This document shows, piece after piece, positions 1 to 64,000 of a stretch of DNA of 64,000 nucleotides. A program made the translations under genes and the position numbers. Position 1 is the first letter of the stretch; each line of letters begins with the position of its first letter. The DNA lies in the NCBI GenBank assembly GCA_037951105.1, contig JBAMJV010001312.1, positions 62,001 to 126,000 of the forward strand, written 5' to 3'. Source of the DNA: Echinarachnius parma (Eukaryota; Echinodermata; Echinoidea; Clypeasteroida; Echinarachniidae). The notes under the pieces were generated by a model. That model had not been told where the DNA came from. It made no database searches and saw only the letters and a program-made list of their open reading frames with translations.

Positions 1-84
1 AATTGTGTTCTCTGTAATTTGTTTACATGACCAGTATTTTATAAAATCTGAATAAAGTCTGATAAAATCAATCATGGATTTACT

Positions 85-290
85 TTCACTAGGTAAACAT
101 TATTTCCTTTCTATGAAAAAAATCACATATTATTATCAAGAATTTTACAATGATATTTGTATATTATTGAAGTTTCAAATATTACTTTTTTGGGAAAATA
201 AGTTAATGAATCACTTAAATATACATTGTAAACTTCTAAATAATATTATGTGATATTTTAATAGAAAAGGAACAATGTTTACCCAGTGAA
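85..290. mobile_element. Short palindromic MITE
   Basis: Inverted ends TTCACTAGGTAAACATT (85 on) and AATGTTTACCCAGTGAA (ending 290) flank an AT-rich core of about 200 bp. Fragments with the same TTTACCTAGTGAA end appear near 1205 and 58770, so it is a dispersed family. Superfamily not determined. Confidence 0.55.
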
Positions 291-378
291 CAAATTGAAA
301 AATTGATCGATAGCGTGTAAAGTATAAAATTCAGGTACTAAGAACGATCGAAGTATCTTAATTTGGAAAGTTCGATGT

Positions 379-1078
379 TTCGCGTGATAATTTTGCAACG
401 TGCGCAGGTATTGCCGCACGACTTCATGAGTTTTTTCATTGAAGTCTTGCGCAACTTTTGAGACCAGGGACCTTTTGACGACCGGGTAAACCGATCTAAA
501 GTCACGTGACCTTTTAAGTGAATGTCGACCCGAAAATCGCTCAATTTTTTGATTTGTGTACAAATCCTATGGAAATGGATTTTTTTCCTAAAATACACAA
601 AAATCTTCATTATTTTTCATTCTAATCACTGTAATTATTTTATTTTGGGCTAAAAATGGATAATGGTCAATAATTTATTGACATTTTTTTTTTTCTTAAA
701 AAAAACAGAAATAAATAAGAAATTTCAAATACAAAGAAATACATCAGGAAAATTTTGGCTGTCGCAATTTGTAATGTTGAAAACCAGTTGAATTAAGTCA
801 TAAAGAATATACAAATGTACATGCACAAAATAAGCATATTTTGAGCAATATTTAGTGATTTGCAGACAAAAAGGGGATTTCTGCATAAATTTGCATAATT
901 AATTGATATGAATTAATAATGTATTATTTTCAAAAAAATTATGCAAACTTGTAAATTATGTTGCAAGCTATCTGTGTGCCAAATTTTGTGGCGGCTGCGT
1001 GTTCGTCAGCCGAGATCTCAGGGGGGTAGAATCCATCCCCCCCCCCCCCCCCCTCCCCCCAGTATGGCCTGATTAGAG
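379..1078 (-). mobile_element. piggyBac-like MITE, minus-oriented, one end truncated
   Basis: This is a copy of the element at 41283-42052 in the opposite orientation. It shares the blocks around GTCACGTGACC, the GGCCGACG-like segment, the poly-C tract near 1040 and the end CTCTAATCAGGCC. Its right end abuts TTAA (1079-1082). The left end breaks off at about 379 without the matching terminal repeat. Peptide-like open stretches inside it are shared with the other copies but look like a by-product of DNA similarity. Confidence 0.65.
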
Positions 1079-1084
1079 TTAAAG

Positions 1085-1690
1085 TCATACCTGTAAAGTG
1101 TCAGATATTGCACAAAATGACATTTGAGACTTCAATCCTATATCAATATCATTGTAAAATACAATTGAAAGATTTGTGAAAGTTTGAAAGAAAACAAACA
1201 CTGTTTACCTAGTGAAAAAAACGAATATTGAGTTCATATTTTATCACCGAATACTGATGGTCTGCAATACATTTGTCGCAGTAATGAATGATCCGTTTGA
1301 GATATTCGCACCCATGTATGTTTACACACGTAGTACAGAATTCATGGAATTTGCACTCGCTCGGCTCAAAGTTCAATCTCCGGAATGTTCTCACGCATGC
1401 TGCATGCGGACATTCTCAGCTAGGACAATTGTACTTTTTATCAAAAGCGTTAATCAACGTGATTGAAATAAAAGATTTAAATGATAATTATCTTCATTCT
1501 AAAGGGACATTTGAAAAAATCAAACCCTATTTTATTCTTCTTTTACCATAAGCTAAACAACACGGTAGAAGAGAAACGAGGAAGCTCCAAGTAATTTTCG
1601 TGGATTTGGACACTTTACAGGTATGACTTTAAGCCAAACAACAAGGTACAAGAGAAGTGTAAAAGCTCCAAGTGATTTTGGTTGAAAATA
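1085..1690. repeat. Dispersed AT-rich repeat, two partly tandem blocks
   Basis: The block containing AACAAGGTACAAGAGAAGTG and AAAGCTCCAAGTGATTTTGG occurs at 1620-1690, in diverged form at 1551-1610, and again at about 26455-26515 in an intron of the zinc-finger gene. The preceding segment (CATTTGAGACTTCAAT) is also shared with 26240. No coding content seen. Confidence 0.5.
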
Positions 1691-1723
1691 ACAAAGTGAA
1701 TTTATCATTTTCAGAATCAATTG

Positions 1724-1985
1724 CTGATTTGACACATTTCACTTGTTCCCCCAATGTAGCCAAATAAACAGTGATACGCCTGAGAAGCCTGCATATAGGG
1801 AGGAGCTGCTTTGAGGGGAGTGGTCCCAATAAGCTTTTCCTTTTAATTTACAGCATTAAACATCAGTGTAATAAATTTGACTGTTGGTTTTATTTGACAC
1901 ATTTCACTTCAAACCTTAATGCAGCCAAACAAACAGTGGTGATATGCAGAGATGAAGCCTCTACTTAGATGACTCTAAAAAAAGA
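1724..1985 (+). pseudogene. Two decayed tandem copies of exon A acceptor plus 5' end
   Basis: At 1730-1805 and 1893-1985 the sequence repeats the block that opens the working exon at 2052: TTTGACACATTTCACTT, a short pyrimidine run, TGTAG or TGCAG, then CCAAACAAACAGTGG or a close variant. In frame, copy 1 still reads QINSDTPEKPAYREELL before a TGA. Copy 2 reads QTNSGDMQR before a TGA. Both have stop codons and no working donor, so they are relics of tandem duplication. Confidence 0.65.
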
Positions 1986-2051
1986 CACAAGGAATCAATT
2001 AACGTGACTTTTTGTTTTATCTGACACGTTTCACCTCTTACCCCAATGTAG

Positions 2052-2271
2052 CCAAACAAACGGTGGCAATACACCAGAGAAGAAGCCTGCATCAACGGAG
2101 GAATCTAAGAAGGAGTCTAAGAAGGACTCATCGAAACAAGCAGCTGCTTCAGAGAATGGTCCCGACACAATTCCACCACCAATGCAGCTATCCAGCTCGT
2201 TAGCGTTGTACGTCGTAGAGGACATGACGAAGCACGTAACGGGGTGGATGTCAGACTTTGGCGAGAAGCAG
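2052..2271 (+). CDS. Unrecognised gene, exon A (5'-most visible)
   Basis: The acceptor follows CCCCAATGTAG. One base completes the previous codon, then the frame reads QTNGGNTPEKK and ends at GEKQ before GTTAGC. Two decayed copies of its acceptor and 5' end lie just upstream at about 1724-1805 and 1893-1985. Confidence 0.72.
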
Positions 2272-4444
2272 GTTAGCATACATCTGATCTCAATATGGTA
2301 TCGAAATATGATGTTAGGGTCATGGGTTGTGGTTCTAAACAATGTCAGGTTGCTAAGAAGGCAATCGTCCATTCCAACTCACTACCAAAAGACTGAATCA
2401 ATGGACAACTTGTTTTAATAGATCCATTACTATGTAATAACAAAAGAATATGACACCACTACTTTGATGCAATGGACCGCTGATAAGGTCCAGTAAAATT
2501 CTCCTTGGCCATCCATATTTTGGTGTCCCAGGTCAGGCAACTTAATTTGTAAAACTCAATGGCCCGAATTCTCATCAGTGGCTCAACTTGAGCTATGGTC
2601 CCCTGAGATATCTAATGGTTTCCTTTCATTATCCAGTCAATCCCTTGAAATACTTATAACCTGGACTTGTGACATTACCTCGCTATATCAGTTAAAAGAG
2701 CATTTGTTATAAAGAGATTCCACTGAATTGTCATACATATTGTTACATTAATTACAAGAAAGAATAATGTTCCACCCTTATCTTTTCTACCACAGGCATT
2801 GAAGGCTAGCGACGATGCTTATGTACTAGGGGCCGAGACCAGCTCGCAATTATCAGTAGATCTTAAATTTGCAAGGTCGTTAGTGAGGGTGTCGGAAATT
2901 CAAGCAAATGTTCAAGAAGAAAGGTGAGTAATGAATTTAATTAGGGAGCCTTTGTTTCAAAATGGTAGGAAACGCAGCAGAGTATTCACTCAACCGAGAC
3001 CATCCTTTCACTGTACTTTTTGCTGTACCAGGACAGGGTTGTATGTACGTGTACGTATTAAACACGGGTTTACGTGATTTTAGAAGTGACAACGATACAC
3101 AAACTAAGTATAAAGTTACACATTCTCCGCCCATTTTTAGGACCAGGTGCTATTTTGGCTGAGTACCGCTCTGAATATCTTTGCAACATATACACTGGGC
3201 CCAAAAAGAAACTTATAATTGTTCACATGGTCATATCTTGAAAATCTGTCCATCAAAATTAACCAAAATGACACACGGGATTAATTAAATACCCTACTCC
3301 AATGACATGTCAATATCCAAACGGTTACATTACTGACAGAACTGAAAAATGCACTGGCATGGAACCGTTTGCTGTATCACATGTCACAGCCTGGACATTT
3401 CGGCAACAGAGTTTAAGGCAGGTGAGGAAGTCAAAACAATTGGAATGAAGGTAATGTCAGTTACCCAAACACAGACATCAATAGTGGGTGTGTCCATCAT
3501 ATGCTTGGAAGAATTCAGTGCATCTGCTATGAATTCTGTCCACCAGGTTTCTGATACAGGCTTGGAGGAGATTGTTCCTCTCTTCCTGTAGAGCTGGTCT
3601 AAGTTTGCATTAACAGGCGGATTGTCCATATACTGTGACATGTGGTCCCGGAAGTTGTTCCATGTCAGTGCTTTTTGCTATTGTGTCAGTTGGTCAACTG
3701 CTTGGTTACTGACATGTGTTTAGAGTAGAGTATTTAAGTAATCCTGTGTGTCATTTTGATTAATTTTGATGGAGAAGATATGATCATGTGAAAAATTATA
3801 AGTTTCTTTTTGGGCCCAGTGTAGATGTTCTGGATTGCAAATGTGGATAGGAGCTGTGTTAAAGGATGGTCTCGGTTAATTGAACCCTCAGTCCTGTTTT
3901 AATACTGTCGTGGAATAAAAGCTTTCCATTTTGATTTTAAAAGGAAGCAACATCCTCATGTTAAATTTTAAAACATAAATTTTCATTGTTTGCTATTTGA
4001 ATCAAACAGCCTTCTAATTTAGCCCTTTTGATTACTTTCTAACATTAATATATGGGTGAATGATGATTATTTTTTAATAACTGATGAAAGATGTTACAAT
4101 TTTAATGTAATTAAAACATTTGATAAATTACACAAGTATGCAAGTTTAATTTATTTAAATTACATTAAATTAATTTTAGATAACTTTACTTTTCCTTTCT
4201 GAAAAAGTATGATTTGATTTATAATAATGTATCATATTTTCTCAATACATGTTTTTAAATAAACCTTGCTAGCATTCTATTTCAATCTTTCTTATTAGTG
4301 TAACAGAATTACCAAAGTTCTTATTCTTAATATTGCCTCTTTTTCCCACTTCTTTCCCCACCATTATCCTACAGGGTATTATTTCTGCGTAGACAAGTCA
4401 TTGAACTGGACAAGTTGAAGAATGAGAATGCCTTTATGACATAG
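2052..4444 (+). CDS. Unrecognised small helical/coiled-coil protein, 3' part of gene (3 exons)
   Basis: Three exons join in frame with GT..AG introns: 2052-2271, 2796-2923 and 4375-4444, ending in TAG. The 5' exons were not found and may lie left of the window. The visible 139 or so residues start with a Lys/Ser/Glu-rich segment (about 35 residues, PEKKPASTEESKKESKKDSS). A compact helical domain follows, including SLALYVVEDMTKHVTGWMSD, then SQLSVDLKFARSLVRV, and finally a charged C-terminus VLFLRRQVIELDKLKNENAF. No signal peptide or membrane segment is visible. I do not recognise the family; size and helical character resemble small subunits of coiled-coil complexes, but no assignment is made. 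The 2272-2795 intron holds nothing notable; the 2924-4374 intron carries a mariner-like element. Confidence 0.72.
2796..2923 (+). CDS. Unrecognised gene, exon B
   Basis: Acceptor TTTTCTACCACAG, phase 0, reading ALKASDDAYVLGAETSSQ and on to NVQEE plus two bases, donor GTGAGT. Both splice sites are strong and the frame is open throughout. Confidence 0.75.
3193..3821. mobile_element. mariner-like MITE with TA target site
   Basis: Terminal inverted repeats CACTGGGCCCAAAAAGAAAC and its complement extend for about 30 bp at both ends. Each end is flanked by TA (3191-3192 and 3822-3823), the Tc1/mariner target duplication. No transposase frame survives. It sits in the last intron of the unrecognised gene. 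Confidence 0.75.
4375..4444 (+). CDS. Unrecognised gene, terminal exon
   Basis: Acceptor after a pyrimidine-rich stretch (CACCATTATCCTACAG). One base completes an Arg codon, followed by VLFLRRQVIELDKLKNENAF-MT and TAG. No clear AATAAA was seen close downstream. Confidence 0.7.
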
Positions 4445-5181
4445 CACCCAGTAAAGTTGTAGAATTCTAAGATTATATTTTTTGTTACACCAAAAACTCT
4501 TGAGATGTTGCAAGTAAGTTTCATGAAAGCTGTTGTTGTGTCCTTGTTGCAGACAAGTTTTAAGAAATCTACAATTGTTACCGTTTCATGACCAATTCCA
4601 TGAAATCTAGTGTCTTTTAAAGTTTTTTTTTTATATTACTGTTTTAGAATCTTCTTTTTATCACTGGTTAGACATTGACCTTTTTTTTTTTGTCTTCTGT
4701 AATTGCTTCAGACACTTCAAAGTTAATGTAATGAGTTGTGTGTGTAAGGCCACAATATATGCTGTTATGTGTAAGAATGTCTTCAGCCAAATGCACAGAA
4801 CTGACTGGTTTTCCGTCTGATCTGATCAGTGTGCGTTGCCTCATGACTGATTTTGCCTAACCCAAACAGACAATTGACCTGATAGAAACATCAATTTAAT
4901 TCCCCACCCAGCTAATAATTGCTGCTAATTTTGCCCATGAGATAAGTGTTACCCTTAGGGACTGAGCAAAAGTCTGATAATGACCAATATTTCTTTCATG
5001 AGCATTCATTGTAACTTGATGTTCATGAGAAAGGTCATATGACTATCCTCGTATGATTGTCCCTAACAAATGTGTATGTTTTTTAATGTAGATGTATCGA
5101 CCTATTCAAAACCGTTTGTCTTTAGTATATCACACATTGTCCATAAACCCTGGCCCAAGTATGTTCAGGACCAGTCCTTAA

Positions 5182-5790
5182 CCCTAAAAAGACTGGGCTA
5201 TTTTGAACCTTAAAAAAACTGGGGGGGGGGCTAAAAGGGCCCCCCCCTAAGATCTCGGCAATCAAAACTCCAATCAACTCCAAATTTGGCATGGTGATAG
5301 ATGTCCATAAGGTCTACAATATTGCGTAGTTTTTGTTCTAATTATAATATGCTAATTAGAGCTAATTAATTATGCGAAAATTGCATTTCTTATGTATTTC
5401 TTTGTTTTTTCGACTTATGTTTTTTATTGTTTTTTCAATGGAAATAATTATTGACCATTATTCAACCATTTTTAGCCCAAAATTTAATGATTGCAGTGAT
5501 TAGAATGAAAAATAATGAAGATTGTGTCTTTTCTAGGAAAAAATCAATTTCCATAGGATTTGTACACAAATCACAAAATTTAGCGATTTTCGGGCCGACG
5601 CTCACTTACAAAAGGTCACGTAACTTAAGAACGGTACACCCGGTTGTCGCAAATTTGGTATCAAAAGTTGCGAAAGACTAAGGAAAAAAGTCGTGAAGTG
5701 GCACCGTAAAATATTTAAGCGTTGCGAAGTAATCGCGAAAATAGAGGAGGGGGGGGCTAAATCAGCCCCCCCCCCCCAGTCTTTTTAGGG
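5182..5790. mobile_element. piggyBac-like MITE with TTAA target site
   Basis: It opens TTAA|CCCTAAAAAGACTGGG and closes CCCAGTCTTTTTAGGG|TTAA: perfect 16-bp terminal repeats beginning CCC, as in piggyBac elements, with the TTAA duplication. Poly-G and poly-C runs lie just inside the ends. The interior is homologous to 41283-42052 (GGGCCGACGCTCACTTACAA). Confidence 0.8.
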
Positions 5791-5931
5791 TTAAATGGTT
5801 AGTTTAAGTACAACTGGGCTATAAGTCCTTCCATTGTTCCCACGCATACAAATTCATGTTTTTGTTTAGAAATATCTTCCTATGAGTACCGAAGTAGTGA
5901 TGTCACATGCTTTTGTTATATCAGGGAATAA

Positions 5932-6426
5932 TTTCCAGCCCAAAAATTGCATAGCAAATCTGCTATACAAAATAATTTTTGTATAGCAATTGGATAAACT
6001 TGTATAGCAATTTTTTTCAGGCAATCATAATGCACATTAACACCACACACAATGACCAAATGAAATTATACTAAGGTAAGAAAAGTGTACTGTACTGGAA
6101 AACTGTGTATAGCGTGTGATACATCAGCCCAGTGTGCAGTACATTGCATACACACTCACTGGGCTAGCTGGCCGGCTGTGTGTGCCTAGCCTGTGTATAG
6201 CTTGGAAGAGCTGCATGTCTAGACTGCATGTCTGCATACTTTGCATACACAGGGCTGGCTGCTGTGTGTGAAACATGTATGTTTACACAGCTCAGGACTG
6301 GTGTGAAACATGTATGTTTCCACATCTGCATTGCAGTGCACAAGTGGATTCATAAAAAAATATGCATAGCAAATGGCTAAAAATACATCACGAATTGCGA
6401 TGCAATACCAGGAAAATTATTCCCTG
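5932..6426. mobile_element. Inverted-repeat MITE (CAGGGAATAATTT ends)
   Basis: Ends CAGGGAATAATTTCC and GGAAAATTATTCCCTG are complementary over about 16 bp. The CAGGG start suggests a hAT-like element, but no clean 8-bp target duplication was seen. Inside are repeated GCATAGCAAAT / TATAGCAAT words and GTGTGTGAAACATGTATGTTT repeats. Confidence 0.6.
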
Positions 6427-6921
6427 TATATTATAGTTGAATGGTTCTGAACAACTTGTCCTTTGGTTGGGGCTTTTGGTAGTGGGATGGAGCTGGATGA
6501 TTGCCTTCTTAGCAAACACTAGATCACCAATTCCCTGCTTGCCTGACATATGTTTAGATCCATTGTCCATGACAACACATTTTGGTACTCAATTACTGCT
6601 GGCTGTCAAATGTAACTTCCTCAAGTGCATAGACTAATTTAATTTTAAATGTATATGGCTTTTTATATGACTAGTGGTGAAGATAAGGAGAAAGATTTGC
6701 TAATAAAAAAGAAAGAATGCAGCATGTATGAAAGTTACCCCAAAACATGATCATCTGAAGTATCATTTGCCCAATTTTTGTTTTGTTTTGTTATATAGGT
6801 TACCCCTTGTTTTTCAATTGATTTATTAATTGTCCACAAATGAAGGATAAATGAAGTTGGACTGCAAGTATTATGATTACGACACTTGTGTGTGTGATTT
6901 TGCTCACGTTATCAACATTCA

Positions 6922-7030
6922 GGGCCCTGTAACAAAGATTAACGATTAATTGTACGATTTATTTATCGTACGATCAATTGATGGATCGACTGTATGATTA
7001 TTTAATCATTAATGTTCATGTTAGAGGGCC
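6922..7030. mobile_element. Short palindromic MITE
   Basis: A hairpin-like block of about 110 bp opens GGGCCCTGTAAC and closes with GTTAGAGGGCC around a core rich in ATCAATTGAT and ATCGTACGAT. A sister copy lies at 7231-7351. Confidence 0.5.
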
Positions 7031-7230
7031 TTGATAATTTGTTAAATGGGTGTTAAGAACATATGAGCTCTGTTCATGAAATTCAGACTAATTCCTTATT
7101 GCAACAGTGATGTTCTACTATAACATGTAACGGTGAAGAGCAATTATTGAAATCAAATGGGTATCGCAGCTCTTTTATTTAAACTTTACTTGTACAAAAT
7201 CTATCCAGTTTTTAAAATTATTCAGAATAT

Positions 7231-7351
7231 GGGCCCGTGACATAAAGACTCCTGATAAATCGTACAACTAATCAATTGATCGTGCAATCAAATATAGTAT
7301 GATCAATCAATTGATTGTACAATTAATAATGAATCTTTATGTTACAGGGCT
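7231..7351. mobile_element. Short palindromic MITE, sister of 6922-7030
   Basis: It opens GGGCCCGTGACATAAAGA and closes TCTTTATGTTACAGGGCTC, with TCAATTGAT repeats in the core. Two members of one family sit 200 bp apart. Confidence 0.55.
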
Positions 7352-7957
7352 CAGAATTGTTTATTAGGCATTTTAATTATATATGTTCATTTGGTTTTGT
7401 TGGAATTGTATGATGATGTGTAATAATATGATAGAAATATTGTGATTCTTTTAACAAGTCGATATACACTTTTCAATTTGTTTTCATGTTGATAATTGTA
7501 TTTAATTAAAGGTATTTCGTGACATTTCAGGAAGACTAAATTTCAAAACTGTTAATTTCAGAGGTGAATTACCAGTTGACATACATGTTTGTATATCCAA
7601 TGGCCTTGTTATAAAAAAAAAAGTGTCTGCGGAAGCACCTTTTAGGAAAATCAATTATTTATTGATGGTTAATCAAATGAAAGAACTTATGGGTTGAAAT
7701 ACCTTATTTTATTTTATCAAATGTACTTGAACGAAAGTGTAATTTTCTGAATTTATTTATAAACAAAACTGGCTAGCAATAGATATTATGCAATTATTAT
7801 TCAAGAAGAACATGTTGGTAACATAGTAAAAGGCTAAGCCTTCAAAGAATTAAAATTCAATACATTAAAAAGTACATGTAAATGTAAGTACATGTTATCT
7901 GTCTGTTCATCTGTAGGAATACCATGCATTAAGAATTAAGTCCTTAAACTAACCAAT

Positions 7958-8649
7958 GGGCCGTATGCATAAAAACAAGCAATTGCTTGTGCTAGCCTTT
8001 TGCTTGAATCGGTATGCATAAAAACAAGCAATTGCTTGCAAGCAAAAGCATTTGCTTACAAGCACAAGCAATTGCTTACTGCTCGTAAGCAATTGCTTAC
8101 CAAACAAGCAATTGCTTAAAACCGTATGCATAAAACGAACCTTTTACTTGTCTTGATAAGCAATTGCTTGCGTTTTTTCAAGCACATCCAGACCAGCTTG
8201 AGCTCTTGCTTACTCAGGGCATTCGCGTTTAAGGATCAATTTTTCGTACCGTTTCAGGATGATTTTAAGCTCCATATTCCAGAGGTTATGTTGTGATCAA
8301 ATTCCTGTTATTTTAGACTTTTTACGGCAATTTTTGTCCATCGATCTGCACAGAAACCCCCCTGATGCTCCGCGCTGTTTCCCCCCTATTTGCGTAATAA
8401 AAAATACTGCTGCCAGGTCGGGCACGAAGCGTTGTTGCCCTGCAGTGCGATGTTCGCACAACCGTAACGATCCTTTGTCCAATACGTAAGCAATTGCTTG
8501 GCAGTGCAAGCAAAAGGTTTGAGCACAAGCAAAGGCTTGTGCATACGAATTTAAGCAATTGCTTGAACTTGATCTTTTGCTTGACAAGCTCTTGCTTGTG
8601 CTTAAAGCATTTGCTTATAAGCAATTGCTTGTTTTTATGCATACGGCCC
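7958..8649. mobile_element. Inverted-repeat element built from AAGCAATTGCTT palindromes
   Basis: The ends GGGCCGTATGCATAAAAAC and its exact complement at 8631-8649 bracket 692 bp. The 12-bp palindrome AAGCAATTGCTT occurs perfectly nine times: 7977, 8026, 8066, 8087, 8106, 8158, 8488, 8553 and 8619. Many one-base variants lie between. The GTATGCATAAAA word of the end recurs inside near 8010 and 8123. A GC-richer core (about 8220-8480) has no repeats. No target duplication was identified. Confidence 0.75.
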
Positions 8650-9024
8650 TTTGTTTTTATATTGTGTAAGAACATGTGAGAACACACCAATGTCTTAATT
8701 TTACTGATGGGGGTCTTAATTTAAAAAGGTGCCATTGTCAACAGTAATGAAATACAGCTTTAATTTTGATGTTGTGTTTTACCTGGATCAATAAAGTTGG
8801 TTTGTCAACTAATATAGGTTGCAAATTGTCCCAAATACATGTTTTCTTACAAGCTATCCATAGTTATATGTGGTACCTGTACCAGTACTTGTTCTTGTGT
8901 TGGGCTATGGAAATGGGAGAGGTCTTGAATTTATCTGCCCAAGCAGACTACCAGGAAAAAGGGTCATTTCTATTCTTGTATACATGTTTATGTGAATCCA
9001 CGTTTGTATGTATGTCATGTTTGC

Positions 9025-9060
9025 CTCTGATGAAGATTCTGCTAGGATCGAAAGCTCAGG
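9025..9060 (+). repeat. Conserved hairpin repeat CTGATGA...GAAAGCTC (copy 1)
   Basis: Reads CTCTGATGAAGATTC, loop TGCTA, GGATCGAAAGCTC. GATTC pairs with GGATC. Two further copies on the - strand lie at 30311-30357 and 52628-52660. Confidence 0.5.
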
Positions 9061-9144
9061 CCCTCTATTGAATCCTATTCTATTGCACACATTGGGTTTT
9101 TCTTGAATTCACTATTGTCAGCAAGGCTCTTGCACTATGAACAC

Positions 9145-10121
9145 TAAGCCTGAGTCATGTCGGAATTTTTTTGTTCCGGAATCCGCCGGTGTTGTGCCGG
9201 TCGGAATCCGGTGTTCCGATAAAAAAAAATCGGCCAATGAATGATACGGAACGAACACGCACTAGAAGGTCTGCCATGGTTTCGGCAGCACAGGCATGCA
9301 GGCCCCGCGCTGCGAGACAGGCCAACTCAACTGCCTTGACTTTGCAAGCAAGTTGCACTCTTAAAAAGTGCCGAAAAGGAACGAAAATGTCTCTTATTTT
9401 ACTTACATGTTTGTATGGCTTTTAAAATAAATACGAGAACAATTACCTGCAAAAACAGCAACAACAAAAATGCGCTGATTATATCTCGAACATTTTCTAA
9501 CTCGCTCGAAACTGCATGAACTGAAGCTAATACAACGACACGAATAAGTCAACACTAACTTATACTTTGCATGCAGGCTATAGGGTCTATTTTCCTACGC
9601 GAGATCCATCCGCTGGGGATTTCCCCAATTCCCGGCGGATCGATCTCGCGCAAGAAAATAGACCCATAACCTGCACACAAAGTATACAAGTGATATGGCT
9701 GGCTGTGTCGGAGCATTATTAGTACCGATATCGATAGAGGGCGGACTGGATGTCAACGTACGTTTGAGAAACGTTTTGATGACATATATGGTACGGCGCA
9801 GCTAGCTAGCTCTGACTGATAGCGCTAGCAGCTGCATGACTGTGCGGGGCGCGCCGGGGTAGCTAGCCTAGTCGATCGTTAGATCGGCTTTCATATAAAC
9901 GCAGCGGATTTCTTGTCGTTGTAAGTTGCATTCGACATCGTCTTTCTTGTACTTTTTTGTCATTTGTTTTCTTCTGTTAGTTTTCTACTACAAAATATGA
10001 ATTTTTGAGGAAAAAGAGGTTTTCCGTGATTTTCATCGGAATACCGGAATGGAGAAAACATTACCGGAACACGCACACACCGGACGGATTCCGGTATTCC
10101 GTCCGTTCCGACCCAGGCTTA
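9145..10121. mobile_element. hAT-like MITE with perfect 8-bp target duplication
   Basis: The element starts TAAGCCTGAGTC and ends GACCCAGGCTTA. It is flanked on both sides by ATGAACAC (9137-9144 and 10122-10129), the 8-bp duplication typical of hAT. CCGGAAT / ATTCCGG words fill both ends. A nested palindrome of about 120 bp (9564-9688) is centred on GGGGATTTCCCC. No transposase remains. Confidence 0.82.
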
Positions 10122-10142
10122 ATGAACACAACTGCAGTCTAA

Positions 10143-10306
10143 TATGTGTGTAGTGACCACCTAAGGGAAAGAGGAAAGGTGGCCACTGTAGACAGGTGAC
10201 CTCTCTAGACATTGTACAATCAAATATGTGTGTAGTGACCACCTAAGGGAAAGAGGAAAAGTGGCCACTGTAGACGGGTGATCTCTATAGACAGGGATTT
10301 TAGTGG
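10143..10306. repeat. Tandem duplication, period about 82 bp
   Basis: The unit beginning TATGTGTGTAGTGACCACC and containing AAGGGAAAGAGGAAA occurs twice, at about 10143 and 10225. A third partial echo (GTGGCCACTGTA) precedes a GGTTTGACTGTAC end. The same TTTGACTGT word occurs near 49390. Confidence 0.6.
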
Positions 10307-12439
10307 CCACTGTATGCAGGTTGGCTGCTATAGACCGGTTTGACTGTACAAATGTGTATGACAAAATTATGTATGTGTGTCATGTGCACATGAAACGTGC
10401 GATCAACATGTTTTACGTCCGTCTTCTGTTCATCATGTGATGTGCATTTCTAGTGGAATGTGCATTTAGATAGTGTATGTTCAAACTGGCCTTAACCATG
10501 TGAACGTGTGATTATATAAACCATGAAAGGGATGATAAAATAACTAATTTGATATTTTCTTTTTGACAATGTGCTAACTTTTCACCAACCTTTAAAACTT
10601 AACTATCTGCATTCCTTCATCAAGAAGAGGAAAATCTACATTTTCTCTTAATTGTAACGCATAATATGCACACACATGTACACAATCCTTTTTATTTAGC
10701 ATTTAGATTTTTAGGTTCTTGCACCAGCAAGTTAGCACTATGATACATGGTTTGTATTAAACTGATTGTTGTCGGCTCAAAATTGGCATTGTATCTTGTT
10801 CATCGTTTTAATTGTTTTGTTATTTAAAAAAAGTTGCAAACCATATTGTTGACTTCATTATCCCCTGTTTCCCTTATTTTTTACTTTCAAAATAGTTAAT
10901 GGGGGTAATGGTACATGTAGTTTCATTTATATCATTTAATTTCTCCTGAATGGATTATTTTGCAGTTAACCCAGTCACTACAGATAGCTGATGTACCATG
11001 TTTGAACTGTGTGGGGATTGCAAGATCTAGTAGGGAACACATTGATAGTATTGGCCACGTTAACCTGAAGCAGATGGGGGAAAAGGGCAAGATTCAAGTT
11101 TTTCATTCATTTGTCAACAAAAATGAAAATTTGTGTTGGTTCTCAAACTACCATTAAAAGCAATTTTCAACATAATTATATAAACATGAAAATCTCAAAT
11201 AAAAAAACAGACACAAATAAAACAAATTATGAATTACACAGATATGAGCCAACAATACGTACAAAAATAGTGACTACCCTTTACATAATTATACATAAAA
11301 CTAAAAGGGCAAACAAATTTATGGGGCTCCTTTTTGAGCCCGACTGCATTGAAATAGCACTCTCCAAATCGATCATATTAGGCGCTATATTTATTGAGCA
11401 CAATATGACTATTGCATTGAACTGTATGAGAATATAGAAGGCTATATAATTATTTTGGGGGCTCTTTTGTTATTTTGGGGAGCCCCCATAAATTATGTGC
11501 AAGTTCTTTGTGGCTAATTAAAAAAGATAACATAAAAGAGTGACTAGTGGGTCTGATTTAGGAAGAATTGTTGGAAGAATCATAGTATTACTATTTTGTT
11601 TTGATGCTAGTTTGGGTATGATTACAGTTGTTAAATACAAGGGACTATGACGGTCTTTATAATTGTTGAATATTGCACCAGGTGTCATTGATATGATGAA
11701 AATGTGAAGCTGCAAAAAAACGATTGAAAAAATATTTGTTACCACATGTTTCATTTCCATGAAATGTCTAAAGCAGTTGTTAGATGAATTATTAGAATTG
11801 TATTAAATTAAATTCTTCTTTCTTTCTCTATATTTTTTCTCTTCAAAATGATGCTTCTGGAGCTAGTTGATGACTACAAGGAAGCTAAAGTTTTAAACAA
11901 TAACATTGTAGGGTATTGTTTTCTTTTTGTTTTATGTGTATAAAGTTGGGCAGCATTATCTTACATTGTTTTCTCGCCTGCTTAACTATCTTGTAATATA
12001 CAGAAAGTAAGAAGAAGAAGAAGAAAAAAAAAGACAAAAAATTGTTTTTTGTCAATTGTAACATTTCTTCATCACGATGGATGAAGAAAACATTCTGGGA
12101 GATTAAAATTGTATGCAATGTTATCTCATGTTTAAATGTGATTCATTTTGTCTACTCGAAATCTTAATCTGCGAAAGTGGATGTTGTTTGTGCAGTGTGA
12201 GCGATGATGATGGCTTTTGTAAAGAAAGCAGTGATGGTGATGTTTGTCATTTGTGCCAATGTGCTTTGACATTTATAATGATTATAACTGATGGATCTCA
12301 AATCATAAGTTTTAACCATAAAACCACTGAAAATAATGGTGATGATAATTTTGAAGTTTAGGATGGTGATGTTACATGTGAAACAAAATAATGATGATGG
12401 TATGTTGTGACAATGATTATATTAATAATGGATCTCTAA

Positions 12440-12565
12440 TTGATATGATTATAAACCTTGATAATGGTGGAGGTGGTGGTTGTGGTGATAGTGAATATGC
12501 ATATGATTATGATGGTGGTGGTGGTGGTGATTATTTTGATGATGGTGATGGTGATGATGATGGCG
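12440..12565 (+). repeat. GAT/GGT trinucleotide-rich low-complexity tract
   Basis: Runs of GGTGGT and GATGAT make a simple-sequence tract. Open frames through it are compositional. Confidence 0.7.
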
Positions 12566-12769
12566 ATCACCTCCCATCCACATGGTATGCCTATATAAGC
12601 TTTATACAAAGACTTATTAAATACAAAAGTAATGTGAAATGCAAATATTTCCTAGATAAATAGCGCCATATCCAAAATGTTTGAAAGCTATTTAAAAAAA
12701 TGTATATTGACTGTAATAGTCAGAGTGGTGTCAGTTCTTCAACATTCTAAGATCAAGGTACTATATTAA

Positions 12770-13189
12770 AGGGGACCACCAGGCAAAGGACAACACATTA
12801 TTATATGTTTTGGTACCGTTTTGTGATATCAAATAGATACCCAACATGTTGCAAAGGGTTGTGTAATTCATAAACAAAGCAATTAATTTCCACCACTTAC
12901 AGAACCACTGCTATTTCCTGGTTCCATACGGGCCAAGCATTTGCGAGTGCGCCAATGCTTTCACGCGTACGTCAATAGATTCCCGGATGATTCATTCGCT
13001 CTGCACAGTGCTCTGCACGCATAGTCTATGCAATTCAGACCGCATGAACGCATGGTTGAGAATGGTGATGCGTTTTCCAATTATATATTTTTTTCTGAAA
13101 ACATATTTTTGTGAACTTGTTGAAGGAATGGAATACTAAAGATGGTACCTTTCTATAATAAGAATATTATTTTTGGGTGGTGGTACCCT
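12770..13189. mobile_element. Kolobok-like MITE with TTAA target site
   Basis: TTAA|AGGGGACCACCA at the left and TGGTACCCT|TTAA at the right. A TTAA target with ends starting AGGG fits Kolobok-type elements. Related ends occur at 19601, 46399 and 60547. Confidence 0.65.
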
Positions 13190-13376
13190 TTAAAGGTAAA
13201 TGACAGTAGTGGGAAACGCCCAACACACAAACAAAATGAAATGTACAAACTGGTATTTGTCTTTAAAGGCAGAGTGGAGAGATAAAGGTGGAGGAGAGAA
13301 TAGAGGGTATGGGTCACTATATGGGAAAGGGGAACGGTGCAGGAGCATTATAAAGGGAGACAGGGGACAATCCCCT

Positions 13377-13401
13377 CCCCCCCCCCCCCCCCCCCCCCCC
13401 C
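13377..13401 (+). repeat. Poly-C tract (25 C)
   Basis: An uninterrupted run of 25 C, about 430 bp upstream of the zinc-finger start codon. Confidence 0.9.
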
Positions 13402-13559
13402 TGCGGCTTGGCCGGCCATCAACCAGTAAACAAAATAGAGAAGATGGTTGACTGAAGGAGTAGGAGCTGCTAATAGCACTTATAATACAAATTGATAACA
13501 GCAGCAGCAGTAATATTTCTTCAACAGGGGCCTTGGATCCAATCCATTGAGAACCTTGA

Positions 13560-13583
13560 CCCCCCCCCCCCCCCCCCCCCCCC
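13560..13583 (+). repeat. Poly-C tract (24 C)
   Basis: A second uninterrupted C run, 160 bp after the first and about 225 bp upstream of the zinc-finger start codon. Confidence 0.9.
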
Positions 13584-13699
13584 GACCAACTTGCAGATCA
13601 TGACTGGAAGAGGTTGGTGGCGTGGAGGGTGAGAGAAAATCACAAAAGCTAGTGAATACGTAGATAAAACAAATCACGTAAAAAACGCACACACACACG

Positions 13700-13808
13700 C
13701 ACAGCTCAGGACACGCCACGGCGCGGCGCGCGCGGCGCCCATCCCTTTCCTATAAAATTTCGACGTTGTACATGTGTGTCTTGAGTGGAGACTAATTTCG
13801 ACAATAAC
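13700..13808 (+). promoter_or_regulatory. Putative core promoter and 5'UTR of the zinc-finger gene
   Basis: A CpG-dense GC block (CACGGCGCGGCGCGCGCGGC, from about 13714) is followed by TATAAAA at 13751-13757, about 55 bp upstream of the first ATG (13809). An in-frame TGA at 13782-13784 closes the frame upstream. The transcription start is inferred only. Confidence 0.4.
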
Positions 13809-14044
13809 ATGGAGGCGTCTGAGGAGGGAATGGGCGATGTTGCCTTGGAAAACACACCACCAGTCGAGATCAAAGGCGAAGAAAATGACGAAATCGTCCC
13901 ATCCGTCGTCGAAGACTTTACTGAACCTTCTACAGATGTTGACCTTGAAGGGGAGTTCGAAAAATGGGCGAATTTGAAGAGCTTCCTTGGCATAGCGGGC
14001 ATCAAAAGCGACGCGCGGTTGGCTGGCTTTCTCATCAACTTTTG
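13809..14044 (+). CDS. Zinc-finger gene, coding exon 1
   Basis: First ATG after an in-frame TGA at 13782. It reads MEASEEGMGDVALENTPP to GFLINF plus TG, with donor GTAAAT. The final TG joins the G of exon 2 to make Trp. An open frame continues three codons to TAA if unspliced. Confidence 0.78.
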
Positions 14045-17000
14045 GTAAATTAAAGTAAAACCTTGTCCCACATATTCTAATTTGTGTGTTGTAATTAGCA
14101 ATCCTGTATGTATTATTGTCATGTGCACATGAATGGCTTCTTGATTTTGAAAATGAAGTTAAAAGTGTACTACTAGTGGCGACTGACTGGAATACTCCCT
14201 AGTCAGTGAAAAATGTGCACTTCATATGCTGAAATGATTGCAGTGTGTTTCCGTTGAATGGGGCACTACGAACTATTCCCCATTCACCCTGTACAACGGT
14301 TGGCTGCAGCTCAGCGCGCGATCTCATTGGCTGCCTTGCTCATGACGTAGCTCCTCGGTGCACGTGCCCGAAATCAGCTTTGCAGCTCTGTGTAGAATAT
14401 CGCATGGAGGTAGTATCGATAGCACGGCGCGGGCGCAATTGCGGGCGGCCACGATGCCCACCCCTTCTCAAAGTATCGTGAGCGATACTACACGCCAGCA
14501 TCTGAGACGGTACAATTCCATGCATATTACAGCGACTGCTCTCATACAACCACAACACAGGTATTATACATAGACATTATCAATCTAGAAACATCCACGA
14601 ACACGATGCGACACCGACGGAAATTCGTAAGAATATCATGAAAAGTATACTACTTACCGAAATCACAGTAAGACCAAGGTATCGTATGGGCTTTCCGCTC
14701 TTGAACAGCACTTTCAAAAAATCGTGAAAAATAGAAGAAAAGTGGAAACTAGGCCGAGTTTGGTACCAGATGAAGCACAGTTGCAAGCAGAATCTTGTAG
14801 CACACTGCACGCAGATGTAGGGGTAAGCTAGTGCGCATGCGCATCCATTTCATTCATAAAAATCGGCCCGATGCTGCCGTAGTAGTGACGTCACGTAATT
14901 AGATGAATACGTCGCTCGCTCGACGAAACCCGGAAGCAAACCCGGAAGCCATCCGTTCGTGCAATAGTTCGTAGTGTGGGGGTAATATGATAATTATAAA
15001 TTAACGCTAATAATAATTAATTGATACTCGACGAGTCAACCAGTCCATGAATGATTATTGATTGGCATGAACAGATGAATAGCGAGTACTATAAATTACT
15101 ATAATAATATGAATAAATAACCGTAATATAGGCGTTATTACTATTACTTGTAGAACATACACTTGTATAAAAGTTACTTGTAGAGAATATGAGAGCATTT
15201 TGATTTCATATGACATTGTTCATGTATGAATAATGTCAATGCAGGGCTCAACACTCGCATTGGCCCGCGGGCCCGGGGCCAGTGAAATTGCACTTCGGGC
15301 CAGCAAAAATGTACAAAAGTCATATTTTGGTGGCCCGATCGGGCAAGCAGATTTTCCACCCTGACATTGCATCGACAAAATTTGAAAAATCTGGTTTTCT
15401 TTGATGTTATGCTTCATCTATAATACAGGTTTGATAGGGAAAGAGTAATATTTGTAATAGTTTACTCATGATATAACATTTTTGGGTCAGTAAATTAATC
15501 TTTCGGGCCACCAGAAAAAGAAATTATTTCACTTGTCCGACCGGGCCACTGACAAAAAAGGTAAGTGTGGAGCCCTGGTCAATGACTTTACAAATTGGTT
15601 GTTAAATCATGTGGGCAATTCCAGCGTCACGGACATTACAAATATGAACAATTTCTTGACTTTCCAAAACCACAACATTAAGATGAAACTGTCCACTATA
15701 TAACTTTTACTTTGATTACAAAGCAATGGCCAAGTTGAATATACAATGTACACTACAAGTTGGAGAACATTTTCCTTATTTGTGGGTTGGTAGTCCTACA
15801 TTTCAGCGAGAAGATAAAAAGTTATATGATGTATACAAGGAGAAAGAGCATAAATTTCTCTATTTTTAGAGCCGTATTTTGTTAACTCTACCTCCTTTAG
15901 TTATTTTTTAATGATTTTTAATATTGCGTAGGGCGCTATAATTTAGGAAAATTCTTAAATTGGTAACACATTGTGATATTTTAAAAACAGATTTCGGCGT
16001 TCAAATTGGCAACTTTGCAGCAAAGTCACTTCGTATTTGTCTTAAATTGTAATTACTAAATATTTTCCACCTATTTTTATGTCATTAAAAGGTCCAAAAA
16101 TTTAGGAGTTGCCAATTTGTAGAGGAAAATCAATAATCAATTTTGCCTTAAAATAGCTCTCGCCCATGATGGGTACCAGAAAATATGTGCTGTCACGGAC
16201 ATGACATGTTTTGGCAAAATATGTCATTTCCGTGACGACACACATTTTGTGGAATAGTACAGTTAAAAAAAGTTAGTGTGGAGATGGGCAGGTCCAAGCT
16301 ATTTGACTTGTGACGTACGGGACATTCACAGCTTTCAATTGAATATTATTCAAAGGAAGGAGCTATGATCTGGAATCTTTTTGGTGCTTTGGAAAGCTAC
16401 TTGTAGTCCCTTCCTAAAATGCAAAAAAAAAATATTCAAAATGCTTGTTAAAATTTAATTATGCTAATAAATATGCAGCGTGACGTACGGGACCAGAGAA
16501 ATTATGACTTAAAAAAAAAAATGTGTATTGTGAAAACTCTCTGAATCTACATGGCAGATAACAACTTATTCCTGATATATGCATTTAGAAACCATTAATA
16601 TACGCACTGCAAAAAAAAAATTAAAAATTATGACCTTTTATCCCATGATAATTAATGAAAGAAAATAGGTATGCGCGTGACGTACGGGACATGTGACGTA
16701 CGGGACATTTTTCCCTCATGTTTTATTTGTCATTTTCCTGCTTTTATTTTTAAATCTTTGGGTTCATTTTGCAATATATTTGTTCTAATTGTATTTATTC
16801 AATATTGTGATGATTTAAAACTCAAAAACAGCTTCCGCAATACATTATAATAAGACTTTAACAAATTGAAGCTCTGAAACCCGATAATTTGCATTAATTA
16901 TGCTAATTACTAATTAAGAATTAATATTTTATTTGGCTTCAAAAGATGTGGGATACATCTATCTGATGTAAATTACTTTCAATATTGACAAAAAAGATTT

Positions 17001-20000
17001 GAATATGAGAAAATTAAACAGAATCATCATAAATTTGGCAACTTACATGAAATCCTACACATGGGACTATTTAGAAGAAAAACTAAAAATATTTTGTCCC
17101 TTTTTAGCACTTTCTTGCAGTTTTTTAACCTGTTTGGAAGGTCTCGGTGTACTGAACCAATGTAATACTATATTTCCTTCATTGACATGCAGTTTCCCTA
17201 CTCAAATTGACTGTCTAGTATTTTAGATAATTATTTAAAGGTAATTATGAGGTATTTCAAATTTCCCCCTCCAGACACATTTTCATCAGTATGTAGCTAT
17301 AACGCGAAGTATGATGTGGTAATTATGTAATTACTTTTAGAGGTAACTCCTAAAGGTAAGACCTATTTATTCTGAAATTGTTAAGAGTATCTAAGCAAGA
17401 ATTATTATGATAATCAGTGGTAAAACACAAAACAAATAATTTTCACCTGGCTTGCCATTGCTTTAACACTGAAAATGTCCCTTACGTCACACTTTTGTCC
17501 CGTACGTCACATGTCTTAATTAGCTAATAAAATCAAAACGAAAAATGCTGTTTTCATAAAACTTAGCTAGCCAGTCAAGAGTATGATAAATTAGAACTTC
17601 ACAAAATATGAAAGAAAAAAATTAGGTGTTTCATACTGAAATATAAAAAAAGGTGTTCATTTTTGTGACGTACGGGACATTGCAGTTTGGACACGCCCTT
17701 ATTAGCATAATTAATTAATTTTGACACTTAAAAATTTGGTCAACTATTGCTAGTGATTAGTTTTACTAGTCCCCATATATGAAATTAAAGCTTGATTGAT
17801 AAAATAAAAATTAAAAATAGAAATACAATGTCCCGTACGTCACGCTAATATTTGAAATATGCAAATTAGATGCTCACTACTCGTTAAATATGCATATTAT
17901 GCAAATTTCTGTACTAAAAATCTAAACTTCAGACTTTTAGCTTTGAAATGATACCAAATTTGTAAAGCTAAAATGAAGATGAATTTTCACCATCAAGGGG
18001 GACATTAGCTTGGACCTGCCCAGGTGTGGGTAACCCAAAGCCAAAGGCTGTGCCTGCCAATATTGTTTGTTCATATCAACAGAAACGAATCGCGATAGTG
18101 ACACAGTCCAAAATTTCAAACTAACATGACACGTTTTGTTGTTATATAGGATGCCTTTTATAAACAGGTCTACGTGATCCCTACACGGCTACATACTATG
18201 TGTCATGTTCATTCTATGAAAGTGAAGAAAAGGAGATTTTCCTACCTTTTTTGGTGATTCTTGTAGACAATTTTGGTCTTTCTTGCTCTCCTGCCTGCGA
18301 AATGCATATTTTGTTTGCGCGGCGCGGCCCACTGCATGCATGCAGTGTACATTAATTGCGCGAGGGGTGTTGGCGAATTCACTTCGACCCATGCAGTTGT
18401 TATGGCTACGACCTGACGCTATCGGTATTAAATAAAGTAATTATAGTACCACATACTTTGTCATGTGTAACATACAAAGTATTTTACATATGAAAGGACA
18501 TGTATGAGGTAACCTTAGCAAATTATCAAATATAACTATTTCATAGCGAGAATCAAGCAAAAAATACACGGGGGCGACGGGCGATTCGCCCCCGATACCT
18601 TTGGAATCGCCCCCGTGAGCCACGGCACGGGGGTGAACAAAAAAACAAAAAATTAAAATTTTGTTTTACATCTTTTTGCATGATCGGAAAGCGCCAGAAA
18701 CGTACCAATCATGGCATAATCGGATAGATCACATCATGATAACCATTTATTAGACCCTTGAGCAGTGAAAACGATGTAAAAAAAAAAGAGCCCCTGAATA
18801 GCCCCAGTGAATAATTTCACGAGGGCGTTTTTCTCCCTCAAAATTTTTTAAATCGCCCTCGTTTTTTGGTTGGCGAGAATGATGGGCTCTTATGTCTTAA
18901 CTCATTTATTTTATTTGCATTTCTGAGGCTTAATCATGACTCGACACTCGCTGACTCGCACTTGCCCGGGGCCAGTAGAATTGCGTTTCGGGCTAGCAAA
19001 AATTTATAACAGTCATATTTTGGTGGCCCGATCGGGCAAGCAGATTTTTTAACCCGACATTGACAAAATTAGAAAAATCTTGTTTTCTTACATGTCAAGC
19101 ACTTCATCTGTAATCACATGTTTGATCAGGAAAGAGTAATATTTTGAAAAATTAACAAGTTTCCTCATGAAATAACATTTACGAGCCAGAAAATTTTTCT
19201 TTCGGGCCACCAGAAAACGGGAAGAAATTATTATACTGACAACAATGTAAGAGTGGAACCCTGGCTTAATGTATAACAGTCATCTGTTTCAGCTTTACCA
19301 GAACTCCTACTTCCCACAAACTGTCACAGCATGGAATGCGCTCCCCAATAATGTCTTGGCTTCTACATCATTAGGAGCCTTTGCGGGAGCAGTTGCCTCA
19401 ATCGGCAATTAACGGGACACCTCACCGGTTCCCCTCGACTCTACGTCCTGACTGATGGACCCTGTCGAGTACCCAAGTAGAAGTAGAAGTAGAAGTAATC
19501 ATCCTAGCTACCAATAAAGACAATATACCCTGTGGCCTGTACGTCTCTGTTCGCTGGTTTTCTTTCCTGCACATGTTAACATGTAGCAGGGCTCTATTAA
19601 AGGACAATGAAACTATGGCTTTTGGTTATTATTATCGTTTAGAGGGTGAACAGACATTTGATTTGATACATAACTTGGCAATTTTTGCCTCCTTGATCCC
19701 ATGAAATCCTTACGTGAACATACTCACATTTTACTAATTCTTACGGCGGCAAAAGATGATAGGAGCGGCCATGTTCTTGTAAAATTCACCCGACATGCTT
19801 TGCAAACTCTGACGTATGTGCTACGGGCCGAACAAAAAGCTTTTCACTGATTTGAAAGCGTCTACAAGTATTCAGACAATGGTTTGAATTGGTGCTATTG
19901 AAATGCATTAGTGCATATCATTGACCAGAGTCCGCACAAACCTAATAATGGCGGCCTCCAGTGTTCGCGTGAATAGTGGTATACCCGAAAGAGTTTTCAC

Positions 20001-23000
20001 ATATTTCTTCCAAAGCAGAAATCTGAGTCGGAGTAATGTTACATATAATAAACAGGCATACCGTAGAACACCATCGTCAAGCACCCCCAAGCACCAATAT
20101 GCATCTCGCTTTTAAAGAGCGCCCGCTCTCTGTCCAAACGGGAAACTTTAATCAAGTATGCAAATAATGGTGAGGAATATTCATGAGGATAATAATGGAG
20201 GTGAATCTCATGGAAACGTCTTTAAAAGCAAGATGCTTATAGGTGCTTGGGGGGTGCTTGACGATGGTGTTCTACGGTATTACGATGTATAACTATAAAG
20301 TAAAATAAACTCTATTCTTGAGTTGCATTGCCCTTTAAGTTATGAACCTACTTGCATGTGGCAAGTGAAAATCAGTTTTGGGCAATTAATATTTTTTAGT
20401 TTAGTTGCCTGTCCAGGGCAAGTGATTTAGATCCAAATCGTTTCAAGAGCAACTTATTCATTACCTAGGTTTTCTAACATTAACCTGTGGCTTACAGGAA
20501 CCGGGTGGGCTATGTACAAAGTCTATGGGATTACATAATCTCAAAGGGAATGGGTTAATCACCCTTTTCTCTTGAATGTTCTTAATGGCAATCACAGTTC
20601 AAACATTCCTTTTCTAAGGTACCCTTAATTAGGGCAGTCAAAGTATTATTTTTGGGAAGCTATTTTCTTAGGAACTTGTGCTTGCCTGATACCATTGATA
20701 CATGACCGGGCATGCAAAAAATCCTTTTGTGTAGAGTACTGACTGCAAACAGGGCTTGCCCTCAGCAGTGGCCCAGGTGCCAATGGCTACCTGAAATGTA
20801 ATTTGGCCACAAACGAGTTAGGATGATCTACAACACACAGTCAAATGGGAGGCTAGATCTGTTGTGTCATTTTAGCAACCTGAAGGAAAAGCTTAAAAGC
20901 CGGAATGAGCCCTGCAGTGCAGTTTACCCCTTATCTCGCAGGGGTTGTTGTTGTTGTTGTTGTTATTATTTTATGGCAATCGGTCAAACTTGACTATTGT
21001 TGCCAATTTCAATTCTCTTTAATTTTCTTTCCTTTTTTTGGTCTATTCTTCTTTTCATTTCATTAATGTTCATGGATTTACACAATGTATGTTTGTTTTG
21101 ATTCTAGGTATGAGCACAAAGATTGTAAAGAGGTGGAGAGGAAGGAGAGAAAGAGCAAGAAGAGCAAGCAAAGGTGAGTGGTTTATAACACACATTACCA
21201 TACTGGTGTGTGTCATAGGCAATGCATGGACAATGCACAGTTAGCAAGTTAATTTTACATGCTTTAACACATGCATACATGCATTGTCTAGATCTGCATT
21301 ATGTACAACCAGGAAATTTATAACAGAATTTGTAATGTTTTCTGAGGCCCATTAAATTGGAAAAAATCTGGTGTTTACTTGCCCAACCGAGCAAAAAGAA
21401 AAAAGGCTAATTTCTAGCATTGGTGTAGGATTGCGCACAGTCACATTTATCTATACTAGCTGTACCCGCGGAAATCCGCGGGTTTTTGTAAGAGAAAGAC
21501 GATGATGACATACACCACTTTAAAACTTTACTAAATATCCCACAGTCATCATTTAAATAGTAAGACAAAGTAGACTCGGGCGACTCAATCCCGCCCGCCC
21601 GTCCAACGCTACATCCGGCCAATGTATAACAAATTCATGATGATTTAGTATCCACGCAAAGTTATTCAGTTATCCCCCATATTTCATATGATCCATAATT
21701 TGTTCCGCTTGTATTAAAATAGATACAATACACTATGTATGTGTTCTTGCTAATAAAGTAGCTTCGCCGCTCCCCCCTCCCCCCTCCCCCTCCCCCCCCC
21801 CCCCCCCCCGGCTCCAATTGCCTGTATGACAAATAACCCGTCGTGTCCCCTACACATTTCATATCATAAACTAAGTTCTCCCGCAGATACCTTTGTTCAT
21901 ATTTTTGTGAAACCCGATGATCATGATACATGTATTCCCTTGAAAGTAATATACATGTACATGTATTTGCATACTACATGAGCAGATACTTCCCCGATAC
22001 TTCCCCCATCCATTCTACCCCCACCCCCGATAATTTGTTCCGCTTGTATCAAATTAGATACAGTACACTATGTTCTTGTTCTTGCTAGCTTCGCCGCTGC
22101 CCCCCAACCCCCCCCCCCCCCTCGTGTCTTCAATTGCCTGCATGACACATTACCCGTCGTGTCCCCTACACAATTCATATCCAAACTAAGTTCTCCCGCG
22201 TATACATTTTGTTCATATTCTTGTGAAACTTGATGATAGCCGTTTATACATGCATTGCATAATAAATGAGCAGAGACCTCCCCGTCCATTTTACCCCCAC
22301 CCCCACCCCCCCCCCCCACCCCGTCGGCGTCTCTTCTGGTACTGCATGCTGGCTTCGTGGCTGACTTAATACATTTTACCACAAGCTGGCGCAATTATAG
22401 TATCGTGTACGGTAGGGCGAATAGAGACGATGGTCAGCAGGTCAGTGAGCTATGCAAATAAACTGCGGTTCGGTGGGGTGATTAGATGACTCCGGGACGT
22501 GTATACACGGCTGTACAGCCATTGCGCGTTGTATAACCGCAGCTAAATTGAAGTTGTCGCATTTTGTCGTCGATGCACTTACAAACACAATGCCAATCGG
22601 CAATAGCGATCATTACCATACCATCCGCGTAATATAAATATTTATATTTATCAAAACCTGGGTAGTTTCGCAACGTGTTATATCTAAAATGGTTTCTCAA
22701 TATATTATTTGTTTTATCTGCTCCAATTTATATTCTTACAAATAATTTATGGCGATAAATCGTTAGTCAATGCTCGGCACCTTAACTTTAGCAAACGGCA
22801 TTGCTGACTTTCCCTTTTCTTCGATCTGGACGATGACTACGGGGCGGGAGCGACTCGGGAATGCCTTATTGTCCTCCGCAAAACGTATATCCTTCGATCA
22901 CGACGGTCGGGGAGTCGCCGAATCCTCGGGGTGAGGATATCTCGAGTGGGACATGATTCGAGGGGTTGAAGCTTACCGTATTAATATAATAGATAAGCTG

Positions 23001-26000
23001 CAGGGCTTGAAATTGGCACTGGGGCCTAATTTTACTTGCATGTCTAGACAGCCTAGTGTAGGGCAAGTCCAAGATAACGCGCGTGTTACGTATGGGACAT
23101 TTCAGAGACTTTCACCCCCTAAAAAATAATGTAGAGTGACTTTGATTTTATTCTTTTACCATCTCCATTATTGGTATCTATGAGAAGAATAACCATGGTA
23201 AAGATGGTGACCTTTGACCTTTGCAATAATATTTTATAAGATAAAATGTATGGCGTTACGTATGGGACCAGAAGAAATGAGGTTTTTTAGAAATAATATT
23301 TAAGTTGAAAACTCTGTGAAAGTAATTTAGAAGACAAGTTGTAATTCAGTGTGGTAGAGGGTACATTGCTAAGGTTTATTAAGGCAAAGTTTCATTTCAT
23401 TACGAAAAACGCTTTTCTTGCAGGCTCAAACTAATTTTGGTAAAGACGTGTTACGTATGGGACAGTTACGTTTGGACATTTTGTCCCCATTCGTTTAATG
23501 TAGGGAAATCAATATTTAAGGCAAATTGAGGGTATTTAGTAAAAATAACGAGTTGCCATGGTGATTGGTGTAAATAAGTATCAGAAATGGTTTTGTCATC
23601 CCTTTAAACCCTATAAAAGAGGTATCACTCATTAATTTGGCATTCCTAGATCAGAATCTATACAGTTTTACAGGAATTTGGGGAATATGCAAATTAGGTA
23701 AATATCTAAATTATGCAAATCATATGCTTTGTATAATGTTTTTGGAGTCAAAGTAAGTTAACAAATTATACATACATACTAGGACATGATTAAATCAAAT
23801 TAATACATTGTGTGTGTTTGTAAGCTACTGTTTAACAGTATTTGTATGTATGTGATTGTCCCATACGTAACACATTGTCCCATACGTAACACTTTCTATA
23901 AATTCTAATTTTCTTATAAAACAAAGGTCTAATAAAAATTTCCCAGGTTATTATAGTATTTTACTTTTAAAATGCATAAATTAGAACTTCCCAAAGTTGC
24001 ACTAGAATAAGTATTACATTATTTGAAAAAAATGAAAAAAGGTTCCTCATTTTGTTACGTATGGGACATTTCATGCTAAGACATGACCTAATTTGCATAA
24101 TTAATTAGGTCATGACTTAATGTTTATGTAAAATTTATACGGATGATTGAGTGGTCATGTCTATATATGAATAAAATATCATATCCTTCCCTTTGATTTG
24201 TTATGAATTTTCATAATTGTCCCATACGTAACGCTCTATTTCACATTTATGCAAATGAGGCCCTTCAAATTTGCATAAATTTACATAAATTTATTTTTAT
24301 TTTTATGGAATTCAAAACTTCAACTCATGGGCTTCAATATGATGTGAAACATGTCATCAGTAAATCAAGATGAAATTTCAACAGCTAGGTTGACCTTATC
24401 TTGGACTTACAGACTTGCTATTGTTTTTCTGTGTTAATTTGGCCAACAAATTATGTTTTGGACTATTAAAACTTGGTAATTCTAGATCTTACTCAAGAAG
24501 CTTCAATATGAGAAAGGTTAGTCTATAGCCAAGCCGCTCCTTCATTCAGACTTATCTTGACACCTATTTGACTATACCCTCAGGCTTTTCTAATGCTACG
24601 TACAGTCTCAAATATGGTTTTGTTTTTTCTCCCCTTGTCTATTCTTCCAAGGTATGGCCCAGTTCAGCCAAAAGTGAGGATTCCAATCAGCATGACCAGT
24701 AGAGGGCGCCCCATATACAAACCCACCAACCTGCAGGTGAGCTCCTCGTCACATTTATTCAAACTTGTAGTTCGTCCTCAGACAATGTTACCGAGTACCT
24801 ATAGCTATGATGTACATGTCACAGTCCCACATGTCCGACACTCGCCCACCCAAGTAACCCGTAACAAAAAACACATCTGTCAACTAGGCTAATTTTACGT
24901 GCCAGGATTATTAACAATTTGAAATTTCAGCCCTGCTTCCCATCAGTGCCACGTACTGTCATGTACATGTACATTTAGATGCCTTAATTGTCACGAAATA
25001 TAGCCAAGGAATAGCCACGTTTCATCGCATTCACAAAAATGCCATTACATGTTTTTTTTTACGGGAAGATGTGACTGGGACATCATAACTGTTCTAAAGA
25101 TATTTGTTCATGTTCTCAAGTTTACATGAATAGCAGTGTAGCTCAATCCTCCAATCATCCTCTATGAATAGAATAAAGTTAAGCTTGGTATCTGAATGTC
25201 TAGATATAATTCATTCCATGATTTTATTGTCTGCAAATCACCAGACCTGATTCTATATTCTAGCAGAAATTTACTTCAAGTCCTCAAATTTTTTTTGATT
25301 AACCAACAAATTATGCAGGTGAAGCTTACGAGTGACTACAAGAAGAAGCGATCCCATCTGCAGAAGAAACAGGAAGCCCTCAAGAAGGCTCTCAAGCAGG
25401 AGAAAGCACGCAAGAAGGCCAGGCGACGTGGACAGGCCAAGACCAAGCGCAAAGTACCAAAAGTACCCAAGACCAAGCCAAAGGTAATAGCGCCAAAGAT
25501 GATATGTTTTAGGGTTGTCCATCTGTTGCCTCCTCATTTCCAGTTGGAAGATTTGTTAAGAACTATCTGTAAATAGGAACAGAAAATATACAAGTGAGAT
25601 CATATACAAGAATGTCAGATGATGCAGACAGTCTGAGAACTGAAAGAACTGAAAAGAACAGAAGGTAAAGCTAAAGGATGTATTGCCAAAGATACAGCAC
25701 AGATGATTTCAGTTGTACCAAACACCAAGCCAAAATAGTCTAACTGCAAAGGTACAACAAATATAATATCAATTGCAGTGATGAGTTGTAATTACTTAAA
25801 TTGTAGTAAGGTAGTATTAAAATTAGAATGACAACTATGAACACGAGGTATAATGCAAGAATGCCAGTTGTTGCAGACAGGGCAACACCAAGCCCGAGGT
25901 TCCAAGGCCATTATTAAGACCAAAGGTGTTGTATTTTTTACCAATATCAATATTTTAGAAAGTGTGAATGGATAAATTAACTTTTTTGTTGACTGTGTTT

Positions 26001-29000
26001 TTGCACAGAAAGTTCAAGGAGCATTATGGTTTTGTATTTTGTTGTTTCAGAGAAAAACTGTGTACAGATCGGAGGAGGGGGAGGAGGAGGAGGAGGATTG
26101 GAGAGTGGATGAAGAAGGGCTGTCGGAGGATGATGATGACGATTACCAACCGGTGAAAGGAAAGGCCAGGGTAAATTTTGCATGCAATTTTAATATTGAA
26201 GTGATCCATTCATTTCATAAAATTTGTCCAAAAGGGATATTTGAGACTTCAATCATGAACCAATATGATTGTGTGTAACTGTGAATCTTATGGATGTTTA
26301 CCTCATAGTGAAAGTTGGTGTCAGATTTGTATCTCCTATTGCCCATTGATTTTGACTGCAATTGAACCCTTTTCATTCAATCATAAACATCTCCATAATT
26401 AGGGAGACATTTGAAAAATAAAAATCCCATTTCATTCTTCTGTTACCATTAGCCAAGCAACAAGGTACAAGAGAAATGTGAAAGCTCCAAGTGATTTTGG
26501 TTGAATTTCATAAAGTTAATGGATCACTTTACTTTTACCTTTCAAAAATTAATTTCAAATAAATGAAAACAATTTGAAATGTATATTAGATAATCAGATT
26601 TGTATTTGTCTGAAATCTAGAGCTTGTAAATAGTGACCCATTTTGATACACAATAGATATATACATTTACAATGAAAGATTTATAAAGTATAGTAAAGTA
26701 ACTATTTGAGTAACTTTTTTCATATTAGTGATTGATTGTGATTTAAAGATATTGTGAAAATTTGTTTCATAGGGCCTGGCCAAACTAGCTGCAGATATGG
26801 AAGAGAATGAGGGTGCATCAATTCGCCCTGCGAAACGGGGTCGAAAGCGTGGTGCTACACCAGGCAAGAGCAGAGCAAAGCGCGGCGAGAAACTGCCACC
26901 CAAGAAACGGAAGTACCTGGACAGGACCAGATTAAAGTAAGTCAAGAATTAAGTGCAAGGCTGTTCCTTAACCCTATAGCTTTGGCGTTGTATTCCTTCC
27001 TTTTTCAACCTAGCATTTTTAAGATTGCTTTGTCAAGTATTATGCACAACTGAGGTGTTGAATTTGTTCAGCATGAAAGTCTTCTCTGTTGGATAAATAT
27101 TGTGTATAATTCGTGTACAAATTGTATGCAAAATTATCAAGGAACTCGACTAACATTGCTGCACTAAAATTTGTATAAAATGTAAAGTGTGCACTTTGGG
27201 GGGTCAAACAAAGATAAAAGGCGATCAGAGTCTATTTCTTTGATCTAAGTCATTATTTTTGTAGTGAAATAAGCAGAACACATTTTTTTAAAGCAAATGA
27301 AATGGCCTTAGCCCGGGGCCTGAGAAAACTGGTTCCATCTATGAACAGGTGATGTAATTTTATTACAATTTAGCATCATTTCACCCCACTTACCTTGAGA
27401 AACTAATATTGAGAAATTATTGCAATATCCTTGCTTTCTTCTGCTTTATATGAGTGACATTATATCATGGCATCTTTAAGGATTTATAGTATATCCTTAA
27501 CTTTTATCTAACAAAACTTGCTCCTATTGATTTTCTTTCTTTATTTGTGTTGCTGTAGGGGAGAAACCTGGTACCGATGCCGCATCAAGAAGATGATGAA
27601 ATACCCGATGCGCTACCAGTGCAAGATCTGCCTGAACGAGGTGGGAGAAATCACTGAAGTCATCGACCACATCCAGAACGAACACCCGGACCAGATCACC
27701 GGCTTCCGCTCAATGCTGGGACCTCATCTGGAGCGATGCGGCCTCATCGTGGTCTGGAGGCTTCCGGAGGGAGAGCCATCATCCCTGAATGACTTCCCGG
27801 ACAGACCTCAAGGCGAAGGTAGTACAGTCCAGAGGGAAAATGATCCAGAGGGGGGTGCAGGGGAGAGGGCAGGTGGGGATGGGGGTATTCCGATGGGAGG
27901 AGGTATCCTGAAAGGGGGTTACATGTCTCTTTTGGTTGACGGGGAAGGTGGGTCACGACGAGCGGTCGAGGAGGACCTTGGTGACCAGGGGAGGAAGGTT
28001 GGGGATGGAGTGGAGGATAGAGAGGATGAGGATTGCAGAGCTGTGACCATCAACGAAGACGGCCAAACCAGCTCCCTCTTCAGAGAAGGTGATCCAGAGC
28101 CTAAACGACCAGAGGATGACATCGATGTGCTATACGAATTGCAAGGCTGGGTGGTGATCATGATAGAATGCCCAGAGTGTAAAAAGTACATCAGTATATA
28201 CAGTTTACCACGGCACCAGTTCGACCACAGCAAACCAAAGAAAGAGCACCCCTGTGACAAGTGCAGCAAGGTCTTCAGTCGGCTCAACCTGCTGCGTAAC
28301 CACGAGAGGAAGCACATGGAGAAGCCACCAAAACCCAAAGAGGAAGAGAAGACATTCATGTGCGAACTCTGCGGGGACGTGTTCAGAAAGGCCAAGTACC
28401 TGAAGAACCACCAGATGCGCCACGAGGGGAACCTTCCTTTCGTCTGCAAGATCTGCGGCCGTCGTTTCCTTTTCCAGCGACAGCTGAAGCGCCACGATGT
28501 CATCCACCGCGATGTCAAGCCCATCCTCTGCCAGGAGTGTGGGAGAGGCTTTGTCCAACGCTCGCAGCTCAACGCCCACATGCGTCAGCACACTGGAGAG
28601 AAACCCTACAAGTGTGACCTGTGCGAGAGGGCCTTCACCCACAATGTGAGTCTCAAGACGCACAAGAAGCGGGACCATGGCGTCACTGTGGACAAGTGCT
28701 CCAACCCGCATGTTGGCCGACCCAAGCGGGAAGGTGAGGGTGGCACTCCCAAGAGATCCAGATCTTCTGGACCTCGGAAGTCGAGCCAGTCTCGAAGCCA
28801 GTCGGTGATAAACACACCTTCCGCTGCGGCGCAGTACCAGGACTGCAGGATGATTCCGTCAACGCTCAACCACATGCCCCTCGGTCTTGTCATCAACCCA
28901 GACCGCCAGCCACAGGGTTTGGACCTCAGTATGGACTCGCCAGACAGTCCAACATCGCTGGACGCCAACCAGGGTATGCCAAGTAGACCTGGTGAGCGCG

Positions 29001-29512
29001 GGCAGCGGGAGAGACAGATGTCTAGTGGTTCGAACATCCACAACATGGACGCACACTCCCACTCAAGATCGAGCCATGGTGAGGTGTCCCATGCAGGAGG
29101 TCTGGAGCCAATGGGGAACCCACACATGGAGAGGTCTGTCCTCAACATGGATCGACACGGAGGAGGAAGCGGACATGGTGGCGGAAGCGCATCGGCCCAC
29201 GCACACTACGAGCGCGCGATGGGCATGCCCCTCCACCTCATGGATCGTCAGGCCCTCTCCCCGCCCCTGGCTGAAGCCAGAGGAGGGGGTGTAGCCCATT
29301 CCCACCACATGGAACACCCCCACCACCAGGGGGGTATACCCCTCATCGCACGCCCTGATCTCAACCAGCATCTGATGCGGCCCAACAAGAAGGGGAAAGA
29401 GATGGAAGCGCAAGCTCACCAGAATAACCCCGCTCATCCTCCGTACCCTTGGGGTGCATGGGGAAATGTAGGAGATGGAATGGGCATGAGGTTCCCTGTT
29501 TTTCCACAGTAG
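13809..29512 (+). CDS. C2H2 zinc-finger protein, 929 residues, 7 exons
   Basis: Exons 13809-14044, 21108-21173, 24652-24736, 25319-25483, 26051-26170, 26773-26936 and 27559-29512 join in frame with GT..AG introns (2790 bases with stop). Residues 1-70 are acidic, then FEKWANLKSFLGIAG-IKSDARLAGFLINFW. A very basic stretch, an AT-hook-like SRGRPI and a Lys/Arg segment follow, then an acidic EEEEED/DDDDD patch. An isolated C2H2-like finger has C300, C303, H316 and H321. Six more fingers occupy about 483-652, only the last pair joined by HTGEKPY. The tail (653-929) is Pro/His/Met/Gly-rich and looks disordered. Role inferred: nuclear DNA-binding transcription regulator. No named orthologue recognised. 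The 4-7 kb early introns hold transposons. Confidence 0.85.
15242..15577. mobile_element. MITE with CAGGGCTC ends and 7-bp target duplication
   Basis: It starts CAGGGCTCAACACTCGC and ends GTGTGGAGCCCTG, flanked by GTCAATG on both sides (15235-15241 and 15578-15584). The core carries the palindrome GGCCCGATCGGGC. The superfamily is hAT- or P-like; the 7-bp rather than 8-bp duplication leaves it open. Confidence 0.75.
15612..16250. mobile_element. Probable partial relative of the repeated-motif elements
   Basis: It opens TGGGCAATTCCAGCGTCACG, parallel to the TGGGCAGGTCCAAG end of the neighbouring element, then GTCACGGACAT at 15626. The same word recurs at 16192, with an inverted variant near 16225. 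A right terminus was not found. Family membership is inference from the end and motif pattern. Confidence 0.4.
16285..18022. mobile_element. DNA element with eight GTGACGTACGGGAC motifs (element A)
   Basis: Terminal inverted repeats TGGGCAGGTCCAAGCT (16285-16300) and its exact complement (18007-18022) enclose 1738 bp. GTGACGTACGGGAC occurs on + at 16310, 16480, 16677, 16693 and 17665. It occurs on - at 17475 (one mismatch), 17497 and 17828. No transposase-like frame was found, so it looks non-autonomous. It matches element B (23061-24412) in layout. No target duplication was identified. Confidence 0.75.
18560..18890. repeat. Inverted GC-rich repeat, probable MITE remnant
   Basis: CGGGGGCGA / TCGCCCCCG words at 18568-18620 are answered by GAGGGCG / CGCCCTCG words at 18820-18865. 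The ends were not resolved. A similar GGGCGATTTAGCCCCC fragment lies near 44430. Confidence 0.4.
18935..19263. mobile_element. Second MITE of the CAGGGCTC family, 7-bp target duplication
   Basis: Homologous to 15242-15577 (TCATATTTTGGTGGCCCGAT shared). The left end has decayed to CATGACTCGACACTCG; the right end is GAGTGGAACCCTG. GCTTAAT flanks both ends (18928-18934 and 19264-19270). Fragments with similar ends occur near 20755, 22995, 30790, 35218 and 63650. Confidence 0.72.
19290..19500 (+). mobile_element. LINE 3' end (C-terminal tail of reverse transcriptase ORF)
   Basis: 19290-19412 reads QLYQNSYFPQTVTAWNALPN, then VLASTSLGAF and a stop. This is the characteristic N-S-Y/F-F-P-x-T-x-x-x-W-N-x-L-P tail of many non-LTR retrotransposon polyproteins. 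About 65 bp later comes the simple 3' tail GTAGAAGTAGAAGTAGAAGT. Only this end is present, as expected for a 5'-truncated insertion. The clade was not determined. Confidence 0.75.
19601..20334. mobile_element. Kolobok-like MITE with TTAA target and nested palindrome
   Basis: TTAA|AGGACAATG on the left and CATTGCCCT|TTAA on the right. Inside, 20059-20281 is an inverted repeat: TACCGTAGAACACCATCGTC and its complement, continuing through AAGCACCCCCAAGCACC. This is probably a second element nested in the first. Confidence 0.65.
20941..20964 (+). repeat. TTG microsatellite
   Basis: Short run of GTTGTTGTTGTTGTT in intron 1. Confidence 0.8.
21108..21173 (+). CDS. Zinc-finger gene, exon 2 (basic)
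   Basis: Acceptor GATTCTAG, then YEHKDCKEVERKERKSKKSK-Q plus two bases, donor GTGAGT. The phases match both neighbours. It is short and highly basic, which makes it less certain than the later exons. Confidence 0.7.
21465..21482. repeat. GC hairpin CCCGCGG-AAAT-CCGCGGG
   Basis: A perfect 7-bp stem preceded by TATACTAGCTGTA, standing at the start of the repeated block of 21695-22300. It may mark the end of a dispersed element, but no partner end was found. Confidence 0.4.
21695..22300. repeat. Tandem duplication, period about 335 bp, with poly-C cores
   Basis: Two diverged copies start at ATAATTTGTTCCGCTTGTAT (21695 and 22030). Both continue through GCTTCGCCGCT, a long C-rich run, CAATTGCCTG, CCCGTCGTGTCCCCTACACA and AAGTTCTCCCGC. 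It lies in intron 2 of the zinc-finger gene. Confidence 0.7.
23061..24412. mobile_element. DNA element with eight GTTACGTATGGGAC motifs (element B)
   Basis: Ends GGGCAAGTCCAAGATA (23061-23076) and TATCTTGGACTTAC (from 24397). The motif GTTACGTATGGGAC lies on + at 23085, 23255, 23450, 23465 (degenerate) and 24054. It lies on - at 23858, 23877 and 24219. Order, orientation and spacing match element A copy for copy. Flanking sequence is only patchily similar (ATAAATTAGAACTTC, GCATAATTAATTA). It fills most of intron 2 of the zinc-finger gene. Confidence 0.75.
24652..24736 (+). CDS. Zinc-finger gene, exon 3 (AT-hook-like)
   Basis: Acceptor ATTCTTCCAAG, then YGPVQPKVRIPISMTSRGRP and YKPTNLQ, donor GTGAGC. 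The RGRP core resembles an AT-hook. Confidence 0.78.
25319..25483 (+). CDS. Zinc-finger gene, exon 4 (Lys/Arg-rich helix)
   Basis: Acceptor AATTATGCAG, 55 codons from VKLTSDYKKKRSHLQKKQEA through KARKKARRRGQ to KTKPK, donor GTAATA. Likely a nuclear-localisation or nucleic-acid-contacting segment. Confidence 0.82.
25600..25935 (+). repeat. Degenerate tandem repeat after zinc-finger exon 4, with exon-like echoes
   Basis: GATGCAGACAG and TTGCAGACAG blocks about 245 bp apart, each preceded by TACAAGAATG or TGCAAGAATG. Between and after them, ACCAAGCCAAAATAG and CAACACCAAGCCCGAGGTTCC echo the end of exon 4 (GACCAAGCCAAAG). They may be decayed copies of the donor side of the exon. Confidence 0.4.
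26051..26170 (+). CDS. Zinc-finger gene, exon 5 (acidic)
   Basis: Acceptor TTGTTTCAG, 40 codons RKTVYRSEEGEEEEEDWRVD to YQPVKGKAR, donor GTAAAT. Confidence 0.82.
26773..26936 (+). CDS. Zinc-finger gene, exon 6
   Basis: Acceptor TTTGTTTCATAG, reading GLAKLAADMEENEGASIRPA, then a basic GRKRG/KSRAKRG segment to YLDRTRL plus two bases, donor GTAAGT. Phase matches exon 7. Confidence 0.83.
27559..29512 (+). CDS. Zinc-finger gene, exon 7 (all C2H2 fingers, tail and stop)
   Basis: Acceptor TTGTGTTGCTGTAG. It reads GETWYRCRIKKMMKYPMRYQ onward and encodes all fingers and the disordered tail in one 1954-base exon, ending FPVFPQ-TAG. The open frame running upstream to 27518 is intron. Codon choice is markedly GC-rich compared with the flanking introns, which also creates long empty antisense frames. 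Confidence 0.92.
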
Positions 29513-29518
29513 TCTTGC

Positions 29519-29524
29519 AATAAA
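29519..29524 (+). terminator. AATAAA seven bases after the zinc-finger stop
   Basis: An exact AATAAA, but so close to the stop that the 3'UTR would be minimal. Another AATAAA at 29955-29960 is an alternative, and others occur further downstream. Which is used cannot be told from sequence. Confidence 0.3.
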
Positions 29525-30310
29525 ATCTCTTTTCCACCTATCTTGTGTAATGATTTAATGGCCTTTCAATATATTCTCCCTCAAGAATAATCAGACGGAA
29601 AAATGAATATCACAAAGTATGAATAGAATAGGATGGAATAGTGTCAAATTTGTAAAATGTTTTTTTAGTAATCGAAAGGATCAACTGCTTGAATTGGTTC
29701 TGTTCTGCATCAACTCAGTAACTCAATCTTTAGTGTGTATTACTTCCGTGATGTGACATTTTGTTCTTATTCCCACCTTAAGTAATTAAATCTGATCTCG
29801 CATTATCATTTATTTGAATGGAAGTGATGGAAAGTGTTATTTTCTCATAGCAAACTCTTTCAGACCAGAACATGTAAAGATTTGAATGTTTGGACCATTA
29901 AAATTAATTTGTTTTGATGTATTATGACATTATTCCTTATTATAATGAGATATGAATAAATGTATTCACAAAGCACCCCCCAAAAATATGTGTGCATTAC
30001 TCAAACCAAGCATGTTTTGAGCAGGGCATACTGCATAATACCTGTATATCAAATGCATGTAAATGCCATTAAATTACTATTTACTGCATGTATATTTGCA
30101 TTAAATCAATGAAAACTACAATATAAAATGTCAATATACCTAAGATGTTTTCAACTTTTCACTCCTATTTGATATGCATGCAACAGTGTAAGTGGAACAA
30201 CGTTAATACCATGAGATGAACATGTATGTAATTGTCTTAATGAAAAGTACCTACTGCTAAAAACTGCTTATAATAATCTACTAAAAAATTGCCTGTGTAT
30301 TAAAATGAAT

Positions 30311-30357
30311 CAATAGAGGGCCAGAGTTTTCGATCCTAGCATAATCTTTGTCAGATG
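30311..30357 (-). repeat. Conserved hairpin repeat CTGA...GAAA (copy 2)
   Basis: On the - strand it reads CTGACAAAGATTATGCTAGG then ATCGAAAACTCTGG and CCCTCTATTGA. It matches the 9025 copy in both the hairpin and the downstream CCTCTATTGA. Confidence 0.5.
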
Positions 30358-31689
30358 CTAAATGACGCAGGTGACATGTCGACTGTATACTACAATGCAT
30401 AATGACACATAAACATTATGTGCACAAACAGGTGGAGGAAGAAATATATCTCATTGTTTGAAAAGTTGCATGTATTCAAACAAATCTTTATTCCGTGGCA
30501 CATGTATGATGTAACATGTAAAAGAAAACAAAGGACAAAAAGAAGGATACTCTGAAATCCGTTTTTATATTGTATCCTAGTTTGCTAGGTTTGAATTCCT
30601 TTAAAATGGGTTTAAATTAGCTGTAAATATTATGCAATGGAATTTCTGGAAAAAAGGTGCATATCGCGGGAACCGGTTTCTAGCAATTTGTTGGCCCCCA
30701 GGACCTCCAACATATATAGTACACTTAGAAAAGCATTAAGAGTTCTGCTGTTTGTTGACTAGTCTGGTAATTGAAATTTGGCATTGATGATATGTAAGAA
30801 GTAGCCCGACAGGGGTTTTTGGTGGCCCGGGCCAGCGGACCAGTGTTCATTTTGAGCCCTGCTTATTATATCTCTGTAAATATGTGAGCATTTGCTTATG
30901 TTCACCATTTATGATATGATGTAAAATGTCAAATGTTTGGGGTTTTTTAAAATTTGTTTTAGTATTTGTTTTAGTATGTCTTTGGTGTACATGTGATGTT
31001 TTGTAGTGATAATTTGCACATATTGGTATAGGGTAAGCTCGGGAAAGATGATGTTTGGCCAAAAAGGAGCATAGAATTAAACCCTACTCTATGAAGTGCT
31101 AACTGCACTCTATGCGTGTTATAGGTGCTGGCTGTTAACTGATACCAATATGTGCTTGCATGTAAATTTCCGTCTTAAATAAAACAAAATAAAAAGATAA
31201 TAAGAATTGTGGGGAAAGAAATATTACCATGCCACCAAATTGAACAAACAGTGAGAGGGGCTTAGTTTGTTGCATGCAAATTCATTACAAAATCACATAT
31301 TTTTGGTGGGATATATATGCTAATTGTATAAATATGATTATTGTGCTAGCTTTAATGTGCTCTTCAATTACTAGCCTAAAAGCTGGACTATATGTAAGCC
31401 TCTTGTGTGAAATGTGGCCAATGTTATAAGAGGAGTGGAGTTTGGACGTCAAAAGCCTTGAGATTGCAGCAGATTACAAAGTAATTGTGCTCTCCCCTTT
31501 AATACTTGTGTATATATATTTGATGATCTTCCTTTTTTTTTTTCGTGTGTTCAGACCATGAATGAAATTCATTGGATTTGAACATTCAATTTGATCCTAC
31601 CATAAATATAGCATTTTTAATAAAAAAAGAAAAAAGAAATAGAAAAAAAGATGAGGCTATTTTCTTGCTGAATATCCACTACGTTTATG

Positions 31690-32095
31690 ATGCTACCATT
31701 TGATTTCCATGAAAATGCACAAAAATGTGGAGGTGTTTTTGCACAATCGGATGAGTGCTTGAATTCCAATTACTATATGGGGTCCCCAGTTCGATACAGA
31801 TCAATGTCAGGGTATTTGGTAGGTCTTAGGTTACCGTTTGGTTTCCATTGAAAGTGCACAGGAATGTGGAGGTATTGTGGTACAATTGAGCCCTTGACTA
31901 CCAATCATGGGGCTTCTAGATTTACTACTGATCAGTTTCTCAGCGTTTGGTAGGTATTTTTGCATGAGGTAACCGTCTGGTTTCCATGGAAAATGCATAG
32001 TTGTGGCACAATCAGAAATGAGTGCATGACTTCCAGTCATGGGATCCTGTTTTCAATACCCTTGGATGCCCCGGCATTTGGTAGGCCTTGGTAGT
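31690..32095 (+). repeat. Degenerate tandem repeat, three units of about 135-140 bp
   Basis: Each unit carries TGGTTTCCATGGAAAATGCA (or a variant), a GTGG..CAATC block, a TGA.T.CCA.TCATGGG block and GGCATTTGGTAGG. Units begin near 31695, 31835 and 31968. Confidence 0.65.
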
Positions 32096-33726
32096 CTTCT
32101 TTATTATTGTTTTTTGTTTAATTTTTTTTTTAAATAAATGCTGTATATGTGGTAAGATCTATATTGAGATGACTTGTAAAGGATGTAGATAGGTGGAATT
32201 ACATAATTTCAAGTATGATTAATTGATATAATGCATTTTATTTCTGACTTTTTACATTAAAGATTAAGAAATTGAGGTTATGCATGTATGATGTGTGCAA
32301 CATTACTTTGTATGTGGTCATATTTTTTGTGTAAGTGGAATTTTTTCTAATGTAAAACTAACTCGCTTTGCATGCAAGACATTGAGCAAAATAATTATGT
32401 AAGATATCATGTGTACACTGTATATTGTAAGTTGTAACACACACATTCTGTTGGTGCTATTTCACATGTTAGCCATTGAGAAATTCACCATTGATATGCA
32501 GTTATGTAGTCTACCTATTCAGACTTTTTTGTGTTTTCATATTCTCATTAGGAGAGGTGCAAGCATAGCTGTGTATTTCTTATTTGTTTGAATCATCGTC
32601 TTTTTTTTTTTAATGTGCTGCAGTAGCAAAGAGTATCAAAATATGAAAAGTATGAATTGTTAGTCTCTTTTAAAGTCATTTTCCTGCAGATGTATCATTG
32701 ATTGGAAGGAAAGAAATAAGCTTTTTCTCTCTAACCCTTGAGCATTCTCCAAATTTTATTTTATCTAAGGGGTGTGTTAGGTTGTGGATAGACCTCGCAG
32801 CTATTCATTGCCAAGGGTAACTAAAGGTTCTAACCAATGTCGGGCAAGCCAGAATTGTTGTGACCTAACAGTTGCTAAGAAGGCAATTGTCCAGCTCCAA
32901 CCTAATACCAAAAGCCAAAATCAAAGGACAAAGTTAAAGAACCGTTACTAAGCACTAACAAAAGAATGAGACATCACTACTTAGGCACTGTATAGTATAT
33001 AAAGAGCTTAAGAAGGGGTATAAGCTAGTTTGGTATTAAGTTTGTGGATACATGCAAACAAAGGTAATTCGGACTGACCTTGACTTGTCCTTGATATTCA
33101 TCGAGTTGGAAAGGCTTGATGAGCTTCTTCATTTTTTTTTTTCCCGGAGGGGGGAGAAAGACCTTGACTTGAAGGTGGACATATATCTTCCACAAGAGTA
33201 AAGGCTGGTAAAGCCTACCCATGATTGTATAATTCATTGGCTATGAAGGGTCATTTGGACAAACGTAATACCGAACTTGCTTATTGCGAAGAGCCACTTA
33301 TGCAGTGCATGTTGTCTCCAGTTAGTAAGAGCACAGGTAATATAGTGATTCTGAGGTCACAGTTTCAAGTCCTGCGTAAATCAAATTTCCTTTGAATTGT
33401 ATGCATGATATCATCTTTTTGCGGATAACACTTTTTCTTTCTTATGAATTTAAAAGAGACGCATGTTTTTGTACAGATTCTAACATAAGATACACATACA
33501 ATGTAATTATATCACCTTAGAATTAGACAGATTATGCTGTAGAATATTCATACAACGCTTGTATTCGATTATCTTGAATGTATACTGTATACTATCATTG
33601 CCTTTTGATTGTCACAAAAGAAATAATCAACATAATTTTGACTTGCTTGAATGTCCATTTTCAGCTAAAATTGTCTAGGCATATTTCTCATTTCATGGTT
33701 TGAATAACAAAAGTGAAACAAATGTA

Positions 33727-33843
33727 CAATGCAGAGTAGTGCAGTATATATTCATGTCAGTTATGACTTTTAATGGTTGGTCACCAATGCAGAGTAGTGC
33801 AGTATATATTCATGTCAGTTATTACTTTGAATGGTTGGTCACC
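33727..33843 (+). repeat. Recent tandem duplication, period 58 bp
   Basis: Two nearly identical units starting CAATGCAGAGTAGTGCAGTA and ending AATGGTTGGTCAC. Confidence 0.85.
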
Positions 33844-35642
33844 GGTTAGCCTACAGTATATACAACATTCAGTGACTTTTTCTTTTGAACAATGCTGGTG
33901 TACTTTTCATTGATAATATACCTACCGTTTGAAGCAATTTTGTAAAGTAATTTCATTCATTGTAGATGCATGTGTCAATGTAAAACTTGAGCTGGAACGT
34001 ACCTGTACTTGGTTGGATAGCCTGAAACGGGAATCTTAAATTCTATATAATATGCATTTCCACATTTAGCAAAGTAGTAGATCCTTTTTAATTATTTGCG
34101 TTATATATGATATTTTATGATTCTCTAAACCGTTTCAAATATTAATCTTGCATGGCTGGGTTATTCTCTAATTAATGCTTAGATTCGCTCATACTTGGTG
34201 CATGTTTTGAATGTCATTAACAACTTTAACACTTTTTTAGGCTTCATGGTTTTTATATATTTGTTTCATGCTTAAAGAGTTTTTAATGTTTGTATGGGAT
34301 CATGAGGACTGCGGTTGACTAATCTAGTTTGGGGGAAGAAGGGGGGGGGGGGGTGAGGCGTGAAGAGTTTGCCGTTGAGGTGTGTAGGCTTTCTCATTTC
34401 ACCAGATTTTTTGTTAGGTTTCAGAGTATAATGATCATCTTTTTAATCATCTCATATTAATAAATTTTAAAAAGTCTTTTTTTATCTTTTTTTAATCTTA
34501 AGAGGGTAAACTGTATAGTACAGATTTTTTAACTCGTTGATTAATAAATATTTGAATGTTTCTGTATATCCTTTGTCAGTTTGTCTAAAAGAGTGAGTCA
34601 AAACAATTTTAATTTTAATGAATGTTGATAGTATAGATAAAGTTGTATTCCCACATTTTTAAAGGAACTGATGTGTGCAAAAACTGTAATTGAAAGTATG
34701 ATAATTATGTAATTGAGTAATAATGTATAATGAAGTTGTTTTGACCTATTCATTGAAGGAGTATTAACATTAAGCGACTTGTTTAGTTATAGAAAGAGGT
34801 AGTTCTACATTGGTGCCGTGTGAATGTTGAGAATTATATGTAGAGGCTTATGCAGTTACTTAATCAGACAGTTTGGTAGTGGGAAAGCTCTGTTCAATTG
34901 GCCCTACCATCAAGCCGAGTGTTGTCGCTTCATATTCAACAAATGATTATTCTAGAAGTGAAAAATGACCCCCTATTTGCAGCTTTTTCAAGTACATTTT
35001 CACCGTACACATCGTCATAGAATTTGTACGCTTTTTTCTTGTTTCCTCGAACATACCATTTTTTCCATTGCCGCAAACATTTTAAGGTGACAAGCACATG
35101 CTAAAGTGACCCAACATCATGCGTACACATGGTCAATGTGAAGTGACACCACCGGTCACTGGGGTATAAAGAGGCCAAAATAGCCGGCTCTAAATGGGGC
35201 ATCATTCTTTAATAAATCAGGGCTCCACAAAAACTTGTTTTTGATGCTAGTGGCCCGGTAAGGCAAGTAAAACGATATTCTCTCGAGTTTTGATGGCCGG
35301 AAACAAATGTGAATCTTCATTTGTTTTTGTAAATGCAAACTCTTGATATTCCTTGATCCATTTCACTTGTAAGGAAACAGGGCTAAGTTGCTGAACATTT
35401 GTGTGTGCATACGCTCTATAAACCCTCTGAGTGCCTGCCACACACGACTCTAGTCACAGTGCTCATACAATCACATCTTTTGATTTGTTCTTTTACACAC
35501 ACACACAATAGACAAATGTTGAATTAACTGTATCGACAATCAACATCTTTTAATTACTTGGCTTCTATTCATTTTTAGATGAATGGGGATTAAGTTATTC
35601 ATGTCAACTTATCCAAAAGAAGTGGGTCAAGTGGATTCTTGC

Positions 35643-35780
35643 AGTGAACTTTGGCACTCGGAGGATCAAAACACCCTCCAGTGGGCATGCTGTATTTGTG
35701 GTAGGGTCAATGAACTTTGGCACTGGGAGGACCAAAAACACCCTCCAGTAGACATATGCTGTATTTGTGGTAGGGCCAAT
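35643..35780 (+). repeat. Tandem duplication, period about 69 bp
   Basis: Two units built on TGAACTTTGGCACT, GGAGGA, ACACCCTCCAGT and GCTGTATTTGTGGTAGGG. The open frame through it is repeat-derived. Confidence 0.75.
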
Positions 35781-36204
35781 TAGTCAGAACATGAATTATG
35801 CTTAAAAGTTGTAAGAAATTAATGTAGAATTGCATGTTTAGTGATAACTCATTTGTGTTTTATTTGTTGAATTTTTGTATTCTTTTAAAAATCATGGCAC
35901 AAGATAATTTTTGCAAGGTAATTTACTAATTAATGGCTTATAAATATTTCTTGAAAACATTTTGAAGTTGTGTTACCATTGGTGCTGTCGAAGAAAAATG
36001 TTGGTTAAATGTTAAAGATATGTATAAATGATAATAAATATGTCCATGATCAACATCATATGTCATTATTTTAATCATGTTCATTTTATCCTTTGTGATG
36101 GAATAAAAATAAACAATACTGTCAGTTTTTCTAGACAGTTGTTAGTCTTACTGGACTTTTTAAACCAAAGAAACTATAATCATGTATTGCCAGAATGATT
36201 TATA

Positions 36205-36440
36205 ACATGTTTTTAGTGATCGAATCCCAAAGGTAAATTAACTTATTTATCATTTTAAAATTTGCAATGGTATTTTGATGAGTTTCAGAACATAGTGAAC
36301 AATTTTGTACTGTAATTTAATATGGAATGTATTAAATGATCATGTTCAACACAAAAATTATTGAGTCGAAAGGGAAATTAATTTATTTATCATTTAAAAT
36401 TTTGTAATGGTACTTACATGAGTTTTGGAATATAATGTAC
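36205..36440 (+). repeat. Diverged tandem duplication, period about 140 bp
   Basis: AAATTAACTTATTTATCATT at 36234 and AAATTAATTTATTTATCATT at 36374, each followed by ATGGTA and a TGAGTTT..GAA block. Confidence 0.5.
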
Positions 36441-38054
36441 AGTACAATATCATATTTATAAACATAATATTGAATTTAAATATTGTATTTAATGAATTTC
36501 AATTACTAATTTCCAATGGAACAAATCAATATTTGTTGGTATAAATTCATCACAACATTAACATTTCTCTAATTTGTTAAATATCAGGATCTGAGGAATA
36601 ACATAAAAGAGAGAATGTCCAATACTTTGTTAAAATGTAATTTTATGCTCCCTGGGGAGTTGAGATGATCATTGTGTCCAGGGTATAGTGTTATACACAA
36701 GCAATGTGTATTATCATTAACATTATTAAAATGATATTGTAACAGCACCCTTTCAAGTTTTGTATTAAACATTTCATCATTGATTATCCCCAGATTATAT
36801 AACATTAACAGTACCACCCCAGTATTTCTAAATATGCTTTAAAAATATGTAATGATAAACTGTATTTAGTATTTACTCAATACAATAGTATGGTGTGTGG
36901 TTAGAGTCCAGTACACGGAATGTCTTCGCAATAGCCGAACAAAGAAAAAATGTAATTTGATTGAAGAAAAAAAGAAAAAGATTGGACTAGACAATGCGCA
37001 TTGCTGAAACTAAATGGCTGGAATTGACCAATGAATGAAACCGTGGTTTAAATGCATCACATGACATAATTATGAACCATGCTTAAGACAACTGTTTTAT
37101 GGAAGGCCAGGTGTAGATCTTTTCATCTTGTGAGAACGAGTGTTGCTCTGCAGCAAAATTAATGAGCAAAGACGTTGTTATGAATTAGAATTAATTCAAT
37201 ATTTTTGATTTACAACCAAATGTTCATTGTTGAGTAAGTTATACTAGCTGAATTCCTCTTTCCTAATTTCTGAAATGAGAGATGAACCTGCCTCGCTCCA
37301 TAAACCATACACCAGTTTGCCATTTTGAACTAGGCTAGTTTGTGTGCACTGCATTACACTGAGCCAGTGTGTATTTGGCACAGTGCGTGTGATTTTAGAA
37401 TTTGAACCACCTTAAAAATGAAAGCACCCTTGTGAATTCCAGCCTACAAGAGCAGTTGGAATTAATTCCTTCGAGCGGTGTTTTACCAACTGATTTTCAA
37501 TCAAATCATATTTTGTGAAAGTAAGGCTATAATGCAGATATGTTGGACTCCCAGGCTTTCAGACTTCTGGGCCGACACCCGTTATATTGTGACATTTGTA
37601 TGTAATAATTTATTTGCCTTTTTAGTAGCACAGCTACATTTTATGTGTTCTATCTTTTTTTCTTTTCATTTTCTGTTCTTTGTAACTTTGTGCAGCATTC
37701 AAGTTGTTCTCAACATTAAAACTGTCATCCTGACACAAATAGGAAAAAAAAATAAGAAAGTTTGCGTTTGTGTTCATATTTTTTTCCGACTCTGTCTGCA
37801 TTCAGCAGGACCTTATGTCCCAGTCCCACCTTCCAATAAAGCATTGCCAATAAGTTGCCATATATGAGACATTAGTGCCATGTACTGGGTCTTCGTGGCA
37901 CTAATTACCGCAAGCCAGTGCTAAAATTTCAAAATGTTAACAATTCTGCCACGTAGAACTGTTCCTGCCTCCTCCGCATCTTTTGTTACTTGGTGTTTAC
38001 GGCAATGCTTTACAGGAAGGTGTGACAGCGACAATTCAAAACAGCATAGCTATA

Positions 38055-38295
38055 CAGGGTGGCCCAGAAATAACGGAACGGGATACTTGCCATACTAAAG
38101 ACTCGTGATGCCCGCCATACTGCATCGAGTAACGATCAACCGTGCGCCATTGTGAGTGTGCGTTCAGCTGTGTATAGAGAAGAAGGGGTACTAACAATGA
38201 ATGGCGCACGCATTGAACGTTACTAGTTGCTATGACGGGCATCATGTGTCTTCATTATAGCAAGCACCCCATTCCGTTATTTCTGGGCCACCCTG
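38055..38295. mobile_element. mariner-like MITE (CAGGGTGGCCCA ends)
   Basis: CAGGGTGGCCCAGAAATAAC and its complement bound 241 bp, flanked by TA on both sides. A second family member is at 57722-58255, and a lone end (GGGCCACCCTGTA) lies at 63560. Confidence 0.8.
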
Positions 38296-39930
38296 TATAG
38301 GTACTCTGTGACACTGTCAGAGGACAAATTTCAGCAAAACTATTAATTTTCAGAGTTTCAGAAGTCGTACACATGTTTGTCCAATAGTCTAGAAATACAA
38401 ACGTTGTCGTACATAAGTGTGTGTGTATGCTTGAGAATGATAACTTGTATGTGAATCTCCCCCCCTTCCCCCAGGTGGTCATAATACACAGGTTTTACTA
38501 CTATAAATTAATTATAAACAAATACATGTAACAACATAGAACATATAAATTGTCATCAAGTTTAATGTCAAGGTGGCATTTTAATTCAATCAAATTCATA
38601 TTTTCATATATTCATAGAATTAAGCATTTGCAATATCTACAAAATATTTACATAAAACTGAATATTTATAACTTTACAAAAATATCACACAGAACTTTAC
38701 ACACCTCTGCATGCACAAAGGAATTATATCAATATTGGAATATTGATGGATACTGATTAATTACATAGACTCATTGAAGTGTATAAAACACAATCGTGTA
38801 AAAGAACATGTATGTCTTCATCCAATAGATACAGCATCGATCATATATATGAAGAAGAAAACTCTGTTTGCATGAAGGGCTAGTATAAATACTGGAAGAT
38901 TGCAAGATACTGATTTATATATCATTTTCATAAGAGAATATAGCACAGAATTCTGAATGATAGCATACCAGCTATGAAACATTTTTAATTGACATTCATA
39001 GACAAATTTGAAATAATCTTTGGAAGTTTGGACGGAATATAGAACAGATACAATTATTTAACCTCATGTACCAGAGAGCATGGCACCTTCTCATTTGAAT
39101 TTTTCGACATAAGTACCATCTGATGGAAGAAAACATTTTACCCAAATCAACTTCAAACAATTCTCAAACGTGTATGCATTTTAATACCATACACATGTGG
39201 TGTTGAAGACATATGGTAGTGAACTGCGGATCAAAGCAGTGTGGTTGCAAGACGATCAATACTGCATTTCATTCAATATTTAACCTTTTTCCTACTAGAT
39301 TTTGCAATCCCCATAGAGTTACTACAGGGCCACCAAGGTTTGCATAGGCAAAGGGGTTACTACTGAATTGCAAGAAGCACGGATATTATGAGCAGAAGAC
39401 TCAGCAACACAACTTCAGAGTGATAAGAGAGTGATTTTAGTGTTCTTTTCCCAAATGAATATTAAAACACATTTGTTTTAATACTGTGTATGCACATGTA
39501 TACAGTACTGCCGAGCTACTAACAATGAAATTCAACAATCGGGAAGATTTAGGGAGATTTCATCAGAAATCAGGGAGATATCTATCAAATGCATACAACC
39601 TATAATGACAATAATCTTTCAATATTCAGGGAGATTGGCAGATGGGATGAAATCCGATGCAGTAATCTTTGTCTATTTTCAGGGAGTCTCCTGCAAAATC
39701 AGGGAGACATGGCATCTCTGATACTGTGTTATATATGAATACTTTTGAACCTGTTTACTTTCCTAATGAATGAAAAAGAGTAAATATATTTTGGTTTCAT
39801 CTGGAATCAAAACAAGCCCCTTTGGATAGCTAGAATGCTAGGTGCTCCGCGGTCATTTCCACCTATGTTTGAATTTATCATACTGGATTCACAATATGCA
39901 TGTGACCTATCACCACAAAACAAAGTCATA

Positions 39931-40863
39931 TTTCAATTGTGATATTTCTAAATTCTCCAAAATATCAGCTTTCCAGTAATATATAAACTTGTTCCACTTC
40001 AGTAATAACAACCTTATACAAAAAGGGTCAGTAATCCAGTATTGACATAGACAGTGCATTGACAAAGTCAATGATTTTCTCTATTTTCTCAGCTTTACAT
40101 TTGGCAACTCTATAAGAGTTTTGTGGGCACAGTTCAGATTTCAATCACTTGCAATACTGTGAGCTAAACTCTGAATGTATACATCTCTGTTTTTACTCTC
40201 GTCACATCTCGACTTGCGTACGACTTAAGTTGATCATGGCACTCAGAAAGTTAGTATATACTAACTTTCTGAGTGCCATGATCAACTTGAGTCGTACGCA
40301 AGTCGAGATGTGACGAGAGTAAAAACAGAGATGTATACATTCAGAGTTTAGCTCACAGTATTGCAAGTGATTGAAATCTGAACTGTGCCCACAAAACTCT
40401 TATGCGGCGTTCCCACTGTCGTGCGATTAGTTACGATTTGCCATTCGTAGTTGATCGTGGAAATTCTCTGAAATTTCAGACTTGGATACGAGGCGATGCG
40501 AGACGATACGTTCTGGTAAGATTTGATACGCTTGGATGCGATATGGTCACGATCAACACGATTGCCACGACTGACCTTACGATCTGATACTATCTGATAC
40601 GATCACCACGATTACTTCACGATCAGTTACGAATGGCCAATCGTGGCAATCGTAACTAATCGCACGACAGTGGGAACGCCGCATTATAGAGTTGCCAAAT
40701 GTAAAGCTGAGAAAATAGAGAAAATCATTGACTTTGTCAATGCACTGTCTATGTCAATACTAGATTACTGACCCTTTTTGTATTGGTTATTACTGAAGTG
40801 GAACAAGTTTGTATATTACTGGAAAGCTGATATTTTGGAGAATTTAGAAATATCACAATTGAA
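39931..40863. repeat. Near-perfect inverted repeat, arms about 325 bp
   Basis: The arms 39931-40257 and 40258-40863 are reverse complements, centred on GTATATAC (between 40257 and 40258) with no spacer. The right arm is split by a 281-bp Harbinger-like element (40403-40683) absent from the left arm. Mismatches are few, including AAGTTG/CAACTTGAG near the centre and CCAGTATTG/CAATACTAG in the outer part. No terminal motif of a known element was recognised. Confidence 0.85.
40403..40683. mobile_element. PIF/Harbinger-like MITE with TTA target duplication
   Basis: It starts TGCGGCGTTCCCACTGTCG and ends with the complement, flanked by TTA (40400-40402 and 40684-40686). The empty site is preserved in the left arm of the surrounding palindrome (CTCTTATAG in complement), which confirms insertion and duplication. 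The core is rich in GATACG/CGATC words. Confidence 0.85.
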
Positions 40864-41282
40864 AATATGTATCTATATATCTATACATATTTTCTTTTTG
40901 TACTACATCATGAGTGGTATAATCTCAACATACATTGTATAAAGTATCACGTGGCATTCATATTTCCCCAGAATGAAATGCGGACACATTAACTAGAACA
41001 TAAATGTTGAATTGGACGGCTTTTCACAACATTCATTCATGGCATTCCTTAGTCATTGCAGTCTTCATTTTGCTATAATATGTTAAGAAAAAGAAGGCAC
41101 AACATTTAAAGTGGATGGATTATGAGAATACTGAAATCATTTATAAAAGGCAGCACAAGTGAAGTGTATTATTTTCAAATGATCAGATTGCATAGAAACG
41201 ACCACACTTTTTAATCAATATAAGAAATGGAAGGATAGAAATAAATACTTGCAACGGCGATATGGAATGTGGACATCATTAA

Positions 41283-42052
41283 CCCTAACCAGGCCGGGTT
41301 ATTTTGGCTATGCTATAGCTGGGGGGGGGGGGGGGGGGGGGGGGGGTGGATTCCACCCCCCCCTGAGATCTCGGTCGCCGAACGTGTGGCCGCCACAAAA
41401 TTTGGCACACAGCTAGATTGCGACATAATCTACAAGATTGCATTGTTAGTTTTTTGAAAAAAAAAAAAAATCAATTTCGAATTAATTATGCAAATTTATG
41501 CAAAAATCCCCTTTTTGTCAATAAATCACTAAATATGGCTCAGAATATGCTAATTTTGTGCATGAATATTCTTTATGACCTAATTATCAGGTTTTCAACA
41601 TTAAAAATTGCGACAGCCAAAAAATTCCTTATGTATTTCTTTGTTTTTTGAATTTCTTATGTATTTCTTTGTTTTTTTACTTTTGTTTTTTATTATTTTT
41701 TTTGATGGAATAAATTATTAACCATTATTCAACAACTTTTAGCCCAAAATTAAATGACTGCAGTGATTAGAATGATAAATAATGAAGGTTTTGTCTATTA
41801 TAGGAAAAAAATCAATTTCCATAGGATTTGTACACAAATCACAAAATTTGACGATTTTCGGGCCGACGCTCACTTACAAAAGGTCACGTGACTTTAGAAC
41901 CGTATACCCGGTCGTCGCAAATTTGGTCTCAAAAGTTGCGCAAGACTTCAATGAAAAAACTCATGAAGTCGCGCGGCAATACCTGCGCGCGTTGCGGAAT
42001 TATCGCGCGAAAAGGGGGGGTGGATTCCACCCCCCCCCCGGCCTGGTTAGGG
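41283..42052. mobile_element. piggyBac-like MITE with TTAA target site
   Basis: TTAA|CCCTAACCAGGCCGGG on the left and CCGGCCTGGTTAGGG|TTAA on the right. A 26-G run (41321-41346) and a C run lie just inside the ends, next to TGGATTCCACCCC. It is the most complete of three related copies (also 379-1078 and 5182-5790). Confidence 0.82.
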
Positions 42053-42800
42053 TTAAAGAATGGTGCTCCTAGACTGTCCTGTGAATGCACAATGCAATTG
42101 AGCTAGTGAAGTTTCACAGACCATGTCAGTATGGGCTGATTCAGATCTATAAACATCTAGTAAGCAAAATTCACCCTCCTACAAAGTTCTGACATGAATG
42201 TTTTTATACTACAATTAATACCTTTACAATAACTTTTCTCATAAATTAGAATAAATAATAATCAGAATCTGTCCTCATGAATATGCATACATACAGCTGT
42301 CATCATGCATGTAAATGAGCTTTCCTCATTTGCATATATGCAAATATACTGTCCTCATGCAGGCTCAGGCATATGATGACATAAATGGCACCCTGGGGTA
42401 CCAAACGAAAATCCACCATTTTGTTTAATTATTATTAAATTTTTTTTTTAGGGTTGCACCCTGGGTATAGCGTGCATACAAGCGCGCGCTGCACCTGCAT
42501 GCACAATGCAATAGCTGTACTTCGGGTAGACTTCGGCTGCACAACGCGGGATACCGGGGTACAACGGTACCCCGGGGTACTGCGTGTGTCATCATATATA
42601 CATGAGCTATCCTCATTTGCATACATGTATATTTCATGTGTTAACATATTGTCCACACCCTATCCTCATTTGAATTAGGCTGTGTTGGGTCTATGCCAGT
42701 TCCAGTCATATGCATCCATTCAGAGTTACAGCTCTTTTGAAAATACAGGATATACATTGAGTTACTCTCCTATTTACAAATGTGTAAATAAATGACTGGG

Positions 42801-42806
42801 TTTATT
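42801..42806 (-). terminator. Candidate poly(A) signal of EFHB
   Basis: TTTATT on the + strand is AATAAA on the EFHB strand, about 70 bases after the stop codon. Confidence 0.5.
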
Positions 42807-42873
42807 GCATAGTTATGTCTAAACTAGTCCGGCAGCTGGTTTACGCTAGTTCCGGTCTCCCCACGGTCTGCGC

Positions 42874-43032
42874 CTAATCAGCAAGCTGCAGCGATTGAAC
42901 CTCATCCAGCACGTTACGGAAACTCTCCACGCTGACATGACCGCGGTCGCTTCTCGACGACGCCAACGACCACAGCTTCTGGAAGGAGTCGTGGTCCATC
43001 TCAACGCCGATGTCGGAGAAAATTTCCTTGAT
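42874..43032 (-). CDS. EFHB: EFHB coding exon 9 and stop
   Basis: IKEIFSDIGVEMDHDSFQKL to DEVQSLQLAD-TAG, acceptor TCTCCTTAG. It aligns with the C-terminal helical region of vertebrate EFHB. Confidence 0.93.
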   Translation of the reverse strand: MKEIFSDIGVEMDHDSFQKLWSLASSRSDRGHVSVESFRNVLDEVQSLQLAD

Positions 43033-46000
43033 CTAAGGAGAGCATGAAAAAAAGAAAATCATATATCAATTTCAATACTTTTATGGCAGTCCTTAATCTG
43101 GTGTACAGCTTTATAATCTGGTTTGAATTATAATTTAACTACATGTATAAAGTAGGGCTGAGTCCAAACGGATATTCGTCCGATATCCGACCGTGAAGGT
43201 CGGATACCGGATTCAAATTCTCGGATACGGGTATACGAGAAAAAAAAAACAAAGAAAAGAAAGAAAAAAAAAGATTTTAAAAATTTATTTTTATTATTTG
43301 TTTAATCCCCATTCTATAGATTCGGTCAGAAAATGGCATGTTGAACCCTGCTAATCTATTGCTAAAGTTAAGGTATTTTACATATATCACAAATAAACAA
43401 ATGGTAAGAGGATTAATGAATAGATTAGTGGTATAGTGAGAGCCAAATTTAGAAGTATCAATGATGAGATATCCGAAGGCTTTCATCTTGACAGCGGTTT
43501 GTAGACTAACATCGTACTGTCCTGCCGATTCAAATTTAAAAAACGGACGGGTATCGGATATATCCAAAATGTAAACAAATTAAAAAAATTAATATAAAAA
43601 TAATTGATTTATTTATTTTTATTTTTATTTTTTTTTACATTTCGGATATATCCGATATCCGTCCGTTTTTACTCAGCTCATATCCGGATATCAAAATATC
43701 CGGTTTGACTCAGCCCTAGTATAAAGTTACAAAATCCTGCTGGTTGTTTAAAAAATCTATGATTCAGAGCTTCTTAGAGAAGGGTATTTAACTGCAAAAA
43801 ACAAACACGCACTAAAGAAATACAGTTTTGACTAATATGTGAAGATGTGAAGATACAACTTCAGTTCATTCATTATCATGGATAGGATAACCAAGATTAG
43901 CATGCTGCAGTATTTTTAATTTTAAATTTTATTTTCCTTTGCATATATGTCCTATAAAACATATTCAAAAGCAAAATGGCAAATAACTGTGACTTTACAA
44001 ACAAATTACATTAAGAACTTGTCAATGAAGTCTTCTTGAATATAGAAAATTTTAAAAACGGTTTCAGCAGTTTTCCACAGCAACTAATAGCTTTCCATAA
44101 TTTTGAGTCCAGTTTAAGTTCAACGAACTCCGAAGAAGACTTGATAATACACCCTGAATACCAACCTGTTGAGGCTCTCTGGGCTGAAAGAAATCCTTCT
44201 CGTACACTCCCCTGTTACTGTACAACGATGGATTGCAAAGGCCGTATGCGTCCGATTCGTCGCCGTAGTTTTTTGTGTCGCTGATGCGCTTCGTCCTAGG
44301 GGCTGCGATGTCACTGCGTATCGTTGGAACACCGTACGTTCTGTAACCTGAAATTTGGGTGAAGGAAAATGTGAAAAAAGTATAATAAGCAATTGGTATA
44401 CCGTACAGTGAAAACAATACACGGGTGCTCAGGGCGATTTAGCCCCCAAAAATCATGCAGGAGCCCTGGAAAATGTGCATACTATTGCTGCTCTCTACCC
44501 AGGTGTATACATGGGGACCTGGTAGGAGCCTGGTGAAAGCCTTTATGTGAATGATCTTCTCAATGCCCATGAGCTACTTATTGGAATGCTATGAAGGTAA
44601 TCACCCTCTATTAAAAGCCCTATTCAAAAGCCAACTAGTTAGAATCATTACCGCATGTATGTTTTAAAAAATTTTTTTTAATAAAATAATATTTCATTCA
44701 TTTCATTTCATTTTATTAGTCCAATTGTAAAATGACAAAGGAAGTTTGTTTTGTACACATAATGGGAAAAACAACGAAAAGATGATACGCGATAAACATG
44801 TCAACAATAATTATTCATGCAAGACTATGTAACGCTGATTATTTAACAATAACATTTTAACTTTCTTTCAGCAATAAATTAGAACTCATAAAGTTATTAG
44901 TTATTATATGACAGATAGACAAACAAATCATTTTAACATGATCGAGCCACGGTTGGTATACTAAAAACAATTCATCAAAGAAATAAACAAAATTAACAAC
45001 TCACCTTTTGTGGAAACTCCGCCAACGACCGAGTTGATCATCTGGGCCGATGTGCGATGCCCACCAATGGCCATGTCAATCTGCTTCTTGAGTCTCTCTG
45101 GCGTCCCCTCCTTGTCCTTCCCCCCGGCTTCAGCCGCGACCGCGGCGGACATCGCCGGGTCGGTCAGACGCACACCCTCGTTCATCTTGTCCTGCCAGTT
45201 GAGGAAGTTTGCGAATTCCTCGTAGTCGATGGAACCGTTGCTGTTGGCATCACAGTATAGGATGAGCTGCTCAAGTAACTCTGGGTCTATGGGCAGACTG
45301 AACTGGTCGCAGCACTGCCGCAATTCCATGATGTCAATCTTGCCGTCTCCATTCTGTTGGAAATTGTAAAGTGTGAAAAATGATTTCAATGGAAATAAAG
45401 CAATGGGAAATTCACACATGCCTGATTTGGGCTTACATGGAATTAGGGTAAAGGGTGAGCTGCTTGAGTAGCTCTTGGTTTATGGGCAAGCTAAACTAAT
45501 GTAACTCCATGATGTCAATCCTGCTGTCTCCATTCTGTTGAGAGGGATGAAAAAGAAAACATTGAAATGTGATGAATAACGGATGCTTGAATTCCAAAAG
45601 GAAATAAAAGGGTGAGTGGTTCAAGTTACTCTGGGTTTATCAGCAAGGCTGAATTGGTCATAGCACTGCATGATGTCAATACTGCCGTCTCCATTCTGCT
45701 AAAAATGTTAAAATGGGATGCATGATAGATGGGTTTACATAAGATTAGAGGTAAGCTGAAATGAGCGCAACACTGCCAATCATGCCATCTCCATTCTGTT
45801 AAGAGTGTAAAAGAAAACGGTAAAATGGGATAAACGATGAAGGCTTGATTTTCAAAAGGGGATAAGGCAATGGGAAATTGGTAGAATAGTCCCTATCTAG
45901 TAATCTCACAAGTCAACTTATCACCTCACCTTGTCATAGTGGTTGAAAGCGGCTTGCAAGTTGTTGAAGTTGTGGTAATTTGCCTTTTTAAGCTGCTGCC

Positions 46001-49000
46001 TGATCGCAGCCACAAGTCCCCTCTCACGGTCCTTCCCTCTGAGGTACGTACCAGGGTAGCGGCCGTGGATGAGGTCCCCGGCTCCGTACTCGTCTGGTTT
46101 GATCAGGATGCCAAAGGAATGGTCTGGGGGAACGGTCAGTGTCTCTTTGATAGGGTCATGCACCAGGCCGAGCTGGGGCTGCGTCCTTTCGCGGAAATCA
46201 TCCACACGCTTGGAGACCACCTTTGTGCCTTTTTCTCTGTTCAAGCATAAATGAAACAAGAAAATTATATGAGGCACAATCGCACATATAGAAAATGTAA
46301 GACATTCTTTTCAAATATGAGACAAACTGACTCATATAGAAAATTTGAGGCCCATGCATAGCCACTACGTGGCAGCTGTGAAGGGGCTATAGAGTTAAAG
46401 GGGTAATCCGGGCCTGATAAAACCATTTGTTATTTGAATAAGCAGAATAAGAGGCATAATTGGTGAAAATATGATCAAAATCGGACAAGAAACACGGGAG
46501 TTATACCTATTTGAACATCATGTAGTAATGAGCGATCATTTCAAAATTGCCGCCATATGCAACATCATTGACGAGCAACCCGCCATGGCTTTAGTACATG
46601 AAAATACGCTTATTTCTCATTTTCTTTGCTAAAAATTAAATTTTCTCTGCTTGTTTTCACGAATTCATAGAAGAATATCGATGGGCCAACCTCTTTGGAA
46701 TTTGTAAGCTCATAAATTTGCTTTGTTATAAAGAAAATTTTAATTTTGTAAAAGTTCCATGTAGAAGTCATAATGGCTGCAGCTCGCAAGTGACGTCACG
46801 ATCGATAGCAATTGCGAACGATACTAAAAATCGGAGCAAAGTTCATCCTGTCATAACTTTTTTATTGCTCTACCGTTTTGGCTCAGATTTTCGATCATGA
46901 TTCTTCATATTCACTTCATTTTATAGCAAACATCACATTTCTGGGGTGGAATTCCCCTTTAAGCATTTTCTGTATGCACTCTGAATCCTTGCGATGAGTA
47001 TACTATCGCACCAAGTAACATCGCTCGCCTAGGGTATGTACAACATTCGCGTGATTGATCTAAATAACATGGATTCAGAGTGCCCAGTATTCAATGCCTT
47101 CTATGATTAAAACCTGTGCCACAGATAGACAGACACCCAATGGTTTGTAAATAGAGATATATCTAAGAATTTGATACGAGGCTAACTTATACAAAAAGAA
47201 GAAAAAAATCTTGCAAAACATTAGAGAGCAAACTTACAGCTGATCGTTCCGTAGCCATTGGAACGTCTTCGCTACATGCCTCCCATCGTTGTCATGTGGT
47301 GTTGGGATGCCAAAGAAACTGTCCCTTGGGTAGCGCGACCAGTCGTAGCCGCGATCGACGGACTCACCGACGTTGAAGTCATGATGGGTCTTCTTATACA
47401 GGTCTCTCCCTTGCTCACTTTCTATGAAAACCTGTTGATATGGCTTCGCGGGGCTGACAAGTTCACCGGCCGTGCAGTCTGCAAAGTTAAGATAAAGTTG
47501 AACTCAAACATTGATTGAGGAAACTGACCAGAATGGGTCTTACATGTAGGTATATTCCTTGCTCACTTGCCAGAATCACCTGCTGCTGATGGGACTTGAC
47601 AGGGCTGACCAGATCACCGGCCAAAAAGTTGGACAAGTTAAGATAAATTTGAATTCAAATCTTGTTCAAACATTTATTGAGGAACTGATCAGAATGGGTC
47701 TTCTAAGATGTAGGTGTATTCCTTACTCACTCTCTAGAAACACCCGTACTTATAGGACTTGTCTTTGTAATGTGAGAATGTTATGTTCCAGGACAAGGCC
47801 CAAATATAAGCAACCGGATAGCCTGCTAGCCTGCTTGCCTATGTCCTCTGAATTTTTTATTTATGCTATCAAAAAGAATAAATCTTCAGTATAGTTTCAT
47901 GACTAGACAACCAGGTATATGATTTACATTCACAGTAAGTAATGCTACATGTATATTGTATTCTTTCACATTGTTAGGGATAAAAGCAAATATTCAACTG
48001 TCCTTGTTTGAAGGGTTTCTAATCCTAGCTAGCACCGTAGTTTGGCTTCAGAAGCTCAATTTGTGTTAATTTGTTTGTTTTACTTCTCCATATAACTGAC
48101 AACTTTCACATTCTTATTCAGGAGATTTCTAACAGCAATCAGGGAGATAATTGCAAAATGCATGCACAACTGCCACAACAATGGCAATTCTTGAATTAAT
48201 TAGGGAGATTTTCACATTTGTTTTCCAGGGTGTGGATAGAAATACAAATTTTCAGGGAGACTCTTAGCAGGTCTGCATAATTAATAAAAACTTACCAAAA
48301 ACATTCTTGGTTCCAAACGTTGCCTGCAGGGGGTCCATGTCTTGAGGTAGGCCTGGGCTCTGGTCATGTGACACGCCGAGGGGAGCTTTCTGTTTGCTGG
48401 CATACATCGACTCCTTCTTCTCCAACAGACGCTGCTCGAACAGCGTCTTAGAGTTGGGGTTCACGACTTCTCCTGCCTAAAAAACAGATATAAAATGAAA
48501 ACTCTGTGAATTCAATACCTGAATGAAAAAGGTTACTTGTAATATCAAAAGCTACACTTCTAAAGTGTACAATGGTGGATAAACCATAACTGAAAACCTT
48601 TATTTGCAAAAGGATCAATTAAGTGCATTGTTCACAGATGTACTGCTACAGATGTTACAAATCAGTGTTATGGACAACAAATCTGCATAATTTGTATTTA
48701 CTTCAGAAACAATGATCTGATTCAGAGAGATTAATCTTTATTAGGAGAGATATTCTGCCAAAAGCGTAGACTGTGCCATCAGCCAACCAGTGTAAAGAGC
48801 AGAGTTAACTTATCTCCATTAGAGAAAACATCTTCTTAAGGAATTCAACCTAATTATCATTAAATTGTACTACCCCTTTGTGTCGATCTTTATGTAATAC
48901 CTTATTGTTCAGGTGAGATGAATGAAATCATTCGCCCACCCATCACTTACAGATCTACACCAGTGGTACTTTCACTTACTTTGAGGGAACCTGAAGTTTC

Positions 49001-49909
49001 CAGGCCGTGGGTGATCTGGGACGCAATGTCGGGGTCGTCTGCCTTGCCGTAGAATATCCGTTTCACTTGAGGCTCAGGCTGTGTCGTGTTGCGGAACTTC
49101 TTGACAATGGGCGGTGTTTGAACCTATCAGAAACATACACCAAAATACATATATGAATTTCAAGCATTATGCTAAGTAAGAGAAAGTGTTGTTATCTGGA
49201 GATACAGAATTCTTCTTCTTCTGTGGCGATCAATCGCTGATTGTGAGGGTGCGACAAAAGTCCTCGATCATTATATATGAAGACTTTTGTCCATTAATGG
49301 ATCAAATGAATGTAGGAGCTAGGATACGTTTTAATGCAGTTCTAGGTAGAATACAGTCAAACCTGTAATTGTGACCACCCAATCACTATACACAGGTTTG
49401 ACTGTTTACCCTTAACGCTAGGATAATGATATGAGTTTGAAGTGAAATAAAGTAAACAAGTATCATTTGGTACCATAAGTTATTGGTGTTTTACTTGCAT
49501 GCATCTCTTAGAAGCTCTAGACTCTTCTTACCCACATCTACAATGCAAATGGTCATAATTAATGGTATGATTTACCTGCTATATCATGCACAATTTTCTG
49601 GCATGTGATTGCAGGTCAAACAGTCAAAACTGCTGGAGTTGAATTTCTGGCATTGTCTCTGCATTACATACAACACACAACAGTAAATGACTATGTGAAG
49701 TATGAGTGTTCTTACCCTAGGTATGTTCATGCAATCTCTTGCCGTCTCTCCAGCCATCGTCATTAGTTTTCCAGCCTGCAAATTGAACAATGAATCAAGT
49801 GATATACAGTAGTGCTGTAACTGACCTTGATGATCGGATCGTTTGATCGGATCGGCAAAATTTTATCGATCTTCGAAATCGGATCGATGATCGGGATCGG
49901 ATGATCGGC

Positions 49910-49945
<36 letters not shown>

Positions 49946-50341
49946 ATCGTTTTTTTTTCTTTGGAAAATGATCCCCAAAAAACACAATTTGGGAATATAA
50001 ATGAATACCAAAGCAACATATATCCATATTAATAAGCCCAAGGTAATCTTGTACGGGTATGCTTTCATTTCAAACTGATTACCTCTTCTTTTACAAAATT
50101 ACTCACGCCGATTTTGAGCTTAGTCCCATGTGATTAATTTGGCGTAACCTTTCAGAAACACATGGGACTAAGCTCAAAATCGGCGCGAATAATTTTGTAA
50201 AAGGAGAGGTAATCAGTTTTAAATGAAAGCATACCCATTCAAGATTACCTTGGGCTAATTAATATGGATATATGTTGCTTTGGTATTCATTTATATTCCC
50301 AAAATATGTTTTTTGGGATCATTTTCCAAAGAAAAAAAAAC

Positions 50342-50382
<41 letters not shown>

Positions 50383-50928
50383 CGATCCGATCTTCCGATT
50401 TTTTCTGCATGATCGGAAATCGGCAAAAACGGTCCGATCATGTATGATCGGATCGTGATCGGCATGCCGATCCGATGATCGGTTACAGCACTAATCAACA
50501 GTCAAATGATAATTGTATGTTTTATGTGAGTCTTAAATGTATGTCATTTTCATAATTGTCAATATTGGGTTCTTGATTTACTGATGATCTTACCTATTAT
50601 TGGATAATTTGAATGAATGTAACATAAACCATGGCCAATTTAATACCATCCTGCTTGAAAAAATAGCTTCAATGCAAACATTTCTGTTTTCTTTCAAAAA
50701 GACTGAACAAATGTCAATAAAATCCATAATTATTACAAAAAACTAATCAATTAGGCTACTGCAAAAATTGGACAAAATGAATTAATGAATACATACCGTA
50801 GTCATATCTGGATTCCTATCGTTATATTTCCCTGTATTGCTGGCGATGGTTGGTTCGCTCTCCTGTGAATTGGGAGGAGTCTGCTGCGGCCCCATGGTGG
50901 GAACTTGTTGTGACATCACAGCTGCCAT
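42874..50928 (-). CDS. EFHB: EFHB (CFAP21), ciliary EF-hand protein, 584 residues, 9 coding exons
   Basis: Nine exons on the - strand join in frame: 50797-50928, 49716-49775, 48980-49123, 48296-48476, 47238-47478, 45930-46236, 45005-45353, 44166-44347 and 42874-43032 (1755 bases with stop). An in-frame TGA four codons before the ATG supports the start. EFHB hallmarks are VSKRVDDFRERTQPQLGL, two EF-hand loops (D354-E365 across an exon junction, DKNGDGKIDIME; and D390-E401, DANSNGSIDYEE), FANFLNWQDKM and YGVPTIRSDIAAPR. The family is an axonemal microtubule inner protein; human EFHB is also reported in calcium entry. It is shorter than human EFHB (about 830) at the N-terminus. Introns hold Kolobok-like and hAT-like MITEs and decayed exon copies; the 48477-48979 and 49124-49715 introns hold nothing notable. 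Confidence 0.95.
43153..43718. mobile_element. hAT-like MITE with perfect 8-bp target duplication
   Basis: It starts TAGGGCTGAGTCCAAACGG, ends GGTTTGACTCAGCCCTA, and is flanked by GTATAAAG (43145-43152 and 43719-43726). GGATATCCGATATCC-type words fill both ends. It lies in the last EFHB intron. A fragment of its interior recurs inverted at about 60985-61130. Confidence 0.85.
44166..44347 (-). CDS. EFHB: EFHB coding exon 8
   Basis: YRTYGVPTIRSDIAAPRTKR, ISDTKNYGDESDAYGL, GVYEKDFFQPREPQQ, acceptor AAATTTCAG, donor GTTGGT. This is a strong match to vertebrate EFHB. Confidence 0.95.
45005..45353 (-). CDS. EFHB: EFHB coding exon 7 (EF-hands)
   Basis: NGDGKIDIMELRQCCDQFSL through DANSNGSIDYEEFANFLNW to GGVSTK plus one base, acceptor TTCCAACAG, donor GTGAGT. 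Three decayed tandem copies of its first part lie upstream at 45459-45813. Confidence 0.95.
45459..45813 (-). pseudogene. Three decayed tandem copies of EFHB exon 7 acceptor side
   Basis: Around 45459-45540, 45611-45702 and 45752-45813 the + strand repeats the exon's words ATGATGTCAATCTTGCCGTC and TCTCCATTCTGTT (exon start plus acceptor), with substitutions and deletions. Copies become shorter and less similar with distance. None keeps the full exon or a donor. They lie in the intron upstream of the working exon. Confidence 0.72.
45930..46236 (-). CDS. EFHB: EFHB coding exon 6
   Basis: EKGTKVVSKRVDDFRERTQP through DHSFGILIKPDEYGAGDLIH to NHYDK, acceptor CTTGAACAG, donor GTGAGG. Carries the most family-specific segment. 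Confidence 0.94.
46399..46958. mobile_element. Kolobok-like MITE with TTAA target site
   Basis: TTAA|AGGGGTAATCC and GGAATTCCCCT|TTAA bound 560 bp in an EFHB intron. It shares CCGGGCCTGATAAAACCA with the element at 60547 (GCCGGGCATGATAAAACCA). Confidence 0.72.
47238..47478 (-). CDS. EFHB: EFHB coding exon 5
   Basis: CTAGELVSPAKPYQQVFIES through FFGIPTPHDNDGRHVAKTFQ to DQ plus two bases, donor GTAAGT. Its 5' part has decayed tandem copies upstream at about 47529-47765. Confidence 0.92.
47529..47765 (-). pseudogene. Two decayed tandem copies of EFHB exon 5 acceptor side
   Basis: The + strand blocks AATGGGTCTTAC...CCTTGCTCACTT (47531 on) and AATGGGTCTTC...CCTTACTCACTC (47692 on) mirror GATGGGTCTTCTTATACAGG...CCTTGCTCACTT at 47382 in the working exon. 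Copy 1 also keeps GGGCTGACCAGATCACCGGCC and the intron word AAGTTAAGATAAATTTGAA. So the unit is acceptor-flanking intron plus the first 95 or so bases of exon. Confidence 0.7.
48296..48476 (-). CDS. EFHB: EFHB coding exon 4
   Basis: AGEVVNPNSKTLFEQRLLEK to FGTKNVF plus one base, acceptor TTTTTTAG, donor GTAAGT. Confidence 0.9.
48980..49123 (-). CDS. EFHB: EFHB coding exon 3
   Basis: Forty-eight codons starting VQTPPIVKKFRNTTQPEPQV and ending SGSLK, acceptor TTCTGATAG, donor GTAAGT. Confidence 0.88.
49716..49775 (-). CDS. EFHB: EFHB coding exon 2
   Basis: Twenty codons, AGKLMTMAGETARDCMNIPR, between AATTTGCAG and GTAAGA. Confidence 0.88.
49810..50493. mobile_element. hAT-like palindromic MITE with poly-A/poly-T arms
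   Basis: Ends TAGTGCTGTAAC and GTTACAGCACTA. The flanks ATATACAG and ATCAACAG agree at 6 of 8 positions, suggesting an aged duplication. Almost the whole 684 bp is one inverted repeat, with a 31-A run (49914-49944) facing a 36-T run (50345-50380) and GATCGGATCGG words at both ends. It lies in the first coding-region intron of EFHB. Confidence 0.75.
50797..50928 (-). CDS. EFHB: EFHB coding exon 1
   Basis: MAAVMSQQVPTMGPQQTPPN to NPDMTT, donor GTATGT. Upstream in-frame TGA is four codons before ATG. Confidence 0.85.
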
Positions 50929-51079
50929 CTCTATCGATCACCACTCCTCGTGGATGTTGCCGTTGGGTCCAAGACTTGTTGGTCAACTTTGAGTTTGAGC
51001 TTTATAGGCTAAGGTTTGGATTCTAATCTTCCCCTGTCTTACTGCTTGATCCAAGTGTAGTTGAGAAGTTTGTAGGTTT
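50929..51079 (-). other. EFHB: EFHB 5'UTR part of the first coding exon
   Basis: Upstream of the ATG the sequence runs to an acceptor-like ATTTTTTTCTTCAG at 51080 and beyond (- strand). This implies at least one more noncoding exon further toward RAB5, which was not located. Confidence 0.55.
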
Positions 51080-51929
51080 CTGAAGAAAAAAATAAACAAA
51101 CAAGATTTCAATACATGCTGTTATTAAACTGTAAGATAGAATTAGTTAGACAGATCTGTGCGAGAGCTTAACCATGACTTAGGACTTGTTCCACTAGACT
51201 ATCGAGATATATGCTTGGATAAACTTTGACAGTTAGGCAGAAATGTGTGGATTGTGTGTTCTGCTATGTTCTTCTGAACTATAATTCCATATAGACTGAA
51301 GTGTCGGAGCCAATGCATGATTCTAAATCTAATTACCTTGGTGAATGTGGTCAAAACGTGAAGACATTTGAAGATTTTTGTAGATTTTAGAGGTTAATTT
51401 GCCTTCTTCATCTGGAGTATGACCCATTCATTACATAGGGGAGAAACCCAGGACCCTAATCCTGCTCCCGCCAAGTGTGGTTACCCTCGTTGTACTTTTA
51501 ACAAGTCCAAAAAAGAGCCACCGAGAAAAATACACAACCCTCAAAAGGACAGATCATTCTAGCTACCCTAAAGGCTTTATCAGATCAAGGGTATCTCAAA
51601 AACTCTTCAACGGAACTTGTTAGGCATAAATTAAAGGCATGAATTAAGCTAACTCTACTGAAAAAACCACTAACGCGTCAGATCTCCCGTTTAATTGGAA
51701 TCGGGCGACTTGAATGGAGACCAAAGGGCGATCAAAGCTTTCGTTGAAAACCCGTCTGAAGTCGCGCTACGACACGGAAAGAAGTCGGGCTGGTGCCGAA
51801 ATCACGGATTTTAGTTTGGGAAATGAGCTACAAATCATCATTTTCATCTAGCGGCAAGTTACATCACATATTTGTGAATGAGTAGATGGTAAGTATCGTA
51901 TCATATATAATATATTTCACAAAAATATA

Positions 51930-52446
51930 CCGTAAAACTCCGTGTATAAGACGCACTTTTTTTCCATCAGAAAATTTTCAAAGTGGGGGGTGCGTCTTAT
52001 ACACAGGTACAGCCAAAAAAAAAAAAAAAAATGCATATCAAACTGGTCTAGGGCATGACAAGAGCTTTATATAAGGGGGAACATTTATCAAAATATACCT
52101 TTTTCCTACATAAATTATAGTGGTTAGCAAAACAAAATGCAAGTTTTTAAGCAGTAACACTGCTACTAATTGAATATTCAGATATTCATGAGTAGCAGCA
52201 CTCATTTAATATTCAATTTTCTAAACAGTGGTTATACATTTTTCTCAACAAAAAAGTTATTAATGAATTTAGTATTTTGCATATTTAATGAGCATTGCTA
52301 CCTCATGAATATATGAATATTCATTAAAAAAAAATATTCTAAAAAAAAAAAATAAAAAAAAAAGTTTTTTTTTAATTTTTATTTTTTTATAGAAAGTTGG
52401 GGGTGCGTTTTATACACGAGTGCGTCTTATACACGGAGTTTTACGG
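51930..52446. mobile_element. Tc1/mariner-like MITE with doubled ends
   Basis: CCGTAAAACTCCGTGTATAA (51930 on) and its complement (ending 52446) are flanked by TA. A second, inner inverted pair GGGGGTGCGTCTTATACAC / GGGGGTGCGTTTTATACAC lies inside in direct orientation to the outer words, so GTATAAGACGCAC occurs several times. The core is AT-rich. Confidence 0.72.
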
Positions 52447-52627
52447 TAGTGCACACAAAAGTGCAAGTTTGGGGGTTTCTGTAGGTGGTTCTGTAGAGTT
52501 AAACTTAAGCCTAAGGATGTCTCTTCTAGTTAAACCAACAAGAACACTACGCCAATTCTTAGACTTAGTAGCCCCAAAACAAGGCAAAAGACATGACTGA
52601 GAAAAAGAATGAGAGTCGTATACAGCC

Positions 52628-52660
52628 TAGCTTTCAATCCTAGCAGGATCTTCGTCAGGG
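52628..52660 (-). repeat. Conserved hairpin repeat CTGACGA...GAAAGCT (copy 3)
   Basis: On the - strand: CCTGACGAAGATCC, loop TGCTA, GGATTGAAAGCT. The stem differs from the 9025 copy at two positions but still pairs. Confidence 0.5.
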
Positions 52661-53465
52661 CAAAATGACAGTTACTACAAAAAGAACAGGAAATATATAC
52701 CAACATTAACACATGTATGGATGGGGGGCTGGGGGGAGGAAAGGAGGCGGAGACACAAAACAATGAAAGTAACTGTGAGTGGGAGAGTGCCAGGACTGCT
52801 TGACCAATCAGGTCAAACAGGCATAGGAGGGTCCTTAAGTGGCTGCAGTGAAAGGAAATGTGATGAGAGTGTATGGCTTAGAGAAGAATAGAGGTAGGAA
52901 GGATCAAAGAAGGAAATTAAGGTACAGAAAGAGCCATGTGAACAAAAGACAGTTAATGAGGTGTGGCAGTGCACTGGGGCACTGAGAGGGGAAGAACAAT
53001 AGAGGGGATTATGAGAGTAGGGGATGGGAGTGAGAGGATGAGGACAAAGAAAGTGAAGTGGTGTGTGTTGCAGGATCTGATGAATAGGATAGGCGAGTTC
53101 AAAGGAGAAAGTGAGGACCCAGTGGGTGATGATTAGTGGGGAAGCAACAGGGATAAATGAATGGGACAGGAAGTACAAAAGAGATAGTGATCAAAAGGAA
53201 GCCTAAATTGGTAGGTGATCAGAGGTAAGGTGGAGAGACAGATGAGAGAGGGTGGAACAATATGATCAAAATACAGTTGGAAATATGCATGATGAGAATG
53301 TTACACTTACATCCATACAGGGGTGGTGTACACCCTAGGGTCACTCTCATAGGCAGACTGTTAACCCCTTGTCTTGTAGGGGTGGGTGGTGTATATGATT
53401 CCTTGCCAAAGATAGACTTAGACTACGAAAGGCATCTGCAAGGAATCATACACTGGACTGGAGCG

Positions 53466-54697
53466 GTCCTACTAATTAGCACGAACAAATGCGCACAAGT
53501 GCGAACAAGCACGAACTATAGTCTATAGTATAGCGCGAATAAGTCATCGATATAAAAATCAGTTATTTTACTTTATAACCGACATATCGATGGAATATCG
53601 AACGGGATTTAACTTAAGTGTGAACAAGTGCGAACAGGATTTCTATATAAACTGCGAACAAATTTGTTTGCAGCATACTAACTAAATCCTGTCGGGCTTG
53701 TTCGCAGTAATATTTACTCGGCACACGAAAACATTTCCGACAGTTTAAGACTTAAAAATTGTACACATTTCTTGAAATTGTACTCACACATTAAGAAAAT
53801 AGTGCAGATTCCGCTGCGATGATCAGATTTGCGATGTATTAATTATATTTTGAGATAGCGCGTGGTTTTTTGGCTTCACAAGTTCGAAGTGTTTTTCATT
53901 TTATTCCGGCACCCCCTCAACTCTCGTTGACAATGCACGCAACTCCAAATTTCTTGTGCGATGTTAATTTTATTGGCATCATTTCACAAATTTACTCGTA
54001 GTGGACGATCTACGCATTATTTCTCCTCAAAATTTCGACCAGTTTAGTTTTTAAGGGTAGCGCGCATCATCACATGCGCGATTTTTCACAACACGCGCAA
54101 AAACAAATATTACGCGATGTGCCGATATTAAAAACAGTGCCGATGTGTAGTATGGTATCGGGTCCTATTACCGGATACCATTTCTTTACGCCATGACAAC
54201 GATCAACATGAAGAACAGAGATATGAATAAAACACAAATAAGTGATCTATATATTCTCAAGATAAAGAATTGATAACTTATTTCGTAGAAAAAAGCGGCA
54301 AACTTACGCAAATTGAACTTTTACGGCACCCTTTCAAGAAGCAGAATTTTTTGTAGCGCACAAACCGGGTTGTATTAACCGGACGCACCAAACGTGAATG
54401 TTTTGCATGGGAATGTCATTGACATGCGCGCTGCCACTGGTGCGCGGCAAAACGCGCGTATAACGCCTCAGGGCGCTTATTTTCTTCGGGAAATGGTGGA
54501 AAATGTTTGCTAAACATCCATTTATTATCCTCCGTTAATGCCGACTTTCAAATTCAACTTTCAAAATTCGAACGTTTTTCCTATTGGAATTTGCATGTAC
54601 GGTAATACAACCCGTTCGGTATTGCAACCCCTTGCTATACACCTACCATAAATACTAAAATAGCTTGTTCGCACTTGTTCGCACTAATTAGTAGGAC
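53466..54697. mobile_element. Inverted-repeat element with TGCGAACAAG repeats
   Basis: GTCCTACTAATTAGCACGAA at the left and the complement of GTCCTACTAATTAGTGCGAA at the right. Each end continues into AAGTGCGAACAAGC repeats; more such words lie near 53620-53650. The interior is CpG-bearing with no surviving protein frame. No target duplication was resolved. 1232 bp. Confidence 0.65.
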
Positions 54698-55133
54698 ACC
54701 ACGGAGCGATCACTCAAAAAAACAGCGCCGGTCCAAACAGCGCGCGGCGTCAGCGGGCCATCCAGATCCAGAATATCTGCATGGCCATGGAGCAAGACTG
54801 TGTCAGACGTAACATCTACGCCAGCCGATCAGGCGGAAATGCTTCCCAATTATCGTTGGGAACAACTGCGGCAATTAAATATTGGGTCCAAAGATCGGTA
54901 ACAAGATCGTGATTACTCATTTAAATAAGACAAATTCCATTTCCCTATTACAATTCATCAATAAATGATATTCTAACATAATAAATTAAAATACGAACCT
55001 ATTTTTCGGGCCTCTTTTCCACTCTTATACTGCCACACAGCTCAGGCCGGTCGCTGCATAAATAATATCAGTCGTAATTATTATACACATAATATGTATG
55101 CATGCAGTACACACGTATTGTAGCTACAACGTG

Positions 55134-55151
55134 ACACACACACACACACAA
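55134..55151 (+). repeat. CA microsatellite
   Basis: A short (CA)n run. Confidence 0.85.
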
Positions 55152-56486
55152 ATAATTCACACACGTTACATGTAACTTGTTTACAGTATAATGTTGCTAA
55201 GGCACTTTCACCAATACTAATAATATAAGCAATTTTTTTCTTAAATTAAAAATTAAAAATACATTTTAAATATGAAAATAATAATTATTGATTAATAACT
55301 GTTATTACAATTCATCTTAGTCATTAAATAGAAATACATATATATAATTAACAAATATTAAAAGAACATTAAACAAACTACACCTTTTTCTCGTTTTTCT
55401 GTTCTCGAATTCGTTTTCTTCTCCCTTTGATCTCGCGAAATCCGTGAATATTGGAGATTGAGTGACGTAATGCAGGTGGGGTTTCACGATTGCGCACAAG
55501 GGCTTGCATCTTCCTGTTGTATATTTTTGTCTGTATATGATTACAAAAATACGGGTTATATGCTGTTTGGTAAGGATAATTATTTATTTATCTTATTGTT
55601 TGTGTATGAATATAACGGAGCTATTTCTTCTCCGAGTATGAGCATTTTTTACTGAGTCGATGTTAGTTATTGAGTAGTTGATTTGAGGGGGTGTCACCGT
55701 TCTGTGTATTTTGTCTTGCGCAGCAGAGTTTGAGCATCGGTACGGTGTGTTGATCGACCAACAAGCCGTACTGGTCGGCCCGGCAGATCAGAGGTCATGC
55801 GCATGATATGTCGAGTCGGACTACGGCTGCTGCCTGCCTGGTACACGTATTACATACCGTGATGAATGTTGACAGTGACACTGCATGCACTCGTCATCAT
55901 GCGCATTGCCATTGGCATTGCACATTAATAATTGACATGAAAACACTGCATATTTGATTACTTGCAAGTTGCATTCGCAGCTCATCTCGGGTGTCTGTCA
56001 GTGTCAGTTAACTTGCACTTTCTTTGCCTTGCCCTTGGCCTTAGCCTTGGGCTTGGCCTTGGCTTTGCTTTGCAGGTTAATGATGGAACTGAATTTAAAT
56101 AAATGTAGACTAAAAATTGAAGTCCTTACATTCACAGTTAAAAATAAAATAGATCAAATGATGATGTTGTCTTTGACTGTGGTGTGTCGACTGTTGTTTT
56201 ACTGTTGTCGTTGATGCAGTATTGACTATTGTTATTGCCTTTTATTGGAATGTTGAGACTTGACTGAGTGAATGATGATCATGTAAGTTTTAAGTTATTG
56301 AATATTGTTATGGTTGAGCCAATTTGACCCTTGAATGGGGGATGTTCCCGTGAAACCCTTTTCATTACTTTATTAGTTAGAAGCTATATTAATAAACCGG
56401 GCACTAACCCAAGCCAAGGATAATTGAAATAAAATGTAACTTTTGTTTCTAAAGAAAGTGCGCGGGATCACATGAAGTGATGTAGA

Positions 56487-56570
56487 CCGACAAATCTAGC
56501 GTTTTCAGGGCCTCTTTACATTTAATTGCAATTAAATGTAAAGAGGCCATGAAAACGCTATATTTGTCAA
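56487..56570. repeat. Near-perfect hairpin, arms about 42 bp
   Basis: Centred on TTTAATTG|CAATTAAA, with arms AGCGTTTTCAGGGCCTCTTT and its near-complement, extending outward through GACAAAT/ATTTGTC. A looser inverted repeat follows at about 56826-56960 (GTAGAGACATTTAACATTTA facing its complement). Confidence 0.75.
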
Positions 56571-57721
56571 TCTAGAACTAGTAGTGGTGCAGCTTTTTAT
56601 TGAATTAAAACATAGATAGAGGAAACTGACTTTATACTTTAATATATTTGTAGTCACCCTCTATGTTAGAATTGGAGTAATTAATAGTACTATTATTAGA
56701 ATTGAGTGAGATTATCTAAAAATAGTCAAATAGTCAAAATACAAATATAGGCATTTTCTACCAAAGGCATTAAAGGCAGCATTCCCAGGATTTGGCACGG
56801 ATGACTAAAAGAACCTGGTTCAGAAGAATGTTTGTTGTGTTTGTAGAGACATTTAACATTTATCATTCAGACATTTTTGTTGACGTGCTATACAAAAAGT
56901 AACAAAAATGTCCAAATTATAAATGTTAAATCATGTCTCTACAAATGCTCTTCTGAACTAATAAGAACCGATGCTCGATACAAATTGCCTAGAGCATCAG
57001 TTCTATTTCACCCCTACAAGTCAAGGGGTTAACTGCATATGCTGCAGTAACTCCTTACTCCTTTGCCATGTAAAAAAGAATGATAGTCGGCTGCCCTAAT
57101 TGTCCAAGAAAACACTAGGGGAAACCGCTGTCTACCTAGCCCCAAACTAGATGTTTTTCACACCATCGATCAATTTGATGCTGTGTTATGTCTGTAATGC
57201 ATAATTGTCTTATGTGTGGCTTTGTTCAACAAACAATTATATCATGCCTTCATGATGTTAATCTTCTAAGTAGTTCAAAGCTGGTTGTAAAGAATTCTTT
57301 AGAGTCACAAATTGTCCTACATTCTTTGTTATACTTTGGATGCAATACAACAGCTATTGACTGGACAAGGTAGTAATCCTACTACTAGGCCTCCATTGTA
57401 TCATTACTGTTTCAGGAGGAATTTGGGGAGTTGACTGGGCAGAAGCCTAAACATGTAAACAACTGGTCAACTTTTGTATTTAGAGGGCAGTACAGCTCTG
57501 AGGACATCCATTGCAATATTTCTAAAGATCAGATATTCTCAAATAGGAATTAAAAGTACTTTTGACATCAGAAGGCTCAATGTAAGTTTCAAATTGTGTT
57601 TTTATTCTACTCTCCCCCTATCCACAGTTAGTTTATTTTGCGAGATTATACCTTATTATAGCTAGAAATATTTTTTTATTTGGTGGTTAATTGCACAAAC
57701 TTATTTACTGTGTTTACTATA

Positions 57722-58255
57722 CAGGGTGGCCCAAAAAAAACGGAATGGGGCACTTCCCAAAATATAATACCACATTGTTTATGTTCATCGGATAGGGTGT
57801 CCTTTCCAATGAAAAACGATACCAAGAACAGTAATTTTGGTCAGGTCGTTTTTGTTTAAGGACGCAGTGAGTGAGACCATGTCAAGTGCCGATTTATGTT
57901 GATTTTTTTACCTAGTCAATGCCAGTTTAACCGCACTCCTTGCCCGTAATACCATTCAGCGAGCATGCCCATTCTCTCGGCACACGGCTGAGTGCACACT
58001 AACAACAGTGCGCGATGCTCAACGCTATGAACGGCGGTTCGTGCGATTCATCAAGCGCTGGCTCAATACAAATTGACAAAAAAGAGAACCTGACATGGTG
58101 TCACTCACAGCGCCCTAAAACAAAAACTACACGACCAAATTGACTGTTCTTGGTATCGTTGTTCATTTGAAAAGACACTCTATCCGATGGACATAATACA
58201 TTTGTTACTATATTTTTGGGGAAGTGCCCCGTTCCGTTTTTTTTGGGCCACCCTG
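57722..58255. mobile_element. mariner-like MITE (CAGGGTGGCCCA family, longer copy)
   Basis: CAGGGTGGCCCAAAAAAAAC and its complement, with TA on both sides. Inner inverted blocks (GGGGCACTTCCC, ATCGGATAG, GAAAACGATACCAAGAAC) extend each arm past 100 bp. No intact transposase frame. Confidence 0.8.
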
Positions 58256-59076
58256 TATGGCATAGGTGTTCGAGTGGTTCTATTTGACATGCATGCCAAG
58301 TCGTGGGCATGCTTTGCCTTTGCCTTTGGTAGAGTCAGAGAATGCCTAAAATTACTTGTAAACAGAAACTTTGCTTTGCAACAAAATGGAGTTGAAAAGG
58401 AGACATTCCATACCAAATCTACATTGTAAATGGTCATACATGTATACTATGTCTATGGTATGACCATTTTGACGCCATACACACAATTTTATTATAGCAC
58501 TGCACAGAGTGCATAACAATGCATGGGTGCCAAAATGCACAGCCTGCTTTACACAACATTATGGTAATGTATGAGTGGGACATTCAATGATTCAGTCAGA
58601 ATTCAAAATCAGATTGACCGTGTCTTTGACTGGTTGGATGGCTGGTGCGTGTAACAAGTGTGGCCCCCTATGCATCAAGCATTCTGGAAATTCAAAACGA
58701 TTTTCAATTGAAGCCAAAGTTAATGGTCAGTAGGTGATATAATTTTACATCAATTTTGACAAGGTAAACAGTGTTCTTTTTCTATGAAACTATCACTCGC
58801 ACATCATTCATAATAAATGTAACTTGAACTGTAAAAATCTTATGAAATAAAATGGATCACTGTAATACAGAATTTGTCATATTTTCTCTGCTTGGGGCCA
58901 CCAGATTCAAGCACACCACTGCCACTGGTGTTTGAGAGTGGCTCACTTGTAGTTGATCCCATTGGATGCATCGTCTACATTGAACATGTACATGCATTGC
59001 ATTGAGCTGCTAGGGGCTGCAATGTCTGTAATTTGTATGAAATGTAATCAACCTGTGTATTTGTTTTTCTTTTCAG

Positions 59077-59320
59077 ATCCAATTTGAATTGTACAGGGAA
59101 TCTGTTGATCTGACTGTCATAAATTAAAGGAGCAGACAAAAACATCTTTACCAGAGGGAGGAAGCATCTTTTATTTTCCTTGGGTAATCGTTGAACTCAA
59201 AAGAAGGAATAGCGTGTGGCTCACCTGGTTGAAACAAAGCAATAGGTGGAGTCTGCCGTATACCTGAGAGTTGGAGAAGTCGTAGAGCCATATTTTCTGG
59301 ACATCTTATTATTGTGAACA
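59077..59320 (+). other. RAB5: RAB5 5'UTR part of the first coding exon
   Basis: Acceptor TTTTTCTTTTCAG at 59064-59076 starts a 244-base leader before the ATG. At least one noncoding exon must therefore lie upstream. Confidence 0.65.
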
Positions 59321-59480
59321 ATGGCGAACAGAGGAGGAGCACAGAGACCTAATGGCACACAGGGAAAGATATGTCAGTTCAAACTGGTGTTGCTGGGAGA
59401 ATCGGCGGTGGGGAAGTCCAGTTTAGTCTTGCGGTTCGTCAAGGGCCAATTCCACGAGTTCCAAGAAAGCACGATAGGAG
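59321..59480 (+). CDS. RAB5: RAB5 small GTPase, first coding exon
   Basis: It starts [20 protein letters not shown] with an in-frame TGA two codons upstream. The P-loop GESAVGKSS is at residues 26-34, followed by [17 protein letters not shown] and a split codon at donor GTAATA, where Rab5 continues into AFLTQ (family knowledge). Rab5 is the early-endosome GTPase that recruits tethers and PI3-kinase for homotypic fusion. Switch II, the NKxD and SAK motifs and the C-terminal cysteines lie on exons beyond 64000. The frame reading on to 59647 is intron. Confidence 0.95.
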
Positions 59481-60546
59481 GTAATATTAGCATGAATGTG
59501 AATCTGTACAGTAGTCTCTGCTTAATTGGGTATGCTTTAGCAAGGTATACTACTATACTTACCCCTTTAGCTGGTGTACCCCTTGAAATGTATTCCCCCA
59601 TTAAGCGGAGACTACTGAATTGGTATTTTATGAGAAGGAACATTTAATACTTTTGATCACAGTATAGATACACCTCCAAACATTTTTGGCTGTCATCTAC
59701 ATTCTACAGCTTAGGGTGACAGATGGACGTACAAAAGGTCTGTACAGTCAACTCCGCGTAAGTCGAAGTCGCATATCAAATAATCGCGTAAGTCGATGAT
59801 TATAAAAAGTCCTGATTTATCGTCATACACTTGCATGTGTTATTCTTCTGCATAAGTCGATTTTTGTAAGTCGATCAAATTCCAGGCACACTTTCAAAGC
59901 AAAACATGAAATTTGCATCAGGTAAGTTGAAGCAAGAAGTTATTTTTACTCCTTGCTCGAACTAAACTGCAATGTGCTACTGATTACGCACTGCATTGCC
60001 AACGCACTGATCTGATCTGACGCTCCTAGATCCTCTGTTCTTATCTCGCATCTCTCTCTCTTGCTTTCCCCATACGTACACCGTACGGTACCGGTACCGT
60101 CCTTCAATGCATGCTCCCATAACGAATGTCACGAAGACACAAATACCACGCGCGTGCATCGCGTAGTATAGTAGTACTAGTGCATAGCAGCTAGTATAGC
60201 TAGGCCAGCGTGTGGCCGGAGAATTCAAAGTAGCGTACGTGGATCCACGCAATTTACATAATAACAAGTACCATGTAAGCGAAGATTATTTATGTCTACA
60301 AACAAATTAATCACTGAAGAGTATGATTTTGTATATTGTATATTCTCATATAATTGTCCAAGTAGGAGTGTAAAGTCGAGTTCTGTGTACGTGAAAGTTT
60401 CGTTTTTTTTCTGATGCCTGTGCAACGATCGGAACTGACATCCCAAACTAATCCATCGGCCGCTAGCTGCGCACGGTCCCTGACCTATAAAGAAATACAT
60501 AAGGAAAAAATTAGGTTTTGCAACTTTAAAAAAAATATATTGTTAA

Positions 60547-61700
60547 AGGGTACCGCCGGGCATGATAAAACCAATCCTTAGTTGTTTTGGTACTATAATT
60601 GAATACCAATCATACTCTCATGGGGTCTGATATGTTTCTGTAATTTGAGAACAATGCAATTAATTACTACGACCTACGGAACCACGGCTATTTACTGGTT
60701 CGCGCGCGCGAGTTTGTTTGCACGACCGCTCAATCAATACGCGTACGTTATTATGGTAGTATGCGATTTATCGCATAGCCCATGCGATAGTTAGTATCGT
60801 ATGGCATGCAGGCAATATGTCCGTGTGTGCTCGCACTTTGATGTACACACTACAACGACTACAACGGCAGTGTTGGAGTCATGTACACACAATGCAGAGC
60901 TGCCAACTAGTACGGATTTTCCGTAATTGGTACGGAAATTGACAACCATTACGGGAGTACGGAATGCCGCTTTTCTTTTCCCCCGGATATATCCGATATC
61001 TGTCCGTTTTTTCAATCTCCCTATCATTAATTCTCTTACCATTTGTTTATTTGTTTTGTTTATTTGTGATAAATATAAAATACCTTCACTTTAGCAATAG
61101 ATTAGCAGGGTTCAACGTGCCATTTTTTTTTTCCGGTTACCCGTTCTGCTAAACGTTTTTGCCAATGACGGTCGGTTAACCGTCGTGTAACCATTTCACT
61201 AAACTTATAGTTCATAGAGCCGCGTAGGAAATTACTGATTTCTTCCCCAAATTACTGATTTTGAGCATTGAGAGTCCTGATTTCATGTTCTAGAGGTTGG
61301 CAGCTCTGACAATGCCCAGCGCTATTTATAGCCACCGCACCATGCATAATACAATGTAGATATACTCTGAATGCATGCAACAGTACAATGCTTGTATAGC
61401 GCCACGCGTGTATACGGGATAGATGTTGTTTCTGAACGCCAAGTTGATTTTTTATTCGCTGCACACAAAAGATTTTCGAGATCTTCTCTGCTTGCTGCGA
61501 TATATCGCAGTTGCTTCCGATAAGAGGATCGTTAAGTGATATCGTAATCGGAACTGCGCTGACAGAATGATTGATGGGTGATATTAAAAATGATTCTCTG
61601 GCGATGTAGAAATACTTTCATGATCACAGACTTGTTTTGTATGTCCATTTAAGATATGTCTTTGATGTAAGAGAGCTAAATCTCTGTCTGGTGGTACCCT
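60547..61700. mobile_element. Kolobok-like element with TTAA target and nested fragments
   Basis: TTAA|AGGGTACCGCCGGG and GGTGGTACCCT|TTAA bound 1154 bp. At about 60985-61130 it contains an inverted fragment of the hAT-like element of 43153-43718 (GGATATATCCGATATC, CTCTTACCATTTGTTTATTT). That fragment was inserted later or captured. Confidence 0.68.
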
Positions 61701-61823
61701 TTAAGAAATGACATAAAGAACACTTTTGCAAAAAATTAGTATTTTCCAAGCTCAAATACTTGAAATATCTATAATAAGGGCACATTTGGTGGCGGGCCTA
61801 TGTAAAACACATGGCAGAAAAAT

Positions 61824-62043
61824 GTCCCACGCGTTGCATGTCCCACGCGTGACAATGCAATTTTTTTTCAAATCGACCCTGTGTGAAACTCAAGTTTTGA
61901 GATGATGAAATTTCATATATTGGTAGAGCACAAGATGCACAAGACCTTACCAAATATGTTTTGAAATTGTATATAAATTCAGAGGAATTCACATTCAAAT
62001 TCAAAGTTTAAAAATACCAACTTTCTCTGGTCCCATGCGTAAA
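61824..62043 (-). mobile_element. Partial repeated-motif element (element C)
   Basis: On the - strand, TTTACGCATGGGACCAGAGAAA at 62043-62022 (written here as TTTACGCATGGGAC then CAGAGAAA) corresponds to motif copy 2 of elements A and B, including the trailing CAGAGAAA/CAGAAGAAA. About 190 bp later comes the tandem pair GTCACGCGTGGGAC and GCAACGCGTGGGAC at 61853-61824, matching their close pair. The rest of the element is missing or unrecognised. Confidence 0.55.
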
Positions 62044-62317
62044 GCATACAGCATAAAGTCGCATAAATTCTTCTGTACAGCTAATTCTACGGCAGGCCGT
62101 GGGGCGAGAATGTCTCGGTGTTCCGAGGATCGCTGGAGACGAAAAAGTAGCAAATTTAGGAAACTACATTGCCTCAGAAAAATGGCCCTAGGATCCAAAC
62201 GCCTTACCCAAAATCAATGCTCATGGTATCATTTTGTTGGAAAAAGAATGCTCTACCCAATCAAACAAAAACCAATGACATTTGGTTGATGATGTTGATG
62301 AAATTAATGATCGTAAG

Positions 62318-63538
62318 TAAGGCTGAGTCGGTTCGGTCGATCACACCGGTTCCCGACCGCTTCAATCGGTTCCCGGTTTCGTTTTATCGGAAACAGTGCC
62401 CCGAAAAAAATAAAAAATAAAATAAATTGTTAAAAAAGAAATTAAGATTATCACTTAATGTAGCAGAATTCAAATAAAAACGGGGCAATCGATAACATTT
62501 ACTTTAAAGAGTGGTTATTTTCGAGAAATTCTTGGTTCGTTACTTCGTTTGACAGTCAGAAATTGAATAGGATGCGCAAAATTGCCGACGGATGTGCACA
62601 CAAAGTTAGGCCGACACTCCCGGGGAGACATCTGATGGATATCTGTATGATCGAGCTGATGAGCCAGTGCATTAAAAAAGTGGCTCAAAATACATATTTT
62701 GGGAATTTGCACCATTTTTAAATGTTTTGATATTCTACTTAAATGATTGCATGGCGTTTGAAAGCTGAACAGAAAAAAAAATGAGCCCCAAAACAATGAA
62801 AAACACTGTTCAAAATATTGGTAAATTTCGATCGTAGCGGTGGTGCTAATTCGTAACTGAAGTTAGCGTGCGAGCCGGGGAACTGAAGTTAGCTAGCATG
62901 CATGCATAGCACTCTGAAAACCGAAAACTTGCTGCTTACTTCAACCTTCGATAATAGCGGCCGATTTCAACCCGAACGTTCTTTGGAAGTTTACCGATAT
63001 TCAGCGCAGTTTTTTCATTTGTTTTGGGGGTCATTTTTTATTCTGTTCAGCTTTCAAATGCCATGTTATCATGTAAGTAGACTACCAAAATGGTGTAGAT
63101 CACCAAAATGCTAATTTATAGCCACTTTTTGAAGGCAGTGGCTCACCAGCACGATAGTACAAATTTACATTTGATGTTTCCCCGCGAAAGTTTCTGTGAA
63201 CGTGTGGCGCGATGCTGAACAAACGATTGATTTCTAGGTCCAATTTACTTCGGAAGAAATACTTTTCTTGCGAAACTGAGTTAATTCTGGATAGTCTGTA
63301 ACTATTTGTACGTAAAGATTGATATGTAATTCCATCAAAGCGTCAATATTTGTAATATTATTTGCATATAAAAAGAGCAATATAAGCCTCAACAGCGCAT
63401 TTTTGCCGATGCTTGCACGATTGCGTGATTTTACCGGTCCCGAGTATCGACGGCAAAAATTTATCGGGATACCGGTTCCCGACCGGTTATAGTTTATCGG
63501 TACCCGGTTTTGAAAATATCCGACATGACTCGGCCTTA
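62318..63538. mobile_element. hAT-like element with perfect 8-bp target duplication
   Basis: It starts TAAGGCTGAGTCGG, ends GACTCGGCCTTA, and is flanked by ATCGTAAG (62310-62317 and 63539-63546). CCGGTTCCCGACCG words occur at both ends. Long inner inverted arms (CATTTTTTATTCTGTTCAGC facing its complement near 62770) surround 62830-62940. 1221 bp with no intact transposase. Confidence 0.85.
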
Positions 63539-63644
63539 ATCGTAAGTGTTGCGTTTCTGGGCCACCCTGTATAATACACATTGTGTCCTTTACAACAATA
63601 ATGTTTTATGCTCATGTACTGAGAATGGTTGGACATACATTATA

Positions 63645-63830
63645 GTGAAGCCTCCACACTAACTTTTTTCTCTACTGGCCTGTTCGGGCAAGTAAAATCA
63701 GAACTTATCCAATTTTATTTGTCCAAAATTTACTTGCTCACTTACTTCTCATGAAATTGACTTGGCTGACATCAATTTTTACTTGCCCCTGGCAATAGGG
63801 CAAGTGCTACTGTGCTAGTTTCGAGCCCTA
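63645..63830. mobile_element. CAGGGCTC-family MITE, short copy
   Basis: The left end CCTCCACACTAAC and the right end GTGCTAGTTTCGAGCCCT, with GGGCAAGT blocks near each. It resembles the elements at 15242 and 18935. No target duplication seen. Confidence 0.5.
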
Positions 63831-63883
63831 ATAATATACACATTGATTTTTATAGTGTTCTTTATTGGCACATGTCATGTCCA

Positions 63884-64000
63884 TGGGCAATTCCACCGGA
63901 AAGTGGACATCAAGTGAGAACATCAAATTGGGTTTATTTCTGATCTAATTTATTTTTTCTGGATTATTTTTTCATAAATCATGATCGCATAATGATATCT
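63884..64000 (+). mobile_element. Start of a further TGGGCAATTCCA-ended element
   Basis: TGGGCAATTCCACCGGAAAG then TGGACATCAAG repeats the TGGGCAATTCCAGCGTCACG start at 15612. The remainder lies outside the window. Confidence 0.4.

Follow-up and report, generated by a model that had tools for sequence, protein, structure and literature searches.

Two DNA transposon families of Echinarachnius parma with a shared layout of eight end sites and family-specific words

Two elements in the window

The window is a 64,000-nucleotide stretch of Echinarachnius parma contig JBAMJV010001312.1, and it contains two elements, A and B, that carry a 14-bp motif in the same layout. Element A (16286..18021, + strand) is a non-autonomous DNA transposon from a young high-copy family with a 1734-bp consensus. 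It begins with GGGCAGGTCCAAGCTA, and its terminal inverted repeats, at 16286..16302 (+) and 18005..18021 (-), are perfect over 17 bp. The target-site duplication around it, AGAT at 16282..16285 and AGGT at 18022..18025, is imperfect in this copy; most other scorable copies have a perfect 4-bp duplication. The array starts with site 1 (16310..16323, +), which reads GTGACGTACGGGAC, and site 2 (16480..16493, +), whose private flanks C...C are common to B and to a further family, C. A close pair in the forward direction follows (sites 3 and 4, 16677..16690 and 16693..16706, both +), then a close reverse pair (sites 5 and 6, 17477..17490 and 17497..17510, both -), site 7 (17665..17678, +) and site 8 (17830..17843, -). 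The word GTGACGTACGGGAC is exact at seven of these eight sites; at the exception, 17477, a single change (C9A) gives GTGACGTAAGGGAC, where the family has the consensus word. The longest stop-to-stop frame in the A family consensus is 63 aa.

Element B (23061..24408, +) represents a second family, with a 1728-bp consensus. Its left terminal inverted repeat, GGGCAAGTCCAAGATAA (23061..23077, +), follows a presumed left target-site duplication, TGTA (23057..23060); the right end is damaged, its final bases are missing, and the matching right duplication is absent. The copy is also internally deleted at 23840..23841, immediately 5' of the reverse pair, where it lacks about 380 bp that many of the other copies contain; as a query, it splits at 781/782 in many relatives. 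Sites 1 to 3 lie at 23085..23098, 23255..23268 and 23450..23463 (all +), sites 5 and 6 at 23858..23871 and 23877..23890 (both -), site 7 at 24054..24067 (+) and site 8 at 24219..24232 (-). Site 4 (23465..23477, +), the second of the close forward pair, has lost one base and changed another, and it is intact in the family consensus. All seven surviving sites read GTTACGTATGGGAC, the word of site 1, exactly. The consensus of 30 B copies has all eight sites intact, and its longest stop-to-stop frame is 66 aa.

The initial annotation gave the order and spacings of the array correctly (170/197/16 in A, 170/195/15 in B), and it rightly recognised two elements, whose ends are now corrected to those above. 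Its count of eight copies per element holds for A, while the B copy in the window has seven and one damaged, though the B consensus has eight. It described the sequence between motifs as mostly diverged, which is correct, yet the arms are homologous, with 44% (left) and 57% (right) identity between A and B outside the motifs; the middles give short BLAST matches only. GTNACGTANGGGAC has 15 matches in the 64 kb against a mean of 0.01 in 100 shuffles, and a chance origin of the array is rejected.

Copies across the genome

Both families consist of non-autonomous DNA transposons that end in GGGCA...TGCCC inverted repeats and duplicate 4 bp of AT-rich target. First-look searches gave 611 candidates for A and 1266 for B; 40 were scored from each, and 28 A and 30 B copies were analysed. 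Both ends were recognised in 49 of these 58 copies. The 4-bp duplication is perfect in 40 of 43 scorable copies, the other 15 having been excluded for a missing or mis-called end or as a duplicate (L005). At surviving sites the family word is matched exactly in 216 of 224 cases in A and 204 of 224 in B; these tallies, like the B count of shared variants with CpG positions included, retain the near-duplicate copies L005, L048 and L031, which were removed before the non-CpG shared variants of B were counted.

The initial annotation had proposed that the motif changed in concert within each element. This is real, and tabulation over genomic copies bears it out under the refuting conditions that the annotation had set. 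None of 72 fetched loci with GTNACGTANGGGAC (524 sites) combines A and B words; more than one motif version occurs at eight of them, always through one odd site. Genome-wide, at the distance between sites 1 and 2, there is no A-then-B or B-then-A neighbour, nor any neighbouring pair with third-type words of the one class searched. The same type of search finds 319 neighbouring pairs of any version, against 6 for a reversed-pattern control. A mixed pair, GTTACGTACGGGAC followed by GTTACGTATGGGAC, is present in an older B-like left arm at L066 and L067, which are probably one duplicated locus.

Other words on the same frame

Further families place different words at nearly the same positions. 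As 1-based starts of a 16-mer, the left-arm offsets are 24, 193, 389 and 405 in both A and C, and 24, 194, 389 and 404 in B. In families D and E, where the full reading comes from one copy each, they are 13, 191, 391, 411 and 13, 190, 385, 399. Measured from the left end, the group frame has sites at about 13-25, 190, 390 and 405 bp; measured from the right end, it has sites at about 178 bp, present only in A, B and C, and at about 340-370, 510-535 and 530-550 bp. Neither D nor E has a BLAST match to A or C, and E matches B in a single 15-bp segment at the 0.01 limit. Under a simple null of 200,000 placements, none is as good as D and 19 are as good as E; this null was devised post hoc, covers sites no further than 600 bp from either end, uses two start conventions one base apart, and takes D flipped into the orientation of A, one of two that could freely be chosen. 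D and E also depart from A: they have no right site near 178, they carry extra inner sites (D at 754; E at 611, 626, 820 and 1175), and their word orientations are unlike those of A, all pointing the same way in E.

A search for further words on the same left frame gives 440 matches, against none for the reversed-pattern control. One F2 copy has GTAACTCACGTTAC at each of the sites 14, 191 and 378, and F (L080) has two clean sites and one divergent. For C, A2 and A3, only sites 3-8 are unbiased because the retrieval pattern demanded sites 1 and 2. The words that appear to use one left frame number six or more, namely those of A/C, B, D, E, F and F2.

Constraint on the words

Within the A consensus, within the B consensus and within one C copy (L072), the eight sites agree with one another at all 14 motif positions, and similarity drops to background about 1-4 bp beyond the motif edge. 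Between the A and C arms, 112 of 112 motif bases are kept, while 500 of the remaining 874 are identical (43% changed).

Within B, with CpG positions set aside, the 94 motif positions have no shared variant and the 1592 positions elsewhere have 194 types (Fisher 7e-6), whereas singletons are equally frequent inside and outside the motif (13 of 2586 against 280 of 43764, P 0.52). With CpG positions included, shared variants are 2 of 112 in the motif against 202 of 1616 (P 7e-5), and the two CpG variants within the words are common to 2 and 3 copies. Variants of the B word thus appear after insertion and then fail to propagate. Because shared variants are absent from non-CpG motif positions, selection seems to act at mobilisation. 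In A, the depletion depends on singletons, 0 of 2002 in the motif against 170 of 41509 outside; shared variants alone, 0 of 77 against 33 of 1597, are not significant (P 0.21).

Proposed mechanism and alternatives

The probable reading is that each family is read by its own protein, and that the word and its protein changed jointly, with the array geometry staying nearly fixed. On this reading A and B are members of a set of non-autonomous DNA transposons in which both ends bear recognition-site arrays at near-fixed places, each site being a roughly 16-bp word with imperfect two-fold symmetry. A trans-acting protein, most likely a transposase or an accessory protein supplied in each family by a presumed autonomous partner, would bind the sites jointly and so bring the two ends together. 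A copy would be mobilised when its array fits the protein, which may explain why the word is constant within a family. If the partner's specificity shifted, lineages with a wholly matching array would take over, and the word would change at all eight sites while position-specific flanks and spacing stayed as they were. The protein is envisaged as transposase-type, acting on a fixed array with a specificity that differs from family to family; its co-evolution with the words and the stepwise route are likewise proposed. The initial annotation had suggested selection by a DNA-binding factor of shifted specificity, a transposase or a host protein; this part is supported, and more strongly than the two elements alone allow, because D and E bear other words at nearly equal offsets, and the first reading of the two elements is partly supported overall.

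Alternatively, the words may be read by a DNA-binding protein of the host, whether an activator, a repressor or an architectural factor, with the sites kept for expression or mobilisation or as a silencing mark. TGACGT, the core of CREB/ATF sites, lies inside the A and E words but is missing from those of B and D. Octamers ATGCAAAT number 8 in B against 0.34 expected and a maximum of 4 over 300 shuffles, and therefore host factors may well act on B; the excess is not general, with 3 in A (a number that also occurs among the 300 shuffles), 1 in C and none in D or E. As an account of the arrays a host factor is unlikely, since one factor of one specificity leaves several words on a similar layout in one genome unexplained and gives no reason for spacing kept to a few bp at both ends.

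Much less probable is common descent with CpG decay, in which B would be an old A-like lineage with decayed words. One of the two changes, C9T, is the expected CpG transition and is found at site 1 of six A left ends, but the other, G3T, is a transversion, and the second CpG of the word (ACGT) is intact at all eight B consensus sites, with the word exact at the great majority of surviving ones. Decay would not strike eight sites alike and should leave intermediates, and third-type neighbour pairs are absent in the class searched; as a sole cause it is rejected.

Gene-conversion-like homogenisation among an element's eight sites, which the initial annotation had offered, would account for sites that are identical and change together, but it is the least probable reading and is rejected: its tracts would equal the bare motif at every site, which lie in both orientations and up to 1.5 kb apart; the private flanks of site 2 (CGT...ACC) and site 8 (CGT...ACA) persist in A, B and C despite the differing B core; orthologous flanks are more alike (0.388 for A-B, 0.729 for A-C) than flanks within elements (0.295 and 0.301; 0.295 and 0.286); and it offers no reason for the stasis of the A word at all eight sites of C.

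Taken with the reading of a family-specific protein, the wider proposal is of an animal transposon group, possibly an undescribed superfamily, in which an end complex of about eight sites has a near-invariant geometry, the 14-16-bp recognition word can be exchanged, every site takes on a new word at once, and one genome contains several families isolated from each other; its chances are about even. The joint change of specificity in a DNA-binding protein and its many dispersed sites has long been a puzzle for transposons, origins and regulons. The present genome has several words on one near-fixed frame, some at dozens to hundreds of copies, so that the extent of the specificity switch, which is two bases at each of eight sites, and the absence of mixed arrays become countable. 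The words also make up a naturally occurring collection of end sequences that may be orthogonal to one another, and frame and half-sites together provide a search handle for autonomous partners.

Relation to known transposon systems

Plant CACTA (En/Spm) elements are similar in their words. Soybean Tgm1 and the Tgmt family differ at 6 positions (PMC2613891), Chenopodium Jozin has 12-bp words (PMC8978399), and co-evolution with a TNPA-like binding protein is raised for these elements. In those accounts, as in the present elements, words of 10-20 bp are repeated subterminally in both orientations and vary between families and within species. However, the CAC... termini and 3-bp duplication are absent here, where GGGCA ends, 4-bp duplications and eight well-separated sites are found, and the left-arm layout is kept to a few bp across families without detectable sequence similarity. 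Hermes, a hAT element, likewise has several subterminal sites, a multimeric transposase and rigid positioning relative to the end in the sections of PMC10368747 cited, but its sites are short AAGT motifs near the tips and its target is 8 bp, unlike the 14-16-bp words extending more than 500 bp inward and the 4-bp duplications seen here. For Galileo, of the P superfamily, the cited part of PMC3688188 describes several sites for the transposase's DNA-binding domain, spread across more than 500 bp at the ends; it differs in its long inverted repeats, P-type transposase and secondary sites in tandem repeats, and that part of the source describes no fixed cross-family layout.

The TTAA target of Kolobok and piggyBac appears in 1 of the 40 duplications. 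Sola elements have G-rich termini. The 4-bp AT-rich duplication given for Sola2 in the cited excerpt of PMC3627910 is found here, but the AWWT pattern that it reports for Dictyostelium Sola2 fits only 8 of 40. Among the results listed by literature searches, no title or abstract opening describes this layout.

Search for an autonomous partner

The initial annotation called for a full-length relative encoding a transposase, and none was found among the long C and D copies compared with Pfam. Searches with the C arms recovered 29 copies of high identity, with 40 scored of 323 and of 330 candidates. The three longest loci are L070, which contains a nested D element, L071, which has a repeat expansion, and L072, which contains unassigned sequence. 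Nine frames of these three and one frame of L061 match no Pfam family above cut-off, and the tested frames of the long C copies and of D copies match no transposase family. A gene remnant in D has 151 matches (150 scored of 325 candidates); no Pfam family passes its cut-off for the conserved piece, and five further D copies or part-copies (L074, L075, L076, L077 and L079) contain no intact gene. A frame in L079 resembles a reverse transcriptase by eye. At L082, a cysteine cluster resembles the KDZ CxC domain, with a weak Pfam match to RING below cut-off. A phage collection gave no match.

The KDZ family (PF18758) has 32 matches in the genome, and a KDZ exon lies 3,625 bp from two of three F3-type left ends among the matches listed (about 100 of 440). 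KDZ is at most a candidate supplier for these elements, whose duplications are 4 bp, in contrast to the 7 or 8 bp of the fungal cases in the cited portion of PMC12730594. The exons near the two F3 arms fall outside the arm as oriented, and the F3 arm could lie inside an intron of a KDZ element.

Elements A and B and their word arrays

The arrays that the initial annotation described in elements A (16286-18021) and B (23061-24408) are borne out, as all 15 matches to GTNACGTANGGGAC in the window lie within one or the other, against a mean of 0.01 over 100 dinucleotide shuffles. The claim of eight copies per element holds for A, where one site has a single change, and in part for B, whose window copy has seven exact sites and a damaged eighth. 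The two versions of this repeated word differ at columns 3 and 9, reading G3/C9 in A and T3/T9 in B.

Both elements are gene-less DNA transposons in an animal-size genome (1.2 Gb, 14,790 contigs). The longest stop-to-stop frames of the A and B consensus are 63 and 66 codons, respectively. Element A has perfect 17-bp inverted repeats, and GGGCA...TGCCC-type ends were detected at both termini in 49 of the 58 fetched A and B copies. A perfect, AT-rich 4-bp target duplication borders 40 of 43 scored copies, TTAA occurring just once; the other 15 copies were set aside, either for a missing or mis-called end or as a duplicate. The A family is young and the B family older, with copies 0.4-1.2% and 1.9-4.2% from their respective consensus. 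The window copy of B lacks ~380 bp present in many relatives and has also lost its right terminus.

Elsewhere in the window, C2H2 zinc-finger frames and EF-hand-pair frames, at 27512-29509 (+) and 44964-45479 (-), are likely host genes, and about ten repeats of the palindromic 12-mer AAGCAATTGCTT, partly in tandem, fall within 650 bp (7976-8632).

Constancy of the word within families

The word is constant within each family. Among the 58 copies read, the best-scoring 28 of 611 (A) and 30 of 1266 (B) first-look candidates, A has the exact word at 216 of 224 sites, with all eight exact in 20 copies, and B retains 224 of 240 sites, 204 of them exact, with all eight exact in 10 copies. None of the 20 changed B sites is altered at the two columns that distinguish A from B; three of the eight changed A sites are, each time at column 9. 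Across the 72 fetched loci in which GTNACGTANGGGAC sites occur, the sites total 524: 299 G3/C9, 217 T3/T9, 5 G3/T9, 2 T3/C9 and 1 G3/A9. Eight of these loci contain a single odd site, and G3/C9 and T3/T9 occur together in none of the 72. Genome-wide, 319 neighbouring pairs of any version stand at the distance between sites 1 and 2, against 6 for a reversed-pattern control. Mixed A-word/B-word pairs at this distance, in either order, number zero, as do pairs with third-type words of the class searched (a base other than T in column 9 of both sites and other than G in column 3 of the second). The absence of mixed loci and mixed pairs upholds the earlier proposal that the word changed in concert.

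A shared frame with other words

Six loci of family C were read; since C, A2 and A3, all further families or arm types of this genome, were recovered by a pattern requiring sites 1 and 2, the unbiased sites are 3-8. All eight sites are A-type in four C loci (L059, L060, L070 and L072), L071 has seven plus one C9T, and L061 has six in its fetched part. Outside the words, identity between A and C is 52% in the left arm and 61% in the right, yet they agree at 112 of 112 word positions. The corresponding values for A and B are 44% and 57%, and 16 of 112 word positions differ, two columns at each site. The word thus remained static from A to C and changed at all sites together between B and the A/C pair, so it is not a clock. 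Inside the C copy of L071, a tandem array of ~156-bp units occupies 2130-3800 (reverse strand).

Families D and E, each represented by a single fully read copy, share the frame and carry other words. Element D (L070:1907-5787) is 3.9 kb long, nested within a C copy, has ends GGGCAATTCCG...CGGAATTGCCC and is flanked on both sides by the duplication ATCT. Its array comprises eight GTAATTCCGTTACC copies and one with a single change, and its gene remnant, ending ...KWVVVQHCKENNAKKLIGQVIEAVDSNITVKLLKQTVPEKYGWPHSR, matched no Pfam family. Element E adjoins a D-type copy on contig C965 (the start of the reverse strand of L077 and the end of L078); it is 1935 bp long, with GGGCA ends, ATAA/ATAG at its borders and eleven copies of GTAACTGACGTTAC. 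At E 0.01, BLAST matched neither D nor E to A or C, and did not match D to B; its hits were one of 15 bp between E and B, right on that threshold, and one of 28 bp between D and E.

Left-arm offsets, taken as the 1-based start of the 16-mer, are 24/193/389/405 in A, 24/194/389/404 in B, 24/193/389/405 in C, 13/191/391/411 in D and 13/190/385/399 in E. Distances from the right end are, in the same order, 177/342/510/530, 179/344/521/540, 178/341/511/531, 358/513/529/546 and 367/534/551. Under a null of random sites in the outer 600 bp, devised after the data were seen, 200,000 trials yielded no placement as close to A for D and 19 for E. D and E differ from the A layout in having extra inner sites and no site about 178 bp in from the right end. 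The order of orientations is not kept in either, and in E the eleven words share a single orientation.

Judged by sequence, the words of A (TGTGACGTACGGGACA), B (TGTTACGTATGGGACA), E (reverse strand, TGTAACGTCAGTTACC) and D (TGTAATTCCGTTACC) look related, and each has partial two-fold symmetry, at 8/15 to 12/16 positions. A left-end survey with the half-sites GGGCANNTCC and GTAAC...TTAC gave 440 matches, against 0 for a reversed-pattern control. Among the roughly 100 matches listed, at least one place appearing twice, are further words, including F (TCGC core), F2 (TCAC) and others. One F2 copy has left sites at 14, 191 and 378, all three the same word, and one F copy has just two clean sites. 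Past the left arm of the F2 copy L081 there is a 163-bp array.

At L066 and L067, probably one duplicated locus given their identical left flank, an older B-like left arm has GTTACGTACGGGAC (T3/C9) at site 1 and GTTACGTATGGGAC (T3/T9) at site 2, directly followed by a B element. This mixed-word arm, a single case, is the sole hint of an intermediate and fits a stepwise route, G3T first and C9T second.

Selection on the word

Variants in B indicate the stage at which selection operates, apparently mobilisation. Singletons are mostly post-insertion mutations and are as frequent in B words as elsewhere (non-CpG cells, 13/2586 versus 280/43,764). Variants common to at least two copies at non-CpG positions number 0 in 94 word positions versus 194 types in 1592 (Fisher 7e-6). 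Two shared variants lie at CpG positions inside words, one found in 2 copies and the other in 3, giving 2 in 18 versus 8 in 24 at CpG positions (P 0.09) and 2 in 112 versus 202 in 1616 with CpG included (P 7e-5); all these P values are guides, since positions and copies are non-independent. The result for A is less clear because the family is young and most of its variants are singletons: non-CpG variants total 0/2156 in words versus 322/44,702 elsewhere, singletons 0/2002 versus 170/41,509, and shared variants alone 0 of 77 versus 33 in 1597, which is not significant. The CpG change C9T occurs at one site in two A copies and, genome-wide, at site 1 of six A-type left ends.

The sites are putative binding sites of a protein that would need to fill the array before the two ends could be paired. 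The simplest candidate is a product of each family's autonomous partner, either its transposase or an accessory protein. Lineages that spread would keep the word fixed through selection for mobilisation, and a change of specificity would give the advantage to lineages with all sites matching, shifting the word as a block. The spacing would persist through such a change, since it depends on how the complex is shaped. Speculatively, the intervals between sites, about 170 and 195 bp, are also close to nucleosome spacing.

The main rival, that a host factor reads the words, appears improbable. It draws on the octamer ATGCAAAT, which we take to be of POU type and which occurs 8 times in B versus 0.34 expected (maximum of 300 shuffles, 4) and, less clearly, 3 times in A versus 0.31, a count reached by at least one shuffle. 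Given its enrichment in B, host proteins may act on that element; however, the octamer is not enriched in C, D or E (counts 1, 0 and 0), and one host factor leaves several words on one frame unexplained. Eight of the window's 24 octamers lie inside A and B, at 16887-17906 and 23687-24276.

Of the two causes initially suggested, selection stands, in the form of family-level constraint, and gene-conversion-like homogenisation does not, as identity stops close to the word edge. When sites are aligned within each of three sequences, namely the consensus of A, that of B and one C copy (L072), 14 of 14 columns are identical in eight of eight sites, and similarity falls to background within ~1-4 bp on both sides. 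Private outer bases, C...C at site 2 and C at site 8, are unchanged across A, B and C despite the different core word of B. Conversion tracts would not swap the core and spare private flanks at every site. The word is therefore held by selection rather than conversion.

Comparison with known systems

Portions of the plant CACTA literature describe family-specific subterminal words and already propose their co-evolution with the binding protein (PMC2613891, PMC8978399), and part of an account of Hermes describes rigidly placed subterminal sites (PMC10368747). Unlike the systems in those portions, A and B have GGGCA ends and a 4-bp duplication, and the layout here is sparse, nearly fixed and common across families. 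Sola, in an excerpted description, likewise makes 4-bp AT-rich duplications (PMC3627910), a likeness in the duplication. Comparison of frames from long C copies and D copies with Pfam found no transposase.

Among the survey matches listed, KDZ exons lie near two arms of type F3; the 7-8-bp duplications given for fungal KDZ cases in part of one source (PMC12730594) contrast with 4 bp here. At L082 (C987:135800-137620), a frame on the minus strand of the element, the plus strand of the contig, has a cysteine cluster resembling, by eye, the KDZ CxC domain. Two KDZ exons, at C987:141236 and 146263, are close to it, and on contig C1292 KDZ exons stand at the same distance from the F3 arm as in C987.
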